A DNA stretch of 64,000 nt, taken from Thermococcus bergensis. Lineage in GTDB: Archaea > Methanobacteriota_B > Thermococci > Thermococcales > Thermococcaceae. Where the stretch lies: positions 496,001-560,000 of the forward strand of contig NZ_JABFNK010000005.1 in NCBI RefSeq assembly GCF_020386975.1, read 5' to 3'. Of this stretch, positions 1-64,000 are shown piece by piece (within the stretch, counting starts at the first letter, position 1; every line of letters begins with the position of its first letter). The position numbers and the translations under genes were made by a program. Under the pieces are notes generated by a model. The model searched no databases and was not told the origin of the DNA. It saw nothing but the letters and a program-made list of their open reading frames with translations.

Positions 1-76
1 CATATGCCCTTTTTACTTCTCTTATTGCAGAGACCTGTTCATTTATATTTATTAATTCGTTTTTATTTACGCTCAA
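1..76 (-). CDS. Possible N-terminus of an unidentified gene running off the window
   Basis: Downstream of the Lrp-type gene on the same strand there is an open frame that begins at a TTG (74-76) and stays open to the window edge, reading roughly MSVNKNELININEQVSAIRE. A weak AGAGG lies about 12 bases before the TTG. Only about 25 codons are visible, so no function can be given. It could simply be an open stretch of non-coding DNA. Confidence 0.25.
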   Translation of the reverse strand, partial: MSVNKNELININEQVSAIREVKRAY

Positions 77-90
77 AAAAATTAGAGCCT

Positions 91-564
91 CTATTTTATG
101 CTTTTCCATTGTTTATTCCTCCTATTGTCAATGTCAAACTCCTTAACTATTACAATAGTATATGTCTTAGTTATTCCTTCTATTCCTCCTAACTTAAAGG
201 TCAAGAATTCTCTTAGTGAATGGATATCTTTTGTTACTATTTTTGCCATAACATCGTACTCACCGGTTATCTCATACAGTTCTATTATCTCGTCTAACTC
301 TAAAATCTTTTCCATAATTTGCTTTCTCTTCGTGGGGTCAATGTTTATTCCTACAAACGCTATAATTCCATATCCCAACTTCTCGTAATCAATAATAGCG
401 GAGTATTTCTTTATTATCCCATTTTGTTCAAGTTTCTGTATTCTGTACTTAATCGCTGGGACCGTGATTCCCAAGTCTTTAGCCATTTCTGTTAGGGACA
501 TTCTGCAGTTTTTTCTTAACAGTGTCAAAAGGGTAAAGTCTACTTCGTCAATTTTGTTGGGCAA
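91..564 (-). CDS. Lrp/AsnC-family transcriptional regulator
   Basis: 157 residues, the normal length for the family. The N-terminal half is a winged helix-turn-helix (about residues 5-60, with MSLTEMAKDLGITVPAIKYR as helix-turn-helix) and the C-terminal half is a RAM/AsnC effector domain (about 65-150, with GEYDVMAKIVTKD). The family binds DNA as dimers or octamers and usually senses amino acids. The start overlaps the 3' end of the minus-strand aminotransferase gene by 17 bases, so the two were probably co-transcribed and the regulator may control amino-acid metabolism. The ligand cannot be told from sequence. The IS in the upstream gene separates this regulator from the original operon promoter. 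Confidence 0.85.
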   Translation of the reverse strand: MPNKIDEVDFTLLTLLRKNCRMSLTEMAKDLGITVPAIKYRIQKLEQNGIIKKYSAIIDYEKLGYGIIAFVGINIDPTKRKQIMEKILELDEIIELYEITGEYDVMAKIVTKDIHSLREFLTFKLGGIEGITKTYTIVIVKEFDIDNRRNKQWKSIK

Positions 565-1603
565 GTTTATCCCCTCCCTCCTTTAAAAATTCTACAATCC
601 GTTTGGCACCTTCTAAGACTTCTTCATACGAAGAAGAATACGAGATTCTTACGTATCCTTCTCCATTTTTTCCGAATCCTATACCTGGAGTTACTGCTAC
701 TCTTTTCGCTCGTATGAGATCCATTGCAAATTTGTATGAACTTGAATAGTACTCAGAAACATTTAAGAACAGGTAAAATCCCCCTTTTGGAGGTGCATAT
801 GAAATTTTTGGAAGTTTGTGCAGTTTTTTGAGAAGTGCGTCTTTATTTTTCTTGAGCTTTTGTGTTACTTTTCTGGTAATTTTCTTGTAGTTTTCTAGTA
901 AACTTACTGCAGCTTTTTGAATCATCGCAGGAGGACTTGCAATTATATTTTCTTGTATCTTACTTGTAATTTCTGAAAGCCCATCGGGAAGTATTATGAA
1001 TCCCAACCTCAATCCGGTTATGGCAACGGATTTCGAAAAGCTGTTCACTACTATTAGGTTATCCCTAATATCATCAAATTTTAACATGGTATGGTGCTTT
1101 TTTTCAAAAATTATGTTTTCATAGGTCTCATCTGATATTACAACTAAACTATTTTCCTTAGCTATCTCTGCAATTTCCTTGAGGACGTTTTTTGGATACA
1201 CAGCACCCGTTGGATTATTAGGAGTGTTGATTATGAGTGCTTTTGATTTTTTTGCTTGTGTTGCAATGTCTGAGATATTTGGATGAAAATTGCTATCAAG
1301 GGAGTAATATATGGGTTCAGCTCCAACTAAAATTGATTCTGAAGTATAGTTGGGATATCCCGGGTCAGGTAATAAGATCTTATCGCCAGCATCTAATATC
1401 AGTAATAAAGAGAGAAAAAGTCCTTCCATAGCGCCGATGGTAACCACGACATTTTCTGGCTCAATTTTTACACCGTGTCGCTCTTTATAATACTCGGCAA
1501 TTGCACTTCTCAACTCATATAATCCATTATTTTCAGTATAGTTCAAGTACCCATCTCTGACAGCTTTGGCTAGGAGAGAAGCAATAAACTCCTCATTATT
1601 ATA

Positions 1604-2535
1604 ACCCTAGTTCCCATTAGATCGTTAGAGTTATAAGCACTTAAGTCTTTTGGTTGATTGGTGGTTGTTATGAACTTTCAGCAGGAAATCCTGATCATAA
1701 AATCCGAAATCTATCCGATAATCAGCAAACACTACCCGAAAAACACTCGCAGGGAAGTAATCAGCCTCTACGACCTGATAACCTTCGCAATACTAGCCCA
1801 CCTGCACTTCGGAGGAGTTTACAAGCACGCTTACAGAGTCCTAATCGAAGAAATGAAGCTGTTCCCAAAAATCAGGTACAACAAACTAACAGAACGCTTG
1901 AACAGGCACGAAAAACTCCTGCTCCTAGCGCAGGAAGAATTATTCAAAAAACACGCCAGAGAATACGTTAGAATACTGGACTCAAAGCCCATTCAGACCA
2001 AGGAGTTGGCCAGAAAAAACAGGAAGGAGAAGAAGGGTTCTTCAGAAATCATCTCTGAAAAGCCCGCAGTTGGGTTTGTTCCCTCTAAAAAAAGTTTTAC
2101 TATGGGTACAAGCTGACCTGTTACTCTGATGGAAATTTGCTGGCTTTACTGTCTGTTGATCCGGCGAATAAGCATGATGTGAGTGTTGTCAGGGAAAAGT
2201 TCTGGGTGATTGTTGAGGAGTTTTCTGGCTGTTTTCTGTTTTTGGATAAGGGTTACGTTAGTAGAGAACTTCAGGAGGAATTTCTGAGGTTTGGCGTTGT
2301 TTACACGCCGGTGAAGCGGGAGAATCAGGTTAGTAATCTGGAGGAGAAGAAGTTTTACAAGTACTTGTCTGACTTTCGCAGGAGGATTGAGACTTTGTTT
2401 TCGAAGTTTTCTGAGTTTCTTCTGAGGCCGAGCAGGAGTGTTAGTTTGAGGGGGTTAGCTGTCAGGATTTTAGGGGCGATTCTGGCCGTGAATCTGGACA
2501 GATTATACAACTTCACAGATGGTGGGAACTAGGGT
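1604..2535 (+). mobile_element. IS982-type insertion sequence, copy 1
   Basis: 932 bp, bounded by 13-bp perfect inverted repeats (ACCCTAGTTCCCA and its complement) and flanked by a 7-bp target duplication TATTATA (1597-1603 and 2536-2542). A TATA-like GTTATAAG lies just inside the left end, upstream of the transposase start. It interrupts the aminotransferase gene in antisense orientation. Its encoded products are identical to those of copy 2, so transposition was recent. Confidence 0.95.
1670..2532 (+). CDS. IS982-family transposase in two overlapping frames (-1 shift)
   Basis: Frame 1 runs from ATG 1670 to the stop at 2114-2116. Frame 2 carries the rest to 2532. Sliding back one base at the A7 run 2087-2093 (…TCT AAA AAA AGT to AAG TTT TAC) joins them into one protein of about 287 residues, normal for IS982. 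The DDE residues appear as ILDSKP (frame 1), FLDKGYVS and RRIETLFS (frame 2), so the catalytic site needs both frames. All five copies keep the same shift, which argues for programmed recoding or transcriptional slippage rather than chance decay. Confidence 0.85.
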
Positions 2536-2875
2536 TATTATATACCTCTTTAAACTCTTTTCCGAAATCTCCAATTTCCATGTGTATTACATTAGGAATT
2601 GTGTGCGCTAATTTTGAAATCTCTCTTATAAGAGGGTACGGGGTGATGTTAGCCCGGTGAGATATTTTCATTGCATAATCCCCCTTTAGTTGTTATGAAC
2701 ACATTCGAACCTTTATGTTTTTGTTTTTAAAAAAGTATTTAAGAATTCCCTTTAAAATTTTAAAAACCATACAAGAAGGAGAATAGTTTTGTTGAACTTT
2801 TTTAAATTTTTAGGCGATATTAAGTGGATTTTAACATTATCTAGCAAGCCAACGGGCTTGTTGAATCTTATCCCC

Positions 2876-2911
2876 GTTGATATAAGATGTTTGACAACCT
2901 AAGATATCAAC
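2876..2911. promoter_or_regulatory. Inverted repeat upstream of the TRAP operon, likely operator
   Basis: GTTGATAT (2876-2883) and ATATCAAC (2904-2911) form a perfect 8-bp inverted repeat with a 20-base spacer, which itself contains TGT and ACA in mirror positions. It sits about 12 bp upstream of the probable TATA box of dctP, in the otherwise gene-free 2672-3012 region. Placement fits an activator or a repressor site; the protein is unknown. Confidence 0.5.
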
Positions 2912-2922
2912 TTTTTTAAAAT

Positions 2923-2930
2923 TTTATAAG
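2923..2930 (+). promoter_or_regulatory. Probable TATA box of the dctPQM operon
   Basis: TTTATAAG in an A/T-rich tract, with transcription expected near 2953 and the dctP ATG at 3013. It is the best archaeal TATA match in the region, and an inverted repeat lies directly upstream. Confidence 0.5.
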
Positions 2931-3012
2931 AAAAACTTAAAATCCTTTAAATCTTTTAAAAAAATGAACGCCTATGTACACATGTTAAGCTTTGTGCTGG
3001 AGGGATCATAAT

Positions 3013-4095
3013 ATGAGATCAAAGAAAATGCTAAGCCTTGCCTTGTTGTTTTTAGTAGGTCTAGCAGTCGTAGCCAGCGGATGTATTGGAGGTTCTTCAA
3101 GTCAGACTCAAACCCAAGCCACCCAAGAGGCCAAAGAAGAGGCAACAGCACAACCAGAGCTTGTTATTAAGGTTGCAAACTACTATGCCCCCGAGCACCC
3201 AGTTAACGTTGCACTCAACAAAGTCTTCAAGCCTCTTGTAGAATACCGATCAGGAGGGAAGATAAAGGTTGAGATCTACCCAGCAAGCCAACTTGGTGGA
3301 GAAAGAGAGTTCATTGAGGGTGTCATCGAAGGCACAATTGAAATGTGTGTTTCTGGAAACCTCTGGAGCAGATGGGCACCTCAAGTTGACTGGATAGAGC
3401 TCGGTTATGTTTGGAAGAGCCTTGACCAAGCATACAAATTCATGAACGGTCCTGCATTTGACATGTACCGCGAATTCGTTGAGTCAAAGTATGACGCTAA
3501 GTACCTAGGTTCTTTCATTAGAGGGTGGAGAGTAGCTGGAAACAACGTAAGACCTGTAAGGACTCCTGAAGATGCAAAAGGTATAAAATATAGAGTCTGG
3601 GAATCAGAGTGGATAATAAAGACCGTAAAAGCAATGGGATTTGAGCCAGTTGCAATGCCTATTGGTGAAGTTATTTCTGCTCTTGAGACTGGAACTGTTG
3701 ATGGCGCTGGACAGCCAATCTATCAGATATACTATGCGGGCTGGTACAAGTATCTCAAGTACATCTCACTCACAAACCATGTTGTCAACCCAGGTGAGTT
3801 CTGGATTAATGGACAGGTCTGGAGAAAGCTCGGTGAAATGAAGTTTGGTGATGAAACTGGACAAGACATCATTCAGGATGCTGTGTATGCAACAATTCAA
3901 TATATTAACCGAAAGCTCAGAGATGAAGAGCAGATCATTCTTAAGAAGCTTGATGAAGATCCAAACACAGAAATTATCTATGATGTGAAGAGAGAAGCCT
4001 TTGCAGAAAGAGTTAAGGCAGTCCACGAGGAGTTCTTCCAGAGGTATCCAGAAGCCAAGAAGTATTATGACATTGCAATGAAGATTGAGCCTTGA
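3013..4095 (+). CDS. dctP: TRAP transporter solute-binding lipoprotein (DctP family)
   Basis: Extracytoplasmic substrate-binding protein of a TRAP transporter, about 360 residues. The ATG at 3013 is preferred over the upstream codon at 2992 because GGAGGGAT lies before it and it begins the signal peptide MRSKKMLSLALLFLVGLAVV. A lipobox ASGC (Cys about 24) is followed by a Ser/Gln/Thr/Glu-rich linker typical of archaeal surface lipoproteins. DctP-family features follow: HPVNVALNKVFKPLVEYRSGG, YPASQLGGEREFIEGV, and FRGWRV/KGIKYRVWES around the conserved carboxylate-binding arginine region. First gene of an operon with dctQ and dctM. TRAP proteins generally bind organic acids or sugar acids; the ligand here is not known. 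Confidence 0.9.
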   Translation: MRSKKMLSLALLFLVGLAVVASGCIGGSSSQTQTQATQEAKEEATAQPELVIKVANYYAPEHPVNVALNKVFKPLVEYRSGGKIKVEIYPASQLGGEREFIEGVIEGTIEMCVSGNLWSRWAPQVDWIELGYVWKSLDQAYKFMNGPAFDMYREFVESKYDAKYLGSFIRGWRVAGNNVRPVRTPEDAKGIKYRVWESEWIIKTVKAMGFEPVAMPIGEVISALETGTVDGAGQPIYQIYYAGWYKYLKYISLTNHVVNPGEFWINGQVWRKLGEMKFGDETGQDIIQDAVYATIQYINRKLRDEEQIILKKLDEDPNTEIIYDVKREAFAERVKAVHEEFFQRYPEAKKYYDIAMKIEP

Positions 4096-4097
4096 TG

Positions 4098-4123
4098 TGT
4101 TTTCTTTTTTACAACTTTTTAAT
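4098..4123 (+). terminator. T-rich tract after dctP, possible partial terminator
   Basis: The gap between dctP and dctQ contains runs TTTTCTTTTTT and CTTTTT. Archaeal RNA polymerase can terminate at such U-rich tracts, and binding-protein genes are often made in excess of the membrane genes behind them. Attenuation here is an inference. Confidence 0.3.
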
Positions 4124-4153
4124 GTTTTGACTGTGAATTTGGAGGTGAGACAT

Positions 4154-4660
4154 GTGGTTATCCATGTAATAAACAGTATAAGGGCGCAAATTCACAGAAT
4201 CATTGACTGGATATTAGTTATTCTTTTGATCCCCATTACATTGGGAACTTTTATTCAAGTAGTGCTTAGATATGGCTTTCGCAAGACTCTACCCCAAGTA
4301 AATGAAATTGCTACAGTTATGTTTGTCTGGCTCTCAATTATAGCCGCAGCTAAAGTTCTCGACAAGGAGTCGCATCCTGCATTTACGATGGTTGTGGAAA
4401 AAGTCCCTGGAAAAATAAGAGATATTATTCGCTTAATTGATTGGACTGTAATATTTGGAATCTTAGTTATTGTTGTCAAAGGATCACTGAGACTTTTGGA
4501 ATCTGGGCGTGGGCAGACACTCTCAACAATGAATATTTCATATAATTGGGTGTATGCTTCCCTTTTAGTAGGATCTTTGTTTATGATAATAATTTCAGCC
4601 TTCAAGATTCTCGAAATAATTATGCATTTACTGGGCAAAGGAGGTGAAATTAATGCCTGA
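4154..4660 (+). CDS. dctQ: TRAP transporter small membrane subunit (DctQ family)
   Basis: About 168 residues with four predicted membrane segments (beginning near WILVILLIPITLGTF, IATVMFVWLSIIAAA, IIRLIDWTVIFGILV and WVYASLLVGSLFMI), the DctQ topology. The family motif region RKTLPQVNEIATVMFVWLSI is present. The open frame reaches upstream, but GGAGGTGAGA sits five bases before a GTG at 4154, which I take as the start; the ATG two bases earlier is out of frame. It overlaps the dctM start. It scaffolds the large DctM subunit. Confidence 0.85.
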   Translation: MVIHVINSIRAQIHRIIDWILVILLIPITLGTFIQVVLRYGFRKTLPQVNEIATVMFVWLSIIAAAKVLDKESHPAFTMVVEKVPGKIRDIIRLIDWTVIFGILVIVVKGSLRLLESGRGQTLSTMNISYNWVYASLLVGSLFMIIISAFKILEIIMHLLGKGGEINA

Positions 4661-5945
4661 GGCAATGACTGTTCTGCTGATATTCTTAGGAGTCCTTCTT
4701 ATGGCGACCTTATTAAGTGTTCCAATAGCATTTGTGCTTGGGTTAATTGCCATAGTGTTGATTGACTTATACCTCCCAAATCTTGATTTATCTTTCGTCA
4801 TAGCACGTAGAATGATAACGGGAATGCAAATTTACACACTCTTAGCAATTCCCTTTTTCATGCTCGCTGGAGAAATCATGAGTAGATCTGGGATTGTCGA
4901 GGATATAATTGAATTTGCAAAGTACTTTGTGGGTAGCATAAAAGGAGGACTAGCTCATGCAACAGTAGTTGCAAACATACTCATGGCAGGTTTGAGTGGA
5001 TCAGCTGTAGCTGATGCTGCTGCAATTGGTTCTCTTACAATCCCGGCAATGGAAAAAGCAGGTTACGGAAAGAGATTTGGAACTGCAATAGCTACTGCTG
5101 CAGCTCTCATTGGACCGGTAATTCCCCCAAGCATTCCAATGATCATACTTGGCATAGTTGCCCAGATATCAATCCTGGATTTGTTCATAGGAGGGATAAT
5201 TCCAGGACTGCTGATGGGACTTGGGCTTATGACATATGTTTACTTTATCTCCAAAAAGAGGGGCTATCCTGCAGCTGGAAGACCACCAGCATTTTTGCCT
5301 GTTCTTAAAAAGACAATTTGGGCAATACTTCTTCCAATAATCATAGTGGGTGGAATAAGGTTTGGTGTATTTACACCTACTGAGGGTGGAGCAATAGCGG
5401 CTGTATACGCTGCAGTGATTGCAAAACTGGTATACAAAATGGAATGGAAAGAATACAAGGAAGCCTTAGTTGGTGCAGCAGAAAGCACTGGCGTAGTCTT
5501 GCTGGTCTGTGGAATGGCGATGGTACTTACCTGGGCGCTCACAGTTCTTCAGGTACCTCAACTTATTATAGGCATGTTCCAAAGCTTTACAACAAACAAG
5601 TACGTATTTCTCTTTATTATCAACGTATTCCTGTTCATAATGGGAATGATTGTCGATCTTACACCAAACATATACCTACTAGCTCCATTGCTCTTCCCAG
5701 TTGCTAAGGCTTATGGAATTAATCCAGTTCACTTTGGTGTTGTTATGTCGGTAAACCTGACAGTTGGACTTCTTACACCACCAGTAGGAACGGTATTATT
5801 GCTGGGTTCAGCAATGTCCAAGATAAAACTTGAAGAGCTGGTAAAGGAACTAATTCCAATTTATGTGATATACTTTGGAATACTGTTGGTAATAACATAC
5901 ATTCCGGAGCTTGTTATGATTCCTGTACGCGCTCTAGGAGGGTGA
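4653..5945 (+). CDS. dctM: TRAP transporter large permease subunit (DctM family)
   Basis: 430 residues and about 11-12 hydrophobic segments, as expected for the channel subunit of a sodium-driven TRAP transporter. Characteristic stretches are AIPFFMLAGEIMSRSGI, GLSGSAVADAAAIGSL, AALIGPVIPPSIPMI and the second-half counterpart MSVNLTVGLLTPPVGTVL. GGAGGTG precedes the ATG at 4653, and the start overlaps the dctQ stop, so the two are translationally coupled. A catabolic gene begins six bases after its stop. Confidence 0.9.
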   Translation: MPEAMTVLLIFLGVLLMATLLSVPIAFVLGLIAIVLIDLYLPNLDLSFVIARRMITGMQIYTLLAIPFFMLAGEIMSRSGIVEDIIEFAKYFVGSIKGGLAHATVVANILMAGLSGSAVADAAAIGSLTIPAMEKAGYGKRFGTAIATAAALIGPVIPPSIPMIILGIVAQISILDLFIGGIIPGLLMGLGLMTYVYFISKKRGYPAAGRPPAFLPVLKKTIWAILLPIIIVGGIRFGVFTPTEGGAIAAVYAAVIAKLVYKMEWKEYKEALVGAAESTGVVLLVCGMAMVLTWALTVLQVPQLIIGMFQSFTTNKYVFLFIINVFLFIMGMIVDLTPNIYLLAPLLFPVAKAYGINPVHFGVVMSVNLTVGLLTPPVGTVLLLGSAMSKIKLEELVKELIPIYVIYFGILLVITYIPELVMIPVRALGG

Positions 5946-5950
5946 TATAA

Positions 5951-6988
5951 ATGGAAGCAATAAGAGTTCGTAAGGAAGACTTATACAGATTTTGTGTTGA
6001 GGCTTTCGTTAAAGCAGGTGTTCCAAAGGAAGAAGCGGAAATAGTTTCGGAGCATTTAGTTGAGGCAAGCTTGAGGGGAGTTGACTCCCACGGAGTTATA
6101 AGAGTCCCCTACTACATAGAGGGTATCAGAAAAGGCTTGGTAAATGCTAGATCCAACATTACGATAGTGAAAGAAACTTCAGTATCAGCATTACTAGATG
6201 GAGGAAATGGATTAGGACAAGTGGTAGCAAAAAAAGCTATGGAGATAGCTATTGAAAAAGCAAAGATTTCTGGGGTTGGCTTAGTTGGTGCGAGAAACCT
6301 CGGTCACGTTGGAATGCTCGCTTATTACACCAAAAGGATTGCAGAGAATAAACTTATTGGGTTTGCATTTGCAAATGGTCCCGCTTTGGTCGCTCCATGG
6401 GGAGGAGCTGAGAGAGTCTTTGGTACAAATCCCTTGAGCTATGCCTTCCCAACCAAGGATAAGCCAATAATCCTAGACATAGCAACGAGTGCAACCGCTC
6501 ACTTCAAGATAAAGGTTGCTATGATTAGAGGAGAAGAACTTTCTCCAGGATTAGCTCTAGACAAGGACGGAAACCCAACTACAGATCCAAAGAAAGCATT
6601 TGAAGGGATTTTACTTCCATTTGGTGCCCATAAGGGATATGGGTTCTCACTTCTAGTCACATTAATGACTGTACCCCTCATTGGCGGGACGTTCGATAAG
6701 GACGTTGTGCTTCATGCCTCAACTCAAGGAGGATTCTTCATAATGGCGATAGACCCAACTCTGTTCAGGGAGTACGAAGAGTTCATTAAGGATGTGCAGA
6801 GAGTTGTCGATGTTATTAAATCAACAAAGCCAGCGTCTGGGTTCAAGGAAGTCTTGCTCCCTGGGGAGATTGAGGAGAAAGTGGCAAAAGAGAGGACAGA
6901 AAAGGGCATTCCAATTGACCAAGAGGTGTGGGAGAGCTTTGAAAAACTTGCTAAAGAGCTTGGAATAAAGCTTCCTGAGACTCTCTGA
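5951..6988 (+). CDS. Malate/L-lactate dehydrogenase family (Ldh_2) oxidoreductase
   Basis: 345 residues, full length for the Ldh_2/YlbC family of NAD(P)-dependent 2-hydroxyacid (or imine) dehydrogenases, which are unrelated to Rossmann lactate dehydrogenases. Visible hallmarks: VDSHGVIRVPYYIEGIRKG with the catalytic His region, GARNLGHVGMLAYYTKR, FGTNPLSYAFP, ILDIATSATAHFKI and GAHKGYGFSLLV. It sits between dctM and a second, structurally unrelated 2-hydroxyacid dehydrogenase. Family members act on malate, sulfolactate, ureidoglycolate, 2,3-diketo-L-gulonate or cyclic imines; the substrate here should be what the TRAP system brings in or a product of it. Confidence 0.8.
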   Translation: MEAIRVRKEDLYRFCVEAFVKAGVPKEEAEIVSEHLVEASLRGVDSHGVIRVPYYIEGIRKGLVNARSNITIVKETSVSALLDGGNGLGQVVAKKAMEIAIEKAKISGVGLVGARNLGHVGMLAYYTKRIAENKLIGFAFANGPALVAPWGGAERVFGTNPLSYAFPTKDKPIILDIATSATAHFKIKVAMIRGEELSPGLALDKDGNPTTDPKKAFEGILLPFGAHKGYGFSLLVTLMTVPLIGGTFDKDVVLHASTQGGFFIMAIDPTLFREYEEFIKDVQRVVDVIKSTKPASGFKEVLLPGEIEEKVAKERTEKGIPIDQEVWESFEKLAKELGIKLPETL

Positions 6989-7024
6989 CCTATTTACTTT
7001 CTACTCTTTGGAGGTGACTTTCTA

Positions 7025-8029
7025 ATGGCAAAGTTCAAGGTAGTTGTAACTGACTATGAGTACGAATCTTTAGAAAATGAAAAAAGAGAACTTGAAAAAG
7101 TTGGGGCAGAACTTGTAGCGGTTCAACTGAGATATGCCCAACCAGAAGAAATTATTAAGGTTTGCAAAGATGCCGATGGTCTGATAGTTCAGTATGCAAA
7201 GATAACGAGAGAAGTCATTGAAGGCCTAGAAAAATGTAAAGTCATAGCAAGATATGGGATTGGAGTTGATAACGTTGATGTAAAAGCAGCAACAGAGAAG
7301 GGAATATTCGTTGTAAATGTTCCTGATTACTGTATTGAAGAGGTTTCTGATCACACAATAGCTTTGTTGTTAGCGAGTATAAGAAAAATTAACCTCTATG
7401 ATAAGTCAGTTAAATCTGGAACTTGGGACTATAAAATTGGAAGGCCCATGTACAGGATTAAAGGAAAGACCCTTGGATTAATAGGATTTGGCAAGCTTGC
7501 TAGAAGGGTGGCAGAAAAAATGAAGCCTTTTAGAGTTGAAATAATAGCATATGACCCATACGTAAGCCCGAAAGTAGCAGAGAAATATGGAATAAAGTTA
7601 GTTGACTTTGATGAGCTTCTTAAGAACTCGGACTTCATTTCGATCCATGTTCCATTGACGGAGGAGACATACCACTTGCTCAGCGACAGAGAGTTTGAGC
7701 TTATGAAAGATGGCGTGATTATTGTTAACACTGCCAGAGGACCTATAATTGATGAAAAAGCACTTGTAAAAGCTCTTGAGAGCGGAAAAATTGCATACGC
7801 TGGTCTTGATGTTACAGAAGTTGAACCAATACCCTCTGATAGCCCACTTCTTAAGTTTGACAACGTGATAATTACACCGCACGTGGCTTGGTACTCCGAA
7901 GAAAGCCAAGCAGAACTTCAAACAAAGGCCGCAAGAGGAGTTGCTGAGGTTTTGAGCGGAAAAATTCCAACCTATCTCGTAAACCCCGAAGTTTTAGAGG
8001 TTATAAAGAAAAAAGAAGGAGGTGGGTAA
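7025..8029 (+). CDS. D-isomer-specific 2-hydroxyacid dehydrogenase family protein
   Basis: 334 residues with the family's split substrate and Rossmann domains. The cofactor loop GLIGFGKLARRVAEKMKPF (about 150-170) fits NAD(H). The catalytic triad is present: Arg in VNTARGPIIDEKALV, Glu in GLDVTEVEP, His in ITPHVAWYS. A GGAGGTGA site precedes ATG 7025. It lies in the TRAP operon directly after the Ldh_2 gene. Two dehydrogenases from different folds acting on 2-hydroxyacids suggest oxidation to a 2-oxoacid by one and reduction by the other. Phosphoglycerate or glyoxylate reductase activity cannot be excluded. Confidence 0.85.
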   Translation: MAKFKVVVTDYEYESLENEKRELEKVGAELVAVQLRYAQPEEIIKVCKDADGLIVQYAKITREVIEGLEKCKVIARYGIGVDNVDVKAATEKGIFVVNVPDYCIEEVSDHTIALLLASIRKINLYDKSVKSGTWDYKIGRPMYRIKGKTLGLIGFGKLARRVAEKMKPFRVEIIAYDPYVSPKVAEKYGIKLVDFDELLKNSDFISIHVPLTEETYHLLSDREFELMKDGVIIVNTARGPIIDEKALVKALESGKIAYAGLDVTEVEPIPSDSPLLKFDNVIITPHVAWYSEESQAELQTKAARGVAEVLSGKIPTYLVNPEVLEVIKKKEGGG

Positions 8030-8030
8030 A

Positions 8031-8999
8031 ATGAGTGAAAAAGTACCCTCTGTTGTTGCTTTTGGGGAGACTATGATTAGGCTTTCCACAAAGAACTTTG
8101 AGAGGATTGAGCAGGCCAAGGAATTGGCAATTGGAATTGGAGGTACAGAATCAAACTTTGCCATTGCCTTCGCAAGACTCGGAGGAAGGGCAGCTTGGAT
8201 TAGCAAAGTGACAAACAACCCCCTCGGAAGATTCATTGCAAACAAAATCAGAGAACACGGCGTGGATGTCTCACACGTAATCTGGACAAACGATTACAGG
8301 GTTGGACTGTACTTTATCGAATTCGGCAAAAAACCAAGACCCACGCAAGTCATTTATGACAGGAAAAACTCGGCCATAGCAAACATCACTCCAAATGAAG
8401 TAGATTGGGAGATTCTAAAAGATTATGACGCCTTCCACACTACCGGAATTACTGTCGCACTCAGCGAAAACTGCAAGAAAGCTGTGGAGATTGGAATCAG
8501 CAAAGCGAAAGAATTCGGCACAAGAGTTTCCTTCGACGTTAACTACCGCTCCAAACTCTGGTCGCCAGAAGAAGCATTTAAAGCTTTAGACCCAATACTG
8601 AGGAAGGTTGACATCCTCCTCGTTACAAAAGACGATGCAAGAAATGTTCTCAAGGTTGACGGCACTTACGAGGAGATTATTCACACTCTTGCAGAGAGGT
8701 ACAGCCCGGAGGTTACTGTTCTTACACTAGGTTCAGAAGGAGCAATGGCCCTCAAGGACGGTAGGATTTACAAGGCTGAGCCGTATGAGCTTGAAGTTGT
8801 TGACAGGATTGGCGCCGGAGATGCATTTGATGCGGGTTTCGTGTATGAGTATCTCCGTAGTGGAGATGTTCAGAAGGCTCTTGAGTTAGGAGTTGCAATG
8901 GCGGCTTATGCTCACACTATTCCGGGAGATGTGATGTTTGTTACCAAGGATGAGATCGAATTCATACTCCAGCAGAAAGTCCATGACGTAGTGAGGTGA
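8031..8999 (+). CDS. PfkB-family sugar kinase, 2-keto-3-deoxygluconate kinase-like
   Basis: 322 residues; ribokinase/PfkB fold. The N-terminal VVAFGETMIRLS and the GIGGTESNFAIAFARLGG signature resemble KDG kinases, and the C-terminal signature DRIGAGDAFDAGFVYEY carries the catalytic Asp and anion hole. The ATG at 8031 follows GGAGGTGGG and begins two bases after the previous stop. KDG kinases phosphorylate 2-keto-3-deoxygluconate or related 3-deoxy-2-keto sugar acids. The next gene is a KDG-aldolase-like enzyme, so the pair probably forms a kinase-aldolase step producing pyruvate and a triose phosphate. Confidence 0.8.
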   Translation: MSEKVPSVVAFGETMIRLSTKNFERIEQAKELAIGIGGTESNFAIAFARLGGRAAWISKVTNNPLGRFIANKIREHGVDVSHVIWTNDYRVGLYFIEFGKKPRPTQVIYDRKNSAIANITPNEVDWEILKDYDAFHTTGITVALSENCKKAVEIGISKAKEFGTRVSFDVNYRSKLWSPEEAFKALDPILRKVDILLVTKDDARNVLKVDGTYEEIIHTLAERYSPEVTVLTLGSEGAMALKDGRIYKAEPYELEVVDRIGAGDAFDAGFVYEYLRSGDVQKALELGVAMAAYAHTIPGDVMFVTKDEIEFILQQKVHDVVR

Positions 9000-9004
9000 T
9001 GAAA

Positions 9005-9895
9005 ATGAGTTTTGAGGGCATTTTTCCTCCTGGAGTTACTCCTTTTACAAAGGATGACGAAGTTGATCTAGCTAAGCTAACGGAATATCTGGACTTCCTG
9101 ATTAAGGGTGGAGTTCATGGTTTATTCTTGCTTGGGACGAATGGTGAGGGGCCATTGTTGACGTTTGAAGAGAAAAAGGAAGTCATAAGGACTGCTGTAG
9201 AACACGTGAACGGTAGAATTCCAGTAATAGCTGGTACCGGGGGCACTAGCACAAAAGAGACCGTAGAACTTAGCAAATATGCAGAAAAAGTTGGTGCAGA
9301 TGGGGTACACGTTGTAACCCCATACTATTATCCAATTACCCAAAATGGGATAATAAAGCACTACAAGAAAATTGCAGAAAGCGTTGAGCTACCAGTCATA
9401 ATCTACCACATCCCTCCAAGGACAGGAGTAAAAATTGACATAGGCACACTGCTAAAGTTGGCAGAAGTTCCAAACATTGTTGGTGTAAAGGACAGCTCAA
9501 AAGACGTTATTTGGTTTTATAATGCTATTACGGCAGTTAGAGAGAAGAAGCCTGAGTTTGTGTTCTTTAGCGGGAGTGATGCACTGATATATACTCACTT
9601 GAGTTTGGGGGCTAATGGTGCTGTTTCGGCAGTCGCTAATGTATTTCCAGAGGTTGTTGTTGAACTTTTTGAGGAGTTCAAAAAAGGAAACCTTGCCAAG
9701 GCAAAAGAAATTCAAGACGAAGTTCTGAAAATCAGAACAGCCCTTCAGAAAGGGTTCCCATATATGGCTGGAGTTAAAGGAGCATTAAAGCTCAGAGGGA
9801 TGGACTTTGGTGAGCTTAGAAGTCCTCTTGAATCACTAGACAATGAGGGCTTAAAAGAACTTGAAAGAAGGCTAAGAGAGTTGAACCTCCTTTGA
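9005..9895 (+). CDS. DapA/NanA/KDG-aldolase family class I lyase
   Basis: About 296 residues, a (beta/alpha)8 Schiff-base lyase of the dihydrodipicolinate synthase superfamily. Visible: GLFLLGTNGEGPLLT, the catalytic tyrosine in VIIYHIPPRTG (about 135) and the Schiff-base lysine in IVGVKDSSKD (about 162). The start at 9005 (MSFEGIFPPGVTPF) is six bases after GAGGTG; an ATG at 8999 overlapping the previous stop is an alternative. In this operon, beside a KDG-kinase-like gene, cleavage of a 2-keto-3-deoxy (phospho)sugar acid into pyruvate and an aldehyde is likelier than lysine synthesis. Confidence 0.85.
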   Translation: MSFEGIFPPGVTPFTKDDEVDLAKLTEYLDFLIKGGVHGLFLLGTNGEGPLLTFEEKKEVIRTAVEHVNGRIPVIAGTGGTSTKETVELSKYAEKVGADGVHVVTPYYYPITQNGIIKHYKKIAESVELPVIIYHIPPRTGVKIDIGTLLKLAEVPNIVGVKDSSKDVIWFYNAITAVREKKPEFVFFSGSDALIYTHLSLGANGAVSAVANVFPEVVVELFEEFKKGNLAKAKEIQDEVLKIRTALQKGFPYMAGVKGALKLRGMDFGELRSPLESLDNEGLKELERRLRELNLL

Positions 9896-9920
9896 TTTTT
9901 TAAATTTTCGGGTGGTAACA

Positions 9921-10586
9921 ATGGTGATTAGGCTTCCATTTGGAGAAAGTTTGTATGAAGTTAAGCCATCAAAAATTATAGGATTAGGTAAGAATTACCT
10001 AGCTCCAAATGAGCCGAAAGAAAACGCTCCAGAAGAACCAATTGTGTTTTTAAAGCCTCCTTCATCTCTTATAGGTCCAGAAGAGACAATAATTATCCCG
10101 AAGAAAAGCAAAGAAGTCCATCACGAGGTAGAGCTTGGTGTGATTATAGGGAAGAGAGGAAAGAACATTCCACAGGAAGAAGCTTTCGATTACATTCTTG
10201 GTTACACGGTTGTTCTGGACATAACTGCGAGAGATCTAATTCAAAGGGCTATAAGCAAAGGCTTGCCTTGGGCAGTTGCCAAGGGATTTGATACATTTAC
10301 TCCAATAGGTCCGAGAATTGTTGGAAAAGAAGAGCTAGATCCTTCAGATTTAGAAATTGGTCTCAAAGTCAATGGGGAAGTTAGACAGCTTTCTAAGACG
10401 AGCAGAATGATATTCAAGATAGATGAGATAATCGAATATGTTTCGAGCATAATGATGCTTGAGCCGGGAGATATCATTGCCACTGGAACTCCAGAAGGTG
10501 TCGATTTATTGAAACCCGGAGATGTTGTTGAAGGCTGGATAGAAGGAATTGGTGTCCTAAAAGAGAAAGTCGATATTGAAAAATGA
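9921..10586 (+). CDS. Fumarylacetoacetate hydrolase (FAH) family protein
   Basis: 221 residues, the size of single-domain FAH-fold enzymes. The metal ligands are apparent in HHEVELGVIIGKRG and the following VVLDITARDLIQ; KGFDTFTPIGP and the closing TGTPEGVDLLKPGDVV are diagnostic. Members hydrolyse C-C bonds of acylpyruvates, decarboxylate oxaloacetate or dehydrate/hydrolyse keto-deoxy sugar acids. GGGTGG precedes ATG 9921. It sits between the aldolase-like and OYE-like genes, so it probably processes a diketo or enol acid in the same pathway. Confidence 0.8.
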   Translation: MVIRLPFGESLYEVKPSKIIGLGKNYLAPNEPKENAPEEPIVFLKPPSSLIGPEETIIIPKKSKEVHHEVELGVIIGKRGKNIPQEEAFDYILGYTVVLDITARDLIQRAISKGLPWAVAKGFDTFTPIGPRIVGKEELDPSDLEIGLKVNGEVRQLSKTSRMIFKIDEIIEYVSSIMMLEPGDIIATGTPEGVDLLKPGDVVEGWIEGIGVLKEKVDIEK

Positions 10587-10626
10587 ACTTGTTACGCGGA
10601 TGACTCATCGTTGGGAGGTGATAGAA

Positions 10627-12558
10627 ATGGCGAAGTTCGAGAACTTGTTCAAGCCCTTAAAGATTGGAAAAGTTGAGATAAAGAACAGAGTTGTTATGCC
10701 ACCAATGGTAATGTGTTACGGTGGCCCAAATGGGGAAGTTACAGACCAAGTGGTCGCCCACTACGAAGCTAGAGCTAAGGGAGGGGCTGGTCTCATTATT
10801 GTTGAAGCCACCTGTGTCCACCCATCTGGCAAAGGGTTCGAAGGCGGACTTAGCATTCACACAGACTCACACATTCCCGGGTTTGCAAGACTTACCGACG
10901 CTGTCAAGAAATATGGGGCTAAAGTGGCTCTGCAGATTTTCCACGCTGGAATACAAGCTCATGTAGACCAACCGGTTGGGCCAAGTGCCATCGGAAGGAA
11001 AATTATCCCACCCGTGAAAACACCGAGAGAATTAACCACTGAAGAAGTAGAAGAAATGATTGAGGCATTTATTCAGGCAGCAGTAAGGGCAAAGAAAGCT
11101 GGTTTTGACATGGTGGAAGTTCACGGAACTCACGGATATTTAATATGTGAGTTTCTCTCACCGCTAACAAACAAAAGGACCGATGAGTATGGTGTGGATA
11201 GAGTGCTATTTGCCGAGAAAATCGTCAAAGGAATAAAAGAGCGCTGTGGTAAGGACTTCCCGGTGATATTCAGGCTGTGTGCAGATGAGTTCCTTGAAGG
11301 GGGCATCACAGTAGAATATGCCAAGGAAATTGCTAAAAGACTTGAAAAAGCAGGTGTAGATGCATTCAACATAACTGGGGGAAACTATGATACCTGCGAT
11401 CACATAATTCCTCCTGTATATTATGAGAAGCAGGGCTACTTCCTTGAACTTGCGGCAGAGATAAAGAAAGTTGTTAATGTCCCAGTAATTAGCGGAGGGT
11501 TCATTAGAGACCCAGAAGTTGCTGAGGAACTTATCAAGGAAGGAAAAGTAGACGCAGTCTTTGTTGGAAGACAGTTAATAGCTGACCCAGAGTGGGCAAA
11601 CAAAGCTAAACATGGAGCTGTTGAAGACATTAGACCATGTATTGCCTGCAACGAAGGATGTATACACAGAATCTTTAACGACAGACCAGTGGTATGTGCA
11701 GTTAACCCATTGAAAGGATTTGAATACAGGTACTTATCAGAGGAAGAAATTCCAAAAGCCGAAAAACCAAAGAAGATTCTGGTCGTTGGAGGAGGCGTTG
11801 GTGGCCTTGAATTTGCTAGAGCAGCTAAAATTAGGGGTCATGAAGTAATCTTGGTAGAGAAATCCGATAGACTCGGAGGCTTGCTGTGGCTGGCAGGGGC
11901 GCCAGAGTTCAAGAGGGACAGGATTTACAAACTAATTAAGTGGTACGAAGAGCAGATGAAGAAGCTGGGAGTTGAAGCTAAGTTAAACACAGAAGCAACT
12001 CCTGACCTTATTAAAGAACTTAAGCCCGACATAGTGGTTTTGGCAACTGGGTCTGAGCCCATAGTTCCAAAGATCCCTGGAGTTGAGCACACAATACTTG
12101 CAGATGACGTCCTCCAAGGAAAGGCAGAGGTCGGAGAGAAAGTTGTTATAATTGGTGGCGGAATGGTCGGGTGTGAAGTTGGAATAGAACTTGCCAAGAA
12201 AGGAAAGAAAGTAACCATTGTTGAGGCTCTTGATGCAATAGTTCCAAATGAACCGGCAATAAATCAAATGGGTATCCACAAGCTTCTCGCAAAGTACAAT
12301 GTTGAGGTTAGAACTAACAGTCCGGTAATAGGAATCCACAAAGACCATGTAGAGGTAGTTGATAAGCTCGGCAGGAGAACAGCAATTGAAGCAGATACCA
12401 TTATTCTTGCAGTTGGAAGAAAAGCTCGCTTGAATGAAGATCTCTTGAAAGCAGCTCAAGAGGTTGCACAAGATGTCTTTGTACTTGGAGACGCTAAAGA
12501 ACCACGTAAGATAATAGATGCCATAAGAGAAGGCTTCTGGACAGCTATTGCTTCCTGA
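10627..12558 (+). CDS. Old-yellow-enzyme/FAD/Fe-S reductase (2,4-dienoyl-CoA or 2-enoate reductase family)
   Basis: 643 residues starting at ATG 10627 after GGGAGGTGATAG. Residues 1-360 form an FMN TIM barrel (VEVHGTHGYLICEFLSPLTN, VISGGFIRDPEVAEEL, DAVFVGRQLIADPEW). A 4Fe-4S site follows (CIACNEGC, then Cys in RPVVCAVNP), then an FAD-binding domain (LVVGGGVGGLEFARAAKIRG) with an inserted NAD(P) domain (VVIIGGGMVGCEVGIELAKKG). This is the architecture of 2,4-dienoyl-CoA reductase, 2-enoate reductase and trimethylamine dehydrogenase. It is the last gene of the TRAP operon and would reduce an unsaturated acid or oxidise an amine. The true substrate is unknown. Confidence 0.85.
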   Translation: MAKFENLFKPLKIGKVEIKNRVVMPPMVMCYGGPNGEVTDQVVAHYEARAKGGAGLIIVEATCVHPSGKGFEGGLSIHTDSHIPGFARLTDAVKKYGAKVALQIFHAGIQAHVDQPVGPSAIGRKIIPPVKTPRELTTEEVEEMIEAFIQAAVRAKKAGFDMVEVHGTHGYLICEFLSPLTNKRTDEYGVDRVLFAEKIVKGIKERCGKDFPVIFRLCADEFLEGGITVEYAKEIAKRLEKAGVDAFNITGGNYDTCDHIIPPVYYEKQGYFLELAAEIKKVVNVPVISGGFIRDPEVAEELIKEGKVDAVFVGRQLIADPEWANKAKHGAVEDIRPCIACNEGCIHRIFNDRPVVCAVNPLKGFEYRYLSEEEIPKAEKPKKILVVGGGVGGLEFARAAKIRGHEVILVEKSDRLGGLLWLAGAPEFKRDRIYKLIKWYEEQMKKLGVEAKLNTEATPDLIKELKPDIVVLATGSEPIVPKIPGVEHTILADDVLQGKAEVGEKVVIIGGGMVGCEVGIELAKKGKKVTIVEALDAIVPNEPAINQMGIHKLLAKYNVEVRTNSPVIGIHKDHVEVVDKLGRRTAIEADTIILAVGRKARLNEDLLKAAQEVAQDVFVLGDAKEPRKIIDAIREGFWTAIAS

Positions 12559-12679
12559 ATGCCCTGTTTAATTTCATTTTTACTAAATTTTGTGGGGGTT
12601 CACCTATAAAATGCAACTTATGTTGTGGTGTTCTGATGTGCAAGTGTATTCGTTTATCCACTATCCTCGAGCATGAAAA

Positions 12680-12686
12680 TTTATAA
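12680..12686 (+). promoter_or_regulatory. Probable TATA box of a small ORF
   Basis: TTTATAA about 40 bases before the ATG at 12722, with a strong GGGGGAGGTGA ribosome site in between. Spacing fits a short-leader archaeal promoter. Confidence 0.45.
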
Positions 12687-12721
12687 CTCAACTACTTTTT
12701 TTCGTGGGGGAGGTGATTTAG

Positions 12722-12835
12722 ATGATGAACCTTAGAGAGCTCGTGAGAAAGAAGCTTATTGAGGGAAAAATAGGCTTAGAGGACTTTCCATTGCTTTTGC
12801 TCTGCGGATTGGCATCTTGCAGTGATAGGGAGTGA
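12722..12835 (+). CDS. 37-residue small protein of unknown function
   Basis: A short frame with a near-perfect ribosome site (GGGGGAGGTGATTTAG before ATG ATG) and its own TATA box reads MMNLRELVRKKLIEGKIGLE and continues with a hydrophobic LLLLCGLASC patch, ending at TGA 12833-12835. The N-terminal half is basic and helix-like. The C-terminal part carries two cysteines four residues apart. No family is recognised. It stands alone between the TRAP operon and tRNA-Ser. The translation signals are stronger than expected for a chance frame, but the gene is not proven. Confidence 0.5.
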   Translation: MMNLRELVRKKLIEGKIGLEDFPLLLLCGLASCSDRE

Positions 12836-12877
12836 GACCTTTACTTTTTACATTTTTGCTCCTCAAAACCAGCAAGG

Positions 12878-12885
12878 TTTATAAG
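12878..12885 (+). promoter_or_regulatory. TATA box of tRNA-Ser
   Basis: TTTATAAG centred about 30 bases upstream of the mature tRNA 5' end, as expected for an archaeal tRNA promoter. Confidence 0.6.
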
Positions 12886-12911
12886 CTGGTCTCTTTTACT
12901 AAAAACCGAGC

Positions 12912-12998
12912 GCCGGGGTAGCCTAGCCAGGGAAGGCGGTGGACTCGAGATCCACTGGGCGTTTGCCCGCCGGGGTTCAAATCCCCGCCCCGGCGCCA
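12912..12998 (+). tRNA. tRNA-Ser (CGA)
   Basis: 87 nt, class II. Acceptor GCCGGGG pairs with CCCCGGC, discriminator G, and CCA is encoded. The anticodon arm GTGGA-CTCGAGA-TCCAC gives anticodon CGA. The long variable arm TGGGCG-TTTG-CCCG and the T arm CGGGG-TTCAAAT-CCCCG are intact. No intron is seen. Confidence 0.97.
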
Positions 12999-13027
12999 TA
13001 GCCGAGCAAACAAAAAAAGAGAAAAAA

Positions 13028-13663
13028 TCACAACTTTACTTCTTTTCCATCAATCTCGTTATTGACTGATTTTACAACACTGAATATGGTGTCCCTGTCT
13101 TGTTTGCTCACTTTTATCACTGTAGTGGCTATCTCTTCTAACAGGGGAATAACACAGGGGTTGCTCTTTTCTAAAAGGTCGGTGTTGAGGAAATAGAACG
13201 CAATTCTTTTTTCATTTCCCGTGTAGGACAGTATTGTGTTTAGAATGGTCAGAATTTCCTGTTTTGATTGGGAGAGAAGTAGGAGCTTTTCGGCACCGAC
13301 TACTGGGTTGATAATCTTCCCCTGTTCAAGCAGTGGGTCGAATACCCGGGCATATTCTTTCTCTTGAATTCCCGCTTCTTTTATTGGAAGTCTCTTTACT
13401 ACGTTGCCCACTTCTATCCTTCCTCCTTCTTTAATGACATTTACACTGTTTAAAATGCTTGGATCAAGTCCTGAGAGCTTTATCTGTACGTTGTAGAGGT
13501 ATAGAGTGTCTAAGATGTCATCTATTATGATCTGATAGTTCTTTTCTTGAGCCCATTTTACGAGGTAATACAGTCCCCGTGCTGGGGTGGTTAGGGAGTT
13601 GTGCTCCAAAAGAACTGTCTCTCCAAACTTCAACCTCTCCAATAGTGCATTAATCTCTCTCAT
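13028..13663 (-). CDS. DUF257 family protein
   Basis: About 211 residues from ATG 13663, which follows GGAGGTGG. The layout matches two further family members in this window (54450 and 55112): LLERLKFGETVLLEHNS at the N-terminus, YQIIIDDILDTLYLYNVQIK near residue 55, GGRIEVGNVVKRLPI near 90, GAEKLLLLSQS near 130, and GNEKRIAFYFLNTDLLE near 160. DUF257 is essentially restricted to Thermococcales. The fold looks like a RecA/KaiC-type core without a Walker A loop, which is inference. Function unknown. An IS6-type element sits about 90 bases upstream of its start. Confidence 0.75.
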   Translation of the reverse strand: MREINALLERLKFGETVLLEHNSLTTPARGLYYLVKWAQEKNYQIIIDDILDTLYLYNVQIKLSGLDPSILNSVNVIKEGGRIEVGNVVKRLPIKEAGIQEKEYARVFDPLLEQGKIINPVVGAEKLLLLSQSKQEILTILNTILSYTGNEKRIAFYFLNTDLLEKSNPCVIPLLEEIATTVIKVSKQDRDTIFSVVKSVNNEIDGKEVKL

Positions 13664-13759
13664 CCCCACCACCTCCAGCAGTTGTGGGGGTAAATATATA
13701 ACTTAACTAACCTGATGTTAATAAAATGTTTCATTTTTAAATTTTTGGTATAAACACTT

Positions 13760-14540
13760 GATACTGTTAGGATAAGCTGTGGGGTGTCAGGTTTAAGTTA
13801 CTGGCAATACTTCAGAAAAAGAAGGGGGAACATGAAGTCTGAAACCATTATTTACTGGGTGGTTTCAGCCTTAAAACCCTTTCGTCGCAACAAAATCCCA
13901 CCAGAAAAGAAAATCAGGGGAGTAGAATTATACCTGCGAGGCCTCAGTTACCGGCAAACCGCCAGAATCCTCAAAATCAGTCACGTAACAGTCTGGGAGG
14001 CCGTCCAAAAACTCGCAGAAGCAGTTTACAAGCCAAAAATCCTCGCAGTCAAAAAACAGCGAAACTTCATCGCAGTTGACGAAACAGTAATAAAAATCAA
14101 CGGAAAGAAAAGATTCCTCTGGGCTGCAATTGACGTTGAGAGCAAGGAAGTTTTGGCAGTCTGGATTACGACTGTTAGAAACTGGTGGGTTGCCAGGGAT
14201 TTCATCCTGGTTGTTTTAAAGTCGTGTGAAGGGCAGCCTGTCTTTCTGGTTGACAGGGCTAGCTGGTATAAGTCTGCTTTTAAGAGTCTGGGGTTGGGTT
14301 ATCTGCATGTGACTTTCGGGCCGAGGAACAGTGTTGAGCGCTGGTTTAGGACGTTGAAGGAAAGAACAAAGCGTTTCTGGAATAATTTCAGGAGTGAGGA
14401 CTGGAGAAGGGTTCATAGGTTTGTTTTTCTGTTTGCCTTCTGGTACAATTTTGTCAGAATTCATTCTAGTTTTGGTGGTCCGCCTGGTGATTTTGCTGAG
14501 TGGCTTCAGGAGGTGATGCCCCAGTTATCCTAACAGTATC
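13760..14540 (+). mobile_element. IS6-type insertion sequence
   Basis: 781 bp. The ends carry imperfect inverted repeats: both begin GATACTGTTAGGATAA and then diverge. An 8-bp direct duplication AAACACTT flanks it (13752-13759 and 14541-14548), the hallmark of the IS6/IS26 family. Size and protein resemble the IS6-type elements of Pyrococcus. It is inserted upstream of the DUF257 gene promoter and appears complete. Confidence 0.93.
13832..14533 (+). CDS. IS6-family transposase
   Basis: About 233 residues from ATG 13832 (MKSETIIYWVVSALK), which has GGGGG six bases upstream; an upstream GTG at 13784 is also in frame. An N-terminal helix-turn-helix (LYLRGLSYRQTARILKISHV) is followed by the DDE catalytic core: Asp in FIAVDETVIKINGKKRFLWA, Asp in FLVDRASWYKS, and Glu in NSVERWFRTLKERTKRF. 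The frame is intact, unlike the other two IS families here. Confidence 0.93.
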   Translation: MKSETIIYWVVSALKPFRRNKIPPEKKIRGVELYLRGLSYRQTARILKISHVTVWEAVQKLAEAVYKPKILAVKKQRNFIAVDETVIKINGKKRFLWAAIDVESKEVLAVWITTVRNWWVARDFILVVLKSCEGQPVFLVDRASWYKSAFKSLGLGYLHVTFGPRNSVERWFRTLKERTKRFWNNFRSEDWRRVHRFVFLFAFWYNFVRIHSSFGGPPGDFAEWLQEVMPQLS

Positions 14541-14661
14541 AAACACTTTACAATTCTTGAGTTATAATTTAAGCCTGAGAATTTTCTTAAATAAACTGCT
14601 ACTCCTATAAAAAGATGTAATCTTCATAAAACTAAATGGAAAATAAAAAAGCATAACAGAA

Positions 14662-15561
<900 letters not shown>

Positions 15562-15654
15562 CTAAGTTCAATCTCTGTTTTGTTTTTAAAAAAGTTGTCT
15601 GATTTCTCGAAAATTTTTTAACGCCCTATTCTCCTTAAAAAATGTGGTGACCCA

Positions 15655-17139
15655 ATGCTAGAGCTTCGGAAGTACATCAACATCGCCGATGATATCTTTG
15701 TCATAAGAAATCTCATAGGAGCGCTTCTTCAAGGTATAGGTGTTGCTTACCTAATCCCAGTCTTAATTACGTGGATTTACACGGAAGAGATGCAGTACGT
15801 CTATTATTTTGTCATTCCTGGCTTGGCATGTATCCTTTTTGGTGCATGGCTTGCCAGGCATTCTGAACACATAGAAGATGTAAACCTGAGGCAGGCCATG
15901 ATTTCTGCCGCTTTCGTATGGCTTTTTGCGTCTTTTGTAAGTGTAGTTCCCTTCATGAGGATAGCGGGCATGAGCTTTGTTGACTCCTATTTTGAAAGCA
16001 TGTCTGCTTGGACCGGGACCGGGTTAACCATGATGCGCAATCTCGAAAGCTACCCCCATATAATTCTATTCTGGAGAGCTTGGATGCAGTGGCTTGGTGG
16101 AATAGGCATAGTGCTGGTTGCCCTTACCATTTTGATTCGCCCAGGAGTTGCTGCGGCAAGACTTTACAGAGCGGAGGCGAGAAGCGAGAGAATTCTCCCA
16201 AACTTGGCAAATACTTCAAAGATAATCTTCCAGATATATGCCGTCTTGACGGTTGTAGGTGTTTACCTATACTACATAAACGGTATGGGGCTCTTCGATG
16301 CTGTGATACACTCAATGACCGGGCTTGGAACCGGTGGTATGAGCTCCCACGACTTGAGCATAGGGTTTTTCAACAGCCTCAGCATAGAGGCAGTTACGAT
16401 TTTTCTTATGATAATGGGTGCAACAAACTTTACTGTCCACTATAAAATGTTTAAGGAGAAGTCCCTTGTGCCCTTCTTTAGGGATATCCAGGTTAAGTAT
16501 ATGTTCTTCTTTTTAACCCCAGTTATAGCGCTCATTGGATATGGGCTTATGGTTTACGATGGGCTGACAATTGGAGAATCTTTCAGGGAAGCGGTGTTTC
16601 ATGCGGTCTCTGCGGTAACATGTACTGGCTTCTCTATCTCGGATTTATCCCAGTATCCAGAACTGGCAAAGCTCCTCATAGGCTTTCTGATGGTAGTTGG
16701 GGGTGGTGCTGGAAGTACGGCTGGAGGTATAAAGCTTATCCGTGTAACCCTGACGTTTCAGACATTAAAGTGGACTATTCAACAGGCCATCCTTCCCAAG
16801 GGCGCGGTCATAAAAAGAAAAATTGGCGATTATACCTTTACGGAAGAAGATTTACAGGAGGTCTTGGGCTTTACGATGACTTACATTGCTCTCTTGCTAA
16901 TTGGGACTGTATGGATCATGTTTAGGCTTGGAACTGGCTTGGCAGATGCTTTCTTTGAAGTTTCCTCTGCTCAAGGAAACGTTGGTCTAAGCGTGGGAAT
17001 AACATCTCCAGGACTGCCGCTGGACGTTAAGATTCTCCTTATCCTTCACATGTGGATTGGAAGGCTTGAGATATTCTCAACCCTCGTGTTCATATTTGGT
17101 GTCCTCCTAATGGTGCCGAGAATCGTGGAGAGGGAGTAG
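15655..17139 (+). CDS. TrkH/KtrB-type potassium uptake membrane protein
   Basis: 494 residues with about ten membrane segments. Four pore loops with filter glycines can be read in order: AWTGTGLTMM (about 117), TGLGTGGMSS (about 225), VTCTGFSISD (about 322) and AQGNVGLSVG (about 440). Two membrane-arginine/lysine elements typical of Trk/Ktr channels are also present. It moves potassium across the cytoplasmic membrane and normally works with a cytosolic TrkA/KtrA ring, for which no gene lies nearby. GTGGTGACCC precedes ATG 15655. An ATPase gene starts four bases after its stop. Confidence 0.92.
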   Translation: MLELRKYINIADDIFVIRNLIGALLQGIGVAYLIPVLITWIYTEEMQYVYYFVIPGLACILFGAWLARHSEHIEDVNLRQAMISAAFVWLFASFVSVVPFMRIAGMSFVDSYFESMSAWTGTGLTMMRNLESYPHIILFWRAWMQWLGGIGIVLVALTILIRPGVAAARLYRAEARSERILPNLANTSKIIFQIYAVLTVVGVYLYYINGMGLFDAVIHSMTGLGTGGMSSHDLSIGFFNSLSIEAVTIFLMIMGATNFTVHYKMFKEKSLVPFFRDIQVKYMFFFLTPVIALIGYGLMVYDGLTIGESFREAVFHAVSAVTCTGFSISDLSQYPELAKLLIGFLMVVGGGAGSTAGGIKLIRVTLTFQTLKWTIQQAILPKGAVIKRKIGDYTFTEEDLQEVLGFTMTYIALLLIGTVWIMFRLGTGLADAFFEVSSAQGNVGLSVGITSPGLPLDVKILLILHMWIGRLEIFSTLVFIFGVLLMVPRIVERE

Positions 17140-17142
17140 CAA

Positions 17143-17982
17143 ATGATAAGAGTGGAAGAGCTGAGCTTTAAATACGCTGGAGCGAAGGAGTATTCCCTCA
17201 GGGACATCAGCTTCAGGGTTAAGAAGGGGGAATTTTTGGGTATTCTAGGGGCGAGCGGGAGCGGAAAATCTACTCTCTGCTTAACTTTCAATGGTATAAT
17301 CCCCCATTCGATAAGAGGTGACTTTGAGGGCAATGTCTTTGTTAAGGGCTACAACACTAGAGAAGCTAGCGTAGCGGAACTTTCGAAGATTGTTGGGTTG
17401 GTTCTCCAAAATCCTGACTCCCAGCTGTTCAACATGACCGTCGAGGAGGAAGTGGCATTTGCCCTTGAGAATCTTGGCTTGGATGTGGAGGAAATAAGGA
17501 GGAGAGTTTACTGGGCATTGAAAATTACTGGGCTTGAAGGGCTTGAAAAAGAATTTCCCCCAAATCTAAGTGGTGGGCAGAAACAGAGGCTTGCGATAGC
17601 CAGTGTTTTAGCCCTTAAGCCAGAGGTTCTGGTGCTTGATGAGCCCACATCTCAACTAGACCCCATTGGCAGGGAGCAGGTTTTAAGCCTGATAACTCTT
17701 CTAAACAAGGAACAGGGCATTACAATAGTTCTGGTTGAGCACAACACTGAGTATCTATTTGATTTCGCGGACAGGATAATAGTCCTCGACAGGGGAGAGG
17801 TTGTGATGGAAGGAAAACCGAGAGAGGTTTTTGAGGAGGCTGATTACTTAAGAAAGCTCGGCATTAAAATACCGGTCAGCGTGAAAATAGGGGCGGAATT
17901 AAAAAGGAAGGGACTTCTCAAAAAAGCCGCCCTAAATGATAAAGAACTCATAAACGCTCTCAAAGCCCTGTTGAAGAACTGA
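17143..17982 (+). CDS. ABC/ECF transporter ATPase (EcfA-like)
   Basis: 279 residues. Walker A GASGSGKST (about 36-44), Q loop in VLQNPDSQLFNMTVEEE, signature LSGGQKQRLAIA, Walker B VLVLDEPTSQLD and the switch His in LVEHNTE are all present. QNPDSQLF is typical of energy-coupling-factor ATPases for vitamins or metals. No EcfT or S-component gene is adjacent, so its partners must be elsewhere. It follows the TrkH-type gene by three bases, and its 3' end overlaps the convergent CYTH gene by 23 bp. Confidence 0.9.
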   Translation: MIRVEELSFKYAGAKEYSLRDISFRVKKGEFLGILGASGSGKSTLCLTFNGIIPHSIRGDFEGNVFVKGYNTREASVAELSKIVGLVLQNPDSQLFNMTVEEEVAFALENLGLDVEEIRRRVYWALKITGLEGLEKEFPPNLSGGQKQRLAIASVLALKPEVLVLDEPTSQLDPIGREQVLSLITLLNKEQGITIVLVEHNTEYLFDFADRIIVLDRGEVVMEGKPREVFEEADYLRKLGIKIPVSVKIGAELKRKGLLKKAALNDKELINALKALLKN

Positions 17983-18511
17983 GCTTTTCCATCAGTAGCT
18001 CTAAATAGGATTTTCTTTCAAACTTTTCAATTCCAAGGGCCTTCAGGATTTCCATGAGCCGTGGAACTTCCCTTTGCACTTCTTTTTCGTCTTTTGCAAG
18101 TTTTTCTATCTCGACGAACTTTCCAAGCCCCTCTACATCATCTAACGTTATGGTGACGCCTTTTTCCACGTAATATTTTTCCCTAGTTTTTCTCACCGTG
18201 AGAACCTCTTTAAAGCCGAGAAGCCTTAAAAGTTCAAGATATGCATCAACATCCTCAATGCTTACCTCTATTTCCTTCCTTGTTTTTGAAAGCTTATCAA
18301 TCTTGGGTCCTTTGTACGTGAGAAATGCCTCGAAATGACCATTAAAGCGTTTTATTCTTATCCTAAGTGCCTCATCCGTCTCTGCAAAATCCCTGCATGG
18401 GTGGTTGAAGTAGATGTCCTCGTGTATTTCCTTTCTCATAAACTCAAAGGTTTCCCTAACCCTCTCGAATACTCTATCATCTGCATATCCTTTGAGCTCA
18501 ATCTCGATCAT
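17960..18511 (-). CDS. cyaB: CYTH-domain protein (class IV adenylate cyclase/thiamine-triphosphatase-like)
   Basis: 183 residues. The N-terminal MIEIELKGY carries the ExExK motif of the CYTH superfamily. Further charged residues lining the triphosphate tunnel are seen in ALRIRIKRFNG, FLTYKGPKID, RKEIEVSIED, ITLDDVEGLGKFVEIEKL. Such proteins hydrolyse inorganic or organic triphosphates; cyclase activity is known for only some members. It overlaps the archaemetzincin stop by four bases, the last gene of a three-gene minus-strand operon. Confidence 0.85.
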   Translation of the reverse strand: MIEIELKGYADDRVFERVRETFEFMRKEIHEDIYFNHPCRDFAETDEALRIRIKRFNGHFEAFLTYKGPKIDKLSKTRKEIEVSIEDVDAYLELLRLLGFKEVLTVRKTREKYYVEKGVTITLDDVEGLGKFVEIEKLAKDEKEVQREVPRLMEILKALGIEKFERKSYLELLMEKLSSSTGL

Positions 18512-19062
18512 CTTATTCCCTCCAGGTTTCTTTTTAGCTTATTCAAGCATTTTTTGCAGTAGTCTTTTCCTTTATAATCAGTATCGATTATTGAATTTGA
18601 GAAGTGCATTACGCATCTGGGGTTTTCGCAATGGCCGAGCCCAAATACATGGCCGAGTTCGTGCATTGCCTCCTTTATAGCCCTTTCTTTTAAAACTTCT
18701 CCGTCTTTTTCGTTATACAATTCCGGCCTCAGTCTTGCCAGTGATATTATAGCAGCTCTCAAGTAGGGATTAGCTAGTCCAAAAATGAAGTTCATGCCCT
18801 CCTCATAGAGGTCTGCATCAGTGATCCCTAAAACTGCTGAAAAATCCCCTCTATGTTCAGCAACCTTTGCAAGAAAGAATCTTCCGAGAAATTGCTCCCT
18901 AATTGGATTGTAGGAGAAGAAGAGATCGCTTGCAGTTAGGAGAGGTAAAATCTCCACTTTAAACCCAAATTTTGAGTAGAATTCTTTGATATAGTCAGCA
19001 ACTCCCTTTAGAACGTCTTCCTCAACCTTTTTCACTACCAATGGGAGGATTCCTATCTTCAC
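18508..19062 (-). CDS. amzA: Archaemetzincin-type zinc metalloprotease
   Basis: 184 residues, the usual archaeal size. The signature HELGHVFGLGHCENPRCVMH (about 123-142) has the HExxHxxGxxH zinc ligands and the family-specific CX4C that binds a second zinc, followed by a second Cys pair YCKKC near the C-terminus. A conserved Met supplies the metzincin turn (CVMHFSNS). Substrates of archaeal members are not known. Start and stop overlap the flanking genes by four bases each. Confidence 0.93.
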   Translation of the reverse strand: MKIGILPLVVKKVEEDVLKGVADYIKEFYSKFGFKVEILPLLTASDLFFSYNPIREQFLGRFFLAKVAEHRGDFSAVLGITDADLYEEGMNFIFGLANPYLRAAIISLARLRPELYNEKDGEVLKERAIKEAMHELGHVFGLGHCENPRCVMHFSNSIIDTDYKGKDYCKKCLNKLKRNLEGIR

Positions 19063-19490
19063 TCTTCACCCTCCAGAAAAGAAGTTAAGAATTTCAAGCC
19101 CTCTTCAAGGAACTGAAGGTACTCTTCCATGTTCCTAAAGGCTATCTCATCGTTAAGGATGTCGTAGTTGTAAATCAACACTTCTCTCAGCTGGACTAGG
19201 AAATCGAGCTTCTCCTTTAGCTCATCGTCAATAATCTTCTCCTCATGCAGGTTCTCAACTATTCCTTGATAACTTACTGCTCCAAGCTCTAAGCTGGAGG
19301 AGATTTCATTGAGGGCATCAAGAAGATTCTGAATTGCAAATTCAAGCTGCTTGTATATTCCATCTTTGGCAAGCCCCATCTTTAAAAATCTCTCTTGAGT
19401 TTTTGGAAACGATGTTCTTATAGCTTGAATGCTCTTTTCTATGAGCTTTATTCTATACCCAATCTCTTCTTTCTTCACACATAACACCAA
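19059..19490 (-). CDS. HEPN/HepT-like (DUF86) protein with altered active site
   Basis: 143 residues, all helical, with the DUF86 pattern GLAKDGIYKQLEFAIQNLLDALNEI and a second half around LVQLREVLIYNYDILND. HepT ribonucleases use an RX4-6H motif here (typically RNxxVHxY). This protein has REVLIYNYD, so the catalytic His position is not histidine. No MNT nucleotidyltransferase partner is adjacent. It may be a non-catalytic or repurposed HEPN protein, coupled to archaemetzincin and the CYTH gene. Confidence 0.65.
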   Translation of the reverse strand: MVLCVKKEEIGYRIKLIEKSIQAIRTSFPKTQERFLKMGLAKDGIYKQLEFAIQNLLDALNEISSSLELGAVSYQGIVENLHEEKIIDDELKEKLDFLVQLREVLIYNYDILNDEIAFRNMEEYLQFLEEGLKFLTSFLEGEE

Positions 19491-19523
19491 GAATAATTAG
19501 GGAGTAAGAAAAGATAAGGTTTT

Positions 19524-20561
19524 TCATGGAGTTAAGTCCATTGGTTTGAGCTCTTCCAGCAGGTGTTTTGCAAGCTTTATCGTATTATCAACGTCCCTCG
19601 CGTCGGTAAGCTCTACCTGTGAGTGCATGTATTTTATTGGAATCGAAAGGACTGCTGTCGCTACTCCTTCACGGTTTATCTGCATGATGTTTGCGTCTGT
19701 TCCGGTCGGTCTTGGGCTTGGCTCCACTTGGAGAGGTATCTCATATTTCTTGGCAACCTCATCAGCAAATGCCCTTATCTTTGGATTTATGTTGGGTCCA
19801 ACGTCCATTACTGGGCCTTTTCCGAGCTCTGGGACTATTTTGCCTTTGTCCCCGGGCTGTTTGGCAAAGGTAACGTCCATTGCTATTCCAATCTCTGGGT
19901 CAATTGCATAGCTTGCCACCCTAGCTCCTCTCAGTCCAACCTCTTCTTGGACGCTTGCCACGAAGTATATATCTGCTTGGTGCTCTTCTAAAGCTCTTGC
20001 CGCCTCTATCATGGCATAGAGGCATATTCTATCGTCTAAATACGGGCTGGCAAAGCGGTTTTCATTAAGCCTTGTAAAAGCCGGGGCAAATTCTATTATC
20101 GTCCCTACTTTTACACCCATTTTCTCCGCTTCTTCTTTGGAGTCTGCTCCGATGTCGATGACTATTGTATCCCAATCGGCAGCTTTGTTTCTCTCTTCTG
20201 GCTTGGTTAGGTGGGGCGGAACATGTCCGACGACACCGTATATTTCTCCCTTTTCCCCGAAGATTCTTACCCTTTGTGCCACAAGGGTTCTTGGGTCAAC
20301 TCCTCCAACCGGGACAACGTGCAGGTAGCCTTTCTCATCTATGTGGTTGACCATAAGACCAATCTTGTCCATGTGGGCGGCTATCATTACCCTTGGCCCG
20401 TCGCCCTTCTTGTGGGCTATGACGTTTCCAAGCTTGTCCACTTTGATCTCATCGACGTAACCTTCAAGGGCTTCGATTACAACATCTCTGATTCCCATGA
20501 ACTCGTATCCAGAAACTCCCGGAGCCTCGATAACCTTCTGCATAAGCTCCCAGTTAACCAT
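19524..20561 (-). CDS. M42-family (TET-type) aminopeptidase
   Basis: 345 residues. Metal ligands of M42 peptidases are clear: AAHMDKIG (about 71), Asp in [11 protein letters not shown], the catalytic Glu pair in [11 protein letters not shown], Asp in [12 protein letters not shown], and His in KYMHSQVE. Thermococcal members assemble into 12-subunit tetrahedra and degrade peptides released by the proteasome or act as deblocking aminopeptidases. GAGGGGAT precedes the ATG at 20561. Exact side-chain preference cannot be read from sequence. Confidence 0.95.
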
Positions 20562-20670
20562 TCTATCCCCTCCGTTTAGATGCTTATCTTAATGAAACTT
20601 TGACCCTTAAAAATTTTCCGAATCTGCCATCTTGCCCTAAGGAGGAGCATTCGGAAGAAAAAGTAAAAGT

Positions 20671-22218
20671 TCAAAGAATGACCTGCAAAAACGCCTCTTC
20701 TCCGGGTTCAAGCTTGTCTATTTCCCATATTACCTTGCCGTCTTCTATTGCTACCTTTCCTTTTGTTGCCCTTGCATCGACAGCGTTTATTGCTTTTTCA
20801 TATCTGAAGTTGCGAAGCTCCCTAAGCCTTGGAGCCCTCACCTTTACGAAGTAGTATTTATCGAGCTGCTCTTCGAATTTAAGGGGCTTGAAAAGGGCTA
20901 GGTAAGAGGTGCTCCCAAAGATTATTGCGGAGAGAACTAGGATTAGGGGTAAGTTTCCATAATCTTTTGGTTTCACTGGAGGAATTGGTGTTGTCTGGTT
21001 TATTGGGGTGGAAGTTGTTTGAGTTGGGGTCTCAGTTTCTGGCTTTTTGGGTTCCTTGACAGTTACTATCGCCTCAGCACCCAAATATCTATCGCTCTCG
21101 GCTTTTAGGGAGATGCTACCGAAGCCAGTCTCGTTTAAGTCTATCACAGCCGTCCCATTTTCATCCGTTATGCTGTAGGTTTTTCCAATCGGTCCTATGG
21201 CCTCTATGGTAACGTTTCCTATTCCTTTCCCTGCCGAGTCCCTAACGTAGACTAAAAGAGTTTCATTTCTCTGCTCATACGCCATGAAGAGCTTTTTAAC
21301 TTCAACAAACGTTTCAACTATTTTTCCATCAAGATTGAGGGTTATGTGATAAGTTCCGGGCTCCTTTGCCTCAACGAAAGCTATTCCATAGGAATTAGTT
21401 TTCAGCTCAGTTCCCTCTATCGTTACTGGTATTCCTTCCACCCCATTTCCTCCCTCGTCTAAGACCCTCACGTATATTATGCCCTTTTCGAATTTTGTTT
21501 CGTATCTCAGCTTCCTTTGATAAACCTCAAAGCTTTTTGTAATTGTTTTTGAAAGGCCCCCAAAGTTGGTTCTCACAAGGATTGTATATTTTCCCACACC
21601 GGGCTTGGGAAGGAATATCACGTATTCCCATTTGTTTTTCGGGTACTCTGGGTAAAGAAAGATGTTGTGGACGGACTTCTCGGCAATTGAAACGTTTTCT
21701 CTGTAGATTTCGTAAGAAACATCTCCGAAAATTACCCCGTTAGAGGAGGAAGAAACCTTCAGCGTTACTGCAACGTCTTCCCCAAAGAGATACCTGTCCT
21801 TCACATCGATATCAATTGAATAGCTCACTTTTGTTAGGATTCTTAGGGATATTGGAACTTCAATAAGCACCGCTCCTACCCTTGCAACCACTTTGAGGTC
21901 ATAAACCCCTGCTTTGGGGTTTTCAACATATATGGGCAGAGTTTTCTCTACTTTTTTTCCAGGTTCCAGCTTTTTTATGACGTCTTGGCTGTAGAGAAGA
22001 CCCTCGACGAGTGGCCCCGAGATGTAGATGGTTATGTTCTCTGCCGTTTCGTTTCCAATATTGCTCAGTGTAACGGGAACTGAGATTGTTTCACCGGGCT
22101 TTGCTTCAAAGCTTTTTTGAGTGACTTCAAGTAACAGAGAAGGCTGGGCACTTACCCCCGAGATAGGGAGCAAAAATAGGATTGTTATCAAAACAATTGC
22201 CCTTTTATCCACCTTCAA
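20671..22218 (-). CDS. Secreted, membrane-anchored protein with Ig-like/CARDB-type domains
   Basis: 515 residues. A signal peptide ([20 protein letters not shown]) is followed by a CARDB/NEW3-like beta domain ([20 protein letters not shown]), further Ig-like units with the carboxypeptidase-regulatory pattern ([18 protein letters not shown] and [16 protein letters not shown]), and several NxT/NxS sites. A Thr/Pro-rich linker and one membrane segment ([20 protein letters not shown], about 425) lead to a basic cytosolic tail of about 80 residues. It looks like a cell-surface adhesin or envelope protein. The start overlaps the end of hjc by 14 bp. Function unknown. Confidence 0.8.
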
Positions 22219-22609
22219 TCACCCCAATTAAAGATTTTTGCTTACCAACTACTTCATCAAAGGTTTTGGCTTTATGCTTTGCCGTTTGAAGGGTTATTCT
22301 ATAATTTTTTCCGCTCTTTTTTAGCTTTTCAGCATCGAAAAAATACCAGCCATTGTTTATGAATTTGATAGCAAAGATTCCTTCTCCTCCAAATCTGTTG
22401 GCAAAGCTTTTTACCTTCTCAACCTCTTCCTCGCTTAAATAGATTTTATCGCTCCTCGTGGTTTTAACCTCAATGCAGAGGTAAAGCTTACCATTTCCCG
22501 CAACAATATCGACTTTTTTGCTTCCTGCTGACCTAACAACGGCAAATCCTTCTTTTTCAAGCATCTTTATGAGCTCTCTCTCGGCACTGGCACCTTTTCT
22601 GTATCTCAT
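22205..22609 (-). CDS. hjc: Holliday junction resolvase Hjc
   Basis: 134 residues. It resolves four-way DNA junctions as a dimer. The nuclease core is visible: [19 protein letters not shown] with the first Glu, then the D-ExK centre KKVDIVAG…[12 protein letters not shown]. Length and sequence agree with archaeal Hjc. It shares the minus strand with the surface-protein gene behind it, and faces away from the gamma-carbonic-anhydrase-like gene. Confidence 0.95.
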
Positions 22610-22683
22610 TAGCGTTCCCCCACATATCTTTTATGGCGTTAAAGTTTATAAGTTGTTTCACCCAGCCATTACTGGTGGTAATC

Positions 22684-23208
22684 ATGGTGGTTTACGAGCT
22701 AAATGGAAAGAAACCTAAAATTCACGAAACGGCTTTTGTGGATGAGAACGCTTACATAATTGGAGACGTCGTTTTGGAGGAGAAAACGAGCGTTTGGCCT
22801 TCAGCAGTTCTGAGGGGAGACATAGAACAGATATACGTTGGAAGGGGTTCGAACATTCAGGACAATGTTAGCATCCACACCTCCCATGGAATGCCCACAA
22901 TAATAGGGGAGTACGTTACAATAGGGCACAACGCAGTTGTTCACGGGGCAAAGATTGGAAATTACGTTATCGTCGGAATGGGTGCTGTGGTGTTGGATGG
23001 TGCAAAGATTGGAAATCATGTTATAATAGGTGCTGGAGCTTTAATACCTCCAGGGAAGGAGATCCCAGATTACAGCCTTGTCGTAGGTGTTCCGGGCAAA
23101 GTTGTGAGGCAGCTCAGTGAAGAGGAAATAGAGATGACAAAGAAGAATGCTGAGATTTATATTGAGCTTGCCGAAATGCACATGGCAAAGAGAAAGAAGA
23201 TTGAGTGA
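22684..23208 (+). CDS. Gamma-carbonic anhydrase-like hexapeptide-repeat protein
   Basis: About 174 residues from ATG 22684 (MVVYELNGKKPKIHETAFVD), after GGTGGTAATC; the longer frame from 22633 lacks a ribosome site. It is a left-handed beta-helix trimer of hexapeptide repeats. The three metal histidines appear in SIHTSHG and TIGHNAVVHGAKIGN. Homologues bind zinc or iron and may hydrate CO2 or act as ferripyochelin-binding-type proteins. The next gene begins six bases later. Confidence 0.88.
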   Translation: MVVYELNGKKPKIHETAFVDENAYIIGDVVLEEKTSVWPSAVLRGDIEQIYVGRGSNIQDNVSIHTSHGMPTIIGEYVTIGHNAVVHGAKIGNYVIVGMGAVVLDGAKIGNHVIIGAGALIPPGKEIPDYSLVVGVPGKVVRQLSEEEIEMTKKNAEIYIELAEMHMAKRKKIE

Positions 23209-23214
23209 AGGAAG

Positions 23215-24015
23215 ATGCTCTACAGGATTGTTTCCAAAATTCCTCATGTTTTATTCAAACCCGCTTATGACTTGTATGAGTCTTACCTCTTTGAAAAAGT
23301 TAAGTCTCAGCCTGAAAAGATACCCAAGCATGTGGCAATCATAATGGATGGCAATAGAAGGTGGGCAAGACTTTTGGACAAGCCTCCTTGGTACGGTCAC
23401 TTTTTTGGTTCCAGAAAGCTGGAAGAAATTCTTGAGTGGTGCAGGGAGCTGGGAATAAGGACGCTGACTGTTTACGCTTTCTCAACTGAGAACTTCAGGA
23501 GAAGCAAGGAAGAAGTGAAGATGCTCATGGATCTCTTCGAAAAGAAGTTCAAAGAACTTGTACATGATGAAAGAGTCCACAAGTATGGAATAAGGGTCAA
23601 TGTCTTAGGTAGGAAAGAGCTGTTGCCAAAGAACGTGAGGGAAGCGGCGGAAGAGGCTGAGAAAGCGACGAGGAAATACAATAACTACACCCTAAACATT
23701 GCCGTCGCCTATGGGGGGAGAAGCGAGATTGTTGATGCCGTAAAGAGAATTGTTGAAGACGTTCAAGCTGGGAAGCTGAGCAAAAATGAAATAAACGAGG
23801 AGCTCTTAAAAAGGTACCTTTACGTGCCCAACATGTCTGACCCGGATATAGTCATAAGAACTGGAGGAGAGATAAGGATAAGCAATTTCCTTCTTTATCA
23901 GATTGCTTATAGCGAGCTTTTCTTCGTTGATGTGTATTTTCCCGAATTCAGGAAGATTGACTTTTTGAGGATAATAAGAGAATATCAAAAACGCCACAGA
24001 AGGTTCGGGAAATAG
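23215..24015 (+). CDS. uppS: cis-Prenyltransferase (undecaprenyl diphosphate synthase family)
   Basis: 266 residues. It extends an allylic diphosphate with isopentenyl diphosphate to the polyprenyl carrier used for glycosylation in archaea. The catalytic MDGNRRWAR (about 43) and the YGHFFGSRKLEEILEWCREL, VYAFSTENFRR, NIAVAYGGRSEIVDA and DIVIRTGGEIRISNF motifs are in place. An N-terminal extension of about 35 residues is common in Thermococcales. An IS begins seven bases after its stop. Confidence 0.94.
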   Translation: MLYRIVSKIPHVLFKPAYDLYESYLFEKVKSQPEKIPKHVAIIMDGNRRWARLLDKPPWYGHFFGSRKLEEILEWCRELGIRTLTVYAFSTENFRRSKEEVKMLMDLFEKKFKELVHDERVHKYGIRVNVLGRKELLPKNVREAAEEAEKATRKYNNYTLNIAVAYGGRSEIVDAVKRIVEDVQAGKLSKNEINEELLKRYLYVPNMSDPDIVIRTGGEIRISNFLLYQIAYSELFFVDVYFPEFRKIDFLRIIREYQKRHRRFGK

Positions 24016-24021
24016 TTATGG

Positions 24022-24890
24022 GGGCGTGTTTAGTTTCACCCCCTGTTATTTAAACAGTATTTGACTCTGAGGAGGATTTTCAGACCATAACACATTACCC
24101 CAAGCAGGATTCGGGTTACAGTAGTCTTTTTCAGAAAACAGGGGATCCTACTGCCAAACCACGTTGTAAACGCACCCCAGAACCCCTCATGAGGATTCCT
24201 ATGCCTGTACTCTTCTTCAGAAAACACTCTATCTCTCCTCTTACTACCAAAACCACCTGGAGGGTTCTTAGTTTTCTTAACAATCGGCCGATAACCCTTT
24301 TCCACCACAGTGTTCAGAACTTTCTTTGAATCATAAGCCCCATCAGCATAAAAATTCCCAGAACCCTCCGGCAGGAGTTCAATCAGCTCGTTCTCAGAAG
24401 TTGTGATCCTCACAGCAACCGGATACAGTAAACCCGGCAGGATTCTCGTTATTGCCTGAACTTCTATCCTGCCCTTTTTTTATTTGTGATAATGGTTGAG
24501 TCTGCTTGAGTGCTGGCGTAGGGTAATTTCTGGAGTTTTTTCAGGAGGTGGTTTGTCAGTTCTTCGAGGTTCAGCTTTTTCTCCCAGTTGTGGAGGGTTG
24601 AGTAGTGAATGTTTGCTCCGAAGAATTTTCTGCCGTAGTGCTGGGCGTCTCTGAGGGGTAGGTTGTAGTATTGTTTAAAGAGGAGTATTGCCAGTATTGT
24701 TTTTACTGGAAATTTTTTGGATTTTGGCAGGTTCTTCAGCTTTCCTTCTGATTCGAAGTCTGCTAAAACGTCAAGAATTGTGAATGCCACGCTTTCAGGG
24801 TCTTTGAGTCTGTGATCCCATCTGGGGATCACGGCAACCACCTGAAAGAATTCGGCAAAAACCCTAATAAAGGTTACTATAAACACGCCC
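24022..24890 (-). mobile_element. DDE insertion sequence of the IS4/IS5 superfamily
   Basis: 869 bp with short inverted ends (GGGCGTGTTTA at both termini) and a 10-bp target duplication ATAGTTATGG (24012-24021 and 24891-24900). It lies in the narrow gap between uppS and the EF-2 promoter. Its transposase frame is interrupted once, at an A7 tract. Assignment to the superfamily rests on the transposase motifs; the exact family was not determined. Confidence 0.88.
24036..24890 (-). CDS. DDE transposase in two frames (-1 shift at A7G)
   Basis: The upstream frame (to 24464) contains the first catalytic Asp in STQADSTIITNKK. The downstream frame (to 24036) carries the second Asp in YADGAYDSKKVL and the Y-x2-R-x3-E motif in YRHRNPHEGFWGAF. 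The two join if translation or transcription slips by one at the A7 run (24475-24481 on this strand), giving ITNKKKGRIEVQAITRILPG. The combined protein has about 285 residues. The initiation codon is unclear; a GTG near the left part of the frame (before IPRWDHRLKD) is possible. Confidence 0.7.
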
Positions 24891-24905
24891 ATAGTTATGG
24901 AAAGA

Positions 24906-24912
24906 TTTATAA
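24906..24912 (+). promoter_or_regulatory. TATA box of the EF-2 gene
   Basis: TTTATAA lies about 60 bases before ATG 24967 and only five bases after the IS target duplication, so the element has replaced everything upstream of the core promoter except the 10-bp duplicated target. Confidence 0.6.
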
Positions 24913-24966
24913 CTGGACTTTTGAAGTGAATGATGAACTGACGATCAATGTTTTAGGTGGTGCGAT

Positions 24967-27165
24967 ATGGGAAAAAGGGAAGAGATGATTAAGGAAATCA
25001 AGCAATTGATGACTCAACCAGAGAGAATTAGAAATATGGGTATTGCCGCTCACATTGACCACGGTAAGACGACACTTAGTGACAACCTGTTGGCTGGAGC
25101 GGGAATGATTAGCGAAGAGCTTGCAGGAAAGCAGCTTGTCCTTGACTTCGATGAGCAAGAACAGGCAAGAGGTATTACAATTAACGCCGCTAACGTTTCA
25201 ATGATTCACGAGTATGAGGGGCAGAAGTACCTCATCAACCTCATTGACACTCCAGGTCACGTTGACTTCGGTGGTGACGTTACAAGAGCAATGAGAGCCA
25301 TAGATGGGGCAATAATCGTTGTGGATGCCGTCGAGGGTGTAATGCCCCAGACAGAGACTGTTCTCAGGCAGGCTTTGAGAGAGTATGTTAAGCCAGTTCT
25401 CTTCATAAACAAGGTTGACAGACTCATTAAGGAGCTCAAGCTTACCCCGCAGCAGATGCAGGAGAGGTTTGTTAAGGTAATTACCGATGTAAACCGTTTG
25501 ATTAGGAGGTACGCTCCTCCAGAGTTTAGGGACAAGTGGCTTGTTAAAGTTGAGGACGGTAGTGTTGCCTTTGGTTCAGCTTATTACAACTGGGCACTCA
25601 GCGTTCCCTACATGAGGAAGACCGGTGTCTCATTCAAGGACATTATTGACTTAACAAACGCTGGTGACCTAAAGACCCTTAGAAAGAAGGCTCCACTTCA
25701 CGTGGTTGTTTTGGATATGGTAGTAAGGCACCTTCCAAATCCACTACAAGCACAGAAGTACAGAATTCCGCACCTTTGGAGAGGAGACATCGAGAGCGAT
25801 ATTGGTCAGGCGATGCTTAACTGTGATCCAAATGGAAAGATGGCCATGGTTGTTACAAAGATTATTATTGACAAGCACGCCGGTGAAGTTGCAACCGGTA
25901 GAGTATGGAGCGGTACTGTAAGGACGGGTCAAGAGGTTTACCTCATCACCGCAAAGAGGAAAGCGAGAATCCAGCAAGTTGGTATCTATATGGGACCAGA
26001 GAGAATCAACATGGAAGCCGTCCCAGCAGGTAACATAGTTGCTGTGACAGGTTTGAGAGATGCAATGGCTGGTGAGACAGTTAGCGAGGAGCAAATCGAA
26101 CCATTTGAAGCCCTCCACTATACAAGTGAGCCCGTCGTTACAGTGGCTATTGAGGCCAAGAACGTTAAGGACTTACCAAGGCTTATCGAAGCTCTTAGAC
26201 AGCTCGCCAAGGAAGATCCAACACTCCACGTCAAGATTGACGAGGAAACAGGTCAGCACCTCCTCAGCGGTATGGGTGAGCTTCACCTTGAAGTCAAGCT
26301 CGTGCACCTTAAGGAGCAATGGGGCGTTGATGTTGATGTTTCAGAGCCAATCGTCGTTTACAGAGAGAGCATTACAAAGCAAAGCCCAATAGTCGAAGGA
26401 AAATCACCAAACAAGCACAACAGGTTCTACATTGTTGTTGAACCAATGCCAGATGAGATTTACCAAGCAATTAGAGAAGGCGAAATACCGGAAGGAAGAC
26501 CAAAAGATCCAAAGGCTGTTGCAAAGAAGCTCGCAGAGCTTGGAATGGACTACGACATTGCAAGAGGCATTGTGGATATCTACAACGGAAACATGTTCCT
26601 TGACAACACCAAGGGTATCCAGTACCTCAACGAAGTTATGGATCTCCTTGTAGATGGTTTCCACCAGGCAATGGACGAGGGACCACTTGCCAGAGAGCCT
26701 GTAATGAAGGTAATAGTTAGACTCGTGGATGCAAAGATTCACGAGGACAACGTCCACAGAGGTCCAGCCCAGATTTACCCAGCAATTAGAACCGCTATCC
26801 ACTGTGCAATGATGAAGGCTAACCCAGTGCTCTATGAGCCATACCAGAAGGTCATCATTAACGTTCCATACGAATACATGGGTGCAGTCAGCAGAGAGCT
26901 TAACCAGAGAAGAGGACAGCTTGTTGACATGAGGCAAGAAGGTGAAGTAATGATAATCATTGCAGAGGCTCCAGTTGCTGAGATGTTCGGATTCGCTGGA
27001 GCAATTAGGGGTGCAACAAGCGGTAGAGCACTGTGGAGCACAGAGCACGCTGGCTTCAAGAGAGTTCCAAACGAACTTGCTATAAACATCATAAGGCAGA
27101 TAAGACAAAGAAAAGGCCTTGATCCAAACCCACCGACAGAGAAGGACGTCTGCCCACAGCAGTGA
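24967..27165 (+). CDS. fusA: Translation elongation factor 2 (aEF-2)
   Basis: 732 residues, full length. This GTPase drives ribosomal translocation. G1 AHIDHGKTT (about 28-36), G2 region [13 protein letters not shown]3 DTPGHVDF, G4 NKVD and the later domains are all present. The diphthamide loop [18 protein letters not shown] near residue 595 holds the modified His. It has a GGTGGTGCGAT ribosome site. The gene is certainly essential, yet an IS lies immediately upstream of its TATA box. Confidence 0.98.
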
Positions 27166-27173
27166 AATCCCTT

Positions 27174-27200
27174 CCTTTTTCAAATTTGTTTTTGTTTTCT
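27174..27200 (+). terminator. T-rich terminator after EF-2
   Basis: Three T runs (CCTTTTT, GTTTTTG, TTTTCT) directly follow the EF-2 stop, matching the U-rich tracts at which archaeal RNA polymerase terminates. Confidence 0.45.
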
Positions 27201-27235
27201 TAACAGTAACATATTTTTACACAAATATATAGTAA

Positions 27236-27249
27236 GATGTTATAACATC
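27236..27249. repeat. 14-bp perfect palindrome between convergent genes
   Basis: GATGTTATAACATC is its own reverse complement. It lies in the short region between the EF-2 terminator and the 3' end of the minus-strand small gene. It could bind a dimeric protein, but no promoter is apparent beside it. Confidence 0.4.
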
Positions 27250-27303
27250 ATCTTAACCCGTGAAAAGGATTCTCCAATCAAGAAGAAACGAAGGTATACT
27301 GGA

Positions 27304-27507
27304 TCATTCGTCGTTGACTAGCATCTTTTTGAGCTCGAAGAGAAGAAATATTAGTTCATCCCAGCTGAGTTCTCTTCCAAAATTTTTCTGAAGTTTTTCC
27401 TTTTCCCTCTTTAAAAGGAAGTATGTGTCGGGATGTAGAGGAATCGTTTTGTATCTACTCTTTTTTTTATTAACTCTATCTCCCTCATTCCTAATGAGCC
27501 TATACAT
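27304..27507 (-). CDS. Small basic protein, possible DNA-binding or antitoxin-like
   Basis: 67 residues from the ATG at 27507 (MYRLIRNEGDRVNKKKSRYK), preceded by AGAGGGTT; the longer open frame has no ribosome site. The body reads KTIPLHPDTYFLLKREKEKL, then a helix with FGRELSWDELIFLLF. The pattern short strand-helix-helix recalls ribbon-helix-helix or VapB-like antitoxins, but that is inference and no toxin gene is adjacent. A TATA-like TTTATAAG lies about 85 bases upstream. It is divergent from dhaK, so it could share regulation with it. Confidence 0.55.
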   Translation of the reverse strand: MYRLIRNEGDRVNKKKSRYKTIPLHPDTYFLLKREKEKLQKNFGRELSWDELIFLLFELKKMLVNDE

Positions 27508-27715
27508 AAAACAACCCTCTAAGCGGTTTTTAAAGCACTTACACTTTTTGATACAATAAAATAACCTAGATAAGTTTATGAAAATGTTCCTTATAAACAT
27601 AATGTTTCTTTTTGGTACTGCAATATTCAAATTCCAAACCAATTTTTTTGTTTTCTGTAAATATCTAGTTTTAATAACTCTGAGATGCATGGATTACTAA
27701 GTCTAGTGTATAAGG

Positions 27716-27743
27716 GTTATAACAATAAGTTTATTAAGATATA
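27716..27743 (+). promoter_or_regulatory. Motif shared with the glpF promoter (dhaK copy)
   Basis: This 28-bp stretch, beginning GTTATAACAA and ending TTATTAAGATATA, matches the segment at 39927-39954 on the opposite strand at 25 of 28 positions. It lies 43-70 bases before the dhaK start. It may combine a regulator site with part of the core promoter. Confidence 0.55.
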
Positions 27744-27785
27744 GTACTTTATTTTTCATAACAATAGCTGATGGGGGGATCCACT

Positions 27786-28787
27786 TTGAAAAAATTAATT
27801 AATAGCCCTGAGACCGTAGTTAAAGAGATGTTAGAGGGAATGGCAGCAGCTTATCCAGAGTTAATAAAAGTTCATTTCAACCCAAATTTCATCTACAGAG
27901 CAGATGCACCAGTAAAGGGAAAAGTGGCACTGATTTCCGGAGGAGGGTCTGGGCACGAACCACTGCACGGAGGGTATGTGGGCAAAGGAATGCTGGATGC
28001 CGCCTGTCCAGGCGAGGTATTTACCTCCCCAACCCCTGATCAAATGTACGAAGCTGCTAAGACAGTCGAGGGAGGAGAAGGGATTCTATTTATTGTGAAA
28101 AACTACACAGGAGACGTCATGAATTTTGATATGGCAGCCGACTTGTTAAAGGCAGAAGGATACAAAGTTGAGTCAGTAATCATTGCAGATGATGTGGCTG
28201 TAGAAGAGTCTCTTTACAGTGCCGGAAGAAGAGGAGTTGGAGGAACGGTTTTTGCTGAGAAAATTGGAGGAGCAGCTGCAGAAAGAGGATGGTCTCTTGA
28301 GGAAGTCAAACGAGTTGTTGAAAAAGTTGCCAAGAATGTCAGGTCTATTGGTATTGCTCTGACTCCCTGTACTGTTCCAGCAGCCGGAAAACCCACATTT
28401 GAATTGTCGGAGGATGAGTTTGAATTTGGAATTGGAATTCATGGAGAACCGGGTAGAAAAAGAATGAAAATGAGACCCGTTGACGAGATAGTGCAGATGA
28501 TGATGGATGCAATTTTGCAGGATATGCCCTTGGAAAAAGGAGACGAAGTTGCATTGTTAGTGAACGGAATGGGAGGAACTCCACTTATGGAACTCTTCAT
28601 AGTAAACAGGAAAGTTGCTCAAATTCTCGATAACATTGGAGTCAAACGATATAAAACACTTGTCGGTAATTACATTACATCATTGGAAATGCAGGGGACT
28701 TCAATAACAGTTCTGAAGCTTGACGACGAGCTTAAAGAATTGCTTGACGACCCTGTCTTAACTCCTGCATTAAGGTGGAAAGCCTAG
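27786..28787 (+). CDS. dhaK: PTS-dependent dihydroxyacetone kinase, DhaK subunit
   Basis: About 333 residues. DhaK binds dihydroxyacetone covalently through a His as a hemiaminal. [15 protein letters not shown] (about 55-70) contains the phosphate-type loop and His, and [35 protein letters not shown] and [10 protein letters not shown] (with the substrate-binding His) are standard. I prefer the TTG at 27786 (MKKLINSPE) because GGGGGATCC lies just before it; the ATG at 27771 lies next to the ribosome site itself. First gene of dhaKLM. Confidence 0.95.
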
Positions 28788-28821
28788 CGTTTCCATTTAA
28801 ATTTTTATTTGGGTGATCAAA

Positions 28822-29457
28822 ATGGAATATACCTTAGAATATTTTGATAGATTTGTAAAAATCTATGCAAAACATCTCTCTGAAAATAAGGAATATTTAA
28901 CTCAACTTGATGCTGCAATCGGAGATGGGGATCATGGAATAAATATGGATAGAGGAGCAAAAGCAGCTTTAGAGCGCCTGAAATCTATGGATCCTAAAAC
29001 TCCAGGGGAGCTGTTAAGGACTGTGGGAATGGCTCTTCTCAGCACTGTTGGTGGGGCAGCTGGACCCTTGTACGGAACAGTATTTATGAAAATGAGTATT
29101 GCCATCGGAAACAAAGAGAAAATTGACGACAAAGAACTTGTAAAAGCATTAGAACAGGCATTACTCGGAATAAAAACCCTTGGAAAAGCAGAGGTTGGCG
29201 AAAAAACAATGGTGGATGTCTGGGAGCCAGTTGTCGAGTTCTTAAAAGAGAAAGTGCTTAAGGAAGGATATGAACTTCCAGATATATGTGAAGAGGTTAT
29301 TAAATTGGCGGAGGAAAGAATGAAAGCTACAATACCGATGATAGCAAGGAAGGGTAGGGCATCTTATCTGGGGGAAAGAAGCATTGGTCATCAAGATCCA
29401 GGAGCTACGAGCTCGTACTTGTTCTTTAGGAGTCTTTGTGAAGCACTGCAGAGGTGA
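28822..29457 (+). CDS. dhaL: Dihydroxyacetone kinase ADP-binding subunit DhaL
   Basis: 211 residues from ATG 28822. DhaL holds a tightly bound ADP that DhaM rephosphorylates in PTS-dependent kinases. The Mg/ADP-binding aspartates are visible in LDAAIGDGDHGINMDRG, followed by STVGGAAGPLYGTVF, GEKTMVDVWEP and SIGHQDPGATSSYLFF. It follows dhaK by about 34 bases with GGGTGATC as ribosome site. Confidence 0.95.
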   Translation: MEYTLEYFDRFVKIYAKHLSENKEYLTQLDAAIGDGDHGINMDRGAKAALERLKSMDPKTPGELLRTVGMALLSTVGGAAGPLYGTVFMKMSIAIGNKEKIDDKELVKALEQALLGIKTLGKAEVGEKTMVDVWEPVVEFLKEKVLKEGYELPDICEEVIKLAEERMKATIPMIARKGRASYLGERSIGHQDPGATSSYLFFRSLCEALQR

Positions 29458-29463
29458 CTCTAA

Positions 29464-29853
29464 GTGCTCGCTCTTTTAATTCTTTCTCACAGTCCTGATG
29501 TCGCAAAGGGAGTTAGAGATATTTGTCTTCAGATGACATCAGGTGAAGTGGTTATAGAAGCTATTGGAGGAACAGCAGATGGTCAGTTGGGAATAGACGC
29601 GGAGAAAGTCTTTAATTCTTTACAAGAGCTTACAAAAAAGTATGAGGGAGTTGTTATCATTGGGGACATTGGAAGTACAATACTTGCAGCCAAAAATGCA
29701 ATTAACCTTCTTGGAGTGCCAAAAAATGTTAAAATTGCAGATGCGCCTCTGGTGGAGGGGGCTATAGTTGCTTCTGTAGAGGCTTCCCTTGGGTCATCTT
29801 TAGATGAAGTAATTAAAAAAGCAGAAGAAGTTAAGTTTTTGAGTAAGCTTTAG
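29464..29853 (+). CDS. dhaM: DHA kinase phosphotransferase subunit DhaM (EIIA-Man-like domain)
   Basis: 129 residues, a stand-alone EIIA-Man-like domain. It starts with GTG at 29464, six bases after dhaL. The active His lies in ALLILSHSPDVAKGV (about residue 9). GGTADGQLGIDAEKVF and VIIGDIGSTILAAKNAI match DhaM. In bacteria DhaM receives the phosphoryl group from HPr; here the only visible donor is the HPr/EI pair encoded on the facing strand. Its 3' end overlaps the ptsI end by 23 bp. Confidence 0.92.
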   Translation: MLALLILSHSPDVAKGVRDICLQMTSGEVVIEAIGGTADGQLGIDAEKVFNSLQELTKKYEGVVIIGDIGSTILAAKNAINLLGVPKNVKIADAPLVEGAIVASVEASLGSSLDEVIKKAEEVKFLSKL

Positions 29854-30736
29854 AGCTAATTACATTGTATATCTGTTTTTTAATTTTGGGAATTTTAGAG
29901 GGAGTTACAGAGAATTCTTTGACTCCAATCTTGAGTAGAGGTTCCACCATATGGGGCTTTCCAGCAAGCTCTCCACATACTGCGATTGGGATTGATGTTT
30001 TTGATAGTTTATCTGCTACTAGCTTTATGGTTGTGAGGATTACATTACTCTCATCGTCGTAATACTCGGAAACTTCAATGTTGTTTCTGTCTGCTGCGAA
30101 CATGTACTGAGTTAAGTCATTTGTTCCTATGCTTACAAAGTCAATGTACGGAACGAACTCCTCTATACTGAAGATAACCGCAGGTACTTCCACCATAATT
30201 CCGATTTTGAAGTTGCTTTTTTCTTCGATTTCTTCTCTTACTTTTTCAATAATCTTTTTCACTGAAATAACTTCTTCCGGTTTGGTGACCATTGGGATTA
30301 GTATCCCCAGGTTGCCATACCGGGATGCTCTTAGGAGTGCTCTTAACTGGGTTATCAAGATGTCTTTATGCTTTAGTAGGAATCTGATGCCCCTAACTCC
30401 AAGAAAAGGATTTTCTTCCCGGGGCATTTCAATATAGGGGATCTGCTTATCTCCTCCAATGTCTAACAGTCGTATTATCACCATATCTGGATAAAAGGCT
30501 TCCAAGACCTTTTTATATATTAGAAACTGTTCTTCTTCTGAGGGAGGATGTTCTCTGTTTAGGAATAGGAATTCTGTTCTAAAAAGGCCGACTCCGTCTG
30601 CTCCTTTTTTCTTGGCAATCTCTATCTCTTGGGGAAAACCTATATTTGCCATTACCAGAATCTCTTCAAAGCGTAGTTTGGAGTACTTCTCAAGTTCTTT
30701 CTTTTCCTTTTGGTATTCGTTGATAATTTTTTGGAT

Positions 30737-31668
30737 ACCCTAGTTCCCATTAGATCGTTAGAGTTATAAGCACTTAAGTCTTTTGGTTGATTGGTGGTTG
30801 TTATGAACTTTCAGCAGGAAATCCTGATCATAAAATCCGAAATCTATCCGATAATCAGCAAACACTACCCGAAAAACACTCGCAGGGAAGTAATCAGCCT
30901 CTACGACCTGATAACCTTCGCAATACTAGCCCACCTGCACTTCGGAGGAGTTTACAAGCACGCTTACAGAGTCCTAATCGAAGAAATGAAGCTGTTCCCA
31001 AAAATCAGGTACAACAAACTAACAGAACGCTTGAACAGGCACGAAAAACTCCTGCTCCTAGCGCAGGAAGAATTATTCAAAAAACACGCCAGAGAATACG
31101 TTAGAATACTGGACTCAAAGCCCATTCAGACCAAGGAGTTGGCCAGAAAAAACAGGAAGGAGAAGAAGGGTTCTTCAGAAATCATCTCTGAAAAGCCCGC
31201 AGTTGGGTTTGTTCCCTCTAAAAAAAGTTTTACTATGGGTACAAGCTGACCTGTTACTCTGATGGAAATTTGCTGGCTTTACTGTCTGTTGATCCGGCGA
31301 ATAAGCATGATGTGAGTGTTGTCAGGGAAAAGTTCTGGGTGATTGTTGAGGAGTTTTCTGGCTGTTTTCTGTTTTTGGATAAGGGTTACGTTAGTAGAGA
31401 ACTTCAGGAGGAATTTCTGAGGTTTGGCGTTGTTTACACGCCGGTGAAGCGGGAGAATCAGGTTAGTAATCTGGAGGAGAAGAAGTTTTACAAGTACTTG
31501 TCTGACTTTCGCAGGAGGATTGAGACTTTGTTTTCGAAGTTTTCTGAGTTTCTTCTGAGGCCGAGCAGGAGTGTTAGTTTGAGGGGGTTAGCTGTCAGGA
31601 TTTTAGGGGCGATTCTGGCCGTGAATCTGGACAGATTATACAACTTCACAGATGGTGGGAACTAGGGT
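30737..31668 (+). mobile_element. IS982-type insertion sequence, copy 2
   Basis: 932 bp with the same 13-bp ends as copy 1. The flanking duplication here is TTTTTTGGAT, 10 bp (30727-30736 and 31669-31678), against 7 bp for the other copies. Both encoded reading frames are identical to copy 1. It interrupts ptsI in the antisense direction. Confidence 0.95.
30803..31665 (+). CDS. IS982-family transposase (two frames), copy 2
   Basis: Same organisation as copy 1: frame 1 to 31249, frame 2 to 31665, joined by a -1 slip at the A7 run 31220-31226. The predicted protein is identical to that of copy 1, so the two elements diverged very recently. Confidence 0.85.
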
Positions 31669-32339
31669 TTTTTTGGATCTCTTGTTCCTGTTCAGGAGTA
31701 GGATCTATTATCAGCTTTCCATAGACAGCATCTACAAAAATTTGGTGATCCTTGTACCGGTGCAAATCAGGGACATTATAAATGTAGGGAATTTCAAGAG
31801 ACATTGCTAGGATTGCTGCATGACTTGTATGGGATCCTTTTCTACTTAAGATTGCTCCGACTCTGTTTTTGTACAACTCCACCACGTCTGAAGGATAAAC
31901 TTCTTCTAAATATACAATGTCAGTTGGAGAGATTTTTACTCTTTTTTCTCCTGATATCTCTGTTATTAGAGCGTTGAATATGTCTTTAATGTCGTACTGT
32001 CTTTCCATTATTAGGGGATTTTTCGTTTCCAGCAACATGTTGATGATCTTGTCCCGTACCTTTAGGAGCTCTTCAATGGATATCTTCCCATTTTTAGCAT
32101 GACTCTCTATTTCAGACCATAATAGCGGATCATTCAAAATCATTTTATGGATCTCCCTGATTTCTAAAGTCTCTGGAGTAGGAAGGTATTCTGCATCGAG
32201 CTTCCTTATTAATCTTTTAGCACTTTCTCTCAGAGAATCTAGGGCGATTTCCAAATCTTTGCTGGGTTCTATCTCTCGCTCTATGCATTTCAGCGTTCCG
32301 TAAGCATATCCTTCTGAGACAATGTATCTGGGATTTAGC

Positions 32340-32603
32340 TTAATTATTTCCACTTACAACACCTTCAACAAGCTTTAGAGCTTCCTCTGCGTCATCCCCC
32401 TCGATTATAACCTCAACTTCTTCGCCCGGGTCAATGCCTAGAGTTAACAAACTAAGAACACTTTTAGCATCTACTGTTTTGTCCTTGTACTTTATCTTCA
32501 CGGTGCTCCGAACTTTTGAAAGTAATTTTACCAGCTTTCCGGCAGGTCTCGCGTGTAATCCCTCTGGGTTTGTTATTGTCATTTTTTTAACTATCCTTTT
32601 CAT
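32340..32603 (-). CDS. ptsH: HPr phosphocarrier protein
   Basis: 87 residues from ATG 32603 (MKRIVKKMTITNPEGLHARP), after TTGGTGAG. The active His is in GLHARPAGKLVKLLS and the helix region VDAKSVLSLLTLGIDPG is typical. HPr carries phosphate from Enzyme I to EIIA-type domains. No EII permease gene is present anywhere in the window, while dhaM is next door, so DhaM is the probable acceptor. It sits between tpiA and ptsI in the long glp operon. Confidence 0.95.
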   Translation of the reverse strand: MKRIVKKMTITNPEGLHARPAGKLVKLLSKVRSTVKIKYKDKTVDAKSVLSLLTLGIDPGEEVEVIIEGDDAEEALKLVEGVVSGNN

Positions 32604-32641
32604 TTTTCTCACCAACCATTATTGTGTTCACTATGGTCGAA

Positions 32642-33331
<690 letters not shown>

Positions 33332-33367
33332 TTACTGCATTTCGAAGATAAAAGAAAAAGCAAAACC

Positions 33368-33742
33368 TCAGATTCTTTTAACAGGCCGAGTAGCTACGAT
33401 GTTGGCTCCTGAGTTGGCAATGTTCTCTACTATCACCTGTCCAAGTTCAACTGGAGCCTCTACTTCTATTTTGGCTAGCTCTTTCATGATTTTGGGTATT
33501 AGCTTTTTGAGAACAGGTCTATCCGTTTTTACCGATACGGTTGGGAAGTCGCCATTTTTTACTTTTATAACACTCATCACTATTCTTTTTGGCGCTGTTA
33601 CCTCCTGTATGGCATACTCCTTTCCTTTGGGACAGGTAAACCCAGTTATTTCGACGATTTTGTCCCCTTCCATTTTTACTTCAATCTCACATCCGAGGGG
33701 ACATACAATACATGTGATCTTAAAATGTCTGGTCTTACTCAT
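33368..33742 (-). CDS. DUF1667 cysteine-rich protein (probable Fe-S partner of G3P dehydrogenase)
   Basis: 124 residues. The N-terminal CIVCPLGC and a later CPKG provide four cysteines for a probable Fe-S cluster; the rest is the DUF1667 fold. The family is repeatedly found behind glycerol-3-phosphate dehydrogenase and an FAD oxidoreductase, in the place GlpC occupies in bacteria. It overlaps the FAD-oxidoreductase gene by 8 bp. Its direct electron acceptor is unknown. Confidence 0.8.
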   Translation of the reverse strand: MSKTRHFKITCIVCPLGCEIEVKMEGDKIVEITGFTCPKGKEYAIQEVTAPKRIVMSVIKVKNGDFPTVSVKTDRPVLKKLIPKIMKELAKIEVEAPVELGQVIVENIANSGANIVATRPVKRI

Positions 33743-34985
33743 GGGGGACGACCTCCATTGTTATTTTGTCTTTTGCTCTCGCTAATTCCTCTTTTTTGAG
33801 TTTAATCCTAAGCATTTCAGCCGGTCTAACGAAGGGTAGCTTTATCTCCTTGTCTATTTCTGGGAAGCGGAGTTTGACTTTTTCTTCCGGTTTTTGGACT
33901 CTTGCATAGAGAACAACATCATTATCTCCGCTTATGTAATGGGGAGTTACCAGCCGAATGTTTCTGCCTTTAACAATCCGCTTCCATTTCTTAGTGGGAA
34001 TGCCTTTGTTCTGGACATAGAGATATGCGCCCTTAGCTGCTAGTTCTCCCTGTTCAACCACGTAATCGACTAAATCGTTTATCACGAGGGCATTTCCTGC
34101 CACGAACACTCCTGGTATACTGGTCTCGAGGTACTCGTTCACTACCGGACCCCTAGTGGCTGGGTCTATTATAACCCCTGCCTTTTCCAGCACCTTCAGA
34201 TACGGCACAAGTCCTGCGGCTATTATAACGGTGTCGCAGGATATCTCCTCTTCCGTGCCGGGTATTGGCTTCAGATTCTCATCAACCTTCGCTATGATAA
34301 CTTTCTCCACTCTCTTTGTCCCCTCGATTCTTGTAACAGCATGACTAAGATACAAGGGGATCCCAAAGTCCTGCAGGCACTGCACGATGTTCCTCATCAG
34401 CCCGCCGGGATAAGGCATTATCTCTATAACAGCCTTTACATGTGCTCCTTCAAGGGCAAAGCGTCTTGCCATTATCAAGCCAACGTCTCCGGAACCAACT
34501 ATAACGATTTCCTTACCGGGCATTATTCCATCGATATCCATCATTGTTTGAGCTTCACCAGCGGTGTAGACTCCTGCAGGCCTATGCCCTGTGATTCCTA
34601 TTTCAAAGGGATGCCTTTCCCTTGCTCCGGTTGCATAAATGATTGTGGTGGTTGTTATTTCGAGAACTCCTTTCGATGTCACAACGGTTAACCTTTTTTC
34701 TAGGTCGGAAAATGGCTCTATTGAAACTACATGGGCTCCAGTGTGGTATTCAATTCCCATCTCAAGGAATTTGTTTATGAAGCGATAGATAAATTCGGTT
34801 CCTGTAAGATCCTCTTTGAAGTAATGTAGACCGAATCCCGGATGAACACACTGAAGGGGAATTCCTCCCAAAGTTTCCCTATTTTCAATAACCAGAACTC
34901 TCAAACCGTATTCTTTTGCTTTTATTGCGGCGGCTAATCCAGCGGGCCCTCCTCCAATAACCACCACGTCATAGTCATTCTGCAT
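33735..34985 (-). CDS. FAD-dependent NAD(P)-type oxidoreductase in the glp operon
   Basis: 416 residues. The FAD loop VVIGGGPAGLAAAIKAKEYG is at the N-terminus, an NAD(P) loop IVIVGSGDVGLIMARRFALE lies near residue 165, and VPYLKVLEKAG leads to the closing FAD element VFVAGNALVIND. It probably forms a complex with the G3P dehydrogenase and DUF1667 proteins, acting like GlpB in passing electrons on. Start overlaps the upstream gene by 11 bp. NADH oxidase-like activity is an alternative. Confidence 0.85.
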   Translation of the reverse strand: MQNDYDVVVIGGGPAGLAAAIKAKEYGLRVLVIENRETLGGIPLQCVHPGFGLHYFKEDLTGTEFIYRFINKFLEMGIEYHTGAHVVSIEPFSDLEKRLTVVTSKGVLEITTTTIIYATGARERHPFEIGITGHRPAGVYTAGEAQTMMDIDGIMPGKEIVIVGSGDVGLIMARRFALEGAHVKAVIEIMPYPGGLMRNIVQCLQDFGIPLYLSHAVTRIEGTKRVEKVIIAKVDENLKPIPGTEEEISCDTVIIAAGLVPYLKVLEKAGVIIDPATRGPVVNEYLETSIPGVFVAGNALVINDLVDYVVEQGELAAKGAYLYVQNKGIPTKKWKRIVKGRNIRLVTPHYISGDNDVVLYARVQKPEEKVKLRFPEIDKEIKLPFVRPAEMLRIKLKKEELARAKDKITMEVVPHE

Positions 34986-36486
34986 TTTTCTCGCCCCCGT
35001 TTTCTCTTAATAGGACTTTAACATCCCCAATACCATATTCTGTTCCTTTACCTTTCAGTGTAACCTCCCAAAGAGGTATGCCTGTTTCTCTAGCAATTAT
35101 TCTGGCAATTCTAATCCGACAGTACGATCCTTGGCATGTTCCAGACATTGACCCAGTTCTCATTTTTACTCCATCGAGGGTTATTGTTCTGACACCCATT
35201 TCCTTCATTCTGCGAATAACGTCTACTATCTCCCCCTCTGTAATTTCACGGCACATACATACAACGTTTCCATATGAGGGGTCTTGCTTTATGAGATCAT
35301 TTTGTTTTTCCTTTGGTAATGTCTTAAACCAGAAGAACCTCCTATATGGGTTCCAATGAGCTTTCTTGGTAAGTTTTATGTCAAGCTTCTTCTGCATGAG
35401 TTCCTCAACTACATAATATGCTATTGCCGGTGCTGAAGTAAGTCCGGGTGATCTTATCCCTGCAACATTTATGAATCCCCAGGGATCGTCATAGGCTTCT
35501 ATTCTCCACCTTCCATCGGGAGGTTCCGGCCTTAACCCGGCAAACGTACGTATAACCTGGTTCTTTGGGGGTAATTCCTTGACGAGCTTTTGAGCCCATT
35601 CCCAAACAAATTCAAGCCCTTCTCTTGTTGTTGAAGTATCTTCTTTGGCATCTTCCGGGAGATCTTGGGCGGTTGGACCTATCATAACTCCTCCGTTCAT
35701 TTCGGTGATTACGTAAACTCCCTTTGTTATAGGTGTGGGAGTCTGATGAAGTATCCTCGTAACCTTTGGTCCAGCATCGTCGTCAAACACATAGTATTCT
35801 CCTTTTCTGGGATGTATTGTGAAATCATCTATACCGGCCATTTTGGAAATCTTATCCGCATACAAACCGGCAGCATTTATTACTATATCTGCTTCAAAGA
35901 ATCCATTGTTTGTTTCTACACCTTTTACCTCTCCGTTTTCGATTTTTATTCCTCTTACTTCTGTTTCTGGGAAAAATCTAACGCCATTAGCAACTGCATT
36001 TTCTACGAGTGCTGGGGCTGCCATTGGAGAAGCCATTACACCAGCAGTGGGTGCCCATAAAGCTCCAGCGGCGTTTGGATTTGCATTTGGTTCCAGCTTT
36101 CTTAGCTCTTCATTATCAACGAGTCTGACTCCAGGAACACCATTCTTTTGGGCAAGTTCTAAGTAGTGTTCCGCCACTTTTATATCCTCTTCTTCCACAG
36201 CTATCATCAACTCTCCGGGGAATTTGGCAGGTATACTGAGTTCCTTGGTCCACTGGTGCCACAACCTATTTCCTTTTACACAGAGCTTTGCCCTTAACGG
36301 ATACTTTTTTGGATCATCCTCATGACCAGGGTGAATTATTGCAGTATTGGCTTTACTCACTCCCATTCCTGCGTCGGCGTTCTTCTCCAGCAAGTACACT
36401 TCCAGCTCATTAAACTGGCTCAATACCCTAGCTATCGAAGAACCTACAACCCCTGCTCCAATAACGACGACTTTTTTTCTTTCCAT
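34975..36486 (-). CDS. glpA: Glycerol-3-phosphate dehydrogenase, FAD-dependent (GlpA type)
   Basis: About 503 residues from ATG 36486 (MERKKVVVIGAGVVGSSIAR), which has GGAGG at good distance. It oxidises glycerol 3-phosphate to DHAP. DAO-type FAD domain at the N-terminus, GLRPEPPDGRWRIEAYDDPW and NVAGIRSPGLTSAPA late in the domain, and a BFD-like [2Fe-2S] domain at the C-terminus with CMCREITEGEIV and GTCQGSYCRIRIARI. It lacks membrane segments. It follows glpK and precedes its two presumed partner subunits. Confidence 0.92.
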   Translation of the reverse strand: MERKKVVVIGAGVVGSSIARVLSQFNELEVYLLEKNADAGMGVSKANTAIIHPGHEDDPKKYPLRAKLCVKGNRLWHQWTKELSIPAKFPGELMIAVEEEDIKVAEHYLELAQKNGVPGVRLVDNEELRKLEPNANPNAAGALWAPTAGVMASPMAAPALVENAVANGVRFFPETEVRGIKIENGEVKGVETNNGFFEADIVINAAGLYADKISKMAGIDDFTIHPRKGEYYVFDDDAGPKVTRILHQTPTPITKGVYVITEMNGGVMIGPTAQDLPEDAKEDTSTTREGLEFVWEWAQKLVKELPPKNQVIRTFAGLRPEPPDGRWRIEAYDDPWGFINVAGIRSPGLTSAPAIAYYVVEELMQKKLDIKLTKKAHWNPYRRFFWFKTLPKEKQNDLIKQDPSYGNVVCMCREITEGEIVDVIRRMKEMGVRTITLDGVKMRTGSMSGTCQGSYCRIRIARIIARETGIPLWEVTLKGKGTEYGIGDVKVLLRENGGEKNAE

Positions 36487-36605
36487 TTTTAGCATCCTCC
36501 GTTTTCAATTGGTGCAATCCCTTAAAAAAATCTTCATTTTTATGATTGCTCATTGTTTGTTTAACCCTAAAAAAGAAATTAAATATTAAAAAGGAAATCT
36601 TTTTA

Positions 36606-39066
<2,461 letters not shown>

Positions 39067-39079
39067 TCAGATCACCTAC

Positions 39080-39883
39080 TCACTCTTTTTTGGGAACGAA
39101 TGGGCTAACTAGGTATTTATATACAAGGGCACCCAAAATACCACCGATTGTAGCTCCAATAACCGGAGGTCCTATCCAGTACCATCCGTCAAAGAGTCCC
39201 TTTGTACCAACAAGTGCTCCGAAGATACGTGGAGACAAGTCTCTAGCGGGGTTAATTGCATAGCCAGATGGTCCTCCCAGACCAAAGCCTATTACCCCGA
39301 CCAGCATACCTACCATAAATGGAGCCATGTTGGATCCGGGTCCAATGTTCTTCCTATCAGTTATTGCACATACACCTATAAGCAGTACCATCGTTCCTAT
39401 TATCTCTGCAATAAAGGCATTGGTCATAGAGTACTGTCCAGCAGCTTTGATTCCTTCCTTTACTGCGCCCCAGAATGCCTCATTAAAGACTGAGCCTGGT
39501 CCAGTTGCCCAGACGTTTGGCATTCCGGCTGCTTTTAATCCCTCGTAGTATACTGCATAAACTCCAGCCGCTCCAAGGAATCCTCCAACAAACTCTCCAA
39601 TCAAATATGCTGGGACTTTACGCCATGGGACGTCACCTTTTACTGCAAGTGCTATAGTTACTGCAGGATTTATGTGGGCACCGGAGATTCCTCCAACTGC
39701 ATAGACGGCAATTGCTACGGCAAGACCCCATCCAAGTGCTATGGCTGTCCAGTTATAAGCACTTGGCGCCAATCTAGGGGCAAGTCCTACGTTGGCGACA
39801 ACACCATCACCCAACAATACCAAAAGAAATGTACCTACAATTTCTGCCATAATTATTGCTTTGTCGGATGGTTCGTCGGGCAT
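39080..39883 (-). CDS. glpF: Glycerol uptake facilitator (aquaglyceroporin, MIP family)
   Basis: 267 residues from ATG 39883 (MPDEPSDKAIIMAEIVGTFL), after GAGGTG. Six membrane helices and two half-helices; the pore motifs read GAHINPAVTIAL and GYAINPARDLSPR, the second with the Asp after NPAR that marks glycerol channels. It lets glycerol diffuse in for GlpK. First gene of the minus-strand glp operon; glpK begins 14 bases after its stop. Confidence 0.96.
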   Translation of the reverse strand: MPDEPSDKAIIMAEIVGTFLLVLLGDGVVANVGLAPRLAPSAYNWTAIALGWGLAVAIAVYAVGGISGAHINPAVTIALAVKGDVPWRKVPAYLIGEFVGGFLGAAGVYAVYYEGLKAAGMPNVWATGPGSVFNEAFWGAVKEGIKAAGQYSMTNAFIAEIIGTMVLLIGVCAITDRKNIGPGSNMAPFMVGMLVGVIGFGLGGPSGYAINPARDLSPRIFGALVGTKGLFDGWYWIGPPVIGATIGGILGALVYKYLVSPFVPKKE

Positions 39884-39926
39884 TTCTATACACCTCGGTA
39901 AAGTTTTCAAAACTATTATAGTTCCA

Positions 39927-39954
39927 TATATCTTAATAAGTTTTTTGTTATAAC
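39927..39954 (-). promoter_or_regulatory. Motif shared with the dhaK promoter (glpF copy)
   Basis: On the minus strand this reads GTTATAACAA, three bases differing from the dhaK copy within the middle, then TTATTAAGATATA. 25 of 28 positions match 27716-27743, and the motif lies 44-71 bases upstream of the glpF start, almost the same distance as at dhaK. Confidence 0.55.
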
Positions 39955-39960
39955 TTATTA
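39934..39960. promoter_or_regulatory. 9-bp inverted repeat upstream of glpF
   Basis: TAATAAGTT (39934-39942) and AACTTATTA (39952-39960) are perfect complements with a 9-base spacer. The repeat overlaps the motif shared with dhaK; the dhaK copy keeps one arm only approximately. It fits a dimeric regulator. Confidence 0.5.
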
Positions 39961-40014
39961 TTACCTTTGTGAATAAATCTTTTATAATTGCAAAGAAAGT
40001 GTTATAATAAGACC

Positions 40015-40946
40015 ACCCTAGTTCCCATTAGATCGTTAGAGTTATAAGCACTTAAGTCTTTTGGTTGATTGGTGGTTGTTATGAACTTTCAGCAGGAAAT
40101 CCTGATCATAAAATCCGAAATCTATCCGATAATCAGCAAACACTACCCGAAAAACACTCGCAGGGAAGTAATCAGCCTCTACGACCTGATAACCTTCGCA
40201 ATACTAGCACACTTGCACTTTAACGGAGTTTACAAGCACGCTTACAGAGTCCTAATCGAAGAAATGAAGCTGTTCCCAAAAATCAGGTACAACAAACTAA
40301 CAGAACGCTTGAACAGGCACGAAAAACTCCTGCTCCTAGCGCAGGAAGAATTATTCAAAAAACACGCCAGAGAATACGTTAGAATACTGGACTCAAAGCC
40401 CATTCAGACCAAGGAGTTGGCCAGAAAAAACAGGAAGGAGAAGAAGGGTTCTTCAGAAATCATCTCTGAAAAGCCCGCAGTTGGGTTTGTTCCCTCTAAA
40501 AAAAGTTTTACTATGGGTACAAGCTGACCTGTTACTCTGATGGAAATTTGCTGGCTTTACTGTCTGTTGATCCGGCGAATAAGCATGATGTGAGTGTTGT
40601 CAGGGAAAAGTTCTGGGTGATTGTTGAGGAGTTTTCTGGCTGTTTTCTGTTTTTGGATAAGGGTTACGTTAGTAGAGAACTTCAGGAGGAATTCCTGAAG
40701 TTTGGCGTTGTTTACACGCCGGTGAAGCGGGAGAATCAGGTTAGTAATCTGGAGGAGAAGAAGTTTTACAAGTACTTGTCTGACTTTCGCAGGAGGATTG
40801 AGACTTTGTTTTCGAAGTTTTCTGAGTTTCTTCTGAAGCCGAGCAGGAGTGTTAGTTTGAGGGGGTTGGTTGTCAGGATTTTAGGGGCGATTCTGGCCGT
40901 GAATCTGGACAGATTATACAACTTCACAGATGGTGGGAACTAGGGT
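40015..40946 (+). mobile_element. IS982-type insertion sequence, copy 4
   Basis: 932 bp, 13-bp ends, 7-bp duplication TAAGACC (40008-40014 and 40947-40953). It lies in the divergent region between glpF and the asparagine synthetase gene, about 130 bases upstream of the glpF start, outside the inverted repeat and shared motif. Confidence 0.95.
40081..40943 (+). CDS. IS982-family transposase (two frames), copy 4
   Basis: Frame 1 ends at 40527 and frame 2 at 40943, joined by the same A7G slip (40498-40504). It differs from copies 1 and 2 by a few residues (LHFNGVYK, EEFLKFG, LLKPSRS, LRGLVV). The second half is identical to copy 5. Confidence 0.85.
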
Positions 40947-41127
40947 TAAGACCGCTTTCTTTTACTATACCTAAGTTTTGCCTTTTGACTAAGTGTTAAA
41001 AACAGGGTGCAACTTTGATAATTTGTTCAAAAAGATTTAGATTATTATGGAGATTTTGCCAATTTTTCAAAGTTTTTTGCACAAAATACATATAGGACTT
41101 CGGGAATTCCTCATACTGGTGATGCTC

Positions 41128-42033
41128 ATGAACGCGGTTCAACTTGTAAGCAGAGATATTGAAAAAGTGATAAGGGTACAGACGAAAGTTATAGACTACA
41201 TGACAGACTTCTTTGTGAAGAGGGGCTTTAAATGGCTCCTGCCAGTTATGCTTAGTTCCATAACCGATCCATTGTGGCCAGATCCAGCAGCGAGTAAAAT
41301 GAGAGCCCCAGAAATTGAAGCTTATGGGACAAGACTAAAGCTGATGCACAGCATGATTCTGCATAAGCAGTTTGCCATAGCGATGGGATTGGAAAAGATA
41401 TTTGTTCTTTCACCAAACATCAGGCTTGAAGAGAGAGATAGAGACGATGGAAGGCATGCATATGAATTTACCCAGCTTGACTTTGAGATAGCCTATGCCA
41501 CTATGGACGACGTCATGGGGTTGATTGAGGAGCTCATGGTTGGGCTCTTTAAGGAAGCGAGGAAATGGGATGAACTTGAAGGGAGAGAACTGCCCAAGGT
41601 TAAGTCACCGTTTAAGCGCTTCACAATGGCTGAGGTAGAAAAGGAGTTTGGGGACGATGAGAAGGCAAGCAAAGAAATGGACAAGCCTTTCTGGATAACG
41701 GACATTTCGAGGGAATTCTACGACAGGGAAGATCCGGAGAGACCGGGGCACTTTAGAAACTACGATTTGATCTTGCCCGAAGGTTACGGGGAGGTTTCTA
41801 GCGGTGGAGAAAGGGAGTGGCAGTATGATGTGATAGTTAGAAAGCTTAAGGAAAGCGGGTTAAGCTTAGAGGCCTTTAGGCCTTACCTCGAGGTTGCAAA
41901 AGCTGGAAAACTTAAGCCCTCTGCTGGAGCCGGCATCGGAGTGGAGAGGCTTGTTAGGTATATAGTTGGCGCAAAGCACATAGCTGAGGTACAACCCTTC
42001 CCAAGAGTTCCGGGGATTCCTGCTGTTATCTGA
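41128..42033 (+). CDS. Archaeal asparagine synthetase related to asparaginyl-tRNA synthetase
   Basis: About 301 residues from ATG 41128 (MNAVQLVSRDIEKVIRVQTK); the longer frame from 41047 has no family match. It is the class II catalytic core of AsnRS without the anticodon-binding domain, like the Pyrococcus abyssi AS-AR enzyme that makes asparagine from aspartate and ammonia with ATP. Motif 2 region EERDRDDGRHAYEFTQLDFE and motif 3 GAGIGVERLVRYIVG are intact, as is YGEVSSGGERE. It replaces AsnA/AsnB in Thermococcales. Confidence 0.9.
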   Translation: MNAVQLVSRDIEKVIRVQTKVIDYMTDFFVKRGFKWLLPVMLSSITDPLWPDPAASKMRAPEIEAYGTRLKLMHSMILHKQFAIAMGLEKIFVLSPNIRLEERDRDDGRHAYEFTQLDFEIAYATMDDVMGLIEELMVGLFKEARKWDELEGRELPKVKSPFKRFTMAEVEKEFGDDEKASKEMDKPFWITDISREFYDREDPERPGHFRNYDLILPEGYGEVSSGGEREWQYDVIVRKLKESGLSLEAFRPYLEVAKAGKLKPSAGAGIGVERLVRYIVGAKHIAEVQPFPRVPGIPAVI

Positions 42034-42120
42034 TAAACTTCTTTTTGCTCAAGCTCTCAAATACTTTATTATTTTTGGCAATACAAAATTTTAAAATAGC
42101 CTGGATCAAAAAACAAACAC

Positions 42121-43737
42121 ATGAACATAAGAAAGCTTTTGTTCATATTGATAACCTTGCTTATCTTGACTCCTCAGACCGAAGCAATTCCCATTGATGA
42201 AGCTAAGAAAGATATCATCGAGAAAATTATCGAGGACAAATCCATTGAAAATGCCGAACTGAGCTACAAAATATATGTCCGCTCTCTTGAGATAATAGCC
42301 ATTGCAAGGTCAGGCGTTAAGGAAGAGAAAATCATCGAGGAGTACTCAGGATGGTTAAAGTCTCTTCAGAGTGATGATGGCTCATTTCCACCTATTGTAA
42401 CCTTTGATGTTTCTGGTGTTCCATTTTGTGATGCCTATTATTATGCAGAGAGACCTAAAGAGTTCGAGGGCTTTCCCTCCTGTCTTTATGGCTTTTCATT
42501 TAAGAAGTGTCCAGAGTATAGTTATATAACAACCTGCTCTAGAGCTGCTTCAACAGCCTTGGTTTTATACGCACTCCTAGATGCTGGTGAGCCCGAAAAT
42601 TCTCCCGCAGTAAAGAAAGGAGTGCAATATCTCTTGAAAACAATGAAAAATGCCACATACTGGACTTATGTTTATACTATCTCCTCTTCCAAGGTTGGAC
42701 GCTCAAGTTGTAAAGAGGCAGAGACGATATGGGGATTTAAAGAAACGCCAAGCTTAGTTTCCACCGCATATGCCATTGCACTTTTGCACAGATTAGGATA
42801 CGATGTTTCAAAGCCTCTAGAGTGGCTGAACTCAAATCTCGAGCCTAAAAATTTAATGAACAAAGAATATCTCGCATTCTTAATCGACAATGAAACTCCT
42901 AAATGGAGTTACAACTTCCCATTTTACCAGCTCGGCTTCCCCACTGTTCACATCTCTCATAGAGAACCCCTTGAGAGTTTGATCATTCCTCTAGTGCTTA
43001 TTAAAGAGGAAGGCTTAGAGCTCAACCAGAATGCCGTTGATTTTGTGGTCTCAATCTTAAACAGCACAAAACTTTCTTTTGACGATTACTATGTCCTTTA
43101 TGTTTCAGCAAATCTCTTCTGGGATTCGAAGGAAAAGTACCGTATTGACGTGACATTTAACGGAACCAATCTCACCAAAATTAGGGAGAACGGAACATTC
43201 TACTATCTCTTAAGCAAGAGCTGGGAGTTTAAGGCATTTGACGAGAATTTCACAGTAAGTGGACGTCTTAATTTCACTATTCCAGAAGAAATAAGCTGGG
43301 AACCAGAAGTTGATGTATTTCTTCTCAAGAAACTCTCAAATGCCAGCTACATGAAATTTTATTGCGCTGAGATAGAGAAATGTGGTAAGGGATGCTATGA
43401 GTTCAAGATTCATTCACGCTATGACTGGTGGAGTGATTCTATAAGGCCCTCTGCGATGGCCCTTCTTTGGTACTACTTATCAGGCAGGAATAATGAAGAT
43501 ATAGGGAGATTTCTGGAGGAATATAATTCGCTTAGATGTGAAAGTGAACTTGCTGGAGACTACGGCAAGAGAGGGTGCTCTGAAGATTACGCAATGCTGC
43601 TCTTTTTAATGGATCTCCAAAGTGGAAGCTTTAAAATTCAGGAGGAAGAAGCTTTGCAAAGGAAAGTAATAGGGGCTTTTGCGGGCATCATCACTATTTT
43701 ACTTATGGCATGGTACCTTAAGAGGAAGAAGGAGTGA
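42121..43737 (+). CDS. Secreted, membrane-anchored protein with terpenoid-cyclase-like helical repeats
   Basis: 538 residues. Signal peptide MNIRKLLFILITLLILTPQT, then repeats of the alpha/alpha-toroid type (LKSLQSDDGSFPPIVTFD, TALVLYALLDAGE, LVSTAYAIALLHRLGYDVS, AMALLWYYLSGRNN) separated by segments rich in Cys (FCDAYYY, CLYGFSFKKCP, CSRA) and NxT/S sites. A C-terminal membrane helix (GAFAGIITILLMAWYL) with KRKKE follows. The QxxDGSF repeat is seen in prenyltransferase/squalene-cyclase-like and alpha-2-macroglobulin domains. No enzyme can be assigned; likely anchored outside the cell. Confidence 0.75.
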   Translation: MNIRKLLFILITLLILTPQTEAIPIDEAKKDIIEKIIEDKSIENAELSYKIYVRSLEIIAIARSGVKEEKIIEEYSGWLKSLQSDDGSFPPIVTFDVSGVPFCDAYYYAERPKEFEGFPSCLYGFSFKKCPEYSYITTCSRAASTALVLYALLDAGEPENSPAVKKGVQYLLKTMKNATYWTYVYTISSSKVGRSSCKEAETIWGFKETPSLVSTAYAIALLHRLGYDVSKPLEWLNSNLEPKNLMNKEYLAFLIDNETPKWSYNFPFYQLGFPTVHISHREPLESLIIPLVLIKEEGLELNQNAVDFVVSILNSTKLSFDDYYVLYVSANLFWDSKEKYRIDVTFNGTNLTKIRENGTFYYLLSKSWEFKAFDENFTVSGRLNFTIPEEISWEPEVDVFLLKKLSNASYMKFYCAEIEKCGKGCYEFKIHSRYDWWSDSIRPSAMALLWYYLSGRNNEDIGRFLEEYNSLRCESELAGDYGKRGCSEDYAMLLFLMDLQSGSFKIQEEEALQRKVIGAFAGIITILLMAWYLKRKKE

Positions 43738-43738
43738 T

Positions 43739-44281
43739 CTAAAGGTTGTGTCCAAACTTGTTCCGGTGAACCCTCTCCCACATTACTTCTTTTTCACTGT
43801 GGGGCGGCTTTTCTTCAGCAGGATACCCTATCCCGATGACGCATAAAACTCTTATATGGTCTGGAATTCCCAGGAGTTCTCTCACGTACTCTTCCGCACT
43901 CTTCTCTTCGTTGTGCCTTCTGTCTAATATGTGCCCCCAGCATGCTCCCAAGCCAAGGGCCGTTGCAGCTAGCTGTATGTGCTCCGCTGCTATTGAGACA
44001 TCAAACACCCAAGCGGAGCTTATTTCCTTATCTCCGCATACAACTATTGCTAAAGGTGCTGTTTCAAGGAATTCAAGCGCTTTTCTTGTCTTTGAAAGCT
44101 TTTTAATGAGCTCTTCCTCGTCAACAACTATAAAATGCCATGGCCTTCTGTTTCTTGAACTCGGCGAATAGAAAGCGGCCTCAAGGATTTTCTTCACGTA
44201 TTCTTCCGGAACTTTCTTGTCCTGAAAGCACCTTATGCTTCTCCTCCTCTTAACTACTTCAAAAAACTCCATACGCTCCAC
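43739..44281 (-). CDS. Nitroreductase-family FMN protein
   Basis: 180 residues. RRSIRCFQDKKVPEEYVKKI and SPSSRNRRPWHFIVV form the FMN-binding arginine/serine sites, AAEHIQLAATALGLGACWG and LCVIGIGYPAEEKP are typical of the family. It uses NAD(P)H to reduce an unknown acceptor, perhaps a quinone or flavin. It ends two bases from the end of the 538-residue gene, on the opposite strand, and follows the NuoG/GltD-like gene in the same direction. Confidence 0.88.
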   Translation of the reverse strand: MERMEFFEVVKRRRSIRCFQDKKVPEEYVKKILEAAFYSPSSRNRRPWHFIVVDEEELIKKLSKTRKALEFLETAPLAIVVCGDKEISSAWVFDVSIAAEHIQLAATALGLGACWGHILDRRHNEEKSAEEYVRELLGIPDHIRVLCVIGIGYPAEEKPPHSEKEVMWERVHRNKFGHNL

Positions 44282-44296
44282 CTCAAAAAGAAAAAA

Positions 44297-47164
44297 TTAG
44301 AGGGAGAATATATCCTTTGCGCTGTATTCGGGTTCACGTGCTTTGCTAACCTTGAGCTCCATGTTGAAAGCGTTTATGATGGTTCCTTCTTTTTCTGCCC
44401 ACAAGCCTGAAGGAAGGGCTAAGACATCACCTTTTAGCTCCTTTCTGGGCTTTCCTATAACCACATAGGCCTCTGCCTCGGGTAATCCTTTAACTCCAAG
44501 CTTCAGCAAGCCTACTTCATTGACCCCTTCGTGGAGTATGAGGGTAGGTACTTCCAGTGGTTCAGCAGGTGCTTCGAGTACAGCAACTTCGTAGTCTTCC
44601 TCCACGAACTCTTTGCCTTTCAGCAGCACCTTCAGATAGGGATACTTTTCGATGTCTGCTTTTAAAAGAACTTTCTTGGCTTTCTTTATGTCCTCTGGGG
44701 TTGCTGTGGAAATCCCTTCCTCTACGAAGGCTCCAAGTTTGAACCCTCTTTCCTCTGCAACTTTCTTGAAGTACTCAATCTCCTCATTCGTCAGCTCGGG
44801 AGTCAATATAAGGGCAATGTCCTTGTGGCTCCCTATGAATTCTCTGACTTTGTTCCATTCCACTTTTTCGCCGTTGAGAAGCGGGAATGTTAAATCCTCA
44901 GCCCACGGCCTCTTAAAGCGGCAGATGTCGCAGAGGTGCCCGTTATTCCATCCTGCCACTGAGGAAGCTCTAACGAGCATATCGTTATAAACCTCGATGT
45001 TCATTTCACATGCAAAGCTGCACCCGTTGCAGACAGTTTTTACTGGAGTTGTCTTCCACGGGCCGGGTTTTATGAAAGGCAGCTTTTCGCTTATTGCCCC
45101 TGTAGGACAGACGTCGATCATGTCTCCTATGAAAAATCCGTCCATGTCTCCAAGCGTGTTTCCAAGGGGAGGTGAGATCCTAGTTTTGAATCCCCTGAAG
45201 AGATAGTCCACTACTCCCTCTCCAACTATCTCATGAGTTAAGTTGACGCACCTCCCGCACAATACACACTTGTTGTTGTCGAGGACGACGTTTGGATGGG
45301 TTTCGTCAATTTCAAAGCGATTCGTCTCTCCTTTAAACCTGTCCTGCTTAGCTTCGTAAAGCGTGGCATACTCTCTAAGCTTGCACCTGAAGACCTCCAT
45401 ACATCCGCAGCTCATACACCTTTCTGCTTCCTTGAGCACTTCCTCTTCGGTTAGGCTTTCTTCGACTTCAACGAATCCTTTAATCCTTTCTTCAACGGGC
45501 TTTAACCTGCTTTTGACTCTTGGCTTTCTTTCCACATGTTCATAATCTTTCTCAGTGACGTCTTTCCAGTGGTTGTAGGGTTTCAAGTCGAAGAGGATTC
45601 TGTACAGGTCTTCATCTCTCACTATCTCGTCTATGTGCTTTGAGGGCTCAATAAGTACTTCTTTTGCCTTCTCCAGCTTTCCTTTGAGATACAGGTCAAT
45701 CATCAAAGCGGCTCTTCTTCCAGTCGCTATACTCTCTATGACTGTTGAAGGTCCTAAGACTAGGTCTCCTCCTGCAAACACCCCTTCAATGCTTGTCTGT
45801 AAGGTTACCTCATCTACCACGGCTTTTCCACGCTTTGCTTCTATGCCCAGTTTCTTTAAGAAGGAATCATCGCAATACTGACCTATAGCGAGGATAACGT
45901 TATCTGCCTCCAAGAAAAAGTTTGAGCCCTCTATGGGTATTGGACGCCTTCTTCCACTTTCATCTGGTTCTCCGAGCTTCATTCTAACTAGCTCAACCTT
46001 TTCTACTCTACCGTTGCCGTGGATTTTAACTGGGTTTGCCAAGAATATGAATTCCACACCTTCTTCCTCTGCTTCCTCAACTTCCCTTGGGTTTGCCGGC
46101 ATTTCTTCCTTTGAACGCCTGTAAACAACGGTAACCTTTGCACCGAGCCTCAAAGCCGTTCTTGCAACATCCATAGCGGTGTTTCCACCACCGACAACCA
46201 TAACACGTTTGCCAAGCTTTACTTCTTCGCCCATGTTGACCTTTCTGAGGAACTCAATGCCCTGCATAACACCTTCAAGCTCTTCTCCTTCTATGCCCAT
46301 TTTTCTACCTTTCCATGCTCCAACAGCAAGGAAAACAGCATCGTATTCTTTTCGGAGCTCCTCAAGTGTTATGTCCTTTCCAAGCACCGTGTTGGTTTTA
46401 ACCTCAATGCCGGTGTTGATGACAGTTGCTATATCCTTGTCAAGAACATCACGCGGAAGCCTGTAGGGAGGAATTCCATAGCGCATCATTCCCCCGAGTT
46501 CTGGCATTGCCTCTATTATTGTCACCTCATGACCCATGATTCTCAAGTAATAGGCGCAGGCAAGCCCCGCAGGCCCACCTCCTATAACGGCAACTCTTTT
46601 TCCCGTTGAAGGGGGAATTTCTGGCATCCACGGGCCGTGCTCAAGATCGTAATCTGCCGCAAATCTCTTGAGTTGTCTTATTGCTAGAGGTTCTTCCACA
46701 AGGTTCCTCCTGCATGCGTCCTCACAGAAAGCCGGACAAACTCTTCCAAGAACTGCTGGGAGAATGTACTTCTCTTTCATGAGTTTTACAGCCTCGTGAT
46801 ATTTGCCCATCGCTATGAGGGCTAAATACCCTTGCACGTCACTGTGTGCCGGGCATCCCTCTTGACATGGCCCTATGCAATCTCCGTAGTGGTCAGAGAG
46901 CATTAACTCAAGAGCTGTTCTCCTCATTGCGACTATCTTTTCGTTTAACGTTTCTATTTCCAGACCTTCTGCAGGTTTGAGTGTACATGAAGTTGTAACT
47001 CCTCTGGGAGTTTCGACTAAACAAAGGCGGCATGATCCATATGGCTCGATCTCAAAGTCATAACACATTCCTGGAATGTGTTCCCCCTTTTCTCTCAGGC
47101 TCTGAAGGAGTACTTTGTTCTCGGGAACATCAACTTCCTTACCATTCACGATGAGCTTGACCAT
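44297..47164 (-). CDS. NuoG/GltD fusion: Fe-S flavoprotein, large subunit of a putative NAD(P)H-ferredoxin complex
   Basis: About 955 residues from ATG 47164. In order: a plant-type [2Fe-2S] domain (MCYDFEIEPYGSCRLCLVE), NuoG-type His-Cys3 cluster (HYGDCIGPCQEGC), GltD/NfnL-like cysteine domain, FAD loop VAVIGGGPAGLACAYYLRIM, NAD(P) loop VMVVGGGNTAMDVARTALRLG, a [4Fe-4S] ferredoxin region (CMSCGCMEVFRC, CVLCGRCVN, DVCPTGAI) and the N-terminal [4Fe-4S] part of a molybdopterin oxidoreductase (CNGCSFACEM…CDICRF) ending in a short variable tail. It is encoded with NuoE- and NuoF-like subunits and begins two bases after nuoF ends. The set resembles Stn/Bfu-type electron-bifurcating transhydrogenases; that role is inferred. 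Confidence 0.85.
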   Translation of the reverse strand: MVKLIVNGKEVDVPENKVLLQSLREKGEHIPGMCYDFEIEPYGSCRLCLVETPRGVTTSCTLKPAEGLEIETLNEKIVAMRRTALELMLSDHYGDCIGPCQEGCPAHSDVQGYLALIAMGKYHEAVKLMKEKYILPAVLGRVCPAFCEDACRRNLVEEPLAIRQLKRFAADYDLEHGPWMPEIPPSTGKRVAVIGGGPAGLACAYYLRIMGHEVTIIEAMPELGGMMRYGIPPYRLPRDVLDKDIATVINTGIEVKTNTVLGKDITLEELRKEYDAVFLAVGAWKGRKMGIEGEELEGVMQGIEFLRKVNMGEEVKLGKRVMVVGGGNTAMDVARTALRLGAKVTVVYRRSKEEMPANPREVEEAEEEGVEFIFLANPVKIHGNGRVEKVELVRMKLGEPDESGRRRPIPIEGSNFFLEADNVILAIGQYCDDSFLKKLGIEAKRGKAVVDEVTLQTSIEGVFAGGDLVLGPSTVIESIATGRRAALMIDLYLKGKLEKAKEVLIEPSKHIDEIVRDEDLYRILFDLKPYNHWKDVTEKDYEHVERKPRVKSRLKPVEERIKGFVEVEESLTEEEVLKEAERCMSCGCMEVFRCKLREYATLYEAKQDRFKGETNRFEIDETHPNVVLDNNKCVLCGRCVNLTHEIVGEGVVDYLFRGFKTRISPPLGNTLGDMDGFFIGDMIDVCPTGAISEKLPFIKPGPWKTTPVKTVCNGCSFACEMNIEVYNDMLVRASSVAGWNNGHLCDICRFKRPWAEDLTFPLLNGEKVEWNKVREFIGSHKDIALILTPELTNEEIEYFKKVAEERGFKLGAFVEEGISTATPEDIKKAKKVLLKADIEKYPYLKVLLKGKEFVEEDYEVAVLEAPAEPLEVPTLILHEGVNEVGLLKLGVKGLPEAEAYVVIGKPRKELKGDVLALPSGLWAEKEGTIINAFNMELKVSKAREPEYSAKDIFSL

Positions 47165-47165
47165 A

Positions 47166-48974
47166 TCAATCACCCTCATAGGCATCAATTATCTTTATGG
47201 CATCAAACCTGCAGACATTATAACATGTTCCGCATTTTATGCACGCTTCTTGGTCTATTACATGCGGCTTAAGCTTCTCTCCGCTTATAGCTTTGACAGG
47301 GCAGAAAATTGCACATGCCGTACATCCTGTGCATTTATCTGTTATTATGACGTACTTTATGAGAGGCTTGCATACCTTAGCCGGGCATCTCTTGTCCTTC
47401 ACGTGAGCTATGTACTCCTCCTTGAAATACCGAAGTGTTGTTAAAACAGGGTTTGGTGCCGTTTGTCCAAGGCCACATAGAGAACCGGCTTTCACCATGG
47501 GGGCAAGTTCCTCAAGTTCCTTTATGTCTTCCATAGTCCCTTGCCCTTTGGTTATCTTATCCAAGATTTCCCACATTCTCTTAGTACCAAGACGGCAGAA
47601 GGTGCACTTACCGCAGGACTCTTTTACAGTGAAGTCGAGGAAGAATTTAGCAACATCCACCATGCACGTGTCTTCGTCCATAACTACCATTCCACCGCTA
47701 CCCATTATAGCACCAGTTGCAGTTACGCTTTCGTAATCTACAGGAGTGTCAAAGAGGTAATCGGGTATGCACCCACCAGATGGGCCTCCAAGCTGAACTG
47801 CCTTAATTTTCTTACCGGTCTTAGTGCCACCGCCAATCTCATATAGGATTTCTCTAAGCGTTATTCCCATAGGAACCTCTACGTTTCCTCCATGCTTTAT
47901 CTTGCCCGAGAGAGCAAATACCTTAGTACCCTTGCTCTTCTCAGTTCCAAGGGATGCAAATGCCTCCCAGCCGTGTTTAATAATCCAGGGGACATTTGCC
48001 CAAGTTTCAACATTGTTTATAACAGTTGGCTTGCCGAAAAGACCCTTTTGAGCTGGATATGGTGGCCTTGGCCTTGGCATGCCACGCTTCCCTTCAATTG
48101 AAGCTATCAAAGCCGTTTCCTCACCACAGACAAAGGCTCCAGCACCCTCTTTAATCTTTATATCAAAAGAAAAGCCACTTCCTAGAATGTTTTCTCCCAA
48201 AAATCCTTTCTCTCTTGCCTGTTTGAGCGCTATCCTAAGGCGCTTTACTGCGAGGGGATACTCGGCTCTCACGTATATAAACCCCTTGGAAGCTCCTACG
48301 GCATAGGCTCCTATTATCATGCCCTCTATTACCCTGTGCGGATCTCCTTCGAGGACATTTCTATCCATAAATGCTCCCGGGTCTCCCTCGTCGGCGTTGC
48401 AGATAACGTACTTTATATCTCCCTCTGCCTGCCGTGTAAACTTCCACTTCAATCCAGTTGGGAATCCAGCTCCACCTCTCCCTCTAAGCCCCGATTTGGT
48501 GATTATATCTATTATCTCCTCTGGCTCCATTTTGAGAGCTTTTTTAAGGGCCTCATAGCCTCCAGCAGCTATGTATTCCTCTATGTCCTCAGGATTTATG
48601 TAGCCGGAGTTTTCAAGAACTATCTTCTTTTGCTTGGCGAAGTAGCCGTCAACATCCCAAGTCTTCCTCTCGCCGTTCTCCCACCAGTCCCTCTTCACTA
48701 TCCACTCCTTTATGGGCTTTCCGTTGATGACGTGCTCCTCTATGATCCTCGGAACTTTCTTAGGGTCAACATGACCGTATGTGATGATCTTATTCTCGGT
48801 AATTATGTCCACGAGAGGTTCGCGGTAGCACATGCCAACGCATCCAACGATTTTGAGCTTGATGTTTAGATTTCTTTTTTCAAGTTCCTTTTTGAGTGCC
48901 TCATAAGTCTCTCTAGCCCCCGCAGCAATTCCACAAGAGTTCATGCCGACTGCAATGGCTTTGATCTCAGACAT
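47166..48974 (-). CDS. NuoF/HydB-like flavin subunit of a putative bifurcating complex
   Basis: 602 residues. N-terminal thioredoxin-like [2Fe-2S] domain (NSCGIAAGARET, VGCVGMCYRE), FMN/NAD(H) domain (LRGRGGAGFPTGLKWKF, NADEGDPGAFMDRN), the [4Fe-4S] ligand set ESCGKCTFCRLGTKRM, and a C-terminal two-cluster ferredoxin (CTGCTACAIFCPVKAI, CIKCGTCYNVCRFDAI). This is the domain order of BfuB/HydB proteins from bifurcating hydrogenases and transhydrogenases rather than of complex I. It overlaps the NuoE-like gene by 8 bp. Confidence 0.9.
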   Translation of the reverse strand: MSEIKAIAVGMNSCGIAAGARETYEALKKELEKRNLNIKLKIVGCVGMCYREPLVDIITENKIITYGHVDPKKVPRIIEEHVINGKPIKEWIVKRDWWENGERKTWDVDGYFAKQKKIVLENSGYINPEDIEEYIAAGGYEALKKALKMEPEEIIDIITKSGLRGRGGAGFPTGLKWKFTRQAEGDIKYVICNADEGDPGAFMDRNVLEGDPHRVIEGMIIGAYAVGASKGFIYVRAEYPLAVKRLRIALKQAREKGFLGENILGSGFSFDIKIKEGAGAFVCGEETALIASIEGKRGMPRPRPPYPAQKGLFGKPTVINNVETWANVPWIIKHGWEAFASLGTEKSKGTKVFALSGKIKHGGNVEVPMGITLREILYEIGGGTKTGKKIKAVQLGGPSGGCIPDYLFDTPVDYESVTATGAIMGSGGMVVMDEDTCMVDVAKFFLDFTVKESCGKCTFCRLGTKRMWEILDKITKGQGTMEDIKELEELAPMVKAGSLCGLGQTAPNPVLTTLRYFKEEYIAHVKDKRCPAKVCKPLIKYVIITDKCTGCTACAIFCPVKAISGEKLKPHVIDQEACIKCGTCYNVCRFDAIKIIDAYEGD

Positions 48975-49431
48975 TGAGCTTTCCCTCCTTGAGGTTTTTG
49001 ATTATTTTCCTAACCTTCTCAGGCGTTAATTTGCCAAAGACCTTCTCGTTTATCATTATAACAGGAGCAAGACTGCAGCAGCCCAGGCAGGCGACTCTTT
49101 CAAGGGTTATAAGCCCATCCTCGGTTGTTTGTCCTTCTTCGACACCAACTTCCTCTTTAATTGCCTGAGAAATGTTGACTGCTCCGTTAACGTGGCAAGC
49201 GGTGCCGTGGCATATTTTTATAACATATTTGCCTAGGGGCTTGAAGCGGAACTGGGCATAGAATGTAGCAACACCATAAACTCTGCTCAAAGGCAGTTTT
49301 AGGTATTTCGAAATCTCCTCTAAAGCTTCTCTTGGAAGATATCCAAAAATTTCCTGAGTTTTCTGCAACAATGGAATCAAAGAACTCGGATTCGGCTCAT
49401 AATTGTAGATATACTCAAACTTCGAATCCAT
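48967..49431 (-). CDS. NuoE-like [2Fe-2S] subunit
   Basis: About 154 residues from ATG 49431, after GGTGATGATC. A helical N-terminus (LIPLLQKTQEIFGYLPREAL) leads to a thioredoxin-like domain with the four [2Fe-2S] cysteines in CHGTACHVNGA and RVACLGCCSLAPVIMI. First gene of the nuoEFG-like operon and divergent from hydBGDA, with which it shares the intergenic region. Confidence 0.93.
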   Translation of the reverse strand: MDSKFEYIYNYEPNPSSLIPLLQKTQEIFGYLPREALEEISKYLKLPLSRVYGVATFYAQFRFKPLGKYVIKICHGTACHVNGAVNISQAIKEEVGVEEGQTTEDGLITLERVACLGCCSLAPVIMINEKVFGKLTPEKVRKIIKNLKEGKLNV

Positions 49432-49498
49432 GATCATCACCTACCATCCTCATACTCTTTATCTACGTCAACGTTTATAAATGTACACCAAAGTATAT

Positions 49499-49515
49499 GT
49501 TTGCAACATTTGGTT
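49499..49515. promoter_or_regulatory. SurR-type binding site between nuoE-like and hydB
   Basis: GTTTGCAACATTTGGTT fits the published SurR consensus GTTn3AACn5GTT exactly. SurR is the sulfur-responsive redox regulator of Thermococcales, which activates hydrogenase operons when sulfur is absent. The site lies 78 bases before the hydB start and 68 bases before the nuoE-like start, so it could serve both directions. Confidence 0.65.
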
Positions 49516-49627
49516 GGTCACCTTCTGTTTAAAAAATCCTTAAATCCGTTCTTTACAAATATAAAATTGAATAATGGATTTGGGTGATTGTCTTGCGATA
49601 TGTAAAGCTACCTCAGGAAAATTTTGA

Positions 49628-50559
49628 ACCCTAGTTCCCACCATCTGTGAAGTTGTATAATCTGTCCAGATTCACGGCCAGAATCGCCCCTAAAATCCTG
49701 ACAACCAACCCCCTCAAACTAACACTCCTGCTCGGCTTCAGAAGAAACTCAGAAAACTTCGAAAACAAAGTCTCAATCCTCCTGCGAAAGTCAGACAAGT
49801 ACTTGTAAAACTTCTTCTCCTCCAGATTACTAACCTGATTCTCCCGCTTCACCGGCGTGTAAACAACGCCAAACTTCAGGAATTCCTCCTGAAGTTCTCT
49901 ACTAACGTAACCCTTATCCAAAAACAGAAAACAGCCAGAAAACTCCTCAACAATCACCCAGAACTTTTCCCTGACAACACTCACATCATGCTTATTCGCC
50001 GGATCAACAGACAGTAAAGCCAGCAAATTTCCATCAGAGTAACAGGTCAGCTTGTACCCATAGTAAAACTTTTTTTAGAGGGAACAAACCCAACTGCGGG
50101 CTTTTCAGAGATGATTTCTGAAGAACCCTTCTTCTCCTTCCTGTTTTTTCTGGCCAACTCCTTGGTCTGAATGGGCTTTGAGTCCAGTATTCTAACGTAT
50201 TCTCTGGCGTGTTTTTTGAATAATTCTTCCTGCGCTAGGAGCAGGAGTTTTTCGTGCCTGTTCAAGCGTTCTGTTAGTTTGTTGTACCTGATTTTGGGGA
50301 ACAGCTTCATTTCTTCGATTAGGACTCTGTAAGCGTGCTTGTAAACTCCGTTAAAGTGCAAGTGTGCTAGTATTGCGAAGGTTATTAGGTCGTAGAGGCT
50401 GATTATTTCCCTGTGAGTGTTTTTCGGGTAGTGTTTGCTGATTATCGGATAGATTTCGGATTTTATGATCAGGATTTCCTGCTGAAAGTTCATAACAACC
50501 ACCAATCAACCAAAAGACTTAAGTGCTTATAACTCTAACGATCTAATGGGAACTAGGGT
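49628..50559 (-). mobile_element. IS982-type insertion sequence, copy 5
   Basis: 932 bp, transposase on the minus strand, 13-bp ends, 7-bp duplication ATTTTGA (49621-49627 and 50560-50566). It interrupts hydB just after its start and is in inverted orientation to copies 1-4. Confidence 0.95.
49631..50493 (-). CDS. IS982-family transposase (two frames), copy 5
   Basis: Frame 1 (50493 to 50047) and frame 2 (to 49631) meet at the A7G slip site (A7 at 50070-50076 on this strand), as in copies 1-4. The first half is like copy 3 in THREIISL but otherwise matches copy 4; frame 2 is identical to copy 4. Confidence 0.85.
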
Positions 50560-51532
50560 ATTTTGAGGAATTCTTCAACTCTTTGAAGAAGTGGGGCAAA
50601 GTGTATGCCCCGGTGAAAAAGGGAAACATCTATTCCTTCCAGCATGTCGAGAAACCTTCAGAGATAGCCTTTGATTACACCAGAACGATGCTTCCTCCGA
50701 AGAAGTTCTTTGTGAGGCCTAAGGATGAAATGCTCAGGCTTAAAGGAGGTAAGTGGGAAGAGAGCAATGGGGTTGAACCAATAGTTCTCTTTGGGGTTCA
50801 TTCATGCGATATCCACGGATTGGAGATACTTGACAAGGTTTACCTTGACGAGCCAGTAGATCCTTACTACAAGAAAAGAAGGGAAAATTCAATAATAATC
50901 GGCATGAGCTGTATGCCAGATGAATACTGCTTCTGCAAAAGCTTAGGAACAGATTTCGCCATGCACGGCTTTGATCTATTTTTGCATGAGCTCCCAGATG
51001 GGTGGCTGGTTAGAGTGGGTAGTGTTAAAGGACATGAGATAGCTTGGGAAAATGAAGAGCTCTTTGAAGAACTTACAGAGGAGGATATGAGGAACTTCAG
51101 GGAGTTTGAAGAGAAAAGGGCCAATTCCTTTAAGAAGCACCTCAACAAGGAAGGTCTTGAAGACATGCTTGACTTAGCCTTTAACAGCCCGGTGTGGAAA
51201 AAGTACGAGAAGATATGTCTTGGATGCGGCAACTGTAACATGGTTTGTCCGACGTGTAGATGCTATGAAGTGTGCGACCTATGGATGAACGCCTATGAGG
51301 CAGTAAGGGTGAGGAGATACGATTCCTGTTTTATGGAAAGCCACGGTCTGGTTGCTGGAGGACATAACTTTAGACCAACTCGTTTAGATCGTTTCAGGCA
51401 CCGCTATTACTGCAAGAGCTACTTTGATCCTTCAGCGGGCTTTAACTGCGTTGGATGCGGAAGATGTGACGAGTTCTGTCCAGCTAAGATAGAGCACGTT
51501 AAGGTTCTCGATGAGGTGAGGGAGGGGTTACA

Positions 51533-52399
51533 ATGACGTTTCAAACACACGATGCGAGGATTTTGGAAGTGAAAGAACTCACCTCAAGGGAAAAGCTTTT
51601 CACACTTCGCTTTGTTGATCCAGAGCTCAACAGAAGCTTCAAATACAAGCCCGGACAGTTTGTTATAGTTGATATAAGGGGTTTCGGAGAGTTTCCGATA
51701 AGCCTGTGCTCAACTCCTACTAGAGAGGGCTACTTCCAGCTCTGTGTTAGAAGGGTTGGGAGAATGACAAAATACATGCATAAGCTCAAAGAGGGTGACA
51801 TAGTTGGGATTAGAGGCCCTTATGGCAATGGCTTTCCAATGGAAAAGATGGAAGGTTCAACTTTAGTTCTCGTGGCTGGCGGTTTGGGAATGGCTCCCCT
51901 TCGCTCAGTGTTGTGGTATGCTCTGGATACAGGGAAATATGAAAAAATCTACCTCTTCTACGGCACAAAGGCCTATGAGGATATTCTCTTCAGGGATGAG
52001 GTGATACACCTCCTCAAACATGGAGAGGATATGAACTGTCACGTGAAGCTCGCCTACGAAGTGGAAACCCCCTCGTGCATATACTTAGAGAAGGGCTATT
52101 CACCGAGGGTATGCAAAGGAGTCGTTACAGACCTCTTTAGAGGAGAAACCTTTGACGTTGAAAACACCTATGCACTAATCTGCGGCCCACCGGTGATGTA
52201 CAAGTACGTTATCAAGGAGCTTTTAGATAGAAAGCTCTCTCCGGGAAGGATTTACATGACCCTCGAAAGGAGAATGCGCTGTGGGGTTGGGAAATGTGGC
52301 CACTGCATCGTGGGAACGAGCACCTCTATTAAATACGTGTGCAAAGACGGTCCTGTATTCACTTATTGGGATGCTCTATCTACAAGGGGGCTGATATGA
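51533..52399 (+). CDS. hydG: Sulfhydrogenase gamma subunit (FAD, NAD(P)-binding)
   Basis: 288 residues of the ferredoxin-NADP reductase type. FAD-binding FKYKPGQFVIVDIRGFGEFP (about 37), NAD(P) loop LVLVAGGLGMAPLRSVLWYA, CGPPVMYKYVIKEL, and a C-terminal [2Fe-2S] ligand set in RRMRCGVGKCGHCIVG. It exchanges hydride with NAD(P)H in the cytosolic four-subunit hydrogenase. Start overlaps hydB by four bases and its stop overlaps hydD. Confidence 0.93.
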   Translation: MTFQTHDARILEVKELTSREKLFTLRFVDPELNRSFKYKPGQFVIVDIRGFGEFPISLCSTPTREGYFQLCVRRVGRMTKYMHKLKEGDIVGIRGPYGNGFPMEKMEGSTLVLVAGGLGMAPLRSVLWYALDTGKYEKIYLFYGTKAYEDILFRDEVIHLLKHGEDMNCHVKLAYEVETPSCIYLEKGYSPRVCKGVVTDLFRGETFDVENTYALICGPPVMYKYVIKELLDRKLSPGRIYMTLERRMRCGVGKCGHCIVGTSTSIKYVCKDGPVFTYWDALSTRGLI

Positions 52400-53136
52400 T
52401 GCTTAAGCTTGGTGTTTTTGAGCTGACCGATTGTGGAGGATGCGCTCTCAACATTCTCTTCCTCTACGAAAAGCTCTTTGATCTGCTTGAATTCTACGAA
52501 ATAAAGGAATTTCACATGGCTTCAAGTATTAAAGAACACGATACCCTTGACGTTGCAATAGTTACGGGAACGGTTTCAACTCAGCGAGACCTTAATCTAC
52601 TTCACTACGCAAGAAACCATTCAAACTACCTCATAGCCCTCGGAACCTGTGCCACCCATGGAGACGTGCAGGCGAGTGTTGAAGGGAAAATCAGAGAAAA
52701 GCTTGAGAAAGTTTATGGAACGAGAGCAAACCCAATGAAGGCTCTGGATTCAACTCCGATTGTGCAGCATGTGGCTGTTGATTACGCCTTGCCGGGCTGT
52801 CCCTATGATAAGGATGAAATTTATCAGGTGCTCATGAATTTGGCAAAAGGTGTTGAGCCACCTACAAAGGACTATCCGGTCTGTGTGGAGTGCAAGCTCA
52901 ATGAATACGAGTGCGTTCTTGTTAAGAGGGGGATTCCTTGTTTGGGTCCAATAACGCTCGGCGGGTGCAATGCAGTCTGTATAAAATCTCAGCTGGGATG
53001 CATTGGGTGCAGGGGGCCTCTGCCGAAGGAAGCAAACCCTGCAAGTGAGTTCGAGATTCTCAAGGAGCTTGGCTACGACGAGGAATACATTCGGAGAAAG
53101 TTCAAGACTTTTGCAAGGGGTGAGCTGAGATGGTGA
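52396..53136 (+). CDS. hydD: Sulfhydrogenase delta (small) subunit of [NiFe] hydrogenase
   Basis: About 247 residues from ATG 52396, overlapping the hydG stop (ATGA); a longer frame upstream is not needed. The first cluster ligands are in FELTDCGGCALNILFLYEKL, followed by GTCATHGDVQA, PGCPYDKDEI, and a CVECKLNEYEC…CLGPITLGGC…CIGCRGP region for the other clusters. It relays electrons from the NiFe centre to HydB. Confidence 0.93.
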   Translation: MMLKLGVFELTDCGGCALNILFLYEKLFDLLEFYEIKEFHMASSIKEHDTLDVAIVTGTVSTQRDLNLLHYARNHSNYLIALGTCATHGDVQASVEGKIREKLEKVYGTRANPMKALDSTPIVQHVAVDYALPGCPYDKDEIYQVLMNLAKGVEPPTKDYPVCVECKLNEYECVLVKRGIPCLGPITLGGCNAVCIKSQLGCIGCRGPLPKEANPASEFEILKELGYDEEYIRRKFKTFARGELRW

Positions 53137-54380
53137 GCATTGAGATCGAGGCATTTACAAGGGTTGAAGGAAACGGAGGAGCAGAAATAATCATCGAGAA
53201 CGGGGAAGTGAAGGACGTTAAGGTGAAAATATTCGAAGGGCCAAGGTTCTTCGAGCTCCTCACCCTTGGAAGACACTACTGGGACGTGCCGGACTTAGAG
53301 GCTAGAATATGTGCCATATGCTATCTGTCGCATTCAGTCGCTTCAGTACTTGCCATTGAGAGAGCCTTTGGAGCTGAAGTCCCAGAGGAGATAATGCTCT
53401 TAAGAGAACTCGGCCTTCTAGGAGAAGTTTTGGAAAGCCATGCTCTACACCTCTACCTCTTAGTTGCTCCAGACCTTTTCGGGTATGCTGACGCAATAAG
53501 AATGGCAAGCAAACATGGAGAGGTAGTAAAAGAAGGCCTTACAATCAAGGCATTCGGCAACTATCTCAGGGAGGTTATTGGTGGAAGGGAGATACACGGC
53601 ATAAATGTTAAGCCCGGTGGATTTGGGAGATATCCAACTGTAGAAGAGCTTGAAAGAATGGAAAGGCAAAGCGAGGCATTATTAAAGTTTGCAAGGAGGG
53701 CAGTGGGCATATTTGCAGGTCAAGAATATTTGGGTGCAAAAGCAGAGCATTACGTTGCAGTTAACGGCTACCTCTATGGGAATGGGCTGATTGCTGACGA
53801 TGGAGAGCACTTTGATTATTTCAAGTGCATTGAGGAGAAAACTCTCCCATACAGCTTTGCAAAGCAGAGCAGATACAAAGGAGAGGTATTCATGGTAGGA
53901 GCCCTTCCAAGGGTAATATTGAAGTATGAAATGCTTACCCCAATGGCAAGGCATCTCTACGAGGAATATAAGGAGAAGCTCGCTCAAGGATACGTCAGCT
54001 TAAACAACTTAGCTCAAGCCATAGAGCTTGTATATGCCCTCGAGAGGACGAAGGAAATAGCCAGAGTTCTCCTCGATAAGGGCTTTGAGGGAGAAAATGT
54101 GCCGATTGAACCCAAAGAAGGAGAAGGAATAGGTTACGTTGAGGCACCTAGGGGCGTTTTGGTGCACCACTACAGGATTGATGAAAAGGGCAACATAGCG
54201 TATTCCAACATTATAACTCCTACAGCTTTCAACCACGCCATTATGGAGCTCAGCCTTTACGAAGAGGCTAAAAAGAGGTATGGAAGCTCAGATGAAATGA
54301 CTTTCCTTCAGAAGCTGGAAGAAACCGTGAGGGCATTCGATCCATGCATTTCCTGTTCTGTGCACGTTGTTAGGCTCTGA
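53130..54380 (+). CDS. hydA: Sulfhydrogenase alpha (large, catalytic) subunit
   Basis: 416 residues. The NiFe centre ligands are in L1 RICAICYLSH (about 54-63) and L2 DPCISCSVH near the C-terminus. After the terminal His only VVRL follows, the tetrapeptide normally removed by a maturation protease. EAFTRVEGNGGAEI opens the protein. The reaction is reversible H2 oxidation coupled to NADP(H), and polysulfide reduction in vitro. The subunit is intact, so only hydB of this operon is damaged. Confidence 0.96.
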   Translation: MVSIEIEAFTRVEGNGGAEIIIENGEVKDVKVKIFEGPRFFELLTLGRHYWDVPDLEARICAICYLSHSVASVLAIERAFGAEVPEEIMLLRELGLLGEVLESHALHLYLLVAPDLFGYADAIRMASKHGEVVKEGLTIKAFGNYLREVIGGREIHGINVKPGGFGRYPTVEELERMERQSEALLKFARRAVGIFAGQEYLGAKAEHYVAVNGYLYGNGLIADDGEHFDYFKCIEEKTLPYSFAKQSRYKGEVFMVGALPRVILKYEMLTPMARHLYEEYKEKLAQGYVSLNNLAQAIELVYALERTKEIARVLLDKGFEGENVPIEPKEGEGIGYVEAPRGVLVHHYRIDEKGNIAYSNIITPTAFNHAIMELSLYEEAKKRYGSSDEMTFLQKLEETVRAFDPCISCSVHVVRL

Positions 54381-54449
54381 TTCTTTTTTATTTTTAATGC
54401 AAAAAAGTTATATTCGTAAAGGGCATTAATTAATTGTGGAGGTGAGAAC

Positions 54450-55121
54450 TTGGAATCCTTGGAGGAGGTTTTTAAACTCGTTGATAAAATAAAGTTTGGC
54501 GAGATTGTTCTCGTTGAATACTACCGATCGTTCATACCTGAGCTTATGACCCTTGGTCTTCTGTATTATGGGAAATCGCGGGGATTGCCGGTCATAATTG
54601 ATGATAACTTTGATTCTCTCCACGTTATTCAGAAGCATCTTGAATTTGTTGGCATTGAGGAGGACTTTAGAGATGCTCTTGTTGTTAAAACCGGTGGAAA
54701 AAGGAACGTTGGAAACGTTGTTACAAGGGTAAAGTTTGTCAGCGAGCCGGTTATATACATAAGAAATTATGAAGAGGCAGGGAGAGCGGTCTTCTCAAAG
54801 GTTGAGAAATCCATAAACATTGTCCTCGGCCTTGAAAGGCTGTTTTTATTTGTTTCATCGGTATCAGAATTCTACGCCTTTATCCTTGCACTTCAGTCTT
54901 TCATTGGAAATGAGAAGCGGAAGGCTTTCTATTTAGTCAATAAGGATATCGCATCGTCGATTCCATTTAATCCTCTACCAGAACTTGAAAGGGTGGCAAC
55001 TACAGTAATTGAAGCCGTTCCAACACCTACGAGCGGTATTTTTGCTTTCAAAAAATCTACAAGCTTGGATCTGCTTGGAAAGAAAATCGAAATCCCAGCT
55101 GGGGTGATAAAATGGAAATGA
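54450..55121 (+). CDS. DUF257 family protein
   Basis: 223 residues from TTG 54450, directly after GGAGGTGAGA. Same pattern as the genes at 13028 and 55112: VDKIKFGEIVLVEYYRS, LPVIIDDNFDSLHVIQKHLE, KTGGKRNVGNVVTRV, NIVLGLERLFLFV and GNEKRKAFYLVNKDI. Overlaps the next DUF257 gene by 10 bp, so the two are a coupled tandem pair. No function is known. No Walker A motif is visible. Confidence 0.78.
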   Translation: MESLEEVFKLVDKIKFGEIVLVEYYRSFIPELMTLGLLYYGKSRGLPVIIDDNFDSLHVIQKHLEFVGIEEDFRDALVVKTGGKRNVGNVVTRVKFVSEPVIYIRNYEEAGRAVFSKVEKSINIVLGLERLFLFVSSVSEFYAFILALQSFIGNEKRKAFYLVNKDIASSIPFNPLPELERVATTVIEAVPTPTSGIFAFKKSTSLDLLGKKIEIPAGVIKWK

Positions 55122-55782
55122 CAAAAGAGATGCTTTTTGATGTAATAGACAGAACACCATTTGGTGATTTGGTTCTTATCGAGGATGAGACCTCTTATGG
55201 CTCGGCTATGGCAACGTATGTTTTTATGAAATACGCTCGGGAGAGGGGAATTAAAATAATGATTGATGATGTTTTAGATATTCTTTTCCTTATAAAAAAG
55301 CAGCTGGAGTTTCTTGGCGTTCAAGAAGATTTCTCAGATGTCCTTGTAATCAAAACTGGGGGAAGATGGACGTTGGGAAGGTTGTGGGAAGGATTCCATT
55401 GGAAACAGAGCCTGTTATATATTTGAGCAGATATGAGGGCATGGCAAACGAAGTTTTTTCTGAGGGAAAGTACATCAACATAGTCCTTGGCCTTGAGAGG
55501 CTTTTTGCTTTCATGCAGGAGCCCGTTGAATTTTATACGGTAATAAACTCCATTCAGGGATTTTTGGGCAACAAGAGCAGAAAAGCGTTTTACATAATAG
55601 ACAAAAACGTTGCTTCAAATCTCAAGTTCAACCCAATTCCAGAGTTGGAAGAAATAGCGACGACTGTGGTATACATCAAAGGAGAATATGGGAAGGGAAG
55701 GATTATTTTCGGAAAGAACCCGTTTATAGAGTTTTTAGGCAATGAATACGAGGTCTCCCTTGAGAGAGTACTCCAGTGGTGA
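55112..55782 (+). pseudogene. DUF257 family protein with a frameshift
   Basis: The start MEMTKEMLFDVIDRTPFGDL is in one frame to about 55360, and the rest (MDVGKVVGRIPLETEPVIYL…GNKSRKAFYIIDKNVASNL) is in another. A single G added to the G5 run at about 55358-55362 restores KTGGKMDVGKVV, closely matching KTGGKRNVGNVV of the preceding paralogue. The product would then be about 223 residues. It may be a true frameshift, a recoding site or a sequencing error in a homopolymer. Confidence 0.75.
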
Positions 55783-55784
55783 AC

Positions 55785-56093
55785 ATGGGGCTCTTTGACA
55801 TTTTCAAAAAGAAAGAGGGTAGAGTAGAGATATTCTCAAAAAGACCCGTGGCTAAGTTTAAGGTGGAAAAGGTCTTTGAAATCTTTGGCAGGGAAGTTCT
55901 GGTTGGAGAAGTTGTTGAGGGAGTTATTTACCCAGGCTATAAAGTAAAGGGAAAGAAAGCCGCACTCATAAGGGAGATAGAAAAAGAGAGGCAAAAGGTC
56001 GATTTTGCGCTCGAATATGATAAAGTGGCCCTTGTTTTGGAAGGAAAACTTAACACCAAAGCCGGGGAGATACTTGAGGTTTATCAATCCTAA
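55785..56093 (+). CDS. Small protein resembling Pbp11-type tRNA-binding protein
   Basis: About 102 residues from ATG 55785 (MGLFDIFKKKEGRVEIFSKR). It is highly charged and looks like a small beta-barrel (VGEVVEGVIYPGYKVKGKKA, KVALVLEGKLNTKAGEILEV), similar to the EF-Tu/IF2 domain II-like fold reported for Pyrococcus Pbp11. Begins two bases after the DUF257 stop. The assignment is from memory of the family and the fold is inferred. Confidence 0.55.
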   Translation: MGLFDIFKKKEGRVEIFSKRPVAKFKVEKVFEIFGREVLVGEVVEGVIYPGYKVKGKKAALIREIEKERQKVDFALEYDKVALVLEGKLNTKAGEILEVYQS

Positions 56094-56135
56094 GGGCTTT
56101 TAAACCCCTTCACTTATGCTTTCTTGGTGGTGGGA

Positions 56136-56981
56136 ATGATAATATTTGACAACCACTTTCACGTTGATCCCTTTAAAGGGCTGTTCTTGGAGGCGGTTAA
56201 AGAATTTCACAAGGCTGGAGGCACGCATCTCAACGTGGTTTACAAGAGCGCTCACGACTATGGGTTTGAGGGAGTTAAAGCGGAGGATTTCATGAAGGCC
56301 ATGGACTTTCACATAAGCCTTGTGGAGAGGATAAATAAAGAAACCCCAGTTAGGGCATTTGCCGTGATTGGAGTTCACCCGGCGGAGTTTGCCTACCTTG
56401 CGGAGAGGAAAGGTGTGGAATACGCTAAAAACGAGGTCATGAAGGCTTTAGAATATGCCCAAAAGCTCTGCCTTGAGGGAAAGGCCATAGCGATAGGTGA
56501 AATTGGAAGACCTCATTACGAAGTCAGCGAGGAGATATGGAATGCAAGCATAGAGCTCATGAAGTATGGAATGGAATTGGCCAAAGAGGCAGACTGTGCA
56601 GTCCAGCTCCACACGGAGAGCTTTAATGAGGAGAAGTTCAGAGAGCTCGGAGTGATCGTCAAAGAAGTGGGCATAAAGCCCTACAAAGTTGTTAAGCATT
56701 ACTCCCCGCCGCTGGTCAAGGTTGCCGAAGAAGTTGGCGTCTTCCCATCCATTCTAGCGAGCAAAAAAGCTCTTATGGAAGCCCTAATGCAGGGAAGCAG
56801 GTTCTTGATGGAGACCGATTACATAGACGATAAAAAGAGGCCGGGAGCTGTTTTAGGCCCCAAAACCGTGCCCAAGAGGACGAAAGCATTCCTCCAGCAG
56901 GGCTTAATGGACGAGGAAACAGCTTACAAAATCCACGTTGAGAATCCAAAAAAGGTGTATGGAATAGAGATAGAGGAGTAA
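56136..56981 (+). CDS. TatD-related amidohydrolase-family metal hydrolase
   Basis: About 281 residues from ATG 56136 after GGTGGTGGG. Metal ligands: MIIFDNHFHVDPFKG at the start, VIGVHPAEF, Glu in AIGEIGRPHYEV, His in AVQLHTESFN and VVKHYSPPL, Asp in METDYIDDKKRPG. It belongs to the archaeal TatD-like branch rather than canonical nuclease TatD. The substrate is not known. Confidence 0.8.
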   Translation: MIIFDNHFHVDPFKGLFLEAVKEFHKAGGTHLNVVYKSAHDYGFEGVKAEDFMKAMDFHISLVERINKETPVRAFAVIGVHPAEFAYLAERKGVEYAKNEVMKALEYAQKLCLEGKAIAIGEIGRPHYEVSEEIWNASIELMKYGMELAKEADCAVQLHTESFNEEKFRELGVIVKEVGIKPYKVVKHYSPPLVKVAEEVGVFPSILASKKALMEALMQGSRFLMETDYIDDKKRPGAVLGPKTVPKRTKAFLQQGLMDEETAYKIHVENPKKVYGIEIEE

Positions 56982-57088
56982 GAACAATTAAACTCTTGTC
57001 CATTCTTCTTTAATAGTTTGTATGAACGAATCATTTCCCCAAGGAAAATTATGGCTAGCCAATATATTAACCCTTCGGGAGAAGGGAA

Positions 57089-57460
57089 ATGGGCTCTGAC
57101 CCAATTTCTACGGGAGTTGGATATTTGATGGGAATAACCTACGCCATTATTGTGTTTGTGGGGTTCTGGGATGTCCAGAGAAAAAAGAACACAATCTTGG
57201 GGGACTCCCTTGAAGACTCGGAGGAGCTCTACAAAGCCTACTTAGGCATGTGGGCTATGGGATTTCTCTTTAATCCTTTGGCATACTACCTCTCTGGAAG
57301 TATTTACCTGGGATTCATTGATGGGCTTGCGGCGTTTACCTCCCTAGTTGTTGGGATTCTCTCCTATCGCAGATACAGATTCTTCAAGACACAAAAACTC
57401 CTCCAGGAAGCCATCGCCAAAGGTGTAGAAACCGGAATGAAAAAAGCTAAGGAGAGGTGA
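57089..57460 (+). CDS. Small membrane protein of unknown function
   Basis: 123 residues with an AGAAGGGAA ribosome site. Three hydrophobic helices (LMGITYAIIVFVGFW, AYLGMWAMGFLFNPLAYYL, FIDGLAAFTSLVVGILSY) and a basic amphipathic tail ending KKAKER. No recognised domain. It ends three bases from the end of the convergent PIN-like gene. Confidence 0.65.
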   Translation: MGSDPISTGVGYLMGITYAIIVFVGFWDVQRKKNTILGDSLEDSEELYKAYLGMWAMGFLFNPLAYYLSGSIYLGFIDGLAAFTSLVVGILSYRRYRFFKTQKLLQEAIAKGVETGMKKAKER

Positions 57461-57462
57461 CT

Positions 57463-57942
57463 CTAAATCTCTCCCGCTTCTCTCAAAACTTTTTCATAAA
57501 GCTCCTCGCTCAGCCAGAAGCCCGTGGCTTTCAGCTTTTCAAGCTCCTCCTTGAGACTTTCTATTCTTCCTTGGAACTTCGCTCTGAGGAGAATACCGAT
57601 GGTTCCCACAACTCTAAGTCCCAGAACCCTCGCTACTTCTCGACCATCGTAGTCGTCGATCAAAATAAGCTCGGCGTTCTTTTCAAGTGCCAAAACTATC
57701 GTCTCGCTCTCACCTTCATCTAGTTCAAGCATGAGAGTGCGTTTTAACCTCTCGTCGGATATCTTCTCCACCTTGATCCATCCGGCGTTTTTAATTGCCC
57801 TTGCATCTTCGCTCTCGCCACCTTCAAGGACGCACTCTCGATAAACGGCCTCGGGGATAATTATTTCCCCAAAGAACTCTCGGAGAAGCTCAAGTCTGCC
57901 AATCTTGGCAAGATGAATCAGAGGAGTTGAATCACTCACCAC
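57463..57942 (-). CDS. PIN-like ribonuclease-type toxin (DUF3368)
   Basis: About 160 residues starting at GTG 57942 or 57939 (VVSDSTPLIHLAKIGRLELL), inside the end of the upstream gene. DUF3368 proteins have a PIN fold with acidic residues; here Asp in SDSTPLIHL, Glu in IIIPEAVYREC, ELDEGESETIVLA and the Asp pair in LILIDDYDGREVA. They probably cut RNA. Paired with the UPF0175 gene, it forms a type II toxin-antitoxin unit, which is inference from family association. Confidence 0.8.
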   Translation of the reverse strand: MVSDSTPLIHLAKIGRLELLREFFGEIIIPEAVYRECVLEGGESEDARAIKNAGWIKVEKISDERLKRTLMLELDEGESETIVLALEKNAELILIDDYDGREVARVLGLRVVGTIGILLRAKFQGRIESLKEELEKLKATGFWLSEELYEKVLREAGEI

Positions 57943-58180
57943 GGGCAAATGCCACGTCCTCCTCAAGCTCCCTTTCCGTGTAGTGCCTCGGGACTTTCCT
58001 CTTGGCCAGTTCCTCAAGGAACTCTCTCTTGGTTACTCCCGCAAGCTTAGCAGCTTTTCCGAGGGAGAGAATTCCTCGCTGATATAAAATAACCGCAAGA
58101 TCAATTTTCAGCTCCCTCTCAACTTCTTTTCTCGGAAGCTTCATTGCGGTGATTATATCTTCTGGAATTACTATTTCCAT
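57932..58180 (-). CDS. UPF0175 family antitoxin-like protein
   Basis: About 82 residues from ATG 58180 (MEIVIPEDIITAMKLPRKEV). UPF0175 has a short N-terminal strand and a helix-turn-helix (LGKAAKLAGVTKREFLEEL). It stands directly upstream of and overlaps a DUF3368 PIN-like gene, the usual arrangement. The C-terminal tail RHYTERELEEDVAFARGE likely masks the toxin. Confidence 0.8.
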   Translation of the reverse strand: MEIVIPEDIITAMKLPRKEVERELKIDLAVILYQRGILSLGKAAKLAGVTKREFLEELAKRKVPRHYTERELEEDVAFARGE

Positions 58181-58226
58181 TTTCCCACCGGTTGATGATT
58201 GTAGCGGAAAATATTTAAAACCTTCG

Positions 58227-60440
<2,214 letters not shown>

Positions 60441-60444
<4 letters not shown>

Positions 60445-60953
60445 AGGCTCATGAAGCCAAGTGGCTCCCCTGTGTCGAGGTTTACTATCTTTATTTCTCT
60501 CTTTCTCGTGTCCAGAAATGCAACACTCTTTATTCCACTGACGTACCCACAGACCTCGCCGGGATTAAGAACTATGCTTCTTCCGGTTTCCCTAATTTCG
60601 TACTTATGAGTATGCCCCCTTATCACAACATCGTAAAGCTGGCTCCTTATAAATGCCTCAACTACCTTTTCATTTGTGCCGTGAAGGAGAACTATCTTAA
60701 GCCCATCCAGTTCGAGCTCTATTATTTCCGCCTCCACCCCAATCGCTTTTTTGAGACCTTCTCTTTCTCCATCGTTGTTGCCAAAGACACCCTTTAACGG
60801 TGCATTTAGTTTTGAAAGTTCTCTTTTGACAAAAGGTGCCACATAATCGCCTGCATGAAGCACGAGGTCAACGTTTTCCTTGTTAAATAGCTCAACAGCC
60901 CTTGCTATAGCCGGAAGGTTGTCATGAGTGTCGCTCATTATTCCTATCAGCAT
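60441..60953 (-). CDS. YfcE/MJ0936-type metallophosphodiesterase
   Basis: 170 residues. The calcineurin-like metal ligands are in ISDTHDNLPA, LHAGDYVAPF, FGNNDGEREG, VLLHGTNE and IRGHTHKYEI, and NPGEVCGY completes the site. Homologues hydrolyse phosphodiesters in vitro with Mn or Ni; the natural substrate is unknown. First gene of the minus-strand operon that leads to rtcA. It has a GGTGAT ribosome site. Confidence 0.92.
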
Positions 60954-61065
60954 ACGATCACCTCTGTATAGTCAAGGATGAGGAGTTTATATTTTTATCT
61001 TCGGTGGGCTAAAGCTTAAGAACTTCAGTTCATCAACAATCTATACGATGAGAGGGTGAAAGGTA

Positions 61066-61560
61066 ATGCTGGTTGGGAGGGCATTGATTCCGGTCAAGGT
61101 GTTAAAATCATTTGGAAGCTGGAAAGCTGGGGATACCCCGTTAATTGAAGATTGGAAAGCCAAAGAGCTTTGGGAAAGAGGGATAGTAGAGATTATAGAT
61201 GAGAGTGAGAAAATCATCCGCGAGCTTGAGAAGGTTATAAACGAAGAAAAAAACAGCGAGCCAATAACTTCAATTCCAGAGGGACTGTATGAAAGGGCTG
61301 AGTTCTATATTTATTACCTTGAAAATTATGTAAAAACAAAGACCGATGTGGATATAGAAGTTTTAAATGCCAAAATGACCAAGCTCTCCAATTTAAAGAG
61401 AAAGTACCAGTATCTCAAAAGACTCCGCTTTAATAAGATAATCAACGCAATAATGTTCAGACCCGGAAGTTTAGAGATTCTAAGCAGACTTTCATTGGAG
61501 GAAAGAAGGATATACCTCCAGATATCTCAAATTAGAAATGAGTGGTTGGGTGAGAAGTGA
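61066..61560 (+). CDS. gins23: GINS complex subunit Gins23
   Basis: 164 residues. The N-terminal beta domain (RALIPVKVLKSFGSWKAGDT) followed by helices (EFYIYYLENYVKTKTDVDIE, LKRKYQYLKRLRFNKIINAI) is the B-A order of archaeal Gins23. It joins MCM and GAN/RecJ in the replicative helicase complex. It overlaps the mcm start by one base (TGATG), the conserved Thermococcales order. AGAGGGTGAAAGG precedes the ATG. Confidence 0.88.
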   Translation: MLVGRALIPVKVLKSFGSWKAGDTPLIEDWKAKELWERGIVEIIDESEKIIRELEKVINEEKNSEPITSIPEGLYERAEFYIYYLENYVKTKTDVDIEVLNAKMTKLSNLKRKYQYLKRLRFNKIINAIMFRPGSLEILSRLSLEERRIYLQISQIRNEWLGEK

Positions 61561-64000
61561 TGGACAAAGAGGAGATGATAGAGAGATTTGTGAAGTTTCT
61601 CAGAGAATATACCGATGATAGCGGGAACAAGGTTTATTTAGATGAAATAAGGGATGTGCTGACAGTTGTCCCTAGGAGATATATTGCGATAAACTGGGAA
61701 CATTTAAACGCTTTTGATCCCGAACTCGCTGGAGAGCTTATAGACAATCCCGAAGAAGTTATCCTTGCGGCTGAAGATGCTATCCAAATAATCCTGCAGG
61801 AGGATTTCTTTAGGAAGGAGCCTTTTCTAATTCACGCCCGTTTTCATGGTCTGCCAAAGAGCTACCTTGTGAAGGAACTTGGGAGTGAGCATATAAACAA
61901 ATTCATCCAAGTTGAGGGAATAATAACAAGGATGACCGAGGTAAAGCCCTTTGTTTCCAGGGCGGTTTACATCTGCAAAGATTGCGGACATGAGATGGTG
62001 AGACTTCAAAAACCGTATGCGAATTTAATCAAGCCCAACAAATGTGAAGCCTGTGGAAGCAGGAACGTTGAGCTTGACGTTGATAAGAGCACTTTCCTCA
62101 ATTTCCAGAGCTTTAGACTCCAAGACAGGCCTGAAAGCCTTAAAGGTGGACAAATGCCCCGTTTTGTTGACGTAATTTTGCTTGACGACCTTGTGGATAT
62201 TGCCCTTCCGGGAGATAGAGTGGTTATAACCGGAATTTTGAGGGTTGTTTTAGAGCAAAGGGATAAGAGACCAATATTCCGGAAGATAATAGAGGCAAAC
62301 TATGTGGAGCAGTTAAGCAAGGAAATAGAAGAGCTTGAAATAACTCCGGAGGATGAGCAGAAGATTAAGGAGCTTGCAAAAAGGAAGGATATTGTCGATG
62401 TAATAGTTGACTCTATTGCTCCTGCTATTTATGGAATGAAAAAGGAAAAACTCGGAATTGCCCTCGCGCTGTTTGGAGGAAACACGAAACAACTCCCAGA
62501 TGGGACAAGGCTAAGAGGAGAGAGCCACGTTCTGCTTGTAGGAGATCCTGGAGTAGCTAAGTGTGTTGAATATAATACAGAAGTTGTGCTGTCGGATGGG
62601 AGCATTAGACCGATCGGAGAACTCGTTGATGAAGCCATAGAAAAAGCAAAAGAACGCGGAACCTTTGGTGTCGTTGACGATGGCTACTATGCACCCATAG
62701 ACCTCGAAATCTATGCCCTCGACGCTTCAACGCTGAAGGTTAGGAGAGTTAAGGCAAACATTGCATGGAAGAGAACCGCTCCAGAGAGAATGTTCAGGAT
62801 AAAGACCGCTAGTGGGAGGGAAATAAAGGTAACACCAACACATCCTTTCTTCGTCTTTGATGAAGGAACCTTTAAGACAAGAAAAGCGGAAGAGCTAAAA
62901 GTGGGAGATTTTATTGCAGTTCCAAGGGCCATCCCCGCAAATGGAAAACCAGTAAGCCTCAGTGAGGCACCCATTCAAAAACCAAAGACTGCAAAAAGTA
63001 GGCTAGTACTTCCAGAGTTCGCAGACGAAGAGTTCTGGTACATTGTTGGATTGATTACAGGAGAGGGGTACACCCAAAAAAGAGGCAGTAGTGCAACCCT
63101 TTACTTCACTAACAACGATGAAGAGCTGATAGAAAAGGTCAGAGAGTATCTAACCAAAATTGGGCTGACTCCAACCGTAAGAAGCCCTCACAAGGAGAAG
63201 AACGCACGCGAAGTCTATGTATCTAGCATTGAACTTTACAGTCTTCTTGAATGGCTTAAAATCTCCGGCAACTCTGCAGAGAAAAGGGTTCCACCTCAAC
63301 TGTTTAGTGCCAGGGACGTGGACATAAAGGCCTTCCTCAGAGGGTACTTTGATGCCGAGGGAACCGTTGATAAAAGAAGGCCTAAGATAACGGTTGTCTC
63401 TGCGTCAAAAGAGCTTGCCAAGGGTATACAACACCTGTTACTGCGGTTCGGTGTTAAGTCTCAGCTCCATGAAACCGTGAGTAGAGCAACAAATGGAAAG
63501 ATGGGTGAGAAAAAGACGTACTATCGGCTTTTTATAACCGGGGAAGACGCAGTAAAGTTCAGAGACATCATCGGATTCGGGCTCCAGAGAAAGATGGAAG
63601 TTCTTAAGAAAGTGACTCAGAATATCAAATCAAACACGAATGTTGATGTCGTTCCTGGCGTTAGCACTCTTCTCAAAGAACTTAGAAAGAGCGCTGGGCT
63701 CACTCAAAAGGAAATGGGGGTAAATCGTTCCACATATTTGCATTACGAGCGGGGGGATAGGTTACCCAGCAGAGAAAAGCTTGGGGTTATAGCCAGAACC
63801 CTCGAAACACATTTACCCAATTCAGAGGAAGTTAAAGTCCTCAAGCTCCTTGCCAGCTCCGACATATTCTGGGACAGGATAGAAGAGATAGAAGAGTACA
63901 AGCCAAAGCACCCGTGGGTATATGACCTTCAGATTCCTGAGCATCATAACTTCATAGCTAACGATGTCTTTGTTCACAATAGCCAGATACTCCGTTATGT
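61560..64000 (+). CDS. mcm: MCM replicative helicase, partial, with intein
   Basis: Starts MDKEEMIERFVKFLREYTDD and runs off the window. N-terminal A domain, zinc ribbon CKDCGHEM…CEACGSRN (about 140-165), OB fold, then the AAA core begins with VDVIVDSIAPAIYGMKKEKL and the Walker A VLLVGDPGVAK (about 324-334). An intein is inserted straight after that lysine, and the extein resumes as SQILRY at 63981. The rest of the AAA domain lies outside the window. Translationally coupled to gins23. Confidence 0.96.
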   Translation, partial: MDKEEMIERFVKFLREYTDDSGNKVYLDEIRDVLTVVPRRYIAINWEHLNAFDPELAGELIDNPEEVILAAEDAIQIILQEDFFRKEPFLIHARFHGLPKSYLVKELGSEHINKFIQVEGIITRMTEVKPFVSRAVYICKDCGHEMVRLQKPYANLIKPNKCEACGSRNVELDVDKSTFLNFQSFRLQDRPESLKGGQMPRFVDVILLDDLVDIALPGDRVVITGILRVVLEQRDKRPIFRKIIEANYVEQLSKEIEELEITPEDEQKIKELAKRKDIVDVIVDSIAPAIYGMKKEKLGIALALFGGNTKQLPDGTRLRGESHVLLVGDPGVAKCVEYNTEVVLSDGSIRPIGELVDEAIEKAKERGTFGVVDDGYYAPIDLEIYALDASTLKVRRVKANIAWKRTAPERMFRIKTASGREIKVTPTHPFFVFDEGTFKTRKAEELKVGDFIAVPRAIPANGKPVSLSEAPIQKPKTAKSRLVLPEFADEEFWYIVGLITGEGYTQKRGSSATLYFTNNDEELIEKVREYLTKIGLTPTVRSPHKEKNAREVYVSSIELYSLLEWLKISGNSAEKRVPPQLFSARDVDIKAFLRGYFDAEGTVDKRRPKITVVSASKELAKGIQHLLLRFGVKSQLHETVSRATNGKMGEKKTYYRLFITGEDAVKFRDIIGFGLQRKMEVLKKVTQNIKSNTNVDVVPGVSTLLKELRKSAGLTQKEMGVNRSTYLHYERGDRLPSREKLGVIARTLETHLPNSEEVKVLKLLASSDIFWDRIEEIEEYKPKHPWVYDLQIPEHHNFIANDVFVHNSQILRY
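62562..63980 (+). other. Intein in the MCM Walker A site (about 473 residues)
   Basis: It begins with Cys (CVEYNTEVVLSDGSIRPIGE, block A), has block B VTPTHPFFVF, LAGLIDADG-type endonuclease blocks FWYIVGLITGEGYT and DIKAFLRGYFDAEGTVD, and ends with block F/G VYDLQIPEHHNFIANDVFVH then Asn, followed by Ser as +1 residue. Splicing residues are all present. Both endonuclease acidic positions are Glu, which is acceptable for cleavage. Near its C-terminal part a Cro/XRE-like helix-turn-helix is inserted (LLKELRKSAGLTQKEMGVNR). Confidence 0.93.

What the first reader, a model, noticed from the sequence alone, without database searches (positions are those of the whole stretch)
3013..12558. Nine-gene TRAP operon encoding uptake and an unassigned catabolic route
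A complete TRAP transporter is followed in one direction by Ldh_2, a D-2-hydroxyacid dehydrogenase, KDG-kinase-like, KDG-aldolase-like, FAH-family and OYE/Fe-S reductase genes. Taken together they suggest import of an acidic sugar or hydroxy acid, C2 oxidation, phosphorylation, cleavage to pyruvate, and reduction of an unsaturated side product. I know of no described pathway with exactly this set in Thermococcales.
Basis: partly seen in the sequence, partly recalled or inferred. Interest (0 to 1): 0.65.

Follow-up and report, generated by a model that had tools for sequence, protein, structure and literature searches.

The report
Swappable sugar-acid uptake operon, hyperthermophile archaeon
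A heat-loving archaeon carries nine adjacent genes that most likely import an acidic sugar derivative and break it down to pyruvate, and comparison with relatives shows that the importer and helper enzymes around a two-gene core have been exchanged as modules, with no known sugar-acid dehydratase found in this genome.

Summary
The nine genes are real, intact and co-directional (3013-12558): DctP, DctQ, DctM, Ldh_2, a CtBP-type D-2-hydroxyacid dehydrogenase, KDG-kinase-like PfkB, DHDPS-family aldolase, FAH-family protein and a BaiCD-like OYE/Fe-S flavoenzyme. The full set was seen only here: this DctP has no close homologue in 93 other Thermococcales genomes searched. The kinase-aldolase core is shared with five. 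In the closest relative (G077) the same site, promoter and lipoprotein signal peptide lead into an unrelated tripartite tricarboxylate transporter, then the core, then an Fe-alcohol dehydrogenase. Homology breaks at the SBP lipobox and resumes at the kinase, so the locus is modular and reassorted. In G084, G086, G092 and L006 the core sits in a Thermotoga-type inositol operon. Similar kits occur on bacterial plasmids. UxaA, UxuA, IlvD/Edd and mandelate-racemase-type sugar-acid dehydratases were searched for in this genome and not found, so KDG is probably reached by redox at C2 or imported nearly ready-made. A testable candidate is 3-deoxyaldonate (metasaccharinate), which forms from heated sugars. 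The substrate is not identified.

The parts
2673..3012 (+). Shared promoter/leader region upstream of dctP
   Evidence: Homologous to the region upstream of tctC in G077 (L027), 75% over 2546-3093
3013..4095 (+). DctP, TRAP solute-binding lipoprotein; signal peptide and lipobox 3013-3093 shared with G077 TctC
   Evidence: Pfam DctP 1.4e-60; ligand Arg motifs GWR and KYRV; nearest solved chain 4pbq, GulP with L-gulonate; homology with G077 ends at 3093
4154..4660 (+). DctQ small permease
   Evidence: Pfam DctQ 1.3e-22; GTG start after GGAGGTGA
4644..5945 (+). DctM large permease
   Evidence: Pfam DctM 3.5e-112; TIGR00786 414 bits, above cut-off
5951..6988 (+). Ldh_2 dehydrogenase, expected L-2-hydroxyacid type
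   Evidence: Pfam Ldh_2 2.9e-118; best solved relatives 2x06 L-sulfolactate dehydrogenase and 1v9n malate dehydrogenase; SHGVIR motif
7025..8029 (+). CtBP-type D-2-hydroxyacid dehydrogenase
   Evidence: 2-Hacid_dh_C 1.5e-65; 54% to a Priestia protein annotated C-terminal binding protein; ARG, GLDVTEVEP and PHVAWY motifs
8031..8999 (+). KDG-kinase-like PfkB (core)
   Evidence: KDG/KDGal kinase model 356 bits, below cut-off 440; substrate residues aligned with solved KDG kinases; 89% to G077
9005..9895 (+). DHDPS-family class I aldolase, KD(P)G-aldolase-like (core)
   Evidence: DHDPS 7.5e-86; Schiff-base Lys in GVKD and Tyr in YHIPPRTG; YagE and DapA relatives score alike
9921..10586 (+). FAH-family protein (FAHD1/HpaG-like), second copy in this genome
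   Evidence: FAA_hydrolase 3e-67; 73% to G000:C5:19334-19993, the copy of a gene found in 83 of 94 Thermococcales
10627..12558 (+). OYE/Fe-S/FAD reductase, BaiCD-like
   Evidence: Oxidored_FMN 2e-79; BaiCD model 542 bits, below cut-off 825; C-x2-C-x3-C-x11-C and HGTHGY
91..564 (-). Lrp/AsnC-type regulator divergent from the operon, conserved in G077
   Evidence: ORF; 95.7% syntenic block 1-1593; regulation of the operon is inference
548..2672 (-). Divergent aminotransferase gene split by an insertion sequence at about 1594-2545; intact in G077
   Evidence: Aminotran_1_2 9e-60; two homologous blocks in G077; 392-aa ORF in G077
12912..12998 (+). tRNA-Ser(CGA), right edge where homology with G077 resumes
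   Evidence: ARAGORN; 100% over 12908-13010

Best explanation
This is a modular sugar-acid catabolic operon that funnels into a 2-keto-3-deoxygluconate (KDG) kinase/aldolase core. Proposed order: (1) DctPQM imports a sugar-derived monocarboxylate; (2) Ldh_2 and the CtBP-type dehydrogenase, expected to have opposite stereochemistry, act on C2 and deliver a 2-keto-3-deoxy acid (KDG or a C4 epimer) without a dehydratase, for example from the two C2 epimers of a 3-deoxyaldonate; (3) the kinase makes the 6-phosphate; [quoted passage not shown] (5) the FAH protein and OYE are accessory (keto-acid tautomerase/decarboxylase or repair; flavin-linked reductant balance). Shown here: gene content, motifs, synteny, module exchange, no match to four dehydratase families. 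Inferred: substrate, reaction order, direction of the dehydrogenases, phosphorylation before cleavage. The general KDG-funnel reading is about 65% likely; the dehydratase-free C2-redox version as written about 40%; the 3-deoxyaldonate substrate alone about 20%.
For: Family hits; kinase residues that bind KDG in solved kinases conserved; the same kinase-aldolase pair follows a UxaA-type dehydratase in inositol operons of sister genomes, where KDG is the expected intermediate; no UxaA, UxuA, IlvD/Edd and only enolase among MR/MLE proteins in G000; TRAP or GntP with Ldh_2 and/or CtBP dehydrogenase and KDG kinase plus KDPG aldolase on bacterial plasmids; in G077 another carboxylate transporter (TTT) feeds the same core from the same promoter and leader; metasaccharinic acid forms from sugar at 90 C, pH 7.45 (PMC13280894).
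Against: The Priestia kit carries a broken UxuA frame, so at least one such kit was built around a dehydratase. The aldolase keeps the DapA-type arginine and passes the dapA model cut-off, so its substrate is open. The genome is 96.1% complete and other dehydratase families exist. The roles of FAH and OYE are unexplained. No ligand, transcript or growth data.
Confidence: 0.4

Rival explanations
1. Scavenging of KDG itself or of 4-deoxy-5-keto-uronate (DEH) from alginate or pectin: the transporter brings in the nearly finished intermediate; the dehydrogenases reduce the aldehyde or dispose of the products (pyruvate to lactate, glyoxylate or hydroxypyruvate reduction).
For: No dehydratase found; a TTT transporter takes part in alginate-oligomer uptake in Vibrio (PMC13390454), and G077 pairs a TTT with the same core plus an Fe-alcohol dehydrogenase of the YqhD type that could act as a DEH reductase.
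Against: Known bacterial DEH reductases are SDR or beta-HAD enzymes, not Ldh_2 or CtBP-type (PMC8778563); two stereo-opposed hydroxyacid dehydrogenases are not needed; polysaccharide lyases were not searched for in this genome.
Confidence: 0.22
2. C2 epimerisation of a hexonate (such as gluconate/2-ketogluconate/mannonate) by the two dehydrogenases, followed by a dehydratase of an unrecognised family.
For: The Priestia operon has UxuA (broken frame) with Ldh_2, KDG kinase, Eda and CtBP dehydrogenase; the Marinovum cluster has a lactate-racemase-like (Lar_N) protein next to TRAP, CtBP dehydrogenase and KDGal kinase; nearest solved DctP binds L-gulonate.
Against: No UxuA, UxaA, IlvD/Edd or sugar-acid MR/MLE dehydratase in G000.
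Confidence: 0.18
3. The kinase-aldolase core is a bystander left from the older locus, and the acquired genes (TRAP, Ldh_2, CtBP dehydrogenase, FAH, OYE) serve a different acid, such as a hydroxy- or keto-dicarboxylate or an enoate.
For: OYE is BaiCD/2,4-dienoyl-CoA-reductase-like; FAH is HpaG-like; Azospirillum has TRAP, CtBP dehydrogenase and FAH together without a KDG kinase. In G077 the FAH-OYE block is replaced as a unit.
Against: Kinase-aldolase remain in frame, overlapping and intact between the new blocks; the FAH is a copy of a resident gene; the OYE homologue in G089 is stand-alone; Priestia, Thermus and Marinovum clusters also join these dehydrogenases to a KDG-type kinase.
Confidence: 0.15

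Closest known systems
L-gulonate pathway of Haemophilus influenzae (GulPQM TRAP; PMC5788505)
   Same: TRAP-fed, two dehydrogenases, KDG kinase, KDPG aldolase; GulP (4pbq) is the nearest solved DctP by sequence
   Different: Gulonate pathway has the dehydratase UxuA; none found here. Its dehydrogenases are GulD and UxuB, not reported as Ldh_2 or CtBP-type; its DctP is only distantly related
Thermotoga-type inositol operon (IolM, IolN) in sister Thermococcales G084, G086, G092, L006
   Same: Orthologous kinase-aldolase core (71-87% and 57-75%)
   Different: Has IolM, IolN, UxaA-like dehydratase and zinc dehydrogenases, no TRAP, Ldh_2, CtBP, FAH or OYE
G077 allele of the same locus (TTT + core + Fe-ADH)
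   Same: Site, promoter, SBP signal peptide, core, flanks
   Different: TctCBA instead of DctPQM plus two dehydrogenases; Fe-ADH instead of FAH and OYE
Plasmid sugar-acid clusters of Thermus oshimai, Priestia megaterium, Marinovum algicola
   Same: Overlapping combinations of TRAP, Ldh_2, CtBP-type dehydrogenase, KDG/KDGal kinase and KDPG aldolase
   Different: Eda-type instead of DHDPS-type aldolase; none holds both FAH and OYE; none has a proven substrate that I know of
Haloarchaeal semi-phosphorylative Entner-Doudoroff branch (KdgK)
   Same: Nearest kinase model is the haloarchaeal KDG/KDGal kinase
   Different: Haloarchaeal clusters have sugar dehydrogenase and galactonate dehydratase; here no dehydratase was found

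Membership tests
DctP-type TRAP transporter | Solute-binding protein, small and large permease encoded together | tested here: met
   DctP, DctQ, DctM above cut-offs, adjacent
DctP-type TRAP transporter | Conserved ligand-carboxylate arginine (SiaP Arg-147 position, PMC4646407) | tested here: met
   KYRV motif at residue 192 of DctP, aligned with the Arg region of 4pbq; role
Entner-Doudoroff-type KDG route | KDG kinase with substrate residues conserved | tested here: met
   Alignment with 2afb, 1v19 and 2v78 and motifs
Entner-Doudoroff-type KDG route | KDG kinase: score above the curated equivalog cut-off | tested here: not met
   356 bits against 440: KDG-kinase-like, exact substrate open
Entner-Doudoroff-type KDG route | KD(P)G aldolase activity | not testable with these tools
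   DHDPS family with Schiff-base Lys; KDG-aldolase and DapA models both match
Entner-Doudoroff-type KDG route | Sugar-acid dehydratase making KDG | tested here: not met
   UxaA, UxuA, IlvD/Edd absent, MR/MLE only enolase in G000; genome 96.1% complete
L-gulonate (GulPQM) pathway | UxuA dehydratase | tested here: not met
   No UxuA in G000
Inositol (IolM/IolN) pathway | IolM and IolN in the operon | tested here: not met
   Not among the nine genes; present in G084
Alginate/pectin DEH pathway | DEH reductase of SDR or beta-HAD type | tested here: not met
   None in the operon; families per PMC8778563; rest of genome not searched
BaiCD bile-acid flavoenzyme | Score above the curated cut-off | tested here: not met
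   542 bits against 825: same architecture, not that enzyme
L-sulfolactate dehydrogenase | Score above the curated cut-off | tested here: not met
   312 bits against 500

The most novel reading that the evidence does not exclude
The operon is a pathway for 3-deoxyaldonic (metasaccharinic) acids that form abiotically when sugars are heated: TRAP uptake, oxidation of both C2 epimers to KDG by stereo-complementary dehydrogenases, then kinase and aldolase. That would be a genetic route for eating heat-made sugar wreckage in a hyperthermophile.
Probability: 0.18. Interest if true: 0.82.

Novelty: new variant of a known kind. Interest (0 to 1): 0.5.

Why it matters
Thermococcales are usually described as peptide and neutral-glycan fermenters (my own knowledge), and a TRAP-fed sugar-acid operon would extend that. 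The locus also shows how such operons evolve: promoter, leader peptide and kinase-aldolase core remain while whole transporter families (TRAP or TTT) and redox enzymes are exchanged. If the dehydratase-free reading holds, a single ligand screen would identify a missing entry route into the archaeal Entner-Doudoroff branch.

Tried and rejected
Genome-collection scan with the kinase gave one locus only. Plasmid search with DctP gave nothing above 60% identity and its best listed places are about 30-35%, so no donor could be named. The Priestia kit first looked dehydratase-free, but reading the unannotated stretch showed a broken UxuA-like frame, so that argument was dropped. A composite transposon was considered because insertion sequences flank the locus; the left and right elements differ and the left one sits inside the aminotransferase, so it was rejected. 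The three other Thermococcales TRAP loci are distant and, where the downstream genes could be read (G047, G084), sit beside pyruvate/acetoin-dehydrogenase-like genes, so they do not help. Sigma-70/terminator scans are not informative for an archaeon and were near the shuffle mean. Paper searches for saccharinic-acid gene clusters and for a Thermococcales TRAP/KDG operon found nothing relevant. Structure prediction was not run: the fold of each family is not in doubt and would not give the ligand.
Full report
OBSERVATION. The window is G000:C5:496001-560000 of a 2.08 Mb assembly; that it is Thermococcales is read from the related loci. Most gene starts follow a strong ribosome-binding site; the HADH/kinase genes and the kinase/aldolase genes abut or overlap. 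T-rich stretches after dctP and after the aldolase gene might thin the transcript.

DISTRIBUTION. The DctP has no close relative in 93 other Thermococcales genomes; only three distant ones (31-33%) exist, and in the two whose downstream genes were read (G047, G084) they lie next to pyruvate/acetoin-dehydrogenase-like genes. Ldh_2 is single-copy here, with one 67% homologue in G081 and about 40-45% homologues elsewhere. The CtBP-type dehydrogenase is closer to a Priestia plasmid protein (54%) than to Thermococcales homologues (at most about 45%). The OYE has a 77% homologue standing alone in G089. The FAH is a second copy of a gene present in 83 of 94 genomes. The operon is therefore a mosaic of parts with different histories.

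THE LOCUS IS MODULAR. G077 has the same neighbourhood (95.7% identity upstream, 93% downstream), but at this site carries TctC-TctB-TctA, KDG kinase (89%), aldolase (77%) and an Fe-alcohol dehydrogenase. Homology runs through the aminotransferase start, the promoter, the ribosome-binding site and the SBP signal peptide, stops at 3093 just after the lipobox, resumes at 8011 near the kinase start, fades within the aldolase (9833), and resumes at tRNA-Ser (12908). Two unrelated binding proteins thus share one promoter and leader peptide. The core itself is only 83% identical at DNA level, against 93-96% for the flanks, and patchy (69-97% by 150-bp windows), so it too has recombined or evolved faster; it is not simply the vertically inherited remainder.

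WHAT THE CORE DOES. In G084, G086, G092 and L006 the same kinase-aldolase pair follows genes whose products in G084 score above the curated cut-offs for scyllo-inosose 3-dehydrogenase IolM (548 against 450) and 3-dehydro-scyllo-inosose hydrolase IolN (346 against 245), with a UxaA-type dehydratase (orthologous genes in the others). That route is expected to enter the kinase as KDG. The kinase's best solved relatives are KDG kinases. Scores stay below the strict equivalog cut-offs for the kinase and KDG-aldolase models, so the names are 'KDG-kinase-like' and 'KD(P)G-aldolase-like'; the aldolase does pass the dapA cut-off.

HOW THE WINDOW'S VERSION COULD REACH KDG. Four sugar-acid dehydratase families were searched for in this genome and not found (UxaA, UxuA, IlvD/Edd, MR/MLE only enolase). 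The operon instead has two hydroxyacid dehydrogenases of families that, by established knowledge, act on opposite stereoisomers at C2. A substrate that gives KDG by simple C2 oxidation is 3-deoxygluconate/3-deoxymannonate (metasaccharinate), whose two C2 epimers would need exactly such a pair. Metasaccharinic acid lactone was prepared from turanose at 90 C, pH 7.45, and in the heat-sterilised glucose fluids listed in the passage read it is the most abundant of the measured acids (PMC13280894). This is an inference, put at about 0.2. Direct KDG/DEH uptake, or C2 epimerisation with an unrecognised dehydratase, remain open.

PARALLELS IN BACTERIA. Thermus oshimai pTHEOS01, Priestia pBP01R2b, Marinovum pMaD2, Geobacillus and another Priestia plasmid, Azospirillum p5 and Alkalihalophilus pBpOF4-02 hold overlapping combinations of these families (identities). 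The ingredients are known; the full set with DHDPS-type aldolase, FAH and OYE was seen only here, within the collections searched. The Priestia kit contains a broken UxuA-like frame (recognised by eye), so it cannot be used as proof of a dehydratase-free route.

LIMITS. No ligand, transcript or phenotype. The nearest solved DctP (4pbq, L-gulonate) is too distant for transfer. Bacterial chromosomes could not be searched with these tools beyond plasmids. Genome completeness is 96.1%.

Noticed in passing
L028:2943-11759; also L029, L030, L006: Sister Thermococcales carry what looks like a Thermotoga-type inositol catabolic operon (IolM and IolN over NCBIfam cut-offs in G084, UxaA-like dehydratase, KDG kinase, aldolase); I found no paper describing it in archaea in the library searched.
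   Followed up: partly
548-2672: Divergent aminotransferase gene is interrupted by an insertion sequence (about 1594-2545); the gene is intact in G077.
   Followed up: yes
27771-39910: Apparent DhaK/DhaL/DhaM, HPr and PTS enzyme I genes next to glycerol kinase, glycerol facilitator and glycerol-3-phosphate dehydrogenase; the enzyme I gene is split by an insertion sequence at 30791-31665. Read by eye from ORFs.
   Followed up: no
1658-2532, 30791-31665, 36898-37757, 40069-40943, 49631-50505: Five copies of the same two-frame transposase element in 64 kb, suggesting recent insertion-sequence spread.
   Followed up: no
L038:670-5583; L040:10294-15242: Other Thermococcales TRAP loci (G047, G084) are followed by pyruvate/acetoin-dehydrogenase-like E1 alpha and beta genes, a different and apparently unrelated operon.
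   Followed up: no
L054:2313-3026 (-): Unannotated, broken UxuA-like frame upstream of the Priestia Ldh_2-kinase-Eda-CtBP operon.
   Followed up: partly
12723-12836: Small ORF of about 37 codons (MMNLRELVRKKLIEGKIGL...) between the OYE gene and tRNA-Ser; function unknown.
   Followed up: no
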